45,696 nt of DNA from Syntrophales bacterium. GTDB taxonomy: Bacteria; Desulfobacterota; Syntrophia; Syntrophales; JADFWA01. The number at the start of each line of letters is the position of its first letter. Positions within the stretch are counted from its first letter, which is position 1. Below are positions 1-45,696 of the stretch, piece by piece. The notes under the pieces are model-generated. The model did not search any database. It was not told the origin of the DNA and saw nothing but the letters and a program-made list of their open reading frames with translations. The DNA lies in assembly GCA_030655775.1 (NCBI GenBank), contig JAUSPI010000080.1, forward strand, positions 1 through 45,696, given 5' to 3'. A program made the position numbers and the translations under genes.

Positions 1-162
1 GAGAGCTTTGCAAAACTGTAATTCTGGTCATTGCGAGGAGCTTTAGCGACGCGGCAATCTTATGAATTGTCAATATGTTGCGAGATTGCTTCGCTCGCGC
101 AGCGCAGGCGCTTGCGCCGCGTGTCGCTCGCAATGACAATATTGGTATTATGCAAAGCTCTC
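1..162. repeat. MITE-like palindromic repeat
   Basis: The first 12 bases (gagagctttgca) recur as an exact inverted copy at 151-162. Between them lies a long imperfect palindrome built on attgcgag...ctcgcaat, with a GC-rich core (gcgcaggcgcttgcgc) near 100-117. Non-coding repeats with this attgcgag signature are widely dispersed in deltaproteobacterial and related genomes. The element may extend left of the window. The overlapping 81-codon reading frame is only the palindrome read through and is not annotated. Confidence 0.6.
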
Positions 163-188
163 AAAATAAAGACTGTCCTCCCCGTCCC

Positions 189-253
189 GTAGGACAGCCG
201 TCTCGGCTGTCTAAGCGATTCACCGTTATGGACAGGCGGGACGCCTGTCCTAC
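189..253. repeat. Palindromic dispersed repeat
   Basis: Two imperfect hairpins face each other: gtaggacagccg...cggctgtc on the left and gacaggcgggacgcctgtcctac on the right. The outer gtaggacag/ctgtcctac pair makes the whole unit inverted. This is a common intergenic repeat type in deltaproteobacterial genomes. It has no coding content, and there is no T-tract to make it an obvious terminator. Confidence 0.55.
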
Positions 254-485
254 TGTATTTGAAGGGTCAATGTCTATTTTAGGCATTTTAGGGCCGGTGG
301 AAGTATATGTCCCCAAGTAAACACCTCTGTTCATTCCGTGAACACAAGGGCAAATTTAATGAAATATTATTGGAAAGTCAAGCAAAAATCAGCTAAAGTT
401 CAAAAAAAACACCTTGATAGTTTTCGGGTCGCATGTTATGTGTTTTTGGCTCTGACTTGAAAAACATATAGAAAGGGAAGGGGAG

Positions 486-1796
486 ATGAATCAGGAAGAA
501 TCCCGCCAAAAACAATATCCGGAAAATTATCCGTACCAGGAAGATGAAATAAACCTTATCGACTATCTCCGGGTTATCTGGAAGTGGAAATGGCTGATCA
601 TAGCGGGCACAGTGATCTGTGCCATTGTTGCAGGGATAATAAGCCTTCAAACGCCGAGGATTTATGAGATTACCACAGTCATTGAGCCGGGCATCGCCGG
701 CGCTAAAGATGATGGAGGCTTTGTATACATTGACTCTGTGGCAAATATAAGCGGAAAGATAAACGAAGGAGTCTATGACCCGAAAACAGTTTTTAAAACT
801 AATGTTGGTAAATATTCTAATTTAATAAAGGTCAGTTCAGAGTGGAACGAGAAAGACATAGATCTCGGATTGAAGGCTTCCAGGCAATTGATTGCTCGCA
901 TATCTGATGAAGGTGAAAAAGTTGTTCAAAAAAGAAAGAATGATTTTGACAGTAAGATTAGTGTAAAAAGAGATGAAATAAGTAAAATTGAAACGCAAGA
1001 AAAAAGAAATATTGATAAACAAATTCTTGTTAAACAAAATGAAATCAGCAAGATTGAAACACAGGAAGGAAAAAATATTGATAAACAGATTCTTGTTAAA
1101 CAAGGTGAAATCAGCAAAGTTAAAGCACAATGGGAAAGGGATACTGATAAGCAAATTACGCATAAGATGAACAATATAAAAAGTAAAAGAAATCAGATAA
1201 AATTTCAACAGGCAATGCTTAAAATTATAAGGCAAAGAATAGAAGAACTGACGTTACAGATGAAAGAAGTTAAAGATAATGCAAAATATTCAATCCCGTT
1301 GAGTAGTCAAATTTATGACTTAAGAACAAATGTGCAGGTCAAAGAGGCAAAAATTGAAGAATTGAATGGGGATATTGACCTTATAACAACAGAGATAGAA
1401 GAGATCAAATTACAGAGGACAGAAGAATTAAAAACTAAAATTGATAATATTATGGCTGAAATAGAAAAGCTTAGATTACAAAGAATAGAAGGTTTAAGAA
1501 CTAAGATTAATAACATTAGAACAGAAATAGAAAAGTTAAAATTACAAAAAACAGAAGGATTGCAAGCTAAAATTGATGACATTAAAACACAAATAAGCGT
1601 GTTAACTTCTGAAAAAGAAAATATTAGCAATGTCAAGGTCGTTCAGAATCCGGAAGTCTCATCAAGTCCTGTCAAATCTAAAAAGAAACAGGTTGTTTTA
1701 CTTGCAACTGTAGTCGGACTTTTCTTCTTTATCTTCCTCGCTTTTTTCATTGAATATATAAGAAAGGCGTCGAAATCCATCAGGGCAGGGGATTAG
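486..1796 (+). CDS. Wzz-type polysaccharide chain-length determinant
   Basis: This 436-residue inner-membrane protein has the two-transmembrane layout of the Wzz/chain-length-determinant family, which sets the length of O-antigen or exopolysaccharide chains. TM1 (about residues 33-55, W-K-W-K-W-L-I-I) follows a short cytoplasmic N-terminus. TM2 (about 398-424) precedes a basic tail, and the segment between is periplasmic and almost entirely coiled coil. Within the coiled coil are two sets of three 22-residue repeats: a DKQILVKQ-EISK type near 155-225 and an IEKL-LQ-EGL-KI type near 300-370. A strong Shine-Dalgarno (gggaaggggag) sits just before the chosen ATG. There is no C-terminal kinase domain and no polysaccharide gene next door, so it looks like the end of a locus to the left or an orphan. 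Family assignment is firm; substrate is unknown. Confidence 0.8.
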   Translation: MNQEESRQKQYPENYPYQEDEINLIDYLRVIWKWKWLIIAGTVICAIVAGIISLQTPRIYEITTVIEPGIAGAKDDGGFVYIDSVANISGKINEGVYDPKTVFKTNVGKYSNLIKVSSEWNEKDIDLGLKASRQLIARISDEGEKVVQKRKNDFDSKISVKRDEISKIETQEKRNIDKQILVKQNEISKIETQEGKNIDKQILVKQGEISKVKAQWERDTDKQITHKMNNIKSKRNQIKFQQAMLKIIRQRIEELTLQMKEVKDNAKYSIPLSSQIYDLRTNVQVKEAKIEELNGDIDLITTEIEEIKLQRTEELKTKIDNIMAEIEKLRLQRIEGLRTKINNIRTEIEKLKLQKTEGLQAKIDDIKTQISVLTSEKENISNVKVVQNPEVSSSPVKSKKKQVVLLATVVGLFFFIFLAFFIEYIRKASKSIRAGD

Positions 1797-1871
1797 CGGG
1801 GGAAGCGGTTTCGCAAGGTGTTGATAATCCGCGATATTGACACGGCTGTTCCCTTAAATATTTTTGTTATG

Positions 1872-1990
1872 GGTGGCATGCACGGACAAACGATACCGGA
1901 TCAATGTCCGGCACATGGTTTGTCCATGGCACCCTTTTTGTTATTGTTTGTCCATGGCACCCGTTTTTGTTGTTTGTCCGTGGTACCCGT
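1872..1990. repeat. Short tandem repeat with an inverted copy
   Basis: Three direct copies of a unit centred on tttgtccatggcaccc lie at about 1917, 1945 and 1971, at a period of 26-28 bases; the third copy has diverged (tttgtccgtggtaccc). A related inverted version (ggtggcatgcacggacaaac) lies at 1872-1891. This fills most of the intergenic stretch 1797-2018. Function is unknown. There are too few copies, and no separate spacers, for a CRISPR. Confidence 0.5.
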
Positions 1991-2018
1991 TCTCAAGGAT
2001 TTGGGTCAGGTTATTTGA

Positions 2019-2366
2019 TCAGGGGATATTCATGACAAGTTTTATGCCTTGGTACACTTCGGCCATCCTTTTGTCTGAAAGAGTCCCGATTTTTTCCCTT
2101 AAACTTTTTTTATCTACCGCCTTTATCTGGGTGACATTCACCACACACCTTTTAGGCATATTTGCCTCATCTTTTTGCAAAACGACGTTTCCCTGCAGCT
2201 CCCCGAATTTAAGCGTTGAGGTAATCGCAAGCATAATAACTGTATTGAGCTTACTATCATTTAAAACATCATTTTGAATGACAAGACCCGGCCGTCTGCC
2301 CGTCGGTTCCGAACCCTTTCCCGGCGAAAAATCAACCCAGTAAATAGAACCGTTTCGTATTACCAT
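2019..2366 (-). CDS. MazF/PemK-type mRNA interferase toxin
   Basis: This 115-residue protein has the MazF/PemK/CcdB fold signature: an N-terminal R-x-G-x-I-Y-W-V-D-F strand, then G-x-R-P-G-L-V-I-Q-N-D and a conserved T-S-T segment. MazF toxins cut single-stranded RNA at short motifs and are held inactive by the antitoxin encoded upstream. Length is typical. The gene overlaps the preceding antitoxin by 7 bases, so the two are translationally coupled. It is expected to stabilise the accessory region or respond to stress or phage. Cleavage specificity cannot be read from the sequence. Confidence 0.85.
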   Translation of the reverse strand: MVIRNGSIYWVDFSPGKGSEPTGRRPGLVIQNDVLNDSKLNTVIMLAITSTLKFGELQGNVVLQKDEANMPKRCVVNVTQIKAVDKKSLREKIGTLSDKRMAEVYQGIKLVMNIP

Positions 2367-2614
2367 TCCTGTCCCTCTTTGCTGCCTGACCCTTCAAACC
2401 ACGTGGCTGTCTCGATTTGTTCCTTCCTTATTGCATTATCTGAAAAAACTCGATCATATACACTTTTTAAATGTCGATTTCTTTCATCTAATAACTTTTC
2501 CCTGAGTACCATAGAAATAAACTTGCTTCTCGATATTCCGTGTTGTTTGGTGATAGTGTCAATCATTGCTATCAGATCGGCCGGAACTGTAATGGCAACC
2601 TTTTGAGTATTCAT
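2360..2614 (-). CDS. Ribbon-helix-helix antitoxin of the MazEF-type pair
   Basis: This 84-residue protein begins with a ribbon-helix-helix DNA-binding domain (residues 1-45: K-V-A-I-T-V-P strand, then D-L-I-A-M-I-D and S-R-S-K-F-I-S helices). A charged C-terminal tail ends with W-F-E-G, typical of the segment that wraps the toxin. It probably represses its own promoter and neutralises the downstream MazF-like toxin. A ribosome site (aaggggg) lies about 10 bases before the ATG. It is the first gene of a two-gene operon. Confidence 0.8.
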   Translation of the reverse strand: MNTQKVAITVPADLIAMIDTITKQHGISRSKFISMVLREKLLDERNRHLKSVYDRVFSDNAIRKEQIETATWFEGSGSKEGQEW

Positions 2615-2645
2615 TATTTATGCCCCCTTGTTGTATGATATTTAT

Positions 2646-2674
2646 TGAATACCAAAGGTGGGTGGCGTTGTCAA
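2646..2674 (-). promoter_or_regulatory. Sigma-70 promoter of the toxin-antitoxin pair
   Basis: On the minus strand TTGACA (2669-2674) is separated by 17 bases from TATTCA (2646-2651), about 30 bases before the antitoxin start codon. Spacing and position fit a housekeeping promoter; the AT-rich stretch after it could hold the antitoxin operator. Confidence 0.55.
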
Positions 2675-2722
2675 ATGAAATCTATTCCCCCAAATAGACA
2701 TTGACCCTTCCGCCCTTTATAA

Positions 2723-4051
2723 CTATAAGCATGCCTCCACCAGCGAAGAGACGTGCCGTGCTATCGGAATGCAAGATGTGAGGCCGGGGGATTCTATCCC
2801 GATCAGGTTAATCAGGCCGGAATATCCCAGATCACGTTCTTCCTTGATTACAAAGTCCCTGTATGGTTCGCCCGGTCCCTGGAGTTTTGGTCGAATCCCA
2901 CTCATTTCAGGATTGAGTGATTCCATTTTTATTCCCGGTAAATACCTTCTGATAGACTGATAAAACGGCACTTTTTTGTCTTCATCAACGGTATATTCCA
3001 GATTGTCTACATACTCGGTATCAGGGCCGAATTTGACCCGACTATTGAGATCGAGGGTGGCGTGAATTCCGAGGCCTTCGTAATTATCTGTGGGGGCAGG
3101 GTAGACCAGGTGTTTCAATTTCGGGGCAGGGGATGCCGAGAAGTAATTTCCCTTACAGTATTTCAAACGATACCCTTCTTTGTCGATGTCGATTCCGGCA
3201 AGTTTGGCGATCCTGTCTGAATGGAGGCCCGCACTGTTGATCAGTATCCTTGTCTGGAACCTGTACTCGCCGTTGTTGATTTCCAAATCATAGCTGTTGT
3301 TGTCAACGTGAATCGCCGTTACTTCTGAACGGAAAGCAATGGTGACATCGTTTGACTCGGCATTTATATAAAAAGACCGCATCAGAGAGTGAGAGTCAAT
3401 GATACCCGTAGAAGGGGAGAAGAGGGCGGTTGTTGCCCTGACTTCCGGCTCAAGTTTGTGGATTTGATTTTGGGAGAGAAATGAAAGATTGTCAACGCCG
3501 TTCTGTTCCGCCCGTTCTTTTATTTTCCATAATTCATTGATTTCTTCTGAAAATCCCCCCTGCCCCCCTTTAGAAAAGGGGGGTGAGATAAGATTGTCCT
3601 CTTTAGAAAAGGGGGGTGAGGTAAAATTATCCTCTTTAGTTAAGGTGGGAGACACAAAATCCCCCCCTTTTTTAAAGGGGGGTGTGATAAAATCATCCTT
3701 TTTAGTTAATGTGGGGGACACAATAATCCCCCCTTTCTTAAAGGGGGGGCAGGGGGGATTATTTGTAGCTACGATGAGTTTCCCCAGCATCTTGTGGGGG
3801 ATGTTACGGTTCCTGCAGGTTTCATAGAGAAGATGGTTTCCCTCTCTGCATAACGTCGCTTTCAAAAAACCGGCAGGATAGTAGATGCCCGCGTGGATAA
3901 CCTCACTGTGACGGCTGCTCGTTTCCTGTCCGTAGGAGGTGTTCTTTTCAACCAGCAATATGTTTCTGTGTTTTGTGGAGAGTTCTTCCGCTATGGCAAG
4001 GCCGATCACACCGGCGCCGATTATGGTTATGTCGAATTTGTCACGGGTCAT
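2723..4051 (-). CDS. LhgO-type FAD-dependent oxidoreductase with an in-frame repeat insertion
   Basis: This 442-residue protein belongs to the FAD-dependent DAO family and most resembles L-2-hydroxyglutarate oxidase/dehydrogenase (LhgO). It has a Rossmann dinucleotide site at residues 10-24 (I-I-G-A-G-V-I-G-L-A-I-A), the R-H-S-E-V-I-H-A-G-I-Y-Y-P motif near 47-59, N-S-A-G-L-H-S-D-R-I-A-K-L-A-G in the middle, and a C-terminal G-I-E-S-P-G-L-T-S flavin-contact motif. Residues about 99-167 are foreign to the family: they are made of PPFKKGG/PPFSKGG and SPTLTK units encoded by CCCCCCTTT palindromes. The flanks rejoin smoothly (KLIVAT-N, then SEEINELW). The reading frame stays open, so the protein may still be made with a 69-residue surface loop. 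An orphan metabolic gene. Confidence 0.8.
   Translation of the reverse strand: MTRDKFDITIIGAGVIGLAIAEELSTKHRNILLVEKNTSYGQETSSRHSEVIHAGIYYPAGFLKATLCREGNHLLYETCRNRNIPHKMLGKLIVATNNPPCPPFKKGGIIVSPTLTKKDDFITPPFKKGGDFVSPTLTKEDNFTSPPFSKEDNLISPPFSKGGQGGFSEEINELWKIKERAEQNGVDNLSFLSQNQIHKLEPEVRATTALFSPSTGIIDSHSLMRSFYINAESNDVTIAFRSEVTAIHVDNNSYDLEINNGEYRFQTRILINSAGLHSDRIAKLAGIDIDKEGYRLKYCKGNYFSASPAPKLKHLVYPAPTDNYEGLGIHATLDLNSRVKFGPDTEYVDNLEYTVDEDKKVPFYQSIRRYLPGIKMESLNPEMSGIRPKLQGPGEPYRDFVIKEERDLGYSGLINLIGIESPGLTSCIPIARHVSSLVEACL
3551..3757. repeat. In-frame palindromic repeat cluster inside the oxidoreductase gene
   Basis: About 207 bases (69 codons) consist of several palindromes of the form cccccctttagaaaaggggg, alternating with tttagttaaggtgggagac-type links. 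In the host frame they read as PP-F-x-K-G-G peptides. The cluster is a multiple of three and introduces no stop, comparable in principle to the palindromic elements that insert inside rickettsial genes. Confidence 0.75.
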
Positions 4052-4090
4052 GTTATTGCATCCATTTCGACCGGGAGCGCACCCCGCAAG

Positions 4091-4109
4091 CCCCGCCTTG
4101 TAGGCGGGG
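4091..4109. repeat. Short GC-rich hairpin
   Basis: ccccgcc-ttgta-ggcgggg forms a perfect 7-bp stem between the oxidoreductase start and the transposase unit. There is no T-tract on either strand, so it reads more as a dispersed palindrome than a terminator. Confidence 0.4.
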
Positions 4110-4110
4110 T

Positions 4111-4854
4111 AAAATAGGGACAGCGCCCTTTTATCGCTTTTTTGGTCTCCCCCGCGGTAAGACCCTGAGAGGCTTTCCCACTATTTTTTCAATGCTTTTT
4201 ATAAATTCCTCTCCACCGCAGGGTCTTCCAGACATTACGTTCTTCCTCAATGTTTTTATGACTTCCTGTGGCCCACTTTCCTTTAAATACTGGAACCAAT
4301 TATTAATCTCACCACATAGATAACACGAGTCCGATAGAATCTCATCTGACACAATGCCACAATGACCCTGTGTGCTTGACCATTTATAGTCTTCCGGTTC
4401 CGGAACTATCCCCTTACGTACCGGATTGTTTTCCACATACCGAATTGCAGCAAACAGGTGTCGTTCATCAAGAATACATGAGAAAAATCGGCCTTGCCAT
4501 AGATGGCCAGTTACTTTTCTTTTTCTATTGTAATACTGGGAATATCGCATATGGAGAGTGTTAAAAGTTCGGGCCAGAGAATCGTCATTTCGTGGAACGC
4601 AAACAAAATGTACGTGATTGGGCATCAAGCAATACGCCCAGATATCCAGTGAATATTTTTCGGAATACTCTTTAAGCCATTCGAGGTACTGTCGGTAATC
4701 TCCTGCAGATTCAAAAACAGTCTGCTGGTAATTACCCCTCTGGGTTACATGGTATGGATAGTCTTTGGCAACAATGCGTGCTACTCGTGGCATGAAGGGT
4801 TAGTACAATAATAATGATCAACCTGTCAAGAAAAAAGGGCGCTGTCCCTATTTT
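4111..4854. mobile_element. RAYT transposase unit bounded by 21-bp inverted repeats
   Basis: The 21 bases at 4111-4131 (aaaatagggacagcgccctt plus t) recur as an exact inverted copy at 4834-4854. The repeats enclose a single transposase gene whose stop codon touches the left repeat. The same gggacagcgccct sequence is known to me as a dispersed repeat beside RAYT genes in related genomes. No target-site duplication is evident. Confidence 0.7.
4131..4793 (-). CDS. REP-associated tyrosine transposase (Y1/IS200-like)
   Basis: This 220-residue protein has the RAYT pattern: an N-terminal M-P-R-V-A-R-I-V-A and Y-H-V-T-Q-R-G-N segment, the HUH metal site in M-P-N-H-V-H-F-V (about residues 57-64), then R-Y-S-Q-Y-Y-N-R-K and the highly typical G-H-L-W-Q-G-R-F-F-S block, followed by Y-V-E-N-N-P-V-R. 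RAYTs are single-copy HUH transposases that act on palindromic REP sequences through a catalytic tyrosine. The gene fills the interval between perfect inverted repeats. It looks intact, though its activity is unknown. Confidence 0.9.
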   Translation of the reverse strand: MPRVARIVAKDYPYHVTQRGNYQQTVFESAGDYRQYLEWLKEYSEKYSLDIWAYCLMPNHVHFVCVPRNDDSLARTFNTLHMRYSQYYNRKRKVTGHLWQGRFFSCILDERHLFAAIRYVENNPVRKGIVPEPEDYKWSSTQGHCGIVSDEILSDSCYLCGEINNWFQYLKESGPQEVIKTLRKNVMSGRPCGGEEFIKSIEKIVGKPLRVLPRGRPKKR

Positions 4855-4862
4855 TCTATTTT

Positions 4863-4925
4863 TGGTGGAGGCGGCGGGAGTCGAACCCGCGCGCATCCAC
4901 GCTATTGTTGAGCTTACACCATAGC
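4863..4925 (-). ncRNA. ssrA: tmRNA (ssrA) 3' end fragment, possible att remnant
   Basis: Read on the minus strand, the sequence ends with a perfect T arm (gcggg-ttcgact-cccgc) followed by cgcctcc and acca, the usual tmRNA 3' terminus with an A discriminator. A complete tmRNA would begin about 350 bases upstream with a matching ggaggcg/ggggg acceptor strand and carry an Ala-Ala-stop tag. I see neither in 4926-5320, so only the 3' end appears to be here. tmRNA 3' ends are classic integration sites for genomic islands, so this is probably an attachment-site copy. A tRNA-Ser end was considered, but the discriminator and missing anticodon arm argue against it. Confidence 0.55.
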
Positions 4926-5321
4926 TGCAACCAAAATGCAACTACTCCGCCTTTCGCCGACAGTGATTTCCCGTTAGTTTCGTAGCAGGAAAACGAAAAT
5001 TTCATGATACCACAGCAACATAAAGCCGCAAAGAAGAATTTTGAATATTTTATATTTTTAATAGTTAATAGAATTGGCTGAGGCTTACCACCAGACAAAC
5101 ATTTGTGAAAAAGAAAACTGATCAAGGTGTTAAAATATGAATGAAGTGATGCTTCATAGCAGTTATGTTGCCAGTATAGTTATGTTGTCAGTATTTAGAT
5201 CCATCCATGTTATTCTGAAAGGAATTTTAGTGTCTTTCTCTTGAACACAAATTATCGTTTTACGAAGCATAAAATGTTGCCGATTATTCTATATCGAAAG
5301 CAAAAAATGTGCCCTGATCTT

Positions 5322-7073
5322 TTAATCTTCATTAATTAAATAATCATGCACTTCGATTATAAATTTAAAGAGATCTTCATTTTCCTGTGGAATAATTGAA
5401 GGTAGTTTTTCTAATGCATCTACGATCCACTTGGCTTTATTTGAAGTTCTTTGGACACCATAAGGTATTAGCCAGGATTCGAGTTCCCCAACGGGTACTA
5501 TGAATAAACCATATTTACGACATATAGTGTTTAATTTTTCATATTTAATTATCAAGCCGGATGTTAGGGCTGAATATCCTTTCGCCTTGTACTTGCTCCA
5601 TGGTGAAGCATTATCTCTAATTTTTTTTAAATCGCTCCTGATTTTCAAAATAGCCTTTTCTGGCTCTTTTTGACTGTCCTCTGTTAGACAAATTTCCTTC
5701 AATTTCTTAAGACTTGCAGCAATATTCTTTAATTGCTCACTTTTATCCAAAGACTCAACTTCTTTTACAATGTCAGCTTGAATTTCAAGTAAAGTTTTTA
5801 TCTCATCGTCCGGAACCCGCACCTTATTAAGCAAGGTCTTGAATTCGTCCTTCACCCTTAATATATCAAAATCGATTATTGCGACAAAATTAATCCCAAG
5901 TTTTTCGTATGGTTCCAATATTTTATGCACGGTTTGTTTATTATGCGCATGGGTGTAATGAATTTCATCTGAGGGTCTTACAGCTCTTGATACTCGTTGG
6001 TAGAAAGTCGAATCGCTATCAGCCTCTACAGCAACTACACCCTTATAAAATAAACCTTCTAAAACCCTAGCTGAGCTTAGTAACGGATTATTGGCTATCT
6101 TTTTCATGTCATCCGCATCAAGCGGATATATTTTATTTTGATTTTTATTCCTGTCAATTCTAATTATACTTACATCTTGGCGCTTATTAATAATTCCTCT
6201 CAGGATATCAGAACTGTGTGTTGCAATTATTGTTTGACGATCCTCTCTTGTATGTTCAGCTATCAATTCTCCAAGCCTCATTGCTTGGGGGGGGTGCAGA
6301 AATGCGCCTGGTTCATCAATTAAAAGAACGGGTCTTTGACCTACCATAACTGCTAAAATGGTAGCTACAAAGCTTTTTATACCATCCCCCTGATCATCAA
6401 ATGATTTATAACCCTCCAAGAGGGGTCTTGCATCGCGAGGGTCAAGTGGGATTTCATCAAAACTGTCTCCTATTCTAAATAACAGGTTGCTCAATCCACT
6501 ATAATCGAGTTTGATATCTATTTTGAATGTCTCTCTGATAATTTTTCTTAAAATATTCTCTAAGTCTTTTCCCTCTCTATAAAAAGCCTGAAGTAACGTA
6601 TCAACTTGTCTTCCGACATCTCCACTTGGCGATCTACGAATTATATGGAGCCTGTCTTCAGTTCCAAGATAAGTTATCAAAAAATTACCAAACCATTGTG
6701 AAAAAGTACTCCTTTTCCGTTGATCATTATATTGCAACATTTCTGAATATTTTTCATCTATAGAATTTCCAAACACCACATCATGAGGGCCTACCATATT
6801 TGATTTTAATGTTCGTAAGCGTTGTTTACCTTGTTCATCTTGATATGGAGTAATATTATATTCTTCTTTTAACTCCTGAAAGGATGAGGGGAGTGGATAA
6901 AAAACATCTTTCACAACTATTGTGGGAAATTCGCTTGTTGTTGTGATAGCTTGTATGTCTTTGAGCGCTCTACTTTTACCGCTATTGTTAGGCCCCACAA
7001 TGACTGAAAGTGGACCTGGGGAAAACTCTAGTCCATCATTAAATGTTATTTTCTCAATTTTATATCTGTACAT
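5322..7073 (-). CDS. OLD-type ATP-dependent nuclease (AAA ATPase plus TOPRIM)
   Basis: This 583-residue protein has an ABC-type ATPase head: Walker A G-P-N-N-S-G-K-S at about residues 27-34, Walker B L-L-I-D-E-P-G-A-F-L-H-P near 248-260, and a following T-H-S-S-D-I-L switch. A TOPRIM-like domain comes after it (A-V-E-A-D-S-D-S near 345, I-I-D-F-D-I-L near 395, G-E-L-E-S-W-L near the C-terminus). OLD nucleases include the P2 Old exclusion protein and the GajA subunit of Gabija. There is no UvrD-like GajB partner beside it, so it may act alone or be an orphan. A promoter-like site lies about 90 bases upstream. It was probably acquired with the neighbouring defence genes. Confidence 0.8.
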   Translation of the reverse strand: MYRYKIEKITFNDGLEFSPGPLSVIVGPNNSGKSRALKDIQAITTTSEFPTIVVKDVFYPLPSSFQELKEEYNITPYQDEQGKQRLRTLKSNMVGPHDVVFGNSIDEKYSEMLQYNDQRKRSTFSQWFGNFLITYLGTEDRLHIIRRSPSGDVGRQVDTLLQAFYREGKDLENILRKIIRETFKIDIKLDYSGLSNLLFRIGDSFDEIPLDPRDARPLLEGYKSFDDQGDGIKSFVATILAVMVGQRPVLLIDEPGAFLHPPQAMRLGELIAEHTREDRQTIIATHSSDILRGIINKRQDVSIIRIDRNKNQNKIYPLDADDMKKIANNPLLSSARVLEGLFYKGVVAVEADSDSTFYQRVSRAVRPSDEIHYTHAHNKQTVHKILEPYEKLGINFVAIIDFDILRVKDEFKTLLNKVRVPDDEIKTLLEIQADIVKEVESLDKSEQLKNIAASLKKLKEICLTEDSQKEPEKAILKIRSDLKKIRDNASPWSKYKAKGYSALTSGLIIKYEKLNTICRKYGLFIVPVGELESWLIPYGVQRTSNKAKWIVDALEKLPSIIPQENEDLFKFIIEVHDYLINED

Positions 7074-7164
7074 TTACAAATCTCATGGCATTTATCTTCT
7101 TAACTTTTAAAGGTAATTAAAACAAGAAGTACGTCAGAAAGATTAAGTATTTTTTATAATACGA

Positions 7165-7192
7165 ACTATATATGAGAAAAGAAAAAAATCAA
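7165..7192 (-). promoter_or_regulatory. Promoter for the OLD-type nuclease gene
   Basis: On the minus strand TTGATT (7187-7192) is followed after 16 bases by TATAGT (7165-7170), about 92 bases before the start codon. Good match to housekeeping boxes in an AT-rich region. Confidence 0.4.
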
Positions 7193-7264
7193 GAATAATT
7201 CAGAAATTCAATCACGGCAATAATTATAGAGATAAGAATTAAAACAACTACAATATATTGTATT

Positions 7265-7296
7265 CAGATACGTTGAACGAAAATTCGACGTATCTG
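7265..7296. other. Long hairpin in an intergenic region
   Basis: The 9-base arms cagatacgt and acgtatctg are perfectly complementary, with a further cgaa/ttcg pair in the loop. It sits in the roughly 500-base stretch 7074-7580, which otherwise holds only a promoter and a gene remnant. There is no T-tract. It could be an attC-like or protein-binding site. Confidence 0.4.
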
Positions 7297-7350
7297 ATAA
7301 CTGCACGTAACAAAGTGGCCGAATCAACGATTAAAGAGAACTTACCAGTG

Positions 7351-7500
7351 TCAACACCCCACTATTGCTATTTTAGATTCCTCTTGTATTCGCCCAATAA
7401 ATAATCTCACTTTTACGGGTATTATTAGGTTAATTTGATTAGTGTAGAGTGACCCTGTCTACGTTATCGAATAAGGAGGGTTCAATATAAAATAATTGAC
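7351..7500 (-). pseudogene. Remnant A of a repeated unknown gene
   Basis: Read on the minus strand, this stretch encodes N-Q-I-N-L-I-I-P-V-K-V followed by a short tail with E-S-K, matching the ORF at 8387-8620 (N-Q-V-N-L-I-I-P-V-K-V...D-E-S-K). Several nucleotide differences in the shared core fall at silent third positions (Asn, Pro) or swap Val and Ile, which suggests the sequence was once coding. An in-frame TAG and the lack of a start make this copy non-functional. Function unknown. Confidence 0.4.
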
Positions 7501-7580
7501 ATCTTTCCCTTAAAATGGTTTTGTGACTATGCTTCACGGGGAAATTAATTAAATGAGGTATTACTTTAATAGGTTAAGAG

Positions 7581-8378
7581 ATGAGTTGTTACCGACTCAA
7601 GAAAATACTTAAAAGCCTCAAAGACTTGATTACCTTTGATAATGTCCAAATAGGCATTTTAATAGTGATTGCGGCACAGGTGGGTGTTTTAATCTGGCAA
7701 ACAGGCACTTTGAAAGACCACTTCAAAATTCAACAGAGACCTTTTGTTGGAGTCTCTGAGATAAGATCAGTAGTGCTCGGCGATAACACCCTTCAAAGTG
7801 AAATAGGTGGAAGCGATGAACTTTTAATAACCGTAGTATTTAAAAATATAGGTAAGTCATGTGCCTTTGTTAAATATATTAAGGTAAAAATGTTTTATGG
7901 GTATTTTCATGGAGACAAAAAGAAACCCAGCTTTCGTATTGTTTCTTTATTTGGGAAAACCTCTAAGAGCAGCACTCCTGTAAGCAATGTCAATAAAGAA
8001 GTCCCGATTGAAAGTATTGTGTGTTTTAAAGATTCAGTTTTATTTCCTAACCAGACAACAGATTCTTCAACAATGGTGGACGCCAAGCAGTTAATGGATC
8101 AAATCCGGGCTTTTACATCGAGCCGTGAAGCACCAATTTTTATCGAATGTGAGGTAAGCTACACTGACATTGATAAAAGCGAGCAGTGCTGGTACAATTG
8201 TTTATACGAGTTACAATGGGTGGCTGCCAAGCACATTACAATTTACTCAAATTTAATAAGAAGCAATGTAGATAACAAACCAATCCACTTAACTTACCGT
8301 AACTTTTTTAACCTGGTTGCCCAACGCCAAAAAGTCAAACCAGCAATTGATGCAAATACAATTAATCGCAACAAGTAA
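7581..8378 (+). CDS. Membrane-anchored protein of unknown function
   Basis: This 265-residue protein has one N-terminal transmembrane segment (about residues 22-41, Q-I-G-I-L-I-V-I-A-A-Q-V-G-V-L-I-W), preceded by basic residues. Just after the membrane comes the Q-Q-R-P-F-V-G-V motif, and the rest looks like a beta-rich soluble domain. Proteins with a TM helix followed by QRPxVxV are common as orphan genes in mobile regions, but I know no function for them. A weak ribosome site (ggttaagag) precedes the ATG. It is the only plus-strand gene between minus-strand remnants A and B. Confidence 0.6.
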   Translation: MSCYRLKKILKSLKDLITFDNVQIGILIVIAAQVGVLIWQTGTLKDHFKIQQRPFVGVSEIRSVVLGDNTLQSEIGGSDELLITVVFKNIGKSCAFVKYIKVKMFYGYFHGDKKKPSFRIVSLFGKTSKSSTPVSNVNKEVPIESIVCFKDSVLFPNQTTDSSTMVDAKQLMDQIRAFTSSREAPIFIECEVSYTDIDKSEQCWYNCLYELQWVAAKHITIYSNLIRSNVDNKPIHLTYRNFFNLVAQRQKVKPAIDANTINRNK

Positions 8379-8386
8379 TTTCTGAA

Positions 8387-8620
8387 TCAACAAGCCACCC
8401 CCCTTACCTTAGATTCATCCCTTATTTTTAAAAAGGTAGCTTTAACTTTTACAGGTATTATTAGATTAACTTGATTAGCGTTGGATATCCGAACGAAAGA
8501 AGGATAGCAGGTATATGAACTTTGAAATTTGACAGCGACGTTATGATATTGATTTGCTGATTGTAATTTGTGGAACGCCCAGCATAACCGTCTGGCAATT
8601 CCGCTACGCTCCATTGCCAT
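8387..8620 (-). CDS. Possible small protein or truncated gene (copy B)
   Basis: This 77-codon frame is the best-preserved of three related minus-strand segments (7351-7500 and about 9785-9945 are the others). The shared part is A-N-Q-Y-H-N, then F-Q-S-S-Y-T-C-Y-P-S and N-L-I-I-P-V-K-V. Conservation at protein level, with silent changes, argues that it is or was coding. Its only ATG lies inside the attC-like hairpin at 8582-8644, so it may be a cassette truncated at its boundary rather than an intact gene. Function unknown. Confidence 0.35.
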   Translation of the reverse strand: MAMERSGIARRLCWAFHKLQSANQYHNVAVKFQSSYTCYPSFVRISNANQVNLIIPVKVKATFLKIRDESKVRGVAC

Positions 8621-8644
8621 ACCGAGTTGATGCGGTTGTTAGCC
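8582..8644 (-). other. Integron-type attC site, minus orientation
   Basis: Minus strand: ggctaac (containing the stop codon of the nuclease gene), then aaccgcatcaactcgg, a ggcaat/attgcc stem, and cggttatgc. The accgcatcaactcgg block is shared with the attC-like site at 13353-13402, in opposite orientation. Position directly after a stop codon is typical of a cassette attC. Confidence 0.5.
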
Positions 8645-9652
8645 GCTCTTCTCTATAGGAGCATTACGAATGCGTTCGTAAGCATCAGAGAGCGGCTGAA
8701 GATGATGCCTCCAAGAATCCGGTTGAGACCATGAATCGTCCAGTTCGATAGCCCAGCTATGGATTTCACTTGCTCCGATAAAACCTGGCCCTGCCTTCAG
8801 CTGAATCTCTCGGAAAACGTTCTCGGGGAATTGCACATCGAAAGAAACCGCGACAATGAACTCAACCTCATTCTTCGCGCCATGAACAACTTCCTCCTTG
8901 GGAACGAAGCCGTACCATCCCTTTGCACCCAGGGAACGATCTGTGAAATAGTACCCACACCAAGTTGCTCCAGAACTTAGGCGCCCCCCAGCATCGGGGA
9001 AGAACTGCCAGACCTTGCCTACAACCGTCCTTTGAAGAGGTGTACCTCCACGGTCGAAACTTCGACGAAGGTGTGGTGTCCATCGCGCCCATTCTGGAAA
9101 AAGAGATATCTGTTGCCGGATATAGGAATCCAAAGCATGAAGTAGTACCTTTGTCTCCGAATCCAGACTTTCGGCAGAGTGGGAGAAGTCATCCAGGATC
9201 TCTTCCCAGGTAAGCGCCAATAGACCTTCATCCTTACCAATCACCGCTTCTATTTCAGTGTACCGGCTATTTGGAGCCAAGACTGCAACAAGCCCTTGAT
9301 AGTGCTTTCCCCTAATTGTTGCCAATGCCTTTGCTCGTTGCGACACCGTATTAAGGTACTTGTGTGGTTGGCCCTCTTGAAAACTAGCGTATAGCTTGTT
9401 CTCAATTCCTACTACTGCATCGCTCATTTCCAAAAACAGATCTAAACGCCCCCAACGACCAGAGTCTTCTGTGGGTTCTTCGAGGGTACAGGAGAAGTGA
9501 CTGCCTATCATGATTGGACCCATGCGATTTTCACGGGATATCAAATTGATAAGGCGCTCGCGTAAGTCCTGGGAGCGAATCAACAAGAGACGAAGCGTGG
9601 CCGAACACAGATTCTCCCCTGACAATCCCTGCAATTCCGACAACAAATCCAT
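8639..9652 (-). CDS. PD-(D/E)XK nuclease-family protein
   Basis: This 337-residue protein resembles the PDDEXK_4-type nuclease family. The core is G-R-L-D-L-F-L-E (about residues 67-74), then V-V-G-I-E-N-K-L-Y-A (about 80-89), giving the D...E-x-K active site, followed by Q-x-x-Q-P-H-K-Y and V-A-V-L-A-P. N-terminal helices (S-G-E-N-L-C-S-A-T-L-R-L-L-L) match proteins annotated as PD-(D/E)XK nuclease superfamily members. It is oriented against the cassettes to its right, and its stop codon lies inside an attC-like site. It is a single gene without partners; a defence role is inferred only from family and place. Confidence 0.7.
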   Translation of the reverse strand: MDLLSELQGLSGENLCSATLRLLLIRSQDLRERLINLISRENRMGPIMIGSHFSCTLEEPTEDSGRWGRLDLFLEMSDAVVGIENKLYASFQEGQPHKYLNTVSQRAKALATIRGKHYQGLVAVLAPNSRYTEIEAVIGKDEGLLALTWEEILDDFSHSAESLDSETKVLLHALDSYIRQQISLFPEWARWTPHLRRSFDRGGTPLQRTVVGKVWQFFPDAGGRLSSGATWCGYYFTDRSLGAKGWYGFVPKEEVVHGAKNEVEFIVAVSFDVQFPENVFREIQLKAGPGFIGASEIHSWAIELDDSWSQPDSWRHHLQPLSDAYERIRNAPIEKSG

Positions 9653-9784
9653 ATAGTCCTTTCCCTCGCGGCTAAAATATATTATTTAGTTGAATCTACA
9701 GTAAGTTGGAAATATTTGTCAAGATTCTTCTATGTTTATTGAGTGCCCAAAGTTTCAAGATATTCAATTCCTGTCATATATCAT

Positions 9785-9945
9785 TTGCTACTTTTTAAAG
9801 GTACAGATATCTTGCCACTGCCATTAATTGAAGTATGTGGTTCCTTTTTTCATTTCAAAAACTCAAAAGAAATAGCAGATCTATGCAATTTGAAAATTGA
9901 TTGTGGAGTTATGATAGTGATTTCCTGTATGCAAATTTGAATTTA
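9785..9945 (-). pseudogene. Remnant C of a repeated unknown gene
   Basis: On the minus strand this reads G-N-H-Y-H-N-S-T-I-N-F-Q followed by an in-frame stop, then I-C-Y-F-F. This aligns with A-N-Q-Y-H-N-V-A-V-K-F-Q-S-S-Y-T-C-Y of the frame at 8387-8620. Multiple stops show it is broken. A 65-codon plus-strand frame over the same bases has no other support. Confidence 0.35.
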
Positions 9946-10072
9946 TCCAATTTTCCTGTTCGCGTGTTTCTTTCTGAAGTCATCAGCCTGAAGATTTATT
10001 AATATACGCGCTCTTTCAAAAGGTAAACAACATTTCTTGAAAATTTAGTGGCCGCAGAGTTATTGAAAATCC

Positions 10073-10104
10073 TTGACATTCTAAGGTTTTTTGTTAACTA
10101 TACA
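10073..10104 (+). promoter_or_regulatory. Promoter-like site of the diverged leader copy
   Basis: TTGACA (10073-10078) and TATACAAAAG (10099-10108) are identical to those upstream of the large defence operon at 40.28 kb, read on the other strand. TATACA lies 20 bases from TTGACA, so the true -10 may be the overlapping aactat at a spacing of 17. Conservation between two diverged copies supports function. Confidence 0.5.
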
Positions 10105-10189
10105 AAAGTCTTAATAAAAGAATAGAAGGTGCCATATATTAACTAACAATGAATAATCTTTTCTTCTTAAATAAGAGAAGGACCTAAAG

Positions 10190-10282
10190 ATGGTAGCTAA
10201 TCGCAACAAGACCCCGTTTCTCTCAAACAAAGGCGGGGTTTTTTGTTATTCCATTAAACACATAGGCCTGCAAACGGTTTAA
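10190..10282 (+). CDS. 30-codon leader ORF across a terminator (copy of the operon leader)
   Basis: The frame starts 86 bases after the TATACA box, with a ribosome site (gaagga) 7 bases before the ATG. It reads M-V-A-N-R-N-K-T-P-F-L-S-N-K-G-G-V-F and runs through the terminator hairpin at 10211-10245. Position and sequence match the 28-codon leader ORF before the SNF2 helicase gene (M-A-D-N-H-Q-N-P-V-S-L-K...G-F-V-F). Its stop overlaps a following ATG (taatg) that opens an 11-codon frame, so a coupled downstream gene may have been lost here. The peptide itself may matter less than the act of translating it. Confidence 0.45.
   Translation: MVANRNKTPFLSNKGGVFCYSIKHIGLQTV
10211..10245 (+). terminator. 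Intrinsic terminator or attenuator in the leader copy
   Basis: accccg and cggggt arms with an inner gttt/aaac pair are followed by six T residues. The hairpin lies inside the 30-codon ORF, so ribosomes translating the ORF would disturb it. A near-identical hairpin lies at 40111-40150 on the minus strand. Confidence 0.7.
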
Positions 10283-10448
10283 TGAAGAAGTACAGGCGTG
10301 TTATACAGCTCTACTAACAGTTTGGTTTTTATACAGAAACCATATAAACAATGGTTGTAGCTGGTCGCTTCGCTTCCGACTACAACACTACGGATGCCAT
10401 CCGCCGATTGCTCGGCGCGGAGCGCCTCACAACCAACGGATCAGGAGC

Positions 10449-10455
10449 GTTAGCT
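10449..10455 (+). other. Possible attC core before a cassette gene
   Basis: gcgttagct has the GTTRRRY-like cassette boundary and lies about 20 bases before the next start codon. It is preceded by a gttgtag/ctacaac hairpin at about 10352-10385. The matching left core is unclear (possibly ctaac near 10303), so the site is only a candidate. Confidence 0.3.
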
Positions 10456-10475
10456 GACAGTATCATAGGATAAGG

Positions 10476-11105
10476 ATGAGCTTGATTGACTTCATTTCTA
10501 AATGGCAAACACTCATTGGTGCTGTTTTAGGTGGATTATTTGCATTAGCTACGGCATTAGTTGTTGCTTTGACTATGAGACGACGTGAGGAGGTTGCATC
10601 AGGAATGGTGGTTGTTGGTGACCTTGTTGCTGTTAGGGTAGCATACGAAGCACTTAATAGCCTTGCCGAAACGGAAAATATCGAAGAAAAGGAATTCCCT
10701 CTATGGTTTTCCGATAAGCTGGTAAGTTCACACCCCAAACTCTCAACGCTCTTCGAAGCATCCGTCGCTCGTTTAATGCCAGTAGATGTATACTTGGCAG
10801 CTCATCTTAGTTTGTTTCAGCGAATTTATTCACAAATCGAAATAATGCTAAATAAATTGTCCCACGATTATAACCATTTTCACGAACATGGCGAACCACT
10901 ACGACCTAAAGATCATATGTTGGCAGATTATAGACTTATAACACGGCATTTTCCAATGGTGGTAGAACACTCGCAATGTGCAGAAGACATAATTACAAAG
11001 ATAATTCTCGGCAACTTTTCAACTTGGCACAGAATAAGACGTATTTTTTATATGAGTCAAAAAGAAAAGAAATGTAAAGATATACTAAGAAAAGGGCGCA
11101 TATAA
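10476..11105 (+). CDS. Cassette-borne membrane protein of unknown function
   Basis: This 209-residue protein has an N-terminal transmembrane helix (about residues 12-33, L-I-G-A-V-L-G-G-L-F-A-L-A-T-A-L-V-V-A-L) followed by R-R-R, so the C-terminal domain faces the cytoplasm. The rest is helical. It is not a family I recognise. The start follows an aggataagg ribosome site, and the stop lies in the left core of a clear attC site, as expected for an integron cassette gene. Confidence 0.6.
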   Translation: MSLIDFISKWQTLIGAVLGGLFALATALVVALTMRRREEVASGMVVVGDLVAVRVAYEALNSLAETENIEEKEFPLWFSDKLVSSHPKLSTLFEASVARLMPVDVYLAAHLSLFQRIYSQIEIMLNKLSHDYNHFHEHGEPLRPKDHMLADYRLITRHFPMVVEHSQCAEDIITKIILGNFSTWHRIRRIFYMSQKEKKCKDILRKGRI

Positions 11106-11158
11106 CCAAGCAAATCAGCCGACTCGTAAACTCGCGGCTGATTTGCATCGTTAGATGC
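11098..11158 (+). other. Integron-type attC site
   Basis: The outer cores gcatataac (11098-11106) and gttagatgc (11150-11158) pair at 8 of 9 positions. The inner arms gcaaatcagccg and cggctgatttgc are a perfect 12-bp inverted repeat. GTTAGATGC is the classical attC right core. The site sits at the stop codon of one gene, 7 bases before the start of the next. Confidence 0.75.
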
Positions 11159-11164
11159 TTACAC

Positions 11165-11719
11165 ATGGCTAAGATGCAGATAACAAAATTTGATGCAATT
11201 CGAGCGCAGATCGATGCAGCCATTGAGTTGTACTTTGTTTCTGACAACATTGTGGCAACTCATACGCTTGCGGCAGCCGCTTATAATGTATTAAGAGATT
11301 TGGCTGACCGAGACGGTTCTGAACATCCATTTTTGAAATCTGGTTTTCTTAAAACGCTGTCTGAATCCGAGAAAAAACAACTGATACAGTTCCTCAATAA
11401 GCCGGAGAACTTCTTCAAGCACGCCGATCATGATCCAAACGATTCGTTATCGTTTGATCCTGAACTAACAGAAATCCTACTAATGGACGCCTGTGCATAT
11501 TTCAAAAATAGCGATATTCAGAAGCCGAAAAATTATGCAATATTCAAAGCGTGGGTAGGAAAAATCAAAGACGATATTTCCATTGGAAATGATTCACGCA
11601 TATTTGTAGAAACGTTGCTTGAGGCATTCAAGGCAGGGGGGAAGAAACAGTTCTGGGAAAAGTTTAGTAAGCATCTAGCCAATCGCTCCACGGGACGCGC
11701 AAAAGCGGCGCGCCCGTGA
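11165..11719 (+). CDS. Cassette-borne protein of unknown function
   Basis: This 184-residue, largely helical protein has A-I-R-A-Q-I-D-A-A-I-E-L-Y-F (about residues 11-24), T-H-T-L-A-A-A-A-Y-N-V-L-R-D-L, and P-E-N-F-F-K-H-A-D. I recognise this as a recurrent orphan family, often in cassettes or islands, without known activity; a HEPN-like fold is possible but unproven. Its C-terminus (N-R-S-T-G-R-A-K-A-A-R-P) is encoded by the following attC-like hairpin, so part of the tail comes from the recombination site. The start lies 6 bases after an attC right core and lacks a clear ribosome site. Confidence 0.6.
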   Translation: MAKMQITKFDAIRAQIDAAIELYFVSDNIVATHTLAAAAYNVLRDLADRDGSEHPFLKSGFLKTLSESEKKQLIQFLNKPENFFKHADHDPNDSLSFDPELTEILLMDACAYFKNSDIQKPKNYAIFKAWVGKIKDDISIGNDSRIFVETLLEAFKAGGKKQFWEKFSKHLANRSTGRAKAARP

Positions 11720-11735
11720 GCTCAACCGATAGCTC
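11674..11735 (+). other. Degenerate attC-like site
   Basis: Arms cacgggacgcgc and gcgcgcccgtg match except for one unpaired A, the extrahelical base expected in an attC. Flanks gccaatcgctc and gagctcaaccgatagc correspond to the outer spacer and cores, but the right core reads cgatagc instead of gttagc, so recombination here may be weakened. Confidence 0.5.
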
Positions 11736-11757
11736 TCAAAAATTAAAGTATTAACCA

Positions 11758-12276
11758 ATGGAAACGAGCAGAAAAAAAGCTTTGGAAATCATGCAAAAAG
11801 GACTGGTTTCTTATAAGCTTCTAAGTGAAGGATGGGATGTTAGCGAACATTTCGGCGATGGTTGTGACCTAATTGCAGAAAAAGCTGGTAGGTTTATAAA
11901 AATTGAACTCAAAGCTATTGATCTTAACTGCATAAAAAAAGGCAACAATGCAACACAGCACTTGTCAGCAAATGAAATCGTTACCGCCACACATCTTATT
12001 ATAACTGTATTTAGTGGCATTGAAATGAAAGATAACTACATAATGAACATTTGCCAGTTTGTGGAAAACTCAGGCGTAAAAAAATATGACAAATATAGCA
12101 GCTTTGAAGAATTTATAGAGGAATACAAGAAACTGGCCACGGCAAAGGCCCAGCAGGTGAAAAACTCTGCGGTTGAAAAAAAACGCTTAAATTTTGATTT
12201 TAATTTTAATCCACGCAATGCTGAAAAATGGAAACTTGCTATATTTAAGGAACACTGGGGAAACTTAGAGTTGTAA
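11758..12276 (+). CDS. Small PD-(D/E)XK-like cassette protein
   Basis: In this 172-residue protein the N-terminal half has the layout of a restriction-like nuclease: a helix with A-L-E-I-M-Q-K-G-L-V-S-Y-K-L-L-S-E-G-W, then G-D-G-C-D-L-I-A (Asp near residue 38) and I-K-I-E-L-K-A-I (E-x-K near 50-52). A charged helical C-terminus follows. This pattern is shared by Holliday-junction-resolvase-like and small endonuclease domains. Enzymatic activity is inferred from the D...ExK arrangement only. It sits between two attC-like sites as a single-gene cassette. Confidence 0.5.
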   Translation: METSRKKALEIMQKGLVSYKLLSEGWDVSEHFGDGCDLIAEKAGRFIKIELKAIDLNCIKKGNNATQHLSANEIVTATHLIITVFSGIEMKDNYIMNICQFVENSGVKKYDKYSSFEEFIEEYKKLATAKAQQVKNSAVEKKRLNFDFNFNPRNAEKWKLAIFKEHWGNLEL

Positions 12277-12278
12277 AG

Positions 12279-12335
12279 AGCTAACCCGTCATTGCAGCAG
12301 ATCGCTAACGCGCCTGCTTAATTCAATCGTTATGA
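12279..12335 (+). other. Integron-type attC site
   Basis: The left core agctaac (12279-12285) and right core gttatga (12329-12335) enclose arms around gcagcag and ctgctt, with outer attg/caat pairing. It follows the stop codon of the preceding gene by a few bases. Confidence 0.5.
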
Positions 12336-12416
12336 CAAGAAGACTGTCGGATTACCCCATGGTGGGCGACGATAAATGAGACATAATTGAAGGCTTATAG
12401 GAGAAGGAAGTTACGC

Positions 12417-13337
12417 ATGAATCTGCTGAGCGAGCTAATGAAAGCATTCTCTGAACAATATAGCGGTACGGTTTACCATTATACATCCGCTGAGGGGGTT
12501 GCTGGCATTATAAGCAATCATGAAATATGGATGTCCAACACCGCTTTCATGAACGACACTACAGAACTAAGAACGCTTCAGGATGATCGATCTATACTCA
12601 AAGATAGTGATTTTACGAATGAGCACGTGAAGCTTGCGTGGCACAATATGCAACATAGACGATCTTTCGATACCAACTATTATATGGCCTCATTCAGCAG
12701 GGCGAATGACCTGCTTGAACAATGGCGGGCTTATGGTAGTTACTGTATAGGATTCGACTCAAAAAAACTCCGCATGAGAAAAGGAGTCTCTCTTTATCGT
12801 TGCCTGTACACAGCAAAGGATATTAGTAAATGGATATTGATTAGGGAAGGTAAAGAAGGATGGTGGAATACTTTGGAAAAAAACGAGAAGGAGTTACTGG
12901 CCTTCAGCTTGATTTATATAGCTTCCATGAAATACAAGAACACACATTTTAAAAATGAGAAAGAAATCAGATTGATCGCCATATCAAACCACAACTGGGT
13001 TTATGATAATAGTCCAACAATGTACGAAAACGACCTTCCAATCCATGTCAGACGACACCCCGTATATGGATTCCCAGTCCCGTACGTTAAGTTCTTCATT
13101 GAACAGGACAGTACAGGTTACGTAAGAAAAGTGAAAGAAAACGAAATGGAGATGAAGGCAAGAAAGTTAAAAGAAGAAGGCATTGAAGGAAGAAAGCTAT
13201 TGCCCATTAAGGAAGTCATCGTCGGTCCAGTAGCGTATCAAAAGGAGGCGAAGGCCGCATGTGAAATTCTCTTGGCTGAAAAAGGGTACAAGAATGTAAA
13301 AGTGAGCGTCTCAAGTATTCCGTATCGTGGGCTTTGA
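12417..13337 (+). CDS. DUF2971-family protein
   Basis: This protein of about 306 residues has the DUF2971 signature: V-Y-H-Y-T-S-A-E-G-V-A-G-I-I near the N-terminus, W-M-S-N-T-A-F-M-N-D-T-T-E-L, A-S-F-S-R-A-N-D-L-L-E-Q-W-R-A-Y-G, and Y-C-I-G-F-D. The biochemical role of DUF2971 is unknown to me; such genes are frequent in defence-rich and mobile regions. The frame is open from 12387, but the ATG at 12417 is preferred because aggag lies 12 bases upstream. An attC-like site follows its stop codon. Confidence 0.75.
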   Translation: MNLLSELMKAFSEQYSGTVYHYTSAEGVAGIISNHEIWMSNTAFMNDTTELRTLQDDRSILKDSDFTNEHVKLAWHNMQHRRSFDTNYYMASFSRANDLLEQWRAYGSYCIGFDSKKLRMRKGVSLYRCLYTAKDISKWILIREGKEGWWNTLEKNEKELLAFSLIYIASMKYKNTHFKNEKEIRLIAISNHNWVYDNSPTMYENDLPIHVRRHPVYGFPVPYVKFFIEQDSTGYVRKVKENEMEMKARKLKEEGIEGRKLLPIKEVIVGPVAYQKEAKAACEILLAEKGYKNVKVSVSSIPYRGL

Positions 13338-13352
13338 TAGCAGTGGTCTTAT

Positions 13353-13402
13353 GTCATAACCACCGCATCAACTCGGACGCGGTTCCCGCGCCTGTTATGC
13401 GG
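13353..13402 (+). other. Integron-type attC site, last of the array
   Basis: Core cataac (13355-13360), the block accgcatcaactcgg, stem ggacgcg/cgcgcc with one unpaired A, and right core gttatgc (13394-13400). It follows the DUF2971 stop codon by 15 bases. Shares its long spacer with the inverted site at 8582-8644. Confidence 0.6.
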
Positions 13403-13638
13403 ACCGCTACACTCTTTCAATCCGAAAGCAACGGCTGATCAGAAAACCAATCCTCTCTCTTAGTAGGTGACGGCAATAATAATTTTCTTTATCAAACTAA
13501 GTTCAGATAGTCGTTATATACATTGATCAACTCAAACGAATCATGGAGTCATGATATCTTGCCAATATCTGAGCTTCTCAAATATCTCATTTGTGAAGAC
13601 TTCAAGCGGTACTCGTTGACATTCTACTGAAACGATCT

Positions 13639-13654
13639 TGAGGCTTAGTAGGTG
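13639..13654 (+). repeat. 16-bp direct repeat, left copy
   Basis: tgaggcttagtaggtg recurs exactly at 40439-40454; including the upstream bases, 19 of 21 positions match. The two copies lie just outside the two ends of the defence operon. A shorter match (cttagtaggtg) is at 13459-13469. The rest of the gap 13403-13888 shows no gene or other structure. Confidence 0.45.
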
Positions 13655-13888
13655 TACAACAGGTCGGCTTTATTGATATTTTATCAAGATCATCCTTACT
13701 GATAACAAATACAAAGTGAGGGTTTGGGTGGTCGGTCCGGATCAATGATAACTGGTTGAAACGTGCATATTTTTCAGCGTGATTTTTTTAAGGCGACGTG
13801 GTATGTGTGTCTTCCTGAAAGAGTGATTTTCTGATTCAGCCCATCTATACAACATTACAACCAGCAATCATCAACCGTTTTGGAATAA

Positions 13889-13920
13889 AAAGTAGGGCCA
13901 CCGCTGGCTCTACTTTTATT
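13889..13920. terminator. Bidirectional terminator at the end of the defence operon
   Basis: aaagtagggcca and tggctctacttt form a 12-bp stem (one G-T wobble on the plus strand) around ccgc. It is flanked by T-rich runs on both strands. It lies 8 bases beyond the last stop codon of the minus-strand operon and also faces transcripts arriving from the cassettes on the left. Confidence 0.7.
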
Positions 13921-13927
13921 ATTTTTC

Positions 13928-14110
13928 TTACTGCCCAAATCCCAGCAGATTCGTGACTCCAAACTCTTCCCTGCATTCCGGGCAGAGGTCATTGATATCC
14001 TCAATGCCGATATCTTGTAGAAAAATATCCGCCAGCTCCGTTGCGGGACTGACATCCAAGACATCTTCTTCATCAAATTCTCTGAAGCATCTTTTGCAGG
14101 TCTTCATCAC
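13928..14110 (-). CDS. Small zinc-binding protein, last gene of the defence operon
   Basis: This 60-residue protein has two C-x-x-C pairs, C-K-R-C near residues 5-8 and C-P-E-C near 43-46, separated by an acidic stretch (D-E-E-D-V-L-D). Together they should form one zinc ribbon. It starts 45 bases after the UvrD gene stop and is followed at once by the operon terminator, so it is very likely co-transcribed. I do not recognise a named family. It could be a small regulator or a bridge between larger subunits. An overlapping 73-codon frame is a shadow. Confidence 0.65.
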   Translation of the reverse strand: MMKTCKRCFREFDEEDVLDVSPATELADIFLQDIGIEDINDLCPECREEFGVTNLLGFGQ

Positions 14111-14155
14111 AATTCAAAATCACAAATGTATTGGGAAGTGAATCGTTGATATTTG

Positions 14156-16300
14156 CTATCTGAGATCATCCAAAAACTTACTCGCCTTTCCAAAACTTGT
14201 CACAACCACTTCCTTTTTTGCCCGCGTAGCCGACACATAAAGCAGTGCTCTTTCGCGTATATCTGATTCCCTCTGGACAACAGGATCTGATGTGTCGCTT
14301 CCTGTCCCTTCATAGGGTATTATCCCGTCATTTACACCGGCTATGATAACCCGATCAAATTCAAGCCCCTTGATACGGTGCATTGTTGCCAGACGAAGGC
14401 CTTGAGCTCTTCTGTCTTCGGCCTCGCTTCGTCTGATCAGGTAAGTTTCGATGCCACTTTCTCCGATTGCGCTCTGATATTGCTTCAGAAGATCATTGTT
14501 ACGCGCTACCAGACACACTTCAGCCAAGGAACCTCTCTCAGCTTCAATCTGCTGAAGGCGCCGTATGATAAATTCAACTTCGTCCTTGAATGACTCAAAA
14601 TGCCGGATTTCGGGAAAGATACCTTTCAGCAGCGACTTATACCCTTTATGATCATCCATGCCGCCATCCAGATCATCGAAATTAATACCCTCAATCAACT
14701 TAACAGCCCATTTGCGGGTCTCCTCCGTTGTGCGGTAATTAATCCGTAGCTTTCTGCCTCGACCGCGAATGTTAACGCCGCACCGGCTAAGCACAACTTT
14801 ATGCCGGTAGATACGTTGATGCGCATCACCAACGATAAAGATATCGTTTTTAGCGGTATCAGGGACCATTTGCCTTATCAACTTGAATGCCTGTACTCCC
14901 ATGTCCTGAGCTTCATCGACAATGACAGCCCGATAAGGCAGTATGCTTCCCTTTGTTTCGAGCAAAAGCCTTGCATCCCGCATGGCATCATCTGCCTCTT
15001 TCAGACCATGTTCATTAAGCAATATTCTGTATTCCTCGAACACTGACCATATAGCCTCCCTGATTTTGCGGTTCAGCCGAATCCCACGACCCAGGCGAGA
15101 TGCTTTCATATATTCGGCGATTGACGTTATGCCCTGAGGCTGAATCACCCGTTCCCATTCCTCCCTGTAAAAAGAATCAGGCAGATCGAGATTGGCAGGT
15201 TTCATATTCAAGGCTTTATCCCACAGGGGAGCTGTACGTCGTCCGTAATCGATATCATAGTTATAGCTATTGCGCTTCAGGAAGTCGGATACCCACCTGT
15301 CAAGATTGACAACGTCGATTCGACGCATAGTCTTCTCGCTACATATTTTATTCAGATTGTCCTTTATATCGGCAGCAAGGTTACGGGTGAATGTCGTAAA
15401 CAAAATACGGTCGTTCTCACCAGTGAATATGTTCTGCGCCAGCCACTTGGCACGATGCATAGCAGCCACGGTCTTGCCTGTACCGGCGCCGCCAAGCACC
15501 CGCACGGGACCATTCCACTGACGTTCTACTAATTTCCGCTGGGAGGGATGGAGGAAGACCCGCCATTTTTCGAGAGGGGCATTCAGGATAGCCGCCAGTT
15601 CCAGATCCTCTTCCACCATAAAGAAACGGCGTTTGGAGTCGGGGTTGTCCAGGGCCTTCTCGTAATCGTTTGTATCGACTGTTTTCTCTACTTCCGCCGC
15701 TTCTATTTCTCGGAGGACTTCCTCAAGAGAAAATCCTGACGCAATAAAAAATAATGATTCGTATGCTTCTTCGGGCAGATATTCAGCGATTTTGTCAAGT
15801 TCTTCCTCAGTGTTGAGTCCACGAACGAGAGGAATTAATGTTTCCGGCACACCCAGGCGTATTAAATGCCGATTGTGGATATCAGCGAATAAAGTACCCT
15901 CGGCCGGTTTAAAAGTCTCGCCATGTGATTCCTGTGCAGTCTTTGCATCTTCAACGTCGATTACCTGGAGGCTGCCCGTTTCGGGATGGATCTTGTAAAC
16001 TTTGTTTTCGGCCCATTCGTATGCCTTATCGTGATGATCTACCCAGAGAAGAACATAAACGTTGCCGGTTTTCGGCTTTAGAACAATGCCCCTGTAAGAC
16101 TGATCAATGCGCACAGAGCGCAGGTTCGGATCCTTTGCTTTCTGAATCTTCTCGTAATTTATGCCAGGCAGGGTCGGATCTGACCGGAACTTATTAACAA
16201 AGTCCAAAACCTTTGCCTGCTGCTTTCTGGGTATACCGGAAAAAGCAGTTAGGAAATCTGATGCAACAGCAACTTTAATATTGTTTCTTGGAGTAGTCAT
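14156..16300 (-). CDS. UvrD-family helicase with RelE-like N-terminal domain
   Basis: Residues about 8-105 of this 714-residue protein resemble RelE/ParE-type folds (F-S-G-I-P-R-K-Q-Q-A-K-V-L, L-R-S-V-R-I-D-Q-S-Y-R-G-I-V, Y-V-L-L-W-V-D-H-H-D-K-A-Y-E-W-A). An acidic linker follows, then a superfamily 1 helicase: Walker A G-G-A-G-T-G-K-T at 270-277, D-E-A-Q-D near 460, G-D-A-H-Q-R-I-Y-R, M-H-R-I-K-G-L-E-F and Y-V-S-A-T-R-A-K-K. It is expected to be a 3'-5' DNA motor; whether the RelE-like part cuts RNA or only binds is unknown. A perfect aggaggt site lies 9 bases before the ATG, 17 bases after the YprA stop. Unusual: a toxin-like fold on a repair-type helicase inside a defence operon. Confidence 0.85.
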   Translation of the reverse strand: MTTPRNNIKVAVASDFLTAFSGIPRKQQAKVLDFVNKFRSDPTLPGINYEKIQKAKDPNLRSVRIDQSYRGIVLKPKTGNVYVLLWVDHHDKAYEWAENKVYKIHPETGSLQVIDVEDAKTAQESHGETFKPAEGTLFADIHNRHLIRLGVPETLIPLVRGLNTEEELDKIAEYLPEEAYESLFFIASGFSLEEVLREIEAAEVEKTVDTNDYEKALDNPDSKRRFFMVEEDLELAAILNAPLEKWRVFLHPSQRKLVERQWNGPVRVLGGAGTGKTVAAMHRAKWLAQNIFTGENDRILFTTFTRNLAADIKDNLNKICSEKTMRRIDVVNLDRWVSDFLKRNSYNYDIDYGRRTAPLWDKALNMKPANLDLPDSFYREEWERVIQPQGITSIAEYMKASRLGRGIRLNRKIREAIWSVFEEYRILLNEHGLKEADDAMRDARLLLETKGSILPYRAVIVDEAQDMGVQAFKLIRQMVPDTAKNDIFIVGDAHQRIYRHKVVLSRCGVNIRGRGRKLRINYRTTEETRKWAVKLIEGINFDDLDGGMDDHKGYKSLLKGIFPEIRHFESFKDEVEFIIRRLQQIEAERGSLAEVCLVARNNDLLKQYQSAIGESGIETYLIRRSEAEDRRAQGLRLATMHRIKGLEFDRVIIAGVNDGIIPYEGTGSDTSDPVVQRESDIRERALLYVSATRAKKEVVVTSFGKASKFLDDLR

Positions 16301-16317
16301 CTATCCTGGACCTCCTG

Positions 16318-19300
16318 TCATGCTTTGTTTAAACCGATATATGCCTCAGGATCATCAACGACCGCGGTCAATGAAAAGACCTGCCAGCCGGCTTTCTCAA
16401 ATGCATCTGCATATTCGAGTTCATTTTCCTGAAGAAAGGCAATTTTTTTGTTTTCCCAGGCTAATTCAGCGGTTGCCACAATCTCACCAACGTTATCAAC
16501 CAATTCGTATCCGACTTCCGGTATCGGCCACCCATTCTCAGCTAAAGTATCAAGCAAAGTGTGAAGTTCCTTACCTGTTACGGCACAAATGTCCGCCCAG
16601 GAATCACTTGCGGTCTCTTTGTCCGATACGACGGGCGCTTCTCCGATCTTAATTCCATCGTAAGCGTGACCCTTCAGACCCTCCTGTGTAACAAAGAAGG
16701 CGTATGGAATAAACTGAAACAAATTGTAGAGTCGAAGATAACCATTCCAAACATTCTCAAAATATTTCCGGTCTCTATTTTCGACTTGGTCGTATAAACA
16801 ACACGCTAATTTCATTTCGTTAGCATTACTTTGCCGGACATCTTCCTGGTCGGCTAAAACAAAAAGGCTCAAAGGCGCATCATTGTCCTGCTCCTCAGGC
16901 TCAAAAAGACCATATAGACACGGATCTTCAACATCCTTGAAAAGTTCAAACATTTCTTCGGGCAAGGTCTTCTTGAGCTTTGCCGTCCATTTCTTCAATA
17001 CATCCGGATCGGAAAAGCCTTGAGGGTCAAGGTTTATCAAGCCATGAATAAATGCATATAGCTGCCAGGCCTTTTCATCGGGGTTCGACAGATAACGTAC
17101 CAACCACTCAAAGCTGTCAGTCCTGTGAATATCCCTGAATTTCTCGATCCCAAAGCCTTTCAAGAATTTATCAAAGTTTTTATCGTTTGGTTTTCCTTTA
17201 GGATCTGCGTAGTTTCTGAAATAGTCGGAAAGGGCACGATACCTGTTTTCCACATCCTTCCAAGTCAATGACCACACATTATACCGGTTGCTATGGGAAA
17301 TGGCCATGCGCTGGGCCATATCCTTACCAATGCGGTCCTTGTGAAAAAAGAATCCGTCTGTAAAAACAACTATTGGTTTGACACTCTCCTGCGATCGTGC
17401 CGGATAAAATATAAAATCCGCACGGCTCGCGATGCTGACATTATCTCCATGGCCGAGATTCACCTGCGGCTCAATATACCATGCACGTTCTCCTATTTTG
17501 AGAAAGTATCCCGGTTTACCGTTTACCAGTTCCTTACTCAGAGTCACCGGCAGATCATCCATACGCGTACGACGGAGTGCTTCTATAAAGCGCACCTCAA
17601 GCTCACTATCAAACAGGGCATTTACATGCACGTTTCTGAGAGTTTCTGTTTTGACCAGATTATCCCTATGCTTCAGGATTTCAGACAGTAATTCTATTGC
17701 AGCATCCCGCGAGGTCTCTGCCATGTGATAGCTGCTGCGGTATGCGTAAAGACATCGATAACATCCATCCTTCCCGGGATCCTGATTGCATGTGCAGGTC
17801 CGAAGCGATTCCAGTGCCAGATCGAAAACTTCCAATAAAGGTTGTTCCGATCTCATAAGCTGTTTCAGGTATCCTGTACCACCCGGAATTGTGTCGTACA
17901 GAACCAGATATTTCTTTCTATATGTTGATTCGGGAACGGGTTCCTCATAAACAGTAGTCTGCAGATGATATATGTTGTTGCCGAATTTTTTCTTGAGACC
18001 GAGCTGTAGCGCCGCGACGAAGGAATGCAGTTTACGTTCGGATCCCGCAAAAGTGGTGACGGGCAGCAACATCCGTATTGCTTCAGATGAAAACTCCCTG
18101 TAAAGATACACACAATCGGTCAGGTTTTTATCCGACTCCTGATCACGCGCGGTGCATGTGAACGCATGTCCAATTTTTCCTTTATCATCCTGCACTTTTC
18201 CACATTGCCGGCAAACGACAAACCCCTTTCTGGGAAGTTCCACCCCGGCTATAACCACATTTTCACCGGCCTCGCCTTTCTCCCCAAAGTTGATCTCCCG
18301 AAAAGATGCCTTCGACAGAAACTCGAAACCAAAAGGCAGCTCTTCGCTGTCCACCTTATAGGCATCCGTAATGTGTTGTTCCTCGAAATCGAGCATCATC
18401 TGCTTGTTATAAAAACTTGGTATTCTGTCGTCATTATCATCTTCTATTCGACTTTCCCGATCAGATGTCGTTGCGAATACCTGTCTCATACGAAGCATCC
18501 TGCGCAGTTGTCCTTCGTCTGACCAGAGAGCGCTTCCACAACGGGGACAAACGGGGTTTTCCTCCTCTTTCCCGAGCAATTCCATGTGAGAGCAGTCGTT
18601 GCAAAAACGCCATGTTTGCACCTCCGACAGCTCCATATCTACCTGATCCACCTTAACCTTGCGCCCACCGGCATAAAAGTGGCTGTCCGGGGCCAGCTCA
18701 TCGATCGCGCTTACCGCAGGCCTTTCGTACTCGTAGGTCCAGACATCGTAATTTCTACCGCCTTCCTGTGCCTGCTCCTTTTTCCTATAAATAACTGAGC
18801 GCAGCATTACACCTGCCTCCGGAAACGCGTAATTTGGAATGAGTCCTTCGTCGGTGAAAAAATTCAATGTGTCACGGCTATTAATCCCGGAAACAAGAGA
18901 CTGAAGGGCGCCTTTTTCACGCCTCAGATCACCAAGATCCTCTTCATATTTGCGATCCCTGGCAGGGTCTTTTTCTTTTTTACGTATCTTGCTGTTCAGG
19001 GTACGGATCTTCTTGCGCAGGGATTCACGTTCAGAATGAAGGGTGTAAAGACCTGTCATGATCTTGTATCGCAGGCTGTCCTCCCATGCGCTATCCCCTT
19101 CAACAAAAACCTTTAAGTGCTCAACAGACTCACCGGTTAGCGTTTCTGAAAATATCTCTACAAAACTATCAAACAAATTGGTCTGACTGTTTTCAATAAA
19201 GCGGAGAAAGTTGTGGGGGAATCTCCGATAATCAACAGGCTGCAGCTTGCTTAAAACCTGCCCAATCTTGGCGGGTAAGGCAGCTTCGGTAATGCCTGAT

Positions 19301-22300
19301 TCCACCCAGCGGTCAAAACAAAACGCGGTTAATTGTCTCTCCAGAACGGCCGACGCGTTCAAAAATACATCCGGCGTATCGATACGACCGGCAATCATTT
19401 CTTCGGGTTCCGCAAAAAAGTACAGGTCGTGCGGTCTTGCGTTAGCCACTGTAACATTCAGAGCATTTCCGTCACGGCGGCCCGCGCGGCCGATACGCTG
19501 CAGATAATTGGCCTGTGCCGGCGGAACTGAACAGAGTATAAGCGACGAGAGATCACCGATATCAATCCCAAGTTCAAGGGTAGGCGTACAGGAAAGAAGA
19601 TTTGGATTACAGGGATTCCGGTTTTCTCCGTCACCGGATTTGAATCGTGTTTCCAGATCCTCCCTGTCTTCACGTGTTAGCAAACCCGTGTGTTCTCTTG
19701 CGAATACTCGTTCTACGTCACCTGTTGCGTATAGCTTTCCATAATAATCGGCACGCGCCTCCTGCTCCTCATAAATGCCGCTACAGTGAAAACGCAGACA
19801 GGGTGCGCCGTCCCATGAATCCCGTTCAGAAACAGATACTGAAACGTTGTGGCTGCAACGGCGACATTGAAACTGAATCACCTGATCACTGACCCTCAAG
19901 GCCTCAGGTTTTATCCCCCACACCCGATCATTCCTGACCTGTCTTTCTTCAAACAGCTCTTTATCCACCAATGTCTTTAGAACAAGTTCATATAACCTGT
20001 CAGTAACGGCGCTGATCAGAGGATTGATCTGAGTAAAACACTTATCTGCCCAGGATTGATACCATGTCTTTCGGTTTGCTGATCTGCTTAATAGCTGATC
20101 AAAACGTGTATCGCTCTTTGTTGTCAGAAACACCGGCGCCCGAGTGCTGGGACCAAAATTCGGCATCCATTTGATGTGTCGTTGGGTGATTCTGTAAGTA
20201 TTCCCCCAGCTCTCAATATAGCCCTTTAGTACCGGATGCAGAATAGCCCCATGGTTTTTAAGATGAACACAGAAGCCCGCGAGAAAGCGCCGGAGGGTCA
20301 TTTCATCGAGACCACGCATCTCTCCTATCTCGTTTCGCAACATCTCAAGAAGCAGGTCTGTTATTTCATCAAGAAGCTTCGTGTCGACATGCGCCACGGA
20401 AGAACCCGTTTTTTCCAGCGTACGGCCGATGCGCGCGCTGAAACCATACTCGCTGTATATTTCCCACTCTATACGTTTATCCACATAAGTGCGTAAAGTG
20501 GAACCTTCCGGCAAGCGACCATTTTTTTCCAGATAGCTATAGTCCCGGAACCATGCCATGTTGGGTGCTAAAAAGGTGGCGACGTAGGTATTTTTATCCA
20601 TACGGTCGGACCAGTAACAAATAAATGCGCCAGGTAATTCAGCCAGTGTTTGACCCTTACCCTCATCAAACACAAACTTCTGAAGAGCGCTTCGAAAATT
20701 AAATCGATAGGTTCGCCCGGCAAAAAATCCGGCCCTGTGAGCGGCATCCTGGACAGAATCTGAAAAGGTAAGCAGCTTTTTGTCGTCGTTGAAGCTTGAT
20801 GAAAAAAGCTGTGAGATCGCTACGCTGGTCAGGCTCGCCGCCCTGGAACCTATAAGAGTAAGACTGTTGACCCCTCCGCAAAACGGACAATTATGCAAAG
20901 CGATCATTCTGTTTTTGCGACGTACCCGTGTATTTGGGGCAAAAACACGGATAATATCTTTGTGGTTACAATCAGGGCAATTTTCAGGTTTCGCCTGTGA
21001 GGTAAGGTGCAGGCAGGAAGTACAAAAATAGTATGAATCGCCGTCTAATCCAAGCTTATGGATATCCCCTTCCTCCGGAAAGAGAAAGAGCACTTTGGGA
21101 TCATCGCTGAAAAACCCGATGTAAAAGGACTGAAGATCCGTCAACACCGCGGAATCATGCTGCCGCTTCAACCCGGTCCACCCAACGCTTCCGCACTCGC
21201 GACAATGCACAACAGGCAAATGGACCTGCAATTGTTCTTCGTTAAGGTCATCCGCAAATCGCAGGCGGGGGTTTTGGGATACCTCTCCCACCATCCGGCG
21301 CAGTTCCCTCAGCCAGTATTGCAAGCGGACATGCAAGAAAGGTTCTGTAGAATTTTCGTTTTCGTCTTTCCATAAGCGTGCCTCTGATATGAGCGCAAGC
21401 ATGCTGTTTAGAAGATTTGTTTTATAGCTGGACTCAGCATTCTGAAATTCGGGTGTTACCTTTTCCAGTTCACCAAGAATATCATCATAACCACGAGTAC
21501 CCCCACCAAGCACCTTGAGGAGGTTCTGAAAGAAAAGGTGACTTCGAAGCTTTTCACATAGATCAACACGCCATTCATCCTTTTCAAAATCTTCTTCAGG
21601 GATCTCTGCGCCAAGCCACAGTTTGTGCTGTGCCCGAACATATTCTCTGTACCCATCGTATGACTCAGGATCGAGCTTGCCCTTTTCGTCCTCAGGAACA
21701 ATATCGATTCGCGAAATGAGACTTCGCTCCAAAAATTCCCCGGCGCTGAGTCGCAGTTCATTGATTATTGCACTCTCTTCAAAGGACTCACCGAATATCT
21801 TTCCGGCATAATCCAGAAGGCTATCCTGTTCAGCTTCGCCACCCAGGGTTGCCGAGGTTCCGACACAGCAAATAAAACCTTGCGGTGTATTCAGTCTTGC
21901 CTTGAGGCGGCGCAAGAGACAGGCCAGATCAGTCCCCTGTGCGCCGTCGAAGGTATGCAATTCATCCACGACCAGGAAGCGCAGAGTCTCCCCGTTTTGT
22001 TTCCAAAGCGGGAAATCCTTCGCCCTCACAAGGAGATAGTCCAGCATCTTGTAGTTTGTGAGCAGGATATCCGGCGGTTTTAGGCGCATCGTGTCCTTGT
22101 TTGTAATGATGCTGTCCGGACTCATCACCCTGCGCGTGCTCGGTTCACGTTCGCTCTGGCCGACATAAAGACCCGCAGTAACATGTCCCCTGAGGTTTTC
22201 ATTATTCCAGATGATCTTTGCGATTCGCCCCGCCTGATCAGTGGCCAGGGCATTCATGGGATATATAATGACCGCCTTGATTCCTTCTTCTCCCCGGTGC

Positions 22301-22650
22301 CTGTAGCAATGCTCCAGTATGGGGTAAAGGAAACACTCCGTTTTCCCGGATCCGGTGCCCGTTGCCACGATAGTCGAGCGCGGCTTCATGCCTGAGAGGC
22401 GTTCAAATGCCTTTTCCTGATGAAGAAATGGAGTAAAATTAAGGGGAATTTTCGGAAAAAAGTCAGACCCTTCTTTGCCCTGACGGAAGGGCAACTGGAT
22501 AGACAAATAGGGGCCTTTAAAAATCCCCCCATCTTCCGTAAACAGGTTTTCTATAAGACCGTTGAAAAAAGGCGTGGATACAGGGAAGGTGGTGCGCAGA
22601 AAATCTTCAACACCTTGCCTGACATGTTGAGCTAATACTGATGGAATCAT
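16318..22650 (-). CDS. Giant YprA/DruE-type DEAD helicase with MZB (DUF1998) and Vsr-like domains
   Basis: This 2110-residue protein has an N-terminal superfamily 2 core: A-T-G-T-G-S-G-K-T at 96-104, Y-P-M-N-A-L near 130, V-V-D-E-L-H near 227-232 and G-T-S-A-T-L-G. Cysteine pairs around 480-600 look like zinc knuckles. Motifs T-L-E-L-G-I-D-I-G near 1020 and Q-R-I-G-R-A-G-R-R near 1050 complete the helicase. A C-N-D-C...C-P-R-C ribbon lies near 1350-1370, and the four-cysteine MZB/DUF1998 signature (C-T-C...C-Y-R-C) near 1620-1640. Residues about 1690-1800 resemble a Vsr/PD-(D/E)XK nuclease: A-D-F-I-F-Y-P, then V-V-F-T-D-G-F-F-F-H. In DISARM these functions are split between DrmA and DrmB; one long chain is the Druantia DruE layout. 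Its start overlaps the stop of a 44-codon ORF (ATGA). Confidence 0.88.
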   Translation of the reverse strand: MIPSVLAQHVRQGVEDFLRTTFPVSTPFFNGLIENLFTEDGGIFKGPYLSIQLPFRQGKEGSDFFPKIPLNFTPFLHQEKAFERLSGMKPRSTIVATGTGSGKTECFLYPILEHCYRHRGEEGIKAVIIYPMNALATDQAGRIAKIIWNNENLRGHVTAGLYVGQSEREPSTRRVMSPDSIITNKDTMRLKPPDILLTNYKMLDYLLVRAKDFPLWKQNGETLRFLVVDELHTFDGAQGTDLACLLRRLKARLNTPQGFICCVGTSATLGGEAEQDSLLDYAGKIFGESFEESAIINELRLSAGEFLERSLISRIDIVPEDEKGKLDPESYDGYREYVRAQHKLWLGAEIPEEDFEKDEWRVDLCEKLRSHLFFQNLLKVLGGGTRGYDDILGELEKVTPEFQNAESSYKTNLLNSMLALISEARLWKDENENSTEPFLHVRLQYWLRELRRMVGEVSQNPRLRFADDLNEEQLQVHLPVVHCRECGSVGWTGLKRQHDSAVLTDLQSFYIGFFSDDPKVLFLFPEEGDIHKLGLDGDSYYFCTSCLHLTSQAKPENCPDCNHKDIIRVFAPNTRVRRKNRMIALHNCPFCGGVNSLTLIGSRAASLTSVAISQLFSSSFNDDKKLLTFSDSVQDAAHRAGFFAGRTYRFNFRSALQKFVFDEGKGQTLAELPGAFICYWSDRMDKNTYVATFLAPNMAWFRDYSYLEKNGRLPEGSTLRTYVDKRIEWEIYSEYGFSARIGRTLEKTGSSVAHVDTKLLDEITDLLLEMLRNEIGEMRGLDEMTLRRFLAGFCVHLKNHGAILHPVLKGYIESWGNTYRITQRHIKWMPNFGPSTRAPVFLTTKSDTRFDQLLSRSANRKTWYQSWADKCFTQINPLISAVTDRLYELVLKTLVDKELFEERQVRNDRVWGIKPEALRVSDQVIQFQCRRCSHNVSVSVSERDSWDGAPCLRFHCSGIYEEQEARADYYGKLYATGDVERVFAREHTGLLTREDREDLETRFKSGDGENRNPCNPNLLSCTPTLELGIDIGDLSSLILCSVPPAQANYLQRIGRAGRRDGNALNVTVANARPHDLYFFAEPEEMIAGRIDTPDVFLNASAVLERQLTAFCFDRWVESGITEAALPAKIGQVLSKLQPVDYRRFPHNFLRFIENSQTNLFDSFVEIFSETLTGESVEHLKVFVEGDSAWEDSLRYKIMTGLYTLHSERESLRKKIRTLNSKIRKKEKDPARDRKYEEDLGDLRREKGALQSLVSGINSRDTLNFFTDEGLIPNYAFPEAGVMLRSVIYRKKEQAQEGGRNYDVWTYEYERPAVSAIDELAPDSHFYAGGRKVKVDQVDMELSEVQTWRFCNDCSHMELLGKEEENPVCPRCGSALWSDEGQLRRMLRMRQVFATTSDRESRIEDDNDDRIPSFYNKQMMLDFEEQHITDAYKVDSEELPFGFEFLSKASFREINFGEKGEAGENVVIAGVELPRKGFVVCRQCGKVQDDKGKIGHAFTCTARDQESDKNLTDCVYLYREFSSEAIRMLLPVTTFAGSERKLHSFVAALQLGLKKKFGNNIYHLQTTVYEEPVPESTYRKKYLVLYDTIPGGTGYLKQLMRSEQPLLEVFDLALESLRTCTCNQDPGKDGCYRCLYAYRSSYHMAETSRDAAIELLSEILKHRDNLVKTETLRNVHVNALFDSELEVRFIEALRRTRMDDLPVTLSKELVNGKPGYFLKIGERAWYIEPQVNLGHGDNVSIASRADFIFYPARSQESVKPIVVFTDGFFFHKDRIGKDMAQRMAISHSNRYNVWSLTWKDVENRYRALSDYFRNYADPKGKPNDKNFDKFLKGFGIEKFRDIHRTDSFEWLVRYLSNPDEKAWQLYAFIHGLINLDPQGFSDPDVLKKWTAKLKKTLPEEMFELFKDVEDPCLYGLFEPEEQDNDAPLSLFVLADQEDVRQSNANEMKLACCLYDQVENRDRKYFENVWNGYLRLYNLFQFIPYAFFVTQEGLKGHAYDGIKIGEAPVVSDKETASDSWADICAVTGKELHTLLDTLAENGWPIPEVGYELVDNVGEIVATAELAWENKKIAFLQENELEYADAFEKAGWQVFSLTAVVDDPEAYIGLNKA

Positions 22651-22781
22651 TTCAATTCTCTGGTTTTTCTGTAGTAGGGGGGGTTGTGGGGATGCCGCAT
22701 CTCCCCCTTAAAGAAATCAATTGGGGTGCACCACGAATGCGCCTTTCTTAAATTCATTACATCCCCTGTATTTGCTAACAT
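22647..22781 (-). CDS. 44-codon ORF coupled to the YprA-type helicase
   Basis: Its TGA overlaps the helicase ATG (atga), so translation should be coupled. Sequence includes M-N-L-R-K-A-H-S-W-C-T-P-I-D-F-F-K-G and P-H-N-P-P-Y-Y-R-K-T-R-E-L. The frame stays open upstream of the chosen ATG back to about 22825 (C-W-E-V-L-E-M-L-A-N-T-G-D-V), so this could be a small protein or the C-terminal remnant of a larger gene. gggaag precedes the ATG. No family recognised. It fills most of an otherwise unexplained 204-base gap in a compact operon. Confidence 0.5.
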   Translation of the reverse strand: MLANTGDVMNLRKAHSWCTPIDFFKGEMRHPHNPPYYRKTRELK

Positions 22782-22854
22782 TTCAAGCACTTCCCAGCAA
22801 CCATTCCCGCCTTCGTCCGTTTTTTATGCCTGTTTATGCGCGTTTAGTGCGTGT

Positions 22855-24225
22855 TTATTGCGGCTCGTGCTTTTTGCGTAGGACATAGTACGTGCCTCTG
22901 CCCGTTGTTCCTAATCTTTCCAGAACTTTCTTCTCAACCATGCCTTTAAGTTCATTAGAGGCAAGTCTCTGCTTTATTCCGTTAATCTCCCTGTATTCCC
23001 TGTTTGTTATCCTTCCCTTCTCAGTGATATAAAGGCATGCTTTTAATTGCCGATCATTCAGTCCAAATTTGTCAAAATATCCTTCCTCAAAAGTATCCTT
23101 CCTCAGTGTAACCATGAACCCCCCGCTAACTTCCTGAAATTCAGGTTTTGGGAGTCCTGCTTTTTCACAGGCGATTATCATTCTTTGAATACCGCTGCCA
23201 TACCGTTCTATTATGCTAAGATCATAAAATACCTGAGCAATCAGCTTATTTCTGGGTCTGGATGAATGTTCCGGTCGATAAAGATCTTCCAGCGTAATAC
23301 CAAAAGGCAGCGGACCGGGGTTCCATATCTGAATAGAATCATCAAAGATTTTTATCTGAATATCAGGGGTGTCGTTGTAATCTCGGTGGCATATGGAATT
23401 GACTACCGCCTCGCGCAATGCCTCCAGTGGATAGTCCCATATTTCCTCTCTACGTGATTTTCCGGTAATAATAAATCGAACATTTATATGCTTTCGAAGA
23501 AACTCCAATGTTTCATCTATCTGTCCAATGATGGTTCCTCCAAACAGCCTGTCATCAATTATTTCTATATTTGTCCTAAATCGGCCACAATGTACTTGTG
23601 CCTGAATCAATAGGGATTGAGGACGTTTGCCAAAAAGGAGAATGGAAGCCCATGTGGGAACACCCTCTTTGACGAGGTCCAATTTTTCAAGGATTTCAGC
23701 AGGGTTTACACCTTTTTTAAAATTTCTCCTCCCCGTGGCTGAGGACAACTTGATAAACTCATCAACCTTTTCAAGATCAATATCGTTCAGGCTGGTATTC
23801 CTGGCCGGTAATGTATCCCAGCTACTACCGGCAGTTAACAGATGCATTTGAGCAATCTCCTGTGGTGACATTTGTCGGTTACTGCTTTGCATCCTCCTAA
23901 AGCAACGTCCTTTTGTGGCCACCGGTTTTAACGGAAATTCCTGCACCTCAATAATGGCAATCCTTCTGCCCTTAATTTTATCCGATTTGATATCAGGGAT
24001 AACAGTAGGCTCTGTGTTTTGAGAGATTCGATTTGCCCAATCTTTTAACGTTTCGTTACCTATGTCCACGCCTTTGATATTGCCCTGATTGTCCACGCCG
24101 ATGATAATTACACCACCACGGGTATTTGAAAATGCAACAGCCGTTTCAATGGTTTCCTTGTTGAACCCGGCTTTAAATTCAACGGTTTCAGATTCGCCAG
24201 CCTTCAGCAATTTTGTGATATCCAT
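22855..24225 (-). CDS. AlbA_2 (Schlafen-like) DNA-binding, RecG-like ATP-binding protein
   Basis: Residues 1-120 of this 456-residue protein form an AlbA_2 domain (E-S-E-T-V-E-F-K-A-G-F, then N-T-R-G-G-V-I-I-I-G-V-D-N-Q-G and G-R-C-F-R-R-M-Q-S-S-N). Residues about 270-400 form an HATPase_c_4 module (A-L-R-E-A-V-V-N-S-I-C-H-R-D-Y, N-P-G-P-L-P-F-G-I-T, E-R-Y-G-S-G-I-Q-R-M). A C-terminal winged helix (K-G-R-I-T-N-R-E-Y-R-E-I-N-G-I) closes the chain. Such proteins are usually called transcriptional regulators or putative ATP-dependent DNA helicases; in Schlafen-related proteins the AlbA_2 fold can bind or cut nucleic acid. gaggtg gives a good ribosome site. Directly before it lies a short copy of the methyltransferase gene tail. 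Confidence 0.85.
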   Translation of the reverse strand: MDITKLLKAGESETVEFKAGFNKETIETAVAFSNTRGGVIIIGVDNQGNIKGVDIGNETLKDWANRISQNTEPTVIPDIKSDKIKGRRIAIIEVQEFPLKPVATKGRCFRRMQSSNRQMSPQEIAQMHLLTAGSSWDTLPARNTSLNDIDLEKVDEFIKLSSATGRRNFKKGVNPAEILEKLDLVKEGVPTWASILLFGKRPQSLLIQAQVHCGRFRTNIEIIDDRLFGGTIIGQIDETLEFLRKHINVRFIITGKSRREEIWDYPLEALREAVVNSICHRDYNDTPDIQIKIFDDSIQIWNPGPLPFGITLEDLYRPEHSSRPRNKLIAQVFYDLSIIERYGSGIQRMIIACEKAGLPKPEFQEVSGGFMVTLRKDTFEEGYFDKFGLNDRQLKACLYITEKGRITNREYREINGIKQRLASNELKGMVEKKVLERLGTTGRGTYYVLRKKHEPQ

Positions 24226-24241
24226 ATTTCACCTCGCAGAG

Positions 24242-24262
24242 CGCCTTTCAAATTCTGATATT
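24242..24262 (-). repeat. Methyltransferase gene-tail copy 3
   Basis: On the minus strand this reads E-F-E-R-R and then a stop, just before the AlbA_2 gene. cgcctttcaaattctg (16 bases) matches 29903-29918 exactly, and its first 14 bases match the true methyltransferase end at 32546-32559. Confidence 0.65.
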
Positions 24263-24343
24263 TACCCAATCTGTTTTGAAATATTTTAGAAATTAATCAA
24301 AAAATAATATCCTCGTATAAAGAGAACATTTCTCAATAAGATG

Positions 24344-27300
24344 CTATGAAGTTTTCTTGTTATACCTAATCTGTAAACCCGCGTTACGAATATCATATGA
24401 TCTTTGGTGTTTTTTGTCATATGGATTGGGTAAGAATTGAAACTCAGGCATCTCAGACAAAGCATTGGTGACATGTATGATTAAAAACTTGTCTCTTCTC
24501 CTATTTGCTTTCTCAACAGCAAGTCGAATTTCAGATAAGCCTAATTCAAAATATTCTTCATCTCCTGAAGTTGCCTTCACTTCGATGTAGAAAGTTTTCC
24601 TCTCGTGGCGAACCATAAAATCGCATCCGAACCTATCGTTAACTTTGTTTTGTGGATACTTTCTAAGGCTGTTCTCGGAAATCCAGCAGTTAGGATTTAC
24701 GACCCCAGCTCCGTAATTTTTCAGTAGTGAACGGTAGGCATGGATTTCGCCCGCCAGCCCTATCAGGTTTTTCATCGCACCTGACATCCTCCCTGATGGA
24801 ACTGTTTTTCTTTCTCTTCCTCCCCCCTTACCACCAACGCCACTTTTCTTTGCAGTTGTAACCTCCCTTAATTCAGCCAGGTTATCAAAACATAGGCCCG
24901 GCAAATGTTCTTCTCCAATTTTATCAACAATATGGTTCCAGAGGTGGGACAAGTTCTCCTCAGAGTTGTCAAAATTCTTTCCACATACCGATACAATTCT
25001 TTTTTTCTCTTGTTGCTCTTGTTGATGACGATCCAGTTGTTCTTTTGCCTTTTCTCGTTCATTAACTGATATGGAAAGACTGGTCATGAGATCTTCGAGG
25101 TTCTCACAGCCAACAAAAGCATTCCAAAAATTTGACTGGGTATCTTGTTTCGGCAACTGTTCCAATATTGAATATGCTTGTTGGTTATCCCAAAAGTCAA
25201 AATAGCCCTCTTTATCTAATATTTCTCTAATATAATCTAAGATTACCTCAGTTTCTCTTCCCCAGTAACCAACCTCCACGTTGTTTTTCAAACACCAAAT
25301 AATTGCTATTTGCTTCAATGAATTTAGAATATCCCGGCATCGTTCACAATTTTTGCTGTATATTTCAAGGGGATCTAAAGTGGACTCAAGTCCTAGTTTT
25401 TCAAGTTTAACAATCAACTCTTCTGGCGTTCGGGAGGAATCGATGGTATCAAGTTCGTCTCGAGAAGCTTTCCAGGATGCAAAGAGAGGTCTTATTACCT
25501 TCATGACCGAGGAAAATTCTACAAACCAGTATTTAACTTTTAGTTCCTCTGGACAAGGAATAGCCTCCACTTGATCTGACAGATCCGTAAATAAGTCAAC
25601 GCCAGGATTGTCTTTAACAATTTTTCTCAGCACTGATCGCAATGGCGTTAAGGCTGACGACAAATGGTCTTGGAATTGTTCGATTGCATCTTCATTCTTA
25701 ATGGGTTCCTCCCCTAACCCGACAAGTAGTTCGTTCCATTTGTCCAATTGAAATTCAGAACCGAACTTGTCAAAAAGGACTTCCCCCAAATCATAAAAGC
25801 CGTGTGATGTTCGAACCAATGTTAGTAGTTCTTTCCCATTAAAGTGTTCTGTAGAACAATTCGCCAAATATTCTTCCAATTGTTCAGGCGATTCAACACC
25901 ATCCAGTTCATTCAGCTCCTCGTTTAGATCGAAGGCTTTGAGTACGGGTTTTATCAATCTGATAGTCCACGACAGATCCCCGAGCCATAGTTGCTCAATC
26001 TCGGCAAATTGAGAATTCGATATTTCTAATTGGGAGAGTGCTTTGATTAGAACATCACGTGATGGTTCGTCAGTTCTTTCGATTTCACTCAAAACAAATT
26101 TGAGGGGCATATCAATATCAGCTCTTTCAACAACATGACCGATAGCTTTGTTCAGGGAACTCGGTGAGTTTTTAACATTTTCTGTAGAAAGGAGTGTTTT
26201 ATCATCCGACATCCACATTGCAGGTAAAGACGTCATTGCAATGATATTTCCATCATGCCAAAGACCTACTTCTAAATTTGGAACCCAGCACACTTTTGAT
26301 TCGCGTAACATCTGAGTCGCCCTCAGGAATGTTTTGGTCTGAGTACCGTGTGCCTGCCCTCCGGCAAAGGCAAATACGGAAAGAATGACGGGGATCAGCC
26401 ACTTTATTTCACTGTCACAAAGAAGTTCTCCTTCACCACCCTCCCAGGGTTGACCATTTACCAGAGGGCCGTCGGTCAATTCGGAAGCCAAGTGAATTCC
26501 CTTACCGTACGTCTCCTTGAACCATTTTGAAAGTCTCTTTGCATCTTTCGGTTGGATTTCCGCCACAACGGGCTTTGAATGCAGTTTTAATCCCGCATGA
26601 GAAGACTCTGTTGCATCCGGAAGGAACACGGGATTATCCTTTGATGGCATAACTACAATTCGAGATTCAAGTAAAAGCTTTTCGGGGAAATCATCATCTT
26701 CCTCGGGGTCAAAGGCGCGCCATGCATCCCTCACCTGTCCAAGAAAGATGTCTCTATTGGATATTTCAGTACGGGGATTCTCCCACGCTCGAAAAAGATC
26801 CCTCAAAAGACGACCAATGTTTTTGTGGCTTTCCAGATCAAACTTAGGCATCCCCAAATTTTCCAATGCATCGGCGAGTTGTGAACTGTTGTCCAATATA
26901 CCGGCTATTTCTCGCGGCAGGGGATTCAAATGACTAAACTGATGTGCACGACCTGCCAATACAATTGACGGTACATGCCATCTCTCTTCAGGACAGAAAC
27001 TCTCGTAGATTCCATTGCTTTCCGTTATAAGCCATGGCGTTCTTTTCAACCAAAAGTGTAAAGGAGATTCAGGTTCAAAGGAGTGCGACTGCCCTCCTAT
27101 TTTCTCGATGGAAAGCGGATTATCCCAGTCCTCATTCCAATTTGGTAAAGACCTTAGCAATATTGTCATTAGTGCCACACGAATAAAATTATTTAAGCCA
27201 TGAAACTTCTCCAGGCCGGGAAAGACAAAAAATTCTTTCACTTCATAATCAAAGGGTCCGTCGAAATATGGCCTTAAATTGTTCGAGGCGTCATCAACAT

Positions 27301-29896
27301 ACAATCCCCATGTCTCTTCATCGAAGCAGGGGGGTGGGTTTGCCGGTAGATTTACCTCTATCCCGCCACAAACATAGAATTTTGATTTCCAATCATCTGG
27401 CACAATTTCCTTTAATCTTAAGCCATCAAATGCCCCGGCTCTTGCCAGAATTTCCTGATTTTGCGAAGCAAGCCCTTTCCAAAGTTTATGGTCTGGAGGT
27501 AACATGAGTTTTTTTAACGCTTCATTACATTCTTTGGTTCCCGCTTCCTCGAGGTAGCGAGCAAGCTCTTCTCCGACCGTATTCATCCAGCCTGGTCCGA
27601 AGCTCGTCTCCCGCAGGGGAAACCACCCGCCTCTGCAGGGCACAGGAAGCCGTCCGAGGTATATTAAAGTTCCTTCCCCTTTATCCCTTGCTACAAGATT
27701 AGCAACTAATCGTAATCCCCACTGAATGATGTCCCTGCACAACCGCCCCTTCTTTGATTCTAATACCACAGGAAGTTCTGGCAGTGCTGGAATAAGAACG
27801 TTACGAAGAATTTGTTCGACTCCGAATGTTTGCACTAAATCTGACGATAAATATCTATGGATAGGCGTTGTTTGAATACCGCCCTGGCGCCCTGGAACAT
27901 GTGTCTCTATTCTTTCATCGAGAAAGGCGATATAGGGTCGTAAGCGCATGGGAATTGAATCAATTGCATCGGTTGATAAAACTTCATCGTCCGTTCCAGT
28001 AATTCGTGGCCGAAAGAATACAGCAGTTTTATCATCGCTAGCGTGTAAATCGTCATCCGTTCCGAGTAATACTTTTTTCCCTTTGAGTTTTTCAGAGTTC
28101 TCAGGCAACAATTTTGATACATCTTTCCAAAAGCCTGTCCAGTCTGCTCTTTTACCTTTTCTGTGAAATTTCTCCGCGATTTTCTCTATCGTATCCGCGA
28201 TCCATTCATCTTTGGGTAATATACTGATATTTAGTGCATTATATAGCTCTCTTATAAGAGGTTCTCTAGAAACGGTGTTCTTATGGAAAACAGGGAATGT
28301 TGCCTCGGTTCTTAATACTTTTTCCGTTATAATTTTGGGCTCATCTAATTCGGGAAGCAAATTTGATTCAGTGATTTTCATCCAGCCATGATCTGTTAAA
28401 CAAATATTTTCTTCTTTGATTTCAAGGTTCATTTCTTTACATTCATTTCGGACAAAAGACCACCATCGCGAACCGTGTTCCCCGATATCCGGGAAAGGTG
28501 AAAGTATATCAATAATAGCACGTCCTTCATCCAATCCTTTTCCGGCGAGTCTCGAAAAAACACCATTGAGTGCCTTTTCTGCAATTTTTCGTAACAGAAG
28601 TTCGTTAAAGGGATGATCGAACTCAATGTATGTTCTACTTATATCGCCGTAAAAAGGTCCGTTAATATGCGCTCCGCAACCGCTGGCAAGTTCGGTGGGC
28701 AAAAATATATTGATATTTCCTTTCTCGGGGCAGTCATCAATTTTAACGGCTAAAGCAACGGTGGCCTTTTTCATTCCCGGCCATTTGCCGGGCAGATTAC
28801 AAACCGCCGCCTCTATTTCTTCCGTTTCTATCGGGTTATCTTCACCGCCTATGGTGCGCTCCCACAACCAGTACCTCTTTGAAGGCATATCTCCGTTATC
28901 AGTTTTTGTAATTTCAATGTTGATCTCCTGTCCGTTTTCAGGATCATTGAGAAAAACCTTTTTCCGTCCCACAAGACGCTGGCTTCTTCCAGAATCAATC
29001 CAGAAAGCTTTTACCCGGCCCAGAAAGAGGATGGTATTTTCATTCAAACTATCAACTATTGAAATCGCCAAATCTCTTGCATCTTCACTAACGAATGGTA
29101 AACGTATAACGGTGGAGAGGCCGCTATCTTCGAATTTCTTAATCTGGTCGGTTTTTTGCGAGGCATTAATAGGAATGGGCATCATATAAGGCGAGAGGTA
29201 CCCCAGTTCCGACAGTATAAAATCAAAGTTCTCCGAGGAAAATTTTGATCGAAAAAGGCGCAGCTTTTTCTCTCCCCACTCAATCAGTGGGATGGCCGCA
29301 TCAAGAAAAACCAAAGGTTGATCGATGCCATTGAGAAGTTCTTTAATTGGCCCTTCAAACTGTTCTGTAACGTCCGGCTGAAAGCAAAAACAGTAACCGT
29401 CAAAAGGCTTGCTCGTCATGTCACTGCGTGAGTAAATTTCGGGAGTGTGCGTAATTTCCAGAACACTTCGAAACCCTATTCCTTTATTACCTATATGTTT
29501 TTCAGGATCCTTATCACTCTGTCCGAAATTCGAAAGGCTCTCAAAGTTGGAATCAGTAAAGGGTGTCCCGTCATTCGCCACATACAGAGCGCCGTATGGT
29601 TTTTCTTCCGTATTTATTATTATCTCCAGACGCCCCTTATCACCATCAACGGCTTCTTCAAACAACGCGTCATGGGCATTCTGCATAAGTTCAATAAGGA
29701 AACGGCCATGATATTGATGCTCAATCTGTTCCGTAAGGTTATGAATACTTTTATAGCGGGATGTCCCATTCGCCAGTTCATCAAGGAACGATCGTATTTC
29801 AGCAATTGTTTTTTGAATAATTTTGTCTGAGAACGTAGATTGTTCGATCTCTGAAGCTTTGTTAGCGATATTTACACCTTGCGTGCTTGTCTTCAT
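24344..29896 (-). CDS. GHKL-ATPase (sacsin-like) protein with C-terminal DUF3883
   Basis: This 1850-residue protein has an N-terminal Hsp90/GHKL ATP-binding fold: Q-N-A-H-D at 72-76, A-N-D-G-T-P-F at 107-113 and G-N-K-G-I-G-F at 136-142. A long helical middle has no motif I can name. A coiled-coil, basic stretch (R-H-Q-Q-E-Q-Q-E-K-K-R) lies near 1620, and residues about 1710-1850 are DUF3883-like with a nuclease-type D...E-x-K (G-C-D-F-M-V near 1755, Y-I-E-V-K-A-T near 1772). Sacsin-like HATPases with DUF3883 recur in defence islands; the likely role is a switch whose ATP state controls nuclease activity. Its ATG and ribosome site lie within a leftover methyltransferase tail, so its original upstream neighbour was a methylase gene. 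Confidence 0.82.
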   Translation of the reverse strand: MKTSTQGVNIANKASEIEQSTFSDKIIQKTIAEIRSFLDELANGTSRYKSIHNLTEQIEHQYHGRFLIELMQNAHDALFEEAVDGDKGRLEIIINTEEKPYGALYVANDGTPFTDSNFESLSNFGQSDKDPEKHIGNKGIGFRSVLEITHTPEIYSRSDMTSKPFDGYCFCFQPDVTEQFEGPIKELLNGIDQPLVFLDAAIPLIEWGEKKLRLFRSKFSSENFDFILSELGYLSPYMMPIPINASQKTDQIKKFEDSGLSTVIRLPFVSEDARDLAISIVDSLNENTILFLGRVKAFWIDSGRSQRLVGRKKVFLNDPENGQEINIEITKTDNGDMPSKRYWLWERTIGGEDNPIETEEIEAAVCNLPGKWPGMKKATVALAVKIDDCPEKGNINIFLPTELASGCGAHINGPFYGDISRTYIEFDHPFNELLLRKIAEKALNGVFSRLAGKGLDEGRAIIDILSPFPDIGEHGSRWWSFVRNECKEMNLEIKEENICLTDHGWMKITESNLLPELDEPKIITEKVLRTEATFPVFHKNTVSREPLIRELYNALNISILPKDEWIADTIEKIAEKFHRKGKRADWTGFWKDVSKLLPENSEKLKGKKVLLGTDDDLHASDDKTAVFFRPRITGTDDEVLSTDAIDSIPMRLRPYIAFLDERIETHVPGRQGGIQTTPIHRYLSSDLVQTFGVEQILRNVLIPALPELPVVLESKKGRLCRDIIQWGLRLVANLVARDKGEGTLIYLGRLPVPCRGGWFPLRETSFGPGWMNTVGEELARYLEEAGTKECNEALKKLMLPPDHKLWKGLASQNQEILARAGAFDGLRLKEIVPDDWKSKFYVCGGIEVNLPANPPPCFDEETWGLYVDDASNNLRPYFDGPFDYEVKEFFVFPGLEKFHGLNNFIRVALMTILLRSLPNWNEDWDNPLSIEKIGGQSHSFEPESPLHFWLKRTPWLITESNGIYESFCPEERWHVPSIVLAGRAHQFSHLNPLPREIAGILDNSSQLADALENLGMPKFDLESHKNIGRLLRDLFRAWENPRTEISNRDIFLGQVRDAWRAFDPEEDDDFPEKLLLESRIVVMPSKDNPVFLPDATESSHAGLKLHSKPVVAEIQPKDAKRLSKWFKETYGKGIHLASELTDGPLVNGQPWEGGEGELLCDSEIKWLIPVILSVFAFAGGQAHGTQTKTFLRATQMLRESKVCWVPNLEVGLWHDGNIIAMTSLPAMWMSDDKTLLSTENVKNSPSSLNKAIGHVVERADIDMPLKFVLSEIERTDEPSRDVLIKALSQLEISNSQFAEIEQLWLGDLSWTIRLIKPVLKAFDLNEELNELDGVESPEQLEEYLANCSTEHFNGKELLTLVRTSHGFYDLGEVLFDKFGSEFQLDKWNELLVGLGEEPIKNEDAIEQFQDHLSSALTPLRSVLRKIVKDNPGVDLFTDLSDQVEAIPCPEELKVKYWFVEFSSVMKVIRPLFASWKASRDELDTIDSSRTPEELIVKLEKLGLESTLDPLEIYSKNCERCRDILNSLKQIAIIWCLKNNVEVGYWGRETEVILDYIREILDKEGYFDFWDNQQAYSILEQLPKQDTQSNFWNAFVGCENLEDLMTSLSISVNEREKAKEQLDRHQQEQQEKKRIVSVCGKNFDNSEENLSHLWNHIVDKIGEEHLPGLCFDNLAELREVTTAKKSGVGGKGGGRERKTVPSGRMSGAMKNLIGLAGEIHAYRSLLKNYGAGVVNPNCWISENSLRKYPQNKVNDRFGCDFMVRHERKTFYIEVKATSGDEEYFELGLSEIRLAVEKANRRRDKFLIIHVTNALSEMPEFQFLPNPYDKKHQRSYDIRNAGLQIRYNKKTS

Positions 29897-29957
29897 TTTA
29901 AACGCCTTTCAAATTCTGCATAGGCGGTCTCGTAGTTTTTTTTCGCGGTCGCAGGGA
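29897..29957 (-). repeat. Methyltransferase gene-tail copy 2 (frameshifted remnant)
   Basis: About 60 bases align with the last codons of the methyltransferase gene (32541-32600). On the minus strand one frame gives C-D-R-E-K and, after a shift, Y-E-T-A-Y-A-E-F-E-R-R-L-K and a stop that overlaps the ATG of the GHKL gene (atga). The true gene reads D-R-E-K-D-Y-E-T-A-W-T-E-F-E-R-R-L-K. The rest of this 107-base gap shows nothing. Confidence 0.75.
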
Positions 29958-30003
29958 AGATTTTTATTCTTTCATGTCAATTCTGGATCCTGTTAGAAGA
30001 CCA

Positions 30004-30450
30004 TTATTTCAAACTCCACTTTTCTGTGAATTTCTTACCTTTATCAGTCAGCTCGTAGACTGCATCAATTATCTGGCGATCATTTCCATAGGAAGAAAGG
30101 TATTTTTTAAATTCGAGAAGTTGTGATTCTACGAGATGATTAACCAAATAGGGCGAAGCAACAACCAACCCATTCCTGTAAGCTTCCTTTAAGGCGTTGA
30201 CCCCTTGTTGAGTCAATGTCTTACAGATAAGACGTTTCTTAATAACAAACAGATCATCTTGAGAAGGTCCTTTCTCTTGATGATAAAGGTGATGGCAGTT
30301 GTGGCAAAGCACTATTTTATTGTCGTATGACTCATCCTTGGGTTCTCGTTGAATAATGTGGTGTATTGTTAAAATACGGTAGTCTTTGATACCACAATAC
30401 GCACATGCGCCGTCAGTCTCCGAAAATAACAATGCTTCTGTGTCTGCCAT
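30004..30450 (-). CDS. HNH endonuclease
   Basis: This 148-residue protein has a complete HNH core near residues 16-66: C-A-Y-C-G, T-I-H-H-I-I-Q-R, and N-K-I-V-L-C-H-N-C-H-H-L-Y-H. The paired C-x-x-C motifs bind a structural zinc, and the histidine of H-H-I is the expected metal ligand and catalytic base. The C-terminal half is a helical or winged extension. The gene has ggaagga 6 bases before the ATG and follows the Shedu gene by 43 bases. HNH proteins cut DNA in restriction and homing systems; here it is probably a second nuclease arm of the operon. Confidence 0.85.
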   Translation of the reverse strand: MADTEALLFSETDGACAYCGIKDYRILTIHHIIQREPKDESYDNKIVLCHNCHHLYHQEKGPSQDDLFVIKKRLICKTLTQQGVNALKEAYRNGLVVASPYLVNHLVESQLLEFKKYLSSYGNDRQIIDAVYELTDKGKKFTEKWSLK

Positions 30451-30493
30451 AATATCCTTCCTGTTTCGTAAATCAATCCAAAATAGTTACAAC

Positions 30494-31669
30494 CTAAAAA
30501 GGAACATCATCGATTTCATCGCTTACACTCGACGCGCACGGTGACTCCAAAACGCCGATGAGATTCTCTGCTTTTGCAAACATCTCGTCATAAGTAATGA
30601 TGTGCACACCGGGTAGCTGCCCCCTGAAAAGCTCGAATGATTTTCTTTGATCTCGTTCCTCAAGTTGTGCCTGTGCATTTCCAATAATTATGACGCATTG
30701 CGGATTAAAGGATTCAAACAGGTTACCTTGTCCACGTGTAAGTGAAGTGTATTGCTCAGATAATGTGTGCTTGTAATTGAGTATCTGCATTACTGCTCCA
30801 GAAAGATCCTCGGATAAATTGTAGATACTATTTCGATACTCTCTTCCAAGAAGAGGTGTCCCTGGAGTCTTTATTTCGATAAGAGCTGCATTCTGCGTTA
30901 ATTGATTCCTAATGAGGAAGTCTACGATACTTCCACCGACATTCTCGACCGTCTTTCCGCCAACGTAAGCCTTTCCCTTCACGATTGTGACCGGCCAGGA
31001 AAATATTTGTTCGAGCACAAATGAATTTTCGGTCAGAGTAGATTGCCAAAACTCCTCATCTGTCGACAATGAATTCTTCTTCCATATATCTATCGCTGTT
31101 CGCAGACTCTGAATGCCAACTGCAATATTCAATTTCTTCAAAGAATCCTGGCCGAGATCGACAAGCCGTTCTACCAGTGCCGTTGGATCATCCGCAGAAA
31201 CCGCCCATTGCACAAGTCGCGAGAGAAGGGTAGCACCAAATTTCCTGTTAGCACTGAGGAACTGTGCCAGCTGGTACTGAGGCATTCCCACTAATTCCGT
31301 AATTTGCTTATTGGCCTTGATATACTGGGACTCGCCCTGTGGAATTCCAGATTCAGCGTAAAGCTCGTACAGACTTGAAATCTCTTCATGAAGATAGAGG
31401 AGCTCTTCTGATTTGACTTTAAGCTTGAAACCTTCGCCCTTTTTCAATTGAGAAAGTGGAATTGAGGGAAGGTTTTCCCATTCATCATTTCGTCCCTTAC
31501 ACTGAAAGATAAAAGTTCCATTAACTGAAGCCTGATCATTTCGCGGGTTTTCAACAAGCATGGGACGAAAAACAAGTCGCGTAGTATTCGTTTCTCGAAG
31601 AATGATATCCGAGCACTCCGCAGACCGCTTTGACGTTGACTTAACCTGCATCGTATCTTGATCCGCCAT
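30494..31669 (-). CDS. Shedu-type (DUF4263) nuclease
   Basis: This protein of about 391 residues has a C-terminal half matching the Shedu SduA/DUF4263 pattern: E-E-F-W-Q-S-T-L-T-E-N-S-F-V-L-E-Q-I-F, Y-V-G-G-K, V-D-F-L-I-R-N (catalytic Asp), A-L-I-E-I-K-T-P-G-T-P-L-L-G (E-x-K) and Y-R-N-S-I-Y-N-L-S-E-D-L-S-G-A-V-M-Q-I-L-N-Y-K. The N-terminal part differs between Shedu proteins and is thought to sense the invader. Shedu is normally a one-gene antiphage system; here it is the fourth large gene of a helicase-methylase operon. The frame is open to an ATG at 31684, but the ATG at 31669 has ggagga 7 bases upstream and is preferred. Confidence 0.87.
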   Translation of the reverse strand: MADQDTMQVKSTSKRSAECSDIILRETNTTRLVFRPMLVENPRNDQASVNGTFIFQCKGRNDEWENLPSIPLSQLKKGEGFKLKVKSEELLYLHEEISSLYELYAESGIPQGESQYIKANKQITELVGMPQYQLAQFLSANRKFGATLLSRLVQWAVSADDPTALVERLVDLGQDSLKKLNIAVGIQSLRTAIDIWKKNSLSTDEEFWQSTLTENSFVLEQIFSWPVTIVKGKAYVGGKTVENVGGSIVDFLIRNQLTQNAALIEIKTPGTPLLGREYRNSIYNLSEDLSGAVMQILNYKHTLSEQYTSLTRGQGNLFESFNPQCVIIIGNAQAQLEERDQRKSFELFRGQLPGVHIITYDEMFAKAENLIGVLESPCASSVSDEIDDVPF

Positions 31670-31743
31670 ACTATTTTCCTCCATCTGGAGCCAAGAAAAT
31701 ATTTTCTTAAATCGAATCTTTTCTCAGCCTGGCCTAAATTCTA

Positions 31744-32490
31744 TCACATCATGGACCCTTTGATGAGTTCAACTATAAGTGAGACTCCGATATCCTTTGC
31801 TACTCCGCATACCCAATCACCAGAGTTTCTTATGCGTTTTAGCATGCTTGGTCCATTAGCATCCTTAAGATCTTCAAATGCCATGCTAACTTGAGATAAC
31901 GCTTTAAACTCATCATCTGTCGTAGCTTTCTTAGACAACTCCGGTATCAGAGCCTTAAAATCACGTTTTAATTCTTCTATGTCAATGGAATTTTGTACTT
32001 GATTCCATTCTTTTATGAATGTGATATCAACCGAATGGACATCACCCCCTATAGCGCACCCATAAAAATTATAGTTATTAAAAACAATTACTTGATCATC
32101 CTTCTTATAAATACCTGATTCAGATTTCCTTTCGAGTATGTTTTTTAATAGATCTGTGACTTTTTCAATTTCTCCTTCATCTCTTCTGAAAGATTTTATA
32201 TTTTCAACTACAAGCTCACTTGCGGTCATGCTTCTCTGTCCTTCTGGTTGCGCCATTACTTCTTCTGGTATGATTGTAGTTATTGTTGCTGTTGCAGAGG
32301 AAGCTATGTCAATTATTGAAGCCGAGATTGCTACCGATTCTGTAATGCGATCTGAAACATTAAAACTTTCATGTATTTCCGCATTAATTATCCTTTTTTC
32401 AGAGCCACAATCGGGGCATAAAGGTTCATTCTCACTACGATATTTTCCACAATCAGCGCATTGAATTAATTCGTTGCTTATTTTAACCAT
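31744..32490 (-). CDS. Zinc-ribbon protein with a defence-type helical C-terminus
   Basis: This 248-residue protein opens with C-A-D-C-G...C-P-D-C-G (about residues 11-31), a clear zinc ribbon. A small hydrophobic stretch follows (I-A-S-S-A-T-A-T-I-T-T-I-I, about 60-72), then a helical region. The segment F-N-N-Y-N-F-Y-G-C-A-I-G-G-D-V lies in mid-protein, and the C-terminal helix is W-V-C-G-V-A-K-D-I-G-V-S-L-I-V-E-L-I-K. I have seen this NFYG...IGV-type ending on small proteins beside nucleases in mobile regions but know no function. aaggag precedes the ATG. It is the first gene of the inserted zinc-ribbon/Shedu/HNH block, so it may be an accessory of Shedu. Confidence 0.6.
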   Translation of the reverse strand: MVKISNELIQCADCGKYRSENEPLCPDCGSEKRIINAEIHESFNVSDRITESVAISASIIDIASSATATITTIIPEEVMAQPEGQRSMTASELVVENIKSFRRDEGEIEKVTDLLKNILERKSESGIYKKDDQVIVFNNYNFYGCAIGGDVHSVDITFIKEWNQVQNSIDIEELKRDFKALIPELSKKATTDDEFKALSQVSMAFEDLKDANGPSMLKRIRNSGDWVCGVAKDIGVSLIVELIKGSMM

Positions 32491-32517
32491 GGATATCTCC
32501 TTGTATTTCTCCGAATG

Positions 32518-35500
32518 TTATCCTCTCAACAGGATTGATTTTAAACGCCTTTCAAATTCAGTCCAGGCGGTTTCGTAGTCTTTTTCACGGTCGCAGCGGT
32601 CGAAGGGGGCTTCGTAGGTGATGGTGCGTTCACGGGGGCCGCCGGGGAGGGTGTCGTCTATGATTGTTCGTTCCACTTTGCCGGATTTCATGTCATTGAT
32701 TTCGTTCCATTCGGGTCGGGAGAAACCAACTCCTGTCAATCCCTTGCTGCAGGTGAAGACGATGCGGCCGTTCCGGTCGTACCAGGTGTCGTTCTCGTTC
32801 TGCCTAAGGACGGGGAACTGGACACGGTAGATGGTTTTGAGTTCGTCCAGTGTCAAACCGAGTGCCATGGATGCCAGGACGTCGATTTCCACGAGGGCCT
32901 GACGCCGGGCATAATCGGTGCGGAGGGCGCAGTTGCGGTTCCAATCGGGGGTCAGATTTGAAAAGTGGCTGTCGGGAAGACGGGGGTCCAATTTGGTCCA
33001 GAGATCGGTTTTGAAGGAATCGTTCCAGGATTCTTGCCAGAGGTCAGAATAAAAAGCGGTAAGGGCATTCATTAATAGAGACCTCAGAGAAATATACATA
33101 TTGTACTCAGGAACTGGAATAGCTTTAATCAAGCCTGGAATAGCGCCACGCCCAGTTGTTTTAACAAAAAAATCAAAGGGCAAACTTGCAAAAAACCCTG
33201 CTTGAGAGACAAGTGTTGAATAATCTTTGAATGAAAGACTTAAGCAGGTCATAATATGGTAAACATTTTTGGGCATAATTGCCGAAACCAATGTCCTTTC
33301 ACCAGACTGAGACAGCATAAATCTTGATACAAGCCTGTAAAACTCCGTCACCGGCTTCTTTTCCCCCCACGGCACTCGCGGCGTGCGCCGCAGGTACTCG
33401 GCGGGATCGCAGTCAGGCATATAATTGGTGCGGGGCAGATAATCATAGGGAAGTTCGGTGAGATCTATAAGATTGTAAGCACGATGAGTTTCACAAATTA
33501 CTTTAGGTGTTTGATAAAAGGGGTTCCCCACATAAAAATGCGGTCCCGACAGTATCCAGTCACCGGCGGAATCGGGAAAGCGTGTCTCGCGACGTATGGT
33601 GCCGTCTTTTTTGACGGCATTAGTCTCATCCCAAATTATTGTTGAGTAGTATTCACCTTTCAGGTCGTCCAACCGCTTCGTCTGTGCGGCAATTTTTTGC
33701 AGGACGCTGATCAATTGACGGGAATGAAGGGCTGGCAAGCGTGCTTGCAGAGACGGTGTTTCAGAATCATCATACAGATTCGCAAATAATGCCAGTTCCT
33801 TATCAGTAACCTGCACGATGCGCTGAACATGACCCTTAATGTTCCATTTATCATTTACATCCTTAATTTCTGGTACTGCCCCCCCACCACCATTATCAAA
33901 ACAAGCAACTACCGTTGAGGGGGTAAAAAGATTTGCAATATTTGAAAAATTTACAGTTTCAGTCGGAACTGCTTCATAAATATTGATACTGAACTTATTT
34001 CTGTTGCCAATAGGAAAAAGTTTGAACTCATTCTGGAATTGAAAATGCGCTCTCAATCTTGGATACATCGCCTCTCGAAATTCTCCCCCCTTAGGATCAT
34101 CATATATACCTTCCGGATGTAGAAAACCGGAAACTCCTTTTTTGCACCCAACCATCCACGCCTGGGGTAGGAAGCATCTGTACAGGTTTGTTTGTACACC
34201 CTTCAGAAGCGGGTAGTTTTGAATGGCATTAAGAAAGTTCTGTGTTCCCTCCGCCTCCTCGAAGGCGGCGAGATATTCGCTTCTTAAGTCGTATTTTCCG
34301 AGTGTTTCCTCGCGCAGAATGGCAAGCTGAGAGGCCATGAATTTTCTAATCGCGAAAAGAGGCTCCGCGTCGCCCATGATTCCGGATTCTTCCCATTCCA
34401 CCTTGATCCACGGAGGATTCCCCAGGACCAGATCGAAGCCGCCCCTGTCGGCGAAGATATCGGCATACTCAAGCTCCCAGTGGAGGAAACGGTGGCTTTC
34501 GGCAAGTTCCCGTACCAGGGAGAGGCGTGGAAGCTCGCGGCTGAGTTTGTCCACATCGACAAAGCCGAATTTGTCCACCAGCTCCAGGGCCGTCTGCCGT
34601 GGCATGGTATCGGGGAACATCGATATTTGCTCGCCTTCTGACGGTGTTGTATCGTAGATATTCCCTTCCAAGATGAGGGAAAGTTCCAGCAGGAATTCCT
34701 CACGTGTCGGAAGAAGATCTGCTTTTTCAATAGGCCAGAACCAGAGGGCGCACCAGTAGTCCATGACAAGTTTCAGGCGGCGGTACGGACTGGAGCTTGA
34801 AATATTCTGTGAGAGGATCTCTTGCTTATACTTACGGTCTTTCCATTCGATAGCGGAGGGATTTCTTTTCTTCTCCGGTTTTGACTGTCCGAAAAGGGTC
34901 AACTGGTCGCTCGTTTCCGCACGAACGATGCGCTGATGATCTGTATGACGTTTCCAGAGCCTGTCAACGGCGGCGGACATCTTTTTCAATTGTCGAACAT
35001 CCCCCTCGGAAAAGGTCTTTGCAAAGTTTTTGTGCCACTCCATTATCTTCTTTATTTCATCCTTGGCCATCTGACGGATTACCTTGTCTTTGTAATCCGC
35101 CATTCCCTTATCCGGCAGAAGGAAATGATAGACGGTGTTTTCCGGTCTTTCTTCAACCGAGGTGACCCGTTCTGGCACTTCATCCAACCAGATGGAATCA
35201 TTCTTTTGCACCCGACGTAACAAGCTTGAAGCATAAACCTGCCGGCGTGCCCCGATGAGTGAATTGCCCGTGACAAGCTGCATGCCGAACCAGGGCACAT
35301 ATGCCCCTTCATGGATGGTGTTCAGCCAGAGGGACACCTCTGCAAGCTCCACCGCCACCGGGTTGAGGTCCACACCGAAAACATTATTGTCGGCAAGGCA
35401 CATCTTTACCTTTTGTTTTTCCCGGGTGTAGCTTTCATGGGGGATGGTTTCACCGGTTTCTTCCTGCTTGAGACGAAGATAGGCCTCTGCGAGCTGGTTT

Positions 35501-37245
35501 ACTGCTTCGTTTAGGAAGGCGGCACTCCCCATGGCCGGCTCACAGACGGTCAGTTGAAGTATATCATCGGCGGTCTTGTCCCTGAGCAGTTCCTTCAGGG
35601 CATATTTCACGAGGCATTGTGTCAGGACTTCCGGCGTGTAATAAGAGGCCGATTTCTCCCGGTCACGACCGGCCAGGCGGTAAATAAATGTTCCCCTCGT
35701 GTATTTTTTCAATGTCCCGTCGTCGTTGAAGACTTTTTCGTCTTCCCTGTACTTGGAAAGGTCTTCCGCCTTTACAAAGTATGCGGTTTCCAGCTCGTTA
35801 TATTTTTCTCCCGATTTTTTTACCTCGTAAAGATCAGTTTCGGCGAAAAAGCCCTGATATGAGAGGAGCGCTTCATAGACGGCGCCGAGCTGGTTGATGC
35901 CTAATTGGGCATAGGAAATTCTACCCCTTCGCTTGCTGCGGTTTCCCGGCTGTGAAAGAGACATCAGTCTGATTACACGCTGGAGCGTTTCATTTGTAAA
36001 CTTCACACGGTTCAGGATCGATGTGCGTGCCGGGTCAAAAAGGTGGCTGCTGAGTGGTGTGATTCGGAAGATATGATGTTCCGGGCCTGCGCCGAGGGCA
36101 AGCTGCTCATCCTGCTTACCTTTCGTCGGAGGATATCCATCGTAGATCAGCTCGAAAAGAAGCTGGAGGGAATCGTGAATGAATGTTCCGTTTCTCGACT
36201 CTTCGGTTGAAAGCTTCACCATCTCCAGGTCGCGCAGTGTTTCGAGGCTGTAACCCGTCCGGTAGGCATCCGACTTCATAGGGGCATAACCAAGTTCCGG
36301 CCTTGCCTCTATGTAGAACAAAAAAAGCAGACGATACATATACCGCAGGCACTCTTTCGTCAGCTCTTTGGGATCAATTTTTTCTTCGCCGGAAAAAATG
36401 CCTTTTCTCCGTATTTCACGAAGGTAGATTACCGCTTCGTTCCCGAGTAGTTCTATCGCCTCGCGAAGGGCGTATTTCAGATCTTCAGAGACGGCGAAGG
36501 CGTGTTTGTGGGAATTTTCATCGAGGGTATCGAGGAGACTCAGGCCTTCCGCGGGGCATACACTTTCCCGGTGAAGAAGCGCCGCCATAGACTGGAGTGT
36601 CGAAGTTTCTTTACGTCCCAGGATTTCAGTAAGCTCAAACCGCAACAGGCGCTTTTCGTTCCACTTGCCCCGGTCAATAAGGACAAGCTGGGCGTCGCTT
36701 GCGAGCATCACCCAGCGCGGCGGTTCGGACCGTCCAAAGACCTGTTTTGAAATAATATCCTCAAGGGGAACATCGGTTAATTCATTATTGGTTTCTTCAT
36801 TCTCCGGATACTGACAGTCGAGAATCGAAAGCTCCAGGGGATCAGCATCTTCGCCCGATGGGTCAACGGCCTCGATGATCCACAGCTCCGGCGCCCCGTT
36901 GGGTCTTTTGATTTCTCCCGCTATCGGCAAGAAGCTCCCGTTATCCAGCTCCTTTAAGGCTGGTTGAAACTCATAGCCGAGAACAGGCAGCAGCTTTTCC
37001 AGAAACTCTCTTTGCAACTGGAGGCGCTCTTCTGTTTTTCGCTCTTTTTCCAACCGGTTTCTCATGGTGAAGAAGTCTTTTGAAAGACCCCGCAGATCGG
37101 CATAAGGGGGGCGAGCAGCCTCCTCTTCTTCCCTTTGCTTCCATTTCTTCAAAACATCTTTGAGGTCATTTTCGAGAATGGCGTTCAGGTAGTGGTCTGT
37201 ATAAAATTCATTGATGTTGCCGATTCCGGTAAAATCAATAGCCAT
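32518..37245 (-). CDS. Large N6-adenine DNA methyltransferase, DrmMI/PglX-like
   Basis: This 1575-residue protein carries a gamma-type adenine methylase. It has Y-Y-T-P-E near 535-539, the SAM-binding motif C-E-P-A-M-G-S-A-A-F near 568-577, G-V-D-L-N-P-V-A-V-E-L-A near 624-635, and the catalytic N-P-P-W near 943-946. The roughly 250-residue N-terminal part resembles the helical/nuclease-like leader of Eco57I-type enzymes, and the C-terminal 450 residues should hold the target-recognition domain. In DISARM class 1 the comparable protein (DrmMI) marks host DNA. Its start codon shares one base with the SNF2 gene stop (tgatg). The last 20 codons are partly duplicated twice downstream in the operon. 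Class is firm; equivalence to DrmMI is inferred from the neighbour. Confidence 0.87.
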   Translation of the reverse strand: MAIDFTGIGNINEFYTDHYLNAILENDLKDVLKKWKQREEEEAARPPYADLRGLSKDFFTMRNRLEKERKTEERLQLQREFLEKLLPVLGYEFQPALKELDNGSFLPIAGEIKRPNGAPELWIIEAVDPSGEDADPLELSILDCQYPENEETNNELTDVPLEDIISKQVFGRSEPPRWVMLASDAQLVLIDRGKWNEKRLLRFELTEILGRKETSTLQSMAALLHRESVCPAEGLSLLDTLDENSHKHAFAVSEDLKYALREAIELLGNEAVIYLREIRRKGIFSGEEKIDPKELTKECLRYMYRLLFLFYIEARPELGYAPMKSDAYRTGYSLETLRDLEMVKLSTEESRNGTFIHDSLQLLFELIYDGYPPTKGKQDEQLALGAGPEHHIFRITPLSSHLFDPARTSILNRVKFTNETLQRVIRLMSLSQPGNRSKRRGRISYAQLGINQLGAVYEALLSYQGFFAETDLYEVKKSGEKYNELETAYFVKAEDLSKYREDEKVFNDDGTLKKYTRGTFIYRLAGRDREKSASYYTPEVLTQCLVKYALKELLRDKTADDILQLTVCEPAMGSAAFLNEAVNQLAEAYLRLKQEETGETIPHESYTREKQKVKMCLADNNVFGVDLNPVAVELAEVSLWLNTIHEGAYVPWFGMQLVTGNSLIGARRQVYASSLLRRVQKNDSIWLDEVPERVTSVEERPENTVYHFLLPDKGMADYKDKVIRQMAKDEIKKIMEWHKNFAKTFSEGDVRQLKKMSAAVDRLWKRHTDHQRIVRAETSDQLTLFGQSKPEKKRNPSAIEWKDRKYKQEILSQNISSSSPYRRLKLVMDYWCALWFWPIEKADLLPTREEFLLELSLILEGNIYDTTPSEGEQISMFPDTMPRQTALELVDKFGFVDVDKLSRELPRLSLVRELAESHRFLHWELEYADIFADRGGFDLVLGNPPWIKVEWEESGIMGDAEPLFAIRKFMASQLAILREETLGKYDLRSEYLAAFEEAEGTQNFLNAIQNYPLLKGVQTNLYRCFLPQAWMVGCKKGVSGFLHPEGIYDDPKGGEFREAMYPRLRAHFQFQNEFKLFPIGNRNKFSINIYEAVPTETVNFSNIANLFTPSTVVACFDNGGGGAVPEIKDVNDKWNIKGHVQRIVQVTDKELALFANLYDDSETPSLQARLPALHSRQLISVLQKIAAQTKRLDDLKGEYYSTIIWDETNAVKKDGTIRRETRFPDSAGDWILSGPHFYVGNPFYQTPKVICETHRAYNLIDLTELPYDYLPRTNYMPDCDPAEYLRRTPRVPWGEKKPVTEFYRLVSRFMLSQSGERTLVSAIMPKNVYHIMTCLSLSFKDYSTLVSQAGFFASLPFDFFVKTTGRGAIPGLIKAIPVPEYNMYISLRSLLMNALTAFYSDLWQESWNDSFKTDLWTKLDPRLPDSHFSNLTPDWNRNCALRTDYARRQALVEIDVLASMALGLTLDELKTIYRVQFPVLRQNENDTWYDRNGRIVFTCSKGLTGVGFSRPEWNEINDMKSGKVERTIIDDTLPGGPRERTITYEAPFDRCDREKDYETAWTEFERRLKSILLRG
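32541..32600 (-). repeat. Methyltransferase gene tail, original copy
   Basis: The true 3' end of the methyltransferase gene (D-R-E-K-D-Y-E-T-A-W-T-E-F-E-R-R-L-K). It is the source of, or sibling to, the partial copies at 29897-29957 and 24242-24262. Confidence 0.7.
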
Positions 37246-40082
37246 CAGCCCGTCCCTTTCAATACTGCAATGACTTTTATGTAGGGATTGTCTTCCGTCG
37301 TCATGGTGCTTTCGATCCAGTCGAAGTACTCGTCAAAGATGCGATCTATCTCCCTGCGTTCTTTCTCCTTGCGGCTTAACTGTCTTGTTTCTTCAAAACG
37401 AAGCTCAAGTTGCGCGTACTGTTTTTCGCGGAGGCGCTCCAGCGCATTGAGATGGTCATTCAGTTTTTTGTTGATGTGCTCTTCGAAGATTTTCCGTTTT
37501 TCGCTCATCCATGATCGTGCGTGTTCTATCGCCTCGGGAAGGAGTTTTTGCAGTGCCTCTATATCAATGCCGTCGCCCCGGTTTGGGAAAGCTCGTTTTC
37601 CCAGACCGGTGCGTTTCAGAATGTCCTCGAAATCCACAATTTCCCGCACATGGCCATTGCTAAAGATCACGCCAAACCAGCAGTGTACCAGAGGATGGCT
37701 TTTTTGATTCGGAATGAGACCAGATAATATAAATACCGTTTCCTCGGGTTGCAGCGCGTCCTGAAGTGTAAGAACAGGGGCCTCGTGCCTTCCAAAGGCT
37801 GCCAGAATCTTGTCGTTTACCCATTCAAGGACGGGGTTCATCTCCCAGAGATAGTGGATTCGCGGCCATGCCTTTTCATCCTTGCGGCTCCGTTTAATTT
37901 CCTCCTGGATGGCGTTTTGATCAGCCGACAGGATGAAGTTACCGTTATCGGGCCATACTTCTTTCGGAAGAAACCTGAACCGATACTTCAGATCCTCGGT
38001 TGCGGTCAAATCCATGCGTCGTTCATCGCTGTAAAATTCGGCCTGCATCGGTATAGAATGACGGAGATGTTGGATTGCCGACTGCATATAGGTGAAATCA
38101 TCGGTGAAGAGGGAGGGCATGCCCTTGCAAACATCCTTTGCTTTTTCTCCGACAGGAGTGTCATCCTTACCCAGGAGCAAAGCCAGCGGGTCGAAGGACT
38201 TTGATTCCAGCACTTTCTCATGCTCTTCTCTACTCCGTCCCTCTTCGATGGCCCGTGCGGTGATCTTCTCTTCTTCCTCAATATTGTAAACACCCATCAG
38301 AACTGAAGGATCCCCGATGTTTTTCACTGCCTGTTCATCCTTCTCGATCAGCAACTCGAGGATCCTCGTATCGCCTCGAATCTTTGCGTTTTCGCTCTCA
38401 GTGACGAGGTAAACGATCTGCGGGGTATTTTCCTGACCGTAGCGGTCGATGCGTCCGTTTCGCTGCTGGAAAACCATAAGCGACCAGGGGATGTCGAAAT
38501 GGATCATTCTGTGACACAAATAATGAAGGTTTATACCTTCAGATGCCACATCGGAAGCTATCAGAAGCCTGATCGGCGCTTCGTCTTTGCCGAAATCTTC
38601 CACAATCCTTTGTTGTTCATGGTCCGGCAGAGTGCCGTGAAGGATTTCTACCTGGTTATCTTTCAGACCCAGATCACCCACAAGATTTTTATGAAGAAAT
38701 CGAAGCGTTTCAATTCGTTCCGTAAAGATGACAAGCCTGTCACGTGTATCTTTCCCCTTCCATTCGAACCCATGCTTCGGGTCTCTGATTATTTCCAGGA
38801 GCTTTTCATATTTACTGAAATCTTCAACGGTGATCTTTTCAACCTGCAGGGACAAATCTTCAAGCGCGTTTATATCATTTTCATAAAGAGGATCTTCCGT
38901 TTTCCTCAAACGAGTTATTCTATTATGTATTGTCGAGATACAGGCCGCCGGGCTGGAAAAGAGCGCTTTTTCAAGAGTTGTTTTGAATAGTTCTTCTGCA
39001 CCTCTTTTCTGATCAAGGCGTGTGAATTTCATATCGACAAAGGTGTCAAAGGCCTCCTCTTCCGCGAGAGAGGCCCGGCAGTGTGCAACACCGATTTCCC
39101 TTTTCTTGAATGCCTTTTCAACCTGATTCTGGATATCCTTTTTAAAACGACGGATAAAAAGACCTTTGATGTCTTCCTTGCTGTAATCATCGGGGTTGGC
39201 TATTGCCGTGGGGTCCAGCATGTTCATGAGGCTCGCGAAACTTCTTGCCTTACCGTCATGCGGCGTGGCGGAAAGCATGATCAATGTATCGGAACGCTGA
39301 GCAAGCAATCTGGCAAGCCGCGCACGCATCGAAGAACTCGTCCCCCGTTCCGCCACATTATGAGCTTCGTCAATGACAATTATGTCCCAGTAGGCATTTT
39401 CGAGGTAAGTGCGATACTGGGTATTCTGTTTGAGCGTATCAATGGAAATGATGGCCTTGTCGTAATAATAAAAGGGATTCTGATTTGTCGGTATGTAAGA
39501 ACGGATGCGTTGTATTCCCAGTGAATCGAGACGGGTAAGGGGTATAGTAAAACGGCTCCACATCTCCTTCTGGAACTGGGTGAGCATGCTTTTCACAGCA
39601 ATCACGAGGATGCGCTTACCCTTGCCGCGGCGAATCAGTTCACTGAGAAGGACTCCTGCTTCAAGGGTCTTTCCAAGACCCACGGCATCAGCAATCAGGA
39701 TTCTCTGTCTCGGCTGTTTGAGCGCCTGAATAGCCGGGTCCAACTGAAACGGAACCGCATCCATCGCTGCCCGGTGACCAATATACAGATTTTCGTCGGT
39801 TGGCGGAGTCTGGCGGAGCAGGCTTTCTATGTAAAGAACCGATGTCTGGTATGAACTTGATGTATCCAGAACCAGCTTCGTATCGACTGGATCGAGGATT
39901 TCGATGGATTTCTCCACCTCGGTCAGAAAGATCGCGTCTTTGTCCCGAACAAGTTCAGATATGCCCACCACATTCAGAGATTGCCCACCGGTCGAAGTCC
40001 GATCCACCCGACGCACCAGCCACTCCGCATCGCGAACAAGGATTCTGGCCCCTGGAGCAAAAACATTATCCTGGAAGGTCAT
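37245..40082 (-). CDS. SNF2-family helicase, DrmD-like
   Basis: This 945-residue protein is a Swi2/Snf2 ATPase of the RapA/DrmD type: A-D-A-V-G-L-G-K-T at 131-139, I-D-E-A-H at 237-241, L-S-A-T-P-H-D-G-K near 270-278, A-S-E-G-I-N at 513-518 and R-N-G-R-I-D-R-Y-G-Q at 541-550. Coiled coil fills the C-terminal 120 residues (E-R-L-R-E-K-Q-Y-A-Q-L-E-L-R-F). In DISARM class 1, DrmD with an adenine methylase are the signature genes. It is the first large gene of the operon. The ATG overlaps the stop of a 28-codon leader ORF (atga) and has aaagga about 6 bases upstream, so its translation probably depends on the leader. Confidence 0.87.
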   Translation of the reverse strand: MTFQDNVFAPGARILVRDAEWLVRRVDRTSTGGQSLNVVGISELVRDKDAIFLTEVEKSIEILDPVDTKLVLDTSSSYQTSVLYIESLLRQTPPTDENLYIGHRAAMDAVPFQLDPAIQALKQPRQRILIADAVGLGKTLEAGVLLSELIRRGKGKRILVIAVKSMLTQFQKEMWSRFTIPLTRLDSLGIQRIRSYIPTNQNPFYYYDKAIISIDTLKQNTQYRTYLENAYWDIIVIDEAHNVAERGTSSSMRARLARLLAQRSDTLIMLSATPHDGKARSFASLMNMLDPTAIANPDDYSKEDIKGLFIRRFKKDIQNQVEKAFKKREIGVAHCRASLAEEEAFDTFVDMKFTRLDQKRGAEELFKTTLEKALFSSPAACISTIHNRITRLRKTEDPLYENDINALEDLSLQVEKITVEDFSKYEKLLEIIRDPKHGFEWKGKDTRDRLVIFTERIETLRFLHKNLVGDLGLKDNQVEILHGTLPDHEQQRIVEDFGKDEAPIRLLIASDVASEGINLHYLCHRMIHFDIPWSLMVFQQRNGRIDRYGQENTPQIVYLVTESENAKIRGDTRILELLIEKDEQAVKNIGDPSVLMGVYNIEEEEKITARAIEEGRSREEHEKVLESKSFDPLALLLGKDDTPVGEKAKDVCKGMPSLFTDDFTYMQSAIQHLRHSIPMQAEFYSDERRMDLTATEDLKYRFRFLPKEVWPDNGNFILSADQNAIQEEIKRSRKDEKAWPRIHYLWEMNPVLEWVNDKILAAFGRHEAPVLTLQDALQPEETVFILSGLIPNQKSHPLVHCWFGVIFSNGHVREIVDFEDILKRTGLGKRAFPNRGDGIDIEALQKLLPEAIEHARSWMSEKRKIFEEHINKKLNDHLNALERLREKQYAQLELRFEETRQLSRKEKERREIDRIFDEYFDWIESTMTTEDNPYIKVIAVLKGTG

Positions 40083-40165
40083 CCGGTTCCTTTCGTTCGT
40101 AACATCCGAAAAACAAAACCCCGCCTCTGTTTAAGAGAAACGGGGTTTTGATGATTATCTGCCAT
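40079..40165 (-). CDS. 28-codon leader ORF overlapping the SNF2 helicase start
   Basis: The frame begins ATG-GCA-GAT and reads M-A-D-N-H-Q-N-P-V-S-L-K-Q-R-R-G-F-V-F, ending in a TGA that overlaps the helicase ATG. It crosses the whole terminator-like hairpin at 40111-40150, so translating ribosomes would prevent the hairpin from forming or acting. A diverged copy with its own promoter lies at 10190-10282 on the other strand. The ribosome site is weak (aagaaag). The arrangement suggests translation-dependent antitermination or simple coupling; no product has been demonstrated. Confidence 0.5.
   Translation of the reverse strand: MADNHQNPVSLKQRRGFVFRMLRTKGTG
40111..40150 (-). terminator. Terminator-like hairpin in the operon leader
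   Basis: On the minus strand ccccg/cgggg arms, extended by A-T pairs, enclose an inner gttt/aaac and are followed by ttttgttttt. It stands between the promoter and the first large gene, so it must be read through for the operon to be expressed. It matches 10211-10245 at most positions. Confidence 0.6.
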
Positions 40166-40248
40166 TTTCAGGAACTTTCTTGTATTTAAGGAAAAAAGAT
40201 CATGTGTTGTTTAATGCATGGTACCTTCTGTTATTTCGTTAACGCTTT

Positions 40249-40280
40249 TGTATAATTAATAAAAAAGGGTGGAATGTCAA
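40249..40280 (-). promoter_or_regulatory. Promoter of the defence operon
   Basis: On the minus strand TTGACA (40275-40280) and TATACAAAAG (beginning at 40254) are conserved with the copy at 10073-10108. At a 17-base spacing the -10 would be aattat (40252-40257). The predicted transcript starts about 160 bases before the SNF2 helicase ATG. The rest of the 40166-40542 gap holds only the direct repeat and the left inverted repeat listed separately. Confidence 0.55.
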
Positions 40281-40438
40281 GGGAATTTAGAATATTAGCG
40301 GTTACTTCTTATCTGTGGATACTTTTACATCAATTAAGAAAAGCGTAGCACCTTGATTTGCATTAATAGCTTTTGATCCCCGTTTTTTGATTTTGAAGGT
40401 TTCAGGTGGTAATAGTTATTTTTAACATTCAATGATTC

Positions 40439-40454
40439 TGAGGCTTAGTAGGTG
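40439..40454 (+). repeat. 16-bp direct repeat, right copy
   Basis: tgaggcttagtaggtg, identical to 13639-13654. It is immediately followed by the 12-base inverted repeat that bounds the recombinase pair. Confidence 0.45.
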
Positions 40455-40542
40455 CTATACGTAACAAAAAGGTGATTGAAGTTTAGACTTGTATTGTTCA
40501 TCATCTATCTGTATTTCCTATTGAATCACAGGAAAGGAGGTA

Positions 40543-41709
40543 GTGATGGATCAGAAGACCATAGAATCTTGCAGTTTCATTTCGACGAAAGAATCCCTGA
40601 CGACTTTTGGAAGTATTGATCAACGGGAAGGGATTCACCCACCCAGTGTTTTTGCCAAAATCAACAAAGGAAAATTAGAGAGGCCGTTTTGTCCTGAATT
40701 CGAGAATAAGACGAGAGCGCTTCAAAGGGCACTGAATCGTCTTGCAGGATGGGACTTGCCGGGCAAAGAACATGTTGAGGAATATTTTCGGTACATGTAT
40801 CGGCGGAACTTCAGACCCAAAACGTACGCCAGTAACTTGGTAGCGATTTATATCTTTCTCACCGTTGTCAGGGATTCGGGGAAAACGAGTCTGGAGGAGA
40901 TCACCAAGAATGACATTGAAGCTTTCATTGAACATGAGCAGGATCGGGGTTTGATGCTATCGACGGTGCGGACGAAACTGCATTGCGTCAATGCCTTTTT
41001 GGGTTATGCGATTGACGAAGGCATCGTCAACACGGCTGTTTTGGCAAGAAGGATTCGCCTGAAAAAGCCAGAGACATTGCCACGAGCCATGGATCCGGAT
41101 GACGTGAAGCACCTACTTTCCATTATTGATCATACGAAAGCCCGGGCCATGGTCACGGTGCTTCTGCGGACGGGGATGAGAATCGGAGAGTTGCTCAACA
41201 CGAAGATGCAGGATCTTCACCTCAAGGATCGCAGGATTGATATTTACGAGGGGGAGAAGAACCGATTGGGACGGGTTGTGTATCTCAGCGATGATGCGGT
41301 CAGTGCTTTGAGGACATGGCTCAACATGAGAGACGCCCATAAAGAGTTCCTCTTTTACGCCCAAGGTAAGACCAGCATGTCCTACAGCACTGCTCGTCAG
41401 ATGTTTGTAGATTATCTTACGAAAGCGGGCCTTACCTATAAGGGGTACTCCCTTCATGCGCTTCGCCATACCTTTGCCAGTGAGCTTTTAAATGCCGGCA
41501 TGCGAATCGAATGTCTCCAGCCACTGATGGGGCATACTTCTCTGGATGTAACACGGCGCTATGCAAGGCTCACGGACAAGACCAGGGAGGAAGAGTACTT
41601 CAGAGCCATGACGATTATAGAAAGGGGGGAGATTGATGGACATTATCGACGCGATCATCAGATACAGGCGTTTCTTGAAGAGAAGGAACGTCTCACCCAA
41701 CACTGTTAA
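40543..41709 (+). CDS. Tyrosine recombinase 1
   Basis: In this 388-residue protein a 60-residue N-terminal extension precedes the core-binding domain (Y-R-R-N-F-R-P-K-T-Y-A-S-N-L near residues 90-103). The catalytic domain shows L-L-R-T-G-M-R-I-G-E-L-L, H-A-L-R-H-T-F-A-S-E-L-L, M-G-H-T-S-L-D-V-T-R-R-Y and the nucleophile Tyr in that last block, so all key residues (R, H-x-x-R, H, Y) are present. aaaggagg lies 5 bases before the ATG. It overlaps the next recombinase gene by 77 bases in another frame, implying co-translation. Confidence 0.9.
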   Translation: MMDQKTIESCSFISTKESLTTFGSIDQREGIHPPSVFAKINKGKLERPFCPEFENKTRALQRALNRLAGWDLPGKEHVEEYFRYMYRRNFRPKTYASNLVAIYIFLTVVRDSGKTSLEEITKNDIEAFIEHEQDRGLMLSTVRTKLHCVNAFLGYAIDEGIVNTAVLARRIRLKKPETLPRAMDPDDVKHLLSIIDHTKARAMVTVLLRTGMRIGELLNTKMQDLHLKDRRIDIYEGEKNRLGRVVYLSDDAVSALRTWLNMRDAHKEFLFYAQGKTSMSYSTARQMFVDYLTKAGLTYKGYSLHALRHTFASELLNAGMRIECLQPLMGHTSLDVTRRYARLTDKTREEEYFRAMTIIERGEIDGHYRRDHQIQAFLEEKERLTQHC

Positions 41710-42529
41710 GAACTATTTGAACGGCCTGAAACTTTTTGTGATCTGGCTTGATGTGCCGATTGAGGAAACTACACACCGGAAGATTGTTGCGTATATGGAT
41801 TATCTCCTCGGCAAACGGTTAAAGCCAAAGACGGTAAACTGTTATCTCAACAGTGTATGTCAGTTTTATCACTACCTCTCGGAAGAAGAGGAAGTCCCGA
41901 TCGTGAACCCTGTCAGGAAACCGAATATCATGAAGCTTCCCCGGGGGCTTCCAAAACATCTCAGAGAAGAGCAAATAGAGCTCCTCTTCAATAATCTGAA
42001 AGGGCGCAGGGATCAAGCCATGTTTACGCTCATGCTCCGATGCGGATTACGAGTAGAAGAAGTGGCCCATCTTTTCCTCAGTGATATTGATCTTAAACGC
42101 AGGATATTGTTTATTCAGGATGGCAAGGGTGCAAAAGATCGGATTGTCTATATCAGCAATGACGCCCTTGCTGCTCTTCTGGAGTACCTCAGGGTGAGAC
42201 CTGCAAATAAAGTAAAAAAGGTTTTTCTGGTAGCGAAAGGGCCTCTTACCGGTCAACCTTTATCCATTCGCGGTATACAGAAACGGATGGAATATTATGC
42301 CCGCAAAACAGGTTTAAGAATCTCCTGTCACCATCTTCGCCATACGATGGCCACGCAGATGTTGAATGCGGATGCTGGTCTGTCTACCATCCAGGATCTC
42401 TTGGGACATAACTCTATCAGGACAACACAACGGTACTGCCGGGTATCAAACCTCAAAGTACAGAGAGATTACTACAAAGCAATGGAGGTGATCATGCAAC
42501 GAACGGCTGGCAACCCAGATAATCCTTGA
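41633..42529 (+). CDS. Tyrosine recombinase 2
   Basis: This 298-residue XerC/D-sized protein has a SAM-like N-terminal domain (R-R-N-V-S-P-N-T-V-K-N-Y) and a catalytic domain with M-L-R-C-G-L-R-V-E-E-V-A, H-H-L-R-H-T-M-A-T-Q-M-L and L-G-H-N-S-I-R-T-T-Q-R-Y. The active site is complete. The frame begins inside the end of recombinase 1; a start at the second Met (41636, ATGGACATT) follows gggggag and is slightly better placed. The pair probably acts together, as in transposons with multiple tyrosine recombinases. Confidence 0.9.
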   Translation: MMDIIDAIIRYRRFLKRRNVSPNTVKNYLNGLKLFVIWLDVPIEETTHRKIVAYMDYLLGKRLKPKTVNCYLNSVCQFYHYLSEEEEVPIVNPVRKPNIMKLPRGLPKHLREEQIELLFNNLKGRRDQAMFTLMLRCGLRVEEVAHLFLSDIDLKRRILFIQDGKGAKDRIVYISNDALAALLEYLRVRPANKVKKVFLVAKGPLTGQPLSIRGIQKRMEYYARKTGLRISCHHLRHTMATQMLNADAGLSTIQDLLGHNSIRTTQRYCRVSNLKVQRDYYKAMEVIMQRTAGNPDNP

Positions 42530-43120
42530 CGAAAGAACGAAACTATGAAACCTTAAACATAACTCAACATATTAATATCAATAGAGAAAACAGATTATGT
42601 TACGTATAGGTAGGTGGCGTTAATAACCGGCGCATTTCATTTTTTCTTCGATCACATCTGCACAGTATGGGTTGAAAGCTGCTACAAAATCGCATCGGTC
42701 TTACTTACTGACTTCAATAAATAATGGGTTCTCGGTACAGTCAAGGGTGTTGATAAGTAGGTGAATGCAATGTGTACCTCTAACCCTTCAAAAAGAGTAT
42801 TTTTAAGATATCGTGTATTATCTTAAAAATACCATTTTCAGGCAAAAATCCAATCAAAAATTAAAAGGCGTGGAGAGCATTTTTCTTAAACCCGAGTCTG
42901 GAGTGTGGCAAGCTCTTATCACTTTTTGTTTCCCTATCAACAGTGATGCTATTAAACGAATAGCACTATTCCGATTTTATGTGCCGGATTATCCTTGATT
43001 TTTTAATTTTGCCTGCTATATTGTCTGTAATCGAAAAATGGGGTGTTGTACCGCACATTTTGCGGTGTTTGGGTCTTTATACAAGATACATATAAACCCA
43101 TTGTTAAGCAGAGAAACATT

Positions 43121-43723
43121 ATGACAAATAAATCAATGAAAATGAATGTAATGATATCTGACCACCCAGAGTACGCCAAATACATCGCCAATATAATTAC
43201 AACTTGGAACTCAACGGAGCATGCACTTGGTTCTGTCTTTGCGATAGTTGTCGGAACTGATCCTTGGCACTCAGGTCGTATTCTTGGCGCTATTGCCAAT
43301 AGTGGCGCGAAGCTTGCCCTTGTTGAGTCTGCCGGCAAATACACTCTTGAATACAGCCCCCTCCTCGAAGAGTTCAATAATTTAATTGCCGAGCTAAAAA
43401 CTATTATTAAGTCAAGAAATACTTATGCCCATGGTGTTTACGCCATCGACAACAAAGGGCGCTTGAATATTCTTAGGCAAGGGCGAGACTGGACTAATCA
43501 AAAAGGACGAAAACTCCTTAATATGAAACAACTAAAAGACCAATGGCAGAAAAGCATCAAGGCATTCAATAACGTCATTCGTTTCCATAATTTACTTTGT
43601 CAAGAGATGCCTCAATCTCCATCTTCCGTATGGCTATATAGATGCCAGACACAAGCTCGTCATTATCAAACCCACACACCAGATCAACAACCTGTGCTGG
43701 AGTCGAACGATATAAAGCCATAA
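43121..43723 (+). CDS. HEPN-like protein
   Basis: This helical protein of about 200 residues includes A-N-I-I-T-T-W-N-S-T-E-H-A-L-G-S-V-F-A-I in the N-terminal half and K-S-R-N-T-Y-A-H-G-V-Y near residues 107-117, which contains R-x4-H, the signature of many HEPN ribonucleases. A frame from 43043 is open, but the ATG at 43121 (M-T-N-K-S-M-K) is more credible. HEPN proteins often act as toxins or abortive-infection nucleases; no nucleotidyltransferase partner follows. The gap 42610-43120 holds no gene I can support. Confidence 0.55.
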   Translation: MTNKSMKMNVMISDHPEYAKYIANIITTWNSTEHALGSVFAIVVGTDPWHSGRILGAIANSGAKLALVESAGKYTLEYSPLLEEFNNLIAELKTIIKSRNTYAHGVYAIDNKGRLNILRQGRDWTNQKGRKLLNMKQLKDQWQKSIKAFNNVIRFHNLLCQEMPQSPSSVWLYRCQTQARHYQTHTPDQQPVLESNDIKP

Positions 43724-43757
43724 TTCCGCACTGAATCATCTTAGGAGTATTTTTTAT

Positions 43758-43952
43758 ATGTTTATCCAAAGCATCCACCTAACCACAACAATGTTATCAA
43801 ACAACAAGAAGCGATTCAAAGAATCCAGCAAACCGAGAAACCCGCCCAACCAAAAAATTAAGCCTACCCCAAGAGGCTCGGGCACTTGCCGTCAGGGCGT
43901 ACCTCGTGGGCAAGTTATCTTCAATGGCAAAACGCTATTTCAGCCTCATTAA
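43758..43952 (+). CDS. Doubtful small ORF or gene debris
   Basis: This 64-codon frame has taggag 10 bases before the ATG. The stretch 43745-43982 also carries coding-like fragments in the two other frames: N-N-V-I-K-Q-Q-E-A-I-Q-R-I-Q-Q-T-E-K-P, then Q-E-A-R-A-L-A-V-R-A-Y-L-V-G-K-L ending in a TGA that overlaps the next gene's ATG. This pattern fits a frameshifted former gene coupled to its neighbour better than an intact 64-residue protein. Confidence 0.3.
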   Translation: MFIQSIHLTTTMLSNNKKRFKESSKPRNPPNQKIKPTPRGSGTCRQGVPRGQVIFNGKTLFQPH

Positions 43953-43979
43953 GAGTGAGGTTGTCGAAAGAGGAATCCT

Positions 43980-44762
43980 ATGACTAATGAAGCTATTTCT
44001 TACACTACGATAATTATTTCTATAGTCGGTGTTGTTTTTGCTTTTTTCGCTGGTTTTTTTAGGCTGTTTCGTCGTAACAAGAATGCTATTATTGAACTAC
44101 TTAATGAAAGAGTCAGACAACTTGAAAATCCCACAACAGATATCATCACAAAACAGCTTACAGAAAGGTTAGCGGGAGCCCATACGGAAATTGTAAAACT
44201 GAAAGAAGAACAGATAAGAACAGATTTTAAAAATACCGCTCTTCAAGAATTAGGGAATATAACTGAGCAAACAATAGGATTACAAAAAAGAATACAAATC
44301 CTGCAAAACATAGATCCTATGATTGAAAAAGCATTTTCTTTCCCCGCCACCGCTGTGCCTTCCAAGGATCCACCTACTATAAATGATGATGAAGAAGGAG
44401 AATGGGAGCTATCGGTTCGATATATTACAAGTGACTCAAGTGAAAAAGATGTTCAACTGATTTCAGTTGAGGAGGCTAAATACACATTTCATCAGGGAAA
44501 TGTTAAGATCTTCTTTGATTTTTCGGTTGATTTAAAAAAAGTGCCAAGTGGAAGTGCTCTGGCTATTGGAGGGGTACCATTTAGGATTGATAGTAGGAAT
44601 GTCTACGAGTTTAAAGTCCGTCAAACTGGACTTAATCATAGTGAGGATTTAACGTTTTCGCCAAGATACGGTGATACCTCGTTTGATTTGTTATATGTTA
44701 CCGATGGCAGTGAAGGTTCTGTGAGATTCTGGGGCTATATTGCGTATGATGGCGCCCAATAA
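43980..44762 (+). CDS. Membrane-anchored coiled-coil protein of unknown function
   Basis: This 260-residue protein has an N-terminal transmembrane helix (about residues 9-27, T-I-I-I-S-I-V-G-V-V-F-A-F-F-A-G-F-F) followed by R-L-F-R-R-N-K and a coiled coil (about 35-110). A flexible D-D-E-E-G-E linker leads to a beta-rich C-terminal domain (W-E-L-S-V-R-Y-I-T to the end). No family recognised. The start overlaps the stop of a short upstream frame. Confidence 0.6.
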   Translation: MTNEAISYTTIIISIVGVVFAFFAGFFRLFRRNKNAIIELLNERVRQLENPTTDIITKQLTERLAGAHTEIVKLKEEQIRTDFKNTALQELGNITEQTIGLQKRIQILQNIDPMIEKAFSFPATAVPSKDPPTINDDEEGEWELSVRYITSDSSEKDVQLISVEEAKYTFHQGNVKIFFDFSVDLKKVPSGSALAIGGVPFRIDSRNVYEFKVRQTGLNHSEDLTFSPRYGDTSFDLLYVTDGSEGSVRFWGYIAYDGAQ

Positions 44763-44863
44763 GTTTTGTGGAATTAGCCTGATCCCTGACAATTAAGGGA
44801 AAAGGGCAAATCTGCTCTTAACTCATCATTGTTTGTTCCCATAAATTGCGTACAGGAAATCAC

Positions 44864-45304
44864 ATGGTAGACATTAACTTAATAATATCAGCTGCCCTTT
44901 CCAGCATTAAAACGGCGACAGAGATCACAAAATTTTTCCGCGAGAATAAAATGTCGATTGAGAAAGCAGAAATAAAGTTTAAGCTATCTGATTTAGTTAG
45001 TACTTTGGCAGATGCAAAAATTCAAATTGTTGATGTCCAAGAAGCACTTCAAGAAAAAGACAAACGAATAGCTGAGCTTGAGGAGGCATTTCAATCCAAA
45101 GACAAATTGGTCCGCCCTCCTTACTATGATGCCTACTATAAGATTGATGAGAAAGGCGAGCCAATCGGGATTCCGTTGTGTTTGAGTTGCTGGGAAAACC
45201 GCCATAAGCAATGTCAGCTAGTGCTTTCTTCAAAAAAGCAACATGTACATGTTTGTACGGCTTGCGACCAGGAATATCTATATCGTAAAACACCAGACAT
45301 TTAA
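44864..45304 (+). CDS. Coiled-coil zinc-finger protein of unknown function
   Basis: In this protein of about 146 residues the N-terminal half has a helix (I-S-A-A-L-S-S-I-K-T-A-T-E-I-T-K) and a coiled coil with E-A-L-Q-E-K-D-K-R-I-A-E-L-E. The C-terminal part carries Y-Y-D-A-Y-Y, then C-L-S-C...C-T-A-C, a likely single zinc site, with P-L-C-L-S-C-W-E-N. I recognise the R-P-P-Y-Y-D...P-L-C-x-x-C-W-E arrangement as a recurrent orphan family without known function. The open frame extends upstream to 44846, but the ATG at 44864 is preferred. The remaining 45305-45696 shows no gene or structure I can support. Confidence 0.6.
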   Translation: MVDINLIISAALSSIKTATEITKFFRENKMSIEKAEIKFKLSDLVSTLADAKIQIVDVQEALQEKDKRIAELEEAFQSKDKLVRPPYYDAYYKIDEKGEPIGIPLCLSCWENRHKQCQLVLSSKKQHVHVCTACDQEYLYRKTPDI

Positions 45305-45696
45305 CCTACGCAACGGTAAGAAAACGCGTAATCGTGCAAATGCACTGGGATCCCAAGGGGTTAAGTCTACTTTTAACTTATGTTTTAGCCTCTGATACGG
45401 AATTCCGGGGCATTACACTTGATTTTTGACTTAACTGCTAATTTACAAAGTCGCTTTAACCTTAAACCAGTAATCTAATCGTATTTCCAGATATGGATCA
45501 CATCTCGTAACTTCGCTGTCAATTCTTAAATTGCATACAGCTGCTATAGCTCTGCCTTGGGTTTGGGATCAGTAAGTAAACGAATCGTCAGATAGTGTGC
45601 AATAACATACATATACACCGGTATTAAAAAACAGGCGTGTGTCTACAAAATCAGGGGGTGTTTTTACAGTTTTTCGAGTTCGAAGGCTATGTTGGG

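What the first reader, a model, noticed from the sequence alone, without database searches (positions are those of the whole stretch)
24242..32600. The methylase 3' end is repeated in front of two other operon genes: footprints of module insertion
The last codons of the methylase gene (DREKxYETAxxEFERRLK) recur as a frameshifted remnant of about 60 bases directly before the GHKL gene, and as a shorter tail (EFERR plus stop) before the AlbA_2 gene. cgcctttcaaattc is exact in all three. In each case the remnant supplies the stop or ribosome site for the next gene. The simplest reading is that each block (zinc ribbon/Shedu/HNH, then GHKL-DUF3883, then AlbA_2/YprA/UvrD) once followed a methylase directly, and new blocks were added behind it by recombination between alleles. 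This would make the methylase 3' end an insertion hotspot for effector modules.
Basis: seen in the sequence. Interest (0 to 1): 0.88.

Follow-up and report, generated by a model that had tools for sequence, protein, structure and literature searches.

The report
Layered defence-gene insertions behind a methylase
In a known bacterial anti-phage operon, the spot right behind the DNA-methylase gene collects extra defence genes one after another, and some insertions leave behind a short broken copy of the methylase's end, so the order in which the genes were added can still be read from the DNA.

Summary
A 63-nt, 5'-truncated, frameshifted copy of the methylase 3' end (86% identical) sits directly before the GHKL gene, and a 16-nt piece sits before the AlbA_2 gene. 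The operon is ARMADA type II (armA SNF2, armB methylase, armC YprA, armD UvrD) carrying five extra genes between armB and armC: zinc-ribbon-like protein, Shedu, HNH, Tiamat (the GHKL gene) and AlbA_2. Among 70 relatives, this joint holds at least 300 nt of foreign DNA in 49, against 8/73 for armA-armB and 0/41 for armC-armD; 21 are empty. Five of 70 searched slots carry six clear armB-tail copies (scores 28-56.5; controls at most 21.5). The copies come from the last ~100 nt of armB only. Two cyanobacterial loci show the states with and without XisHI between armB and an antitoxin gene, and the remnant aligns with the relative's intact armB end through the stop codon into the next gene. Stepwise insertion is well supported; the recombination route is inferred. 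Extra genes inside defence operons are known, but this slot and its scars were not found in the papers searched.

The parts
37245..40082 (-). armA: SNF2/BrxHII-like helicase, ARMADA II core
   Evidence: PADLOC DrmD 3e-105, BrxHII 3e-66; SNF2-rel_dom
32518..37245 (-). armB: PglX/type IIG-like adenine methylase, ARMADA II core
   Evidence: PADLOC REase_MTase_IIG 8e-286, DrmMI 7e-54; Eco57I
32535..32596 (-). armB 3' end, the source stretch of the remnant
   Evidence: aligned part of the armB tail (query 105-166)
31744..32490 (-). cargo block 1: zinc-ribbon-like protein (248 aa)
30494..31684 (-). cargo block 1: Shedu nuclease SduA
   Evidence: SduA_N 1.9e-34, SduA_C 6.8e-28; PADLOC SduA 8e-129
30004..30450 (-). 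cargo block 1: HNH endonuclease
   Evidence: PF01844 1.2e-6
29892..29954 (-). remnant 1: 5'-truncated, frameshifted armB 3' end, displaced in front of Tiamat
   Evidence: 86% identity over 63 nt, E 2.9e-13; score 44 or 43.5, controls at most 21.5
24344..29896 (-). cargo block 2: Tiamat TmtA (GHKL ATPase plus DUF3883/NOV_C)
   Evidence: PADLOC TmtA 1.4e-233; SACS and NOV_C
24242..24257 (-). remnant 2: short armB 3' piece (EFERR) in front of AlbA_2
   Evidence: 16-nt exact match to remnant 1; 0 of 2000 shuffles reach it
22855..24225 (-). cargo block 3: SLFN/AlbA_2 plus HATPase_c_4 protein
   Evidence: PF04326 8.7e-24, PF13749 3.6e-26
16318..22650 (-). armC: YprA-family helicase with MrfA zinc-binding domain
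   Evidence: DEAD 2.6e-22, MZB 9.6e-12
14156..16300 (-). armD: UvrD/GajB-like helicase
   Evidence: UvrD-helicase 4e-22; PADLOC GajB 2e-29

Best explanation
The operon is an ARMADA type II anti-phage system whose joint between armB (methylase) and armC (YprA helicase) is a cargo slot. Extra defence genes are added one block at a time right behind armB. When the right-hand junction of an insertion falls inside the last ~100 nt of the resident armB, the displaced 3' end of that armB stays behind as a 5'-truncated stub heading the older cargo. In this window the order of gain was AlbA_2 first, then Tiamat, then zinc protein-Shedu-HNH. This much is shown by sequence comparison. Inferred: the incoming DNA (armB plus cargo) is anchored by homologous recombination in the conserved armB gene (less often in armC) and joined without homology at its other end (homology-facilitated illegitimate recombination). 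Also inferred: the armB 3' end, which in empty operons overlaps the armC start codon, hands its translational coupling to whatever is inserted.
For: Remnant in the window. Six armB-tail copies in 5 of 70 searched slots, all in operon orientation, scores 28-56.5; reverse-complement and reversed controls at most 21.5. Only the last 100 nt of armB recurs; five other 100-nt armB segments give none, apart from one marginal score of 24 in L103 where its own remnant extends. Slot occupied (>=300 nt) in 49/70 loci, against 8/73 and 0/41 at the other joints; 21 loci are empty, 8 with 4-nt start/stop overlaps. armB-TmtA adjoined: L103, L035. armB-AlbA_2 adjoined: L060. Two-state pair: L030 armB-antitoxin-PIN-XisI against L135 armB-XisH-XisI-[86-nt armB tail]-antitoxin, with 87.5% identity running from the armB end/remnant into the antitoxin gene. 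Mirror scar: a 52-nt armC 5' head inside the slot of L017. Variable left boundaries (-68 to beyond -100) speak for illegitimate joins.
Against: Remnants are detected in only 5 of 70 searched slots, so most insertions left none or it has decayed; the route of those is unseen. No donor molecule or event was observed, only end states. The left boundaries of old remnants may be eroded, so illegitimate joining is not proved. The window's remnant is nearest to its own armB, which does not demand a foreign allele. Most loci are metagenome contigs. The 16-nt remnant before AlbA_2 is short.
Confidence: 0.82

Rival explanations
1. Single-crossover (Campbell-type) insertion of small circles that carry a cargo gene plus an armB tail. 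The tail then works as a homologous landing site and cargo can re-excise and move as a cassette.
For: The same cargo is followed by an armB tail in different loci: XisI-tail with a homologous junction in L030 and L135, TmtA-tail in L103 and, shorter, in the window.
Against: No free circle or second copy of a cargo-tail unit was seen; the armB tail has one place outside armB in the window's genome. Homology of about 100 nt is short for efficient exchange.
Confidence: 0.25
2. Site-specific integration: armB's 3' end is an attachment site of a tyrosine recombinase, whose element replaces the gene end and leaves the displaced end at its far side, as known for elements in icd or guaA.
For: A displaced gene 3' end is the classical signature of such elements (established knowledge). 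Two tyrosine recombinase genes lie beside armA in the window.
Against: No relative of these recombinases lies in any slot. Remnant left ends differ between loci. L017 has an armC head instead. Integrases are not among the 25 commonest cargo families.
Confidence: 0.1
3. Collapse of tandem ARMADA operons: two operons with different cargo lay side by side and a deletion from behind the first cargo into the second armB fused them.
For: Gives the same end state, with remnants from another armB allele (L005, L135, L030).
Against: All six remnants lie within the last ~115 nt of a 4.7-kb gene, which random deletion would not favour without selection. No tandem operon was seen.
Confidence: 0.12
4. Chance, or selection for a coding/ribosome-site motif that merely looks like the armB end.
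For: GAAAGG resembles a ribosome site.
Against: 63-105 nt of similarity including coding positions; controls at most 21.5 against 28-56.5; the alignment runs through the stop codon into the next gene in L030/L135.
Confidence: 0.03

Closest known systems
ARMADA type II (Bell et al. 2025 preprint, PMC12458937)
   Same: The four core genes in the same order: BrxHII-like helicase, PglX-like methylase, YprA helicase, GajB-like UvrD.
   Different: That paper's main text describes type II as having a strict gene order and does not mention Shedu; here, and in 49 of 70 loci measured, other genes stand between armB and armC.
BrxU inside type I BREX operons (brxC-brxU-brxX order in VchBan9, PMC11580459; BrxU described in PMC8565348)
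   Same: A stand-alone defence gene embedded in a methylase-containing defence operon.
   Different: One gene at one place; no stack of blocks and no displaced gene ends reported in the passages read.
PrrC inside the EcoPrrI type IC restriction locus (reviewed in PMC12707154)
   Same: An effector gene nested in a restriction-modification locus, acting as a backup.
   Different: The host locus is a type I restriction system; no scars described there. A guard role for ARMADA cargo is untested.
Homology-facilitated illegitimate recombination (PMC3240628)
   Same: One end joined by homology, the other without; predicts truncated displaced ends of the anchor gene.
   Different: Known from laboratory transformation and conjugation; here it is only inferred.

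Membership tests
ARMADA type II | BrxHII/RapA-like SNF2 helicase gene first | tested here: met
   (BrxHII 3e-66, DrmD 3e-105)
ARMADA type II | PglX-like methylase gene second | tested here: met
   (type IIG 8e-286, DrmMI 7e-54, PglX 1e-6)
ARMADA type II | YprA-family helicase with DUF1998/MrfA zinc domain third among the core genes | tested here: met
   (DEAD, Helicase_C, MZB)
ARMADA type II | C-terminal Vsr-type nuclease on the YprA helicase | tested here: inconclusive
   no Vsr match by Pfam; the paper predicts it from structure
ARMADA type II | GajB-like UvrD helicase last, with N-terminal RelE-like domain | tested here: inconclusive
   UvrD/GajB part met; RelE part gave no family match
ARMADA type II | strict gene order of the core | tested here: met
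   order kept, but not contiguous: 9.87 kb between armB and armC
Tiamat (cargo) | TmtA: long GHKL ATPase protein with C-terminal DUF3883/NOV_C | tested here: met
   relatives at 42-44% identity stand alone in two other genomes
Shedu (cargo) | SduA N- and C-terminal domains | tested here: met
Site-specific element in a gene 3' end | integrase gene in the insert | tested here: not met
   no relative of the window's two integrases in any slot; integrase not among the 25 commonest cargo families
Site-specific element in a gene 3' end | fixed crossover point | tested here: not met
   remnant left ends from -68 to beyond -100; boundary erosion possible

The most novel reading that the evidence does not exclude
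The displaced armB tails make cargo portable: any cargo lying between an armB and an armB tail is flanked by homology on both sides and can be stacked into any other ARMADA II operon by ordinary homologous recombination. This would be a cassette array that works without a dedicated recombinase. XisI-tail in L030 and L135 and TmtA-tail in L103 and the window are the candidate units.
Probability: 0.25. Interest if true: 0.82.

Novelty: new variant of a known kind. Interest (0 to 1): 0.66.

Why it matters
It turns a vague statement, that defence genes cluster, into a readable mechanism. One joint inside one operon family collects known defence genes (Tiamat, Shedu, Gabija GajA, PifA, AlbA_2, toxin-antitoxin pairs), and scars record the order of arrival. 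The slot is also a handle for discovery: the unidentified genes between armB and armC are candidate defence genes or partners of ARMADA.

Tried and rejected
Chance origin of the long remnant: rejected. Fourth remnant before armC: not significant. More distant copies of the armB tail in the own genome: none. TmtA relatives in the same phylum (two other genomes) and on a Desulfosarcina plasmid: stand-alone, not beside armB. Zinc protein: one weak partial match in 297 genomes, so the origin of the Shedu block is unknown. AlbA_2: common stand-alone family in the phylum (62 of 297 genomes). Shedu and AlbA_2 scans of viral contigs found no relatives. E. coli as a within-species test: 521 genomes match; in the 60 rows listed the record span is about that of the query, so the slot is empty and gives no information on scars. 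Literature searches for nested defence genes gave PrrC and BrxU as precedents but no description of this slot.

Full report
WHAT IS THERE. The operon reads on the minus strand. Its core is SNF2 helicase (40082-37245), methylase (37245-32518), YprA-type helicase (22650-16318) and UvrD helicase (16300-14156). This is the gene set and order of ARMADA type II (PMC12458937).

THE OBSERVATION. The 14-mer is exact at three places. The whole genome holds only one detectable copy of the armB end outside armB: 63 nt, 86% identical, directly before Tiamat. The copy carries a one-base insertion. In one frame it still reads YETAYAEFERRLK and stops on the TGA that overlaps Tiamat's ATG. Before AlbA_2 only 16 nt remain; no shuffle of 2000 matches as well. 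A gapped match before armC is not significant (50 of 2000).

THE SLOT ACROSS THE FAMILY. I gathered 80 relatives from genome contigs, 5 from viral contigs and further loci from sampled genomes. Where the joints could be measured, the armB-armC gap is 300 nt or more in 49 of 70 loci, up to 9.9 kb. The armA-armB gap is so in 8 of 73 and the armC-armD gap in 0 of 41. In 21 loci the slot is empty, eight of them with a 4-nt overlap of the armB stop and armC start, the same kind of junction that the remnant makes with Tiamat. By length, 86% of slot ORFs (100 aa or more) point the way of the operon. Cargo includes TmtA, GajA, PifA, PDC-S68 and PDC-S39, PIN, XisI, XisH, MqsA-like and AlbA_2 proteins. 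These loci were chosen by similarity to the window's armB, so the counts are not population frequencies. E. coli, for example, has empty slots in the 60 of 521 matching genomes that were listed.

THE SCARS GENERALISE. I searched every slot of more than 100 nt (70 slots, including some cut by contig ends) with the last 100 nt of every armB. Six clear hits lie in five slots: the window, L103, L135 (two), L030 and L005, with scores 28 to 56.5. The best reverse-complement or reversed control is 21.5. A protein profile of the armB tail, run on the first set of slots, puts L030, L005 and the window first. Other 100-nt parts of armB give no hits, except one marginal score in L103 where its remnant extends upstream. 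L017 shows the mirror image: a 52-nt copy of the armC start inside the slot.

L103 has armB joined to Tiamat by a TAATG overlap with no Shedu block. About 95 nt of armB tail follow Tiamat, then a DUF932 gene, then armC. L035 has armB, Tiamat (1638 aa) and armC in direct succession. L060 has an AlbA_2 gene 3 nt behind armB. So the families of both older blocks of the window are found directly behind an armB elsewhere.

TWO STATES OF ONE INSERTION. In L030 armB is followed by an antitoxin-like gene, PIN and XisI. In L135 armB is followed by XisH and XisI, then an 86-nt armB tail, then the same antitoxin-like gene and a shortened PIN gene. One alignment of 376 nt at 87.5% runs from L030's intact armB end, through its stop codon and spacer, into the antitoxin gene, against L135's remnant and antitoxin gene. 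This identifies the remnant as a former armB end. The direction (gain in L135 or loss in L030) is not fixed by this pair alone. That the small gene before PIN is its antitoxin is inferred from its position.

MECHANISM. Shown: cargo enters behind armB, and former armB ends stay in front of older cargo. Inferred: how. Homology in the 4.7-kb armB on one side and an illegitimate join on the other explains the truncated 5' ends, their variable start, the armC mirror case, and why most insertions leave no stub (the join then falls behind the armB stop). Longer stubs would be long direct repeats and would be lost by recombination, which fits the short lengths seen. I give this route about 0.5, exchange through tails as cassettes 0.25, operon collapse 0.12 and an integrase 0.1. 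Four of six remnants are closer to another locus's armB tail than to their own, by small margins. The stated confidence of 0.82 is for stepwise insertion behind armB with displaced armB ends, not for the recombination route.

NOVELTY. Defence genes inside other defence operons are known (PrrC in EcoPrrI, BrxU in BREX), and ARMADA is described. A multi-layer cargo slot behind the ARMADA methylase, with scars that give the order of insertion, was not found in the papers searched; the ARMADA paper's supplements could not be read.

Noticed in passing
window 40543-42529 (+): Two overlapping tyrosine recombinase genes stand divergently next to armA; they may have moved the operon as a whole. No relative of them lies in any cargo slot.
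   Followed up: partly
L017 15478-15530: A 52-nt copy of the armC 5' end lies inside the slot, the mirror image of the armB-tail scars.
   Followed up: partly
L060 and L009: ARMADA II-like armB (66-67% identical) on contigs binned as archaea (Methanococcoides, Diapherotrites), although type II is described as absent from archaea; binning error is possible.
   Followed up: no
L004, L010, L025, L028 between armA and armB: A recurring 620-680 nt insert at the armA-armB joint in four loci, perhaps one small gene.
   Followed up: no
window 5322-7073 (-) and 8639-9652 (-): An OLD-like AAA ATPase with TOPRIM (AAA_15/AAA_21) and a PDDEXK_4 nuclease lie further along, so the operon sits among other possible defence genes.
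   Followed up: no
L135 7176-12287 (flipped coordinates): A 1703-aa cargo protein fuses a DEAD helicase and a UvrD helicase; it interrupts an older XisI gene and is followed by a second armB tail.
   Followed up: partly
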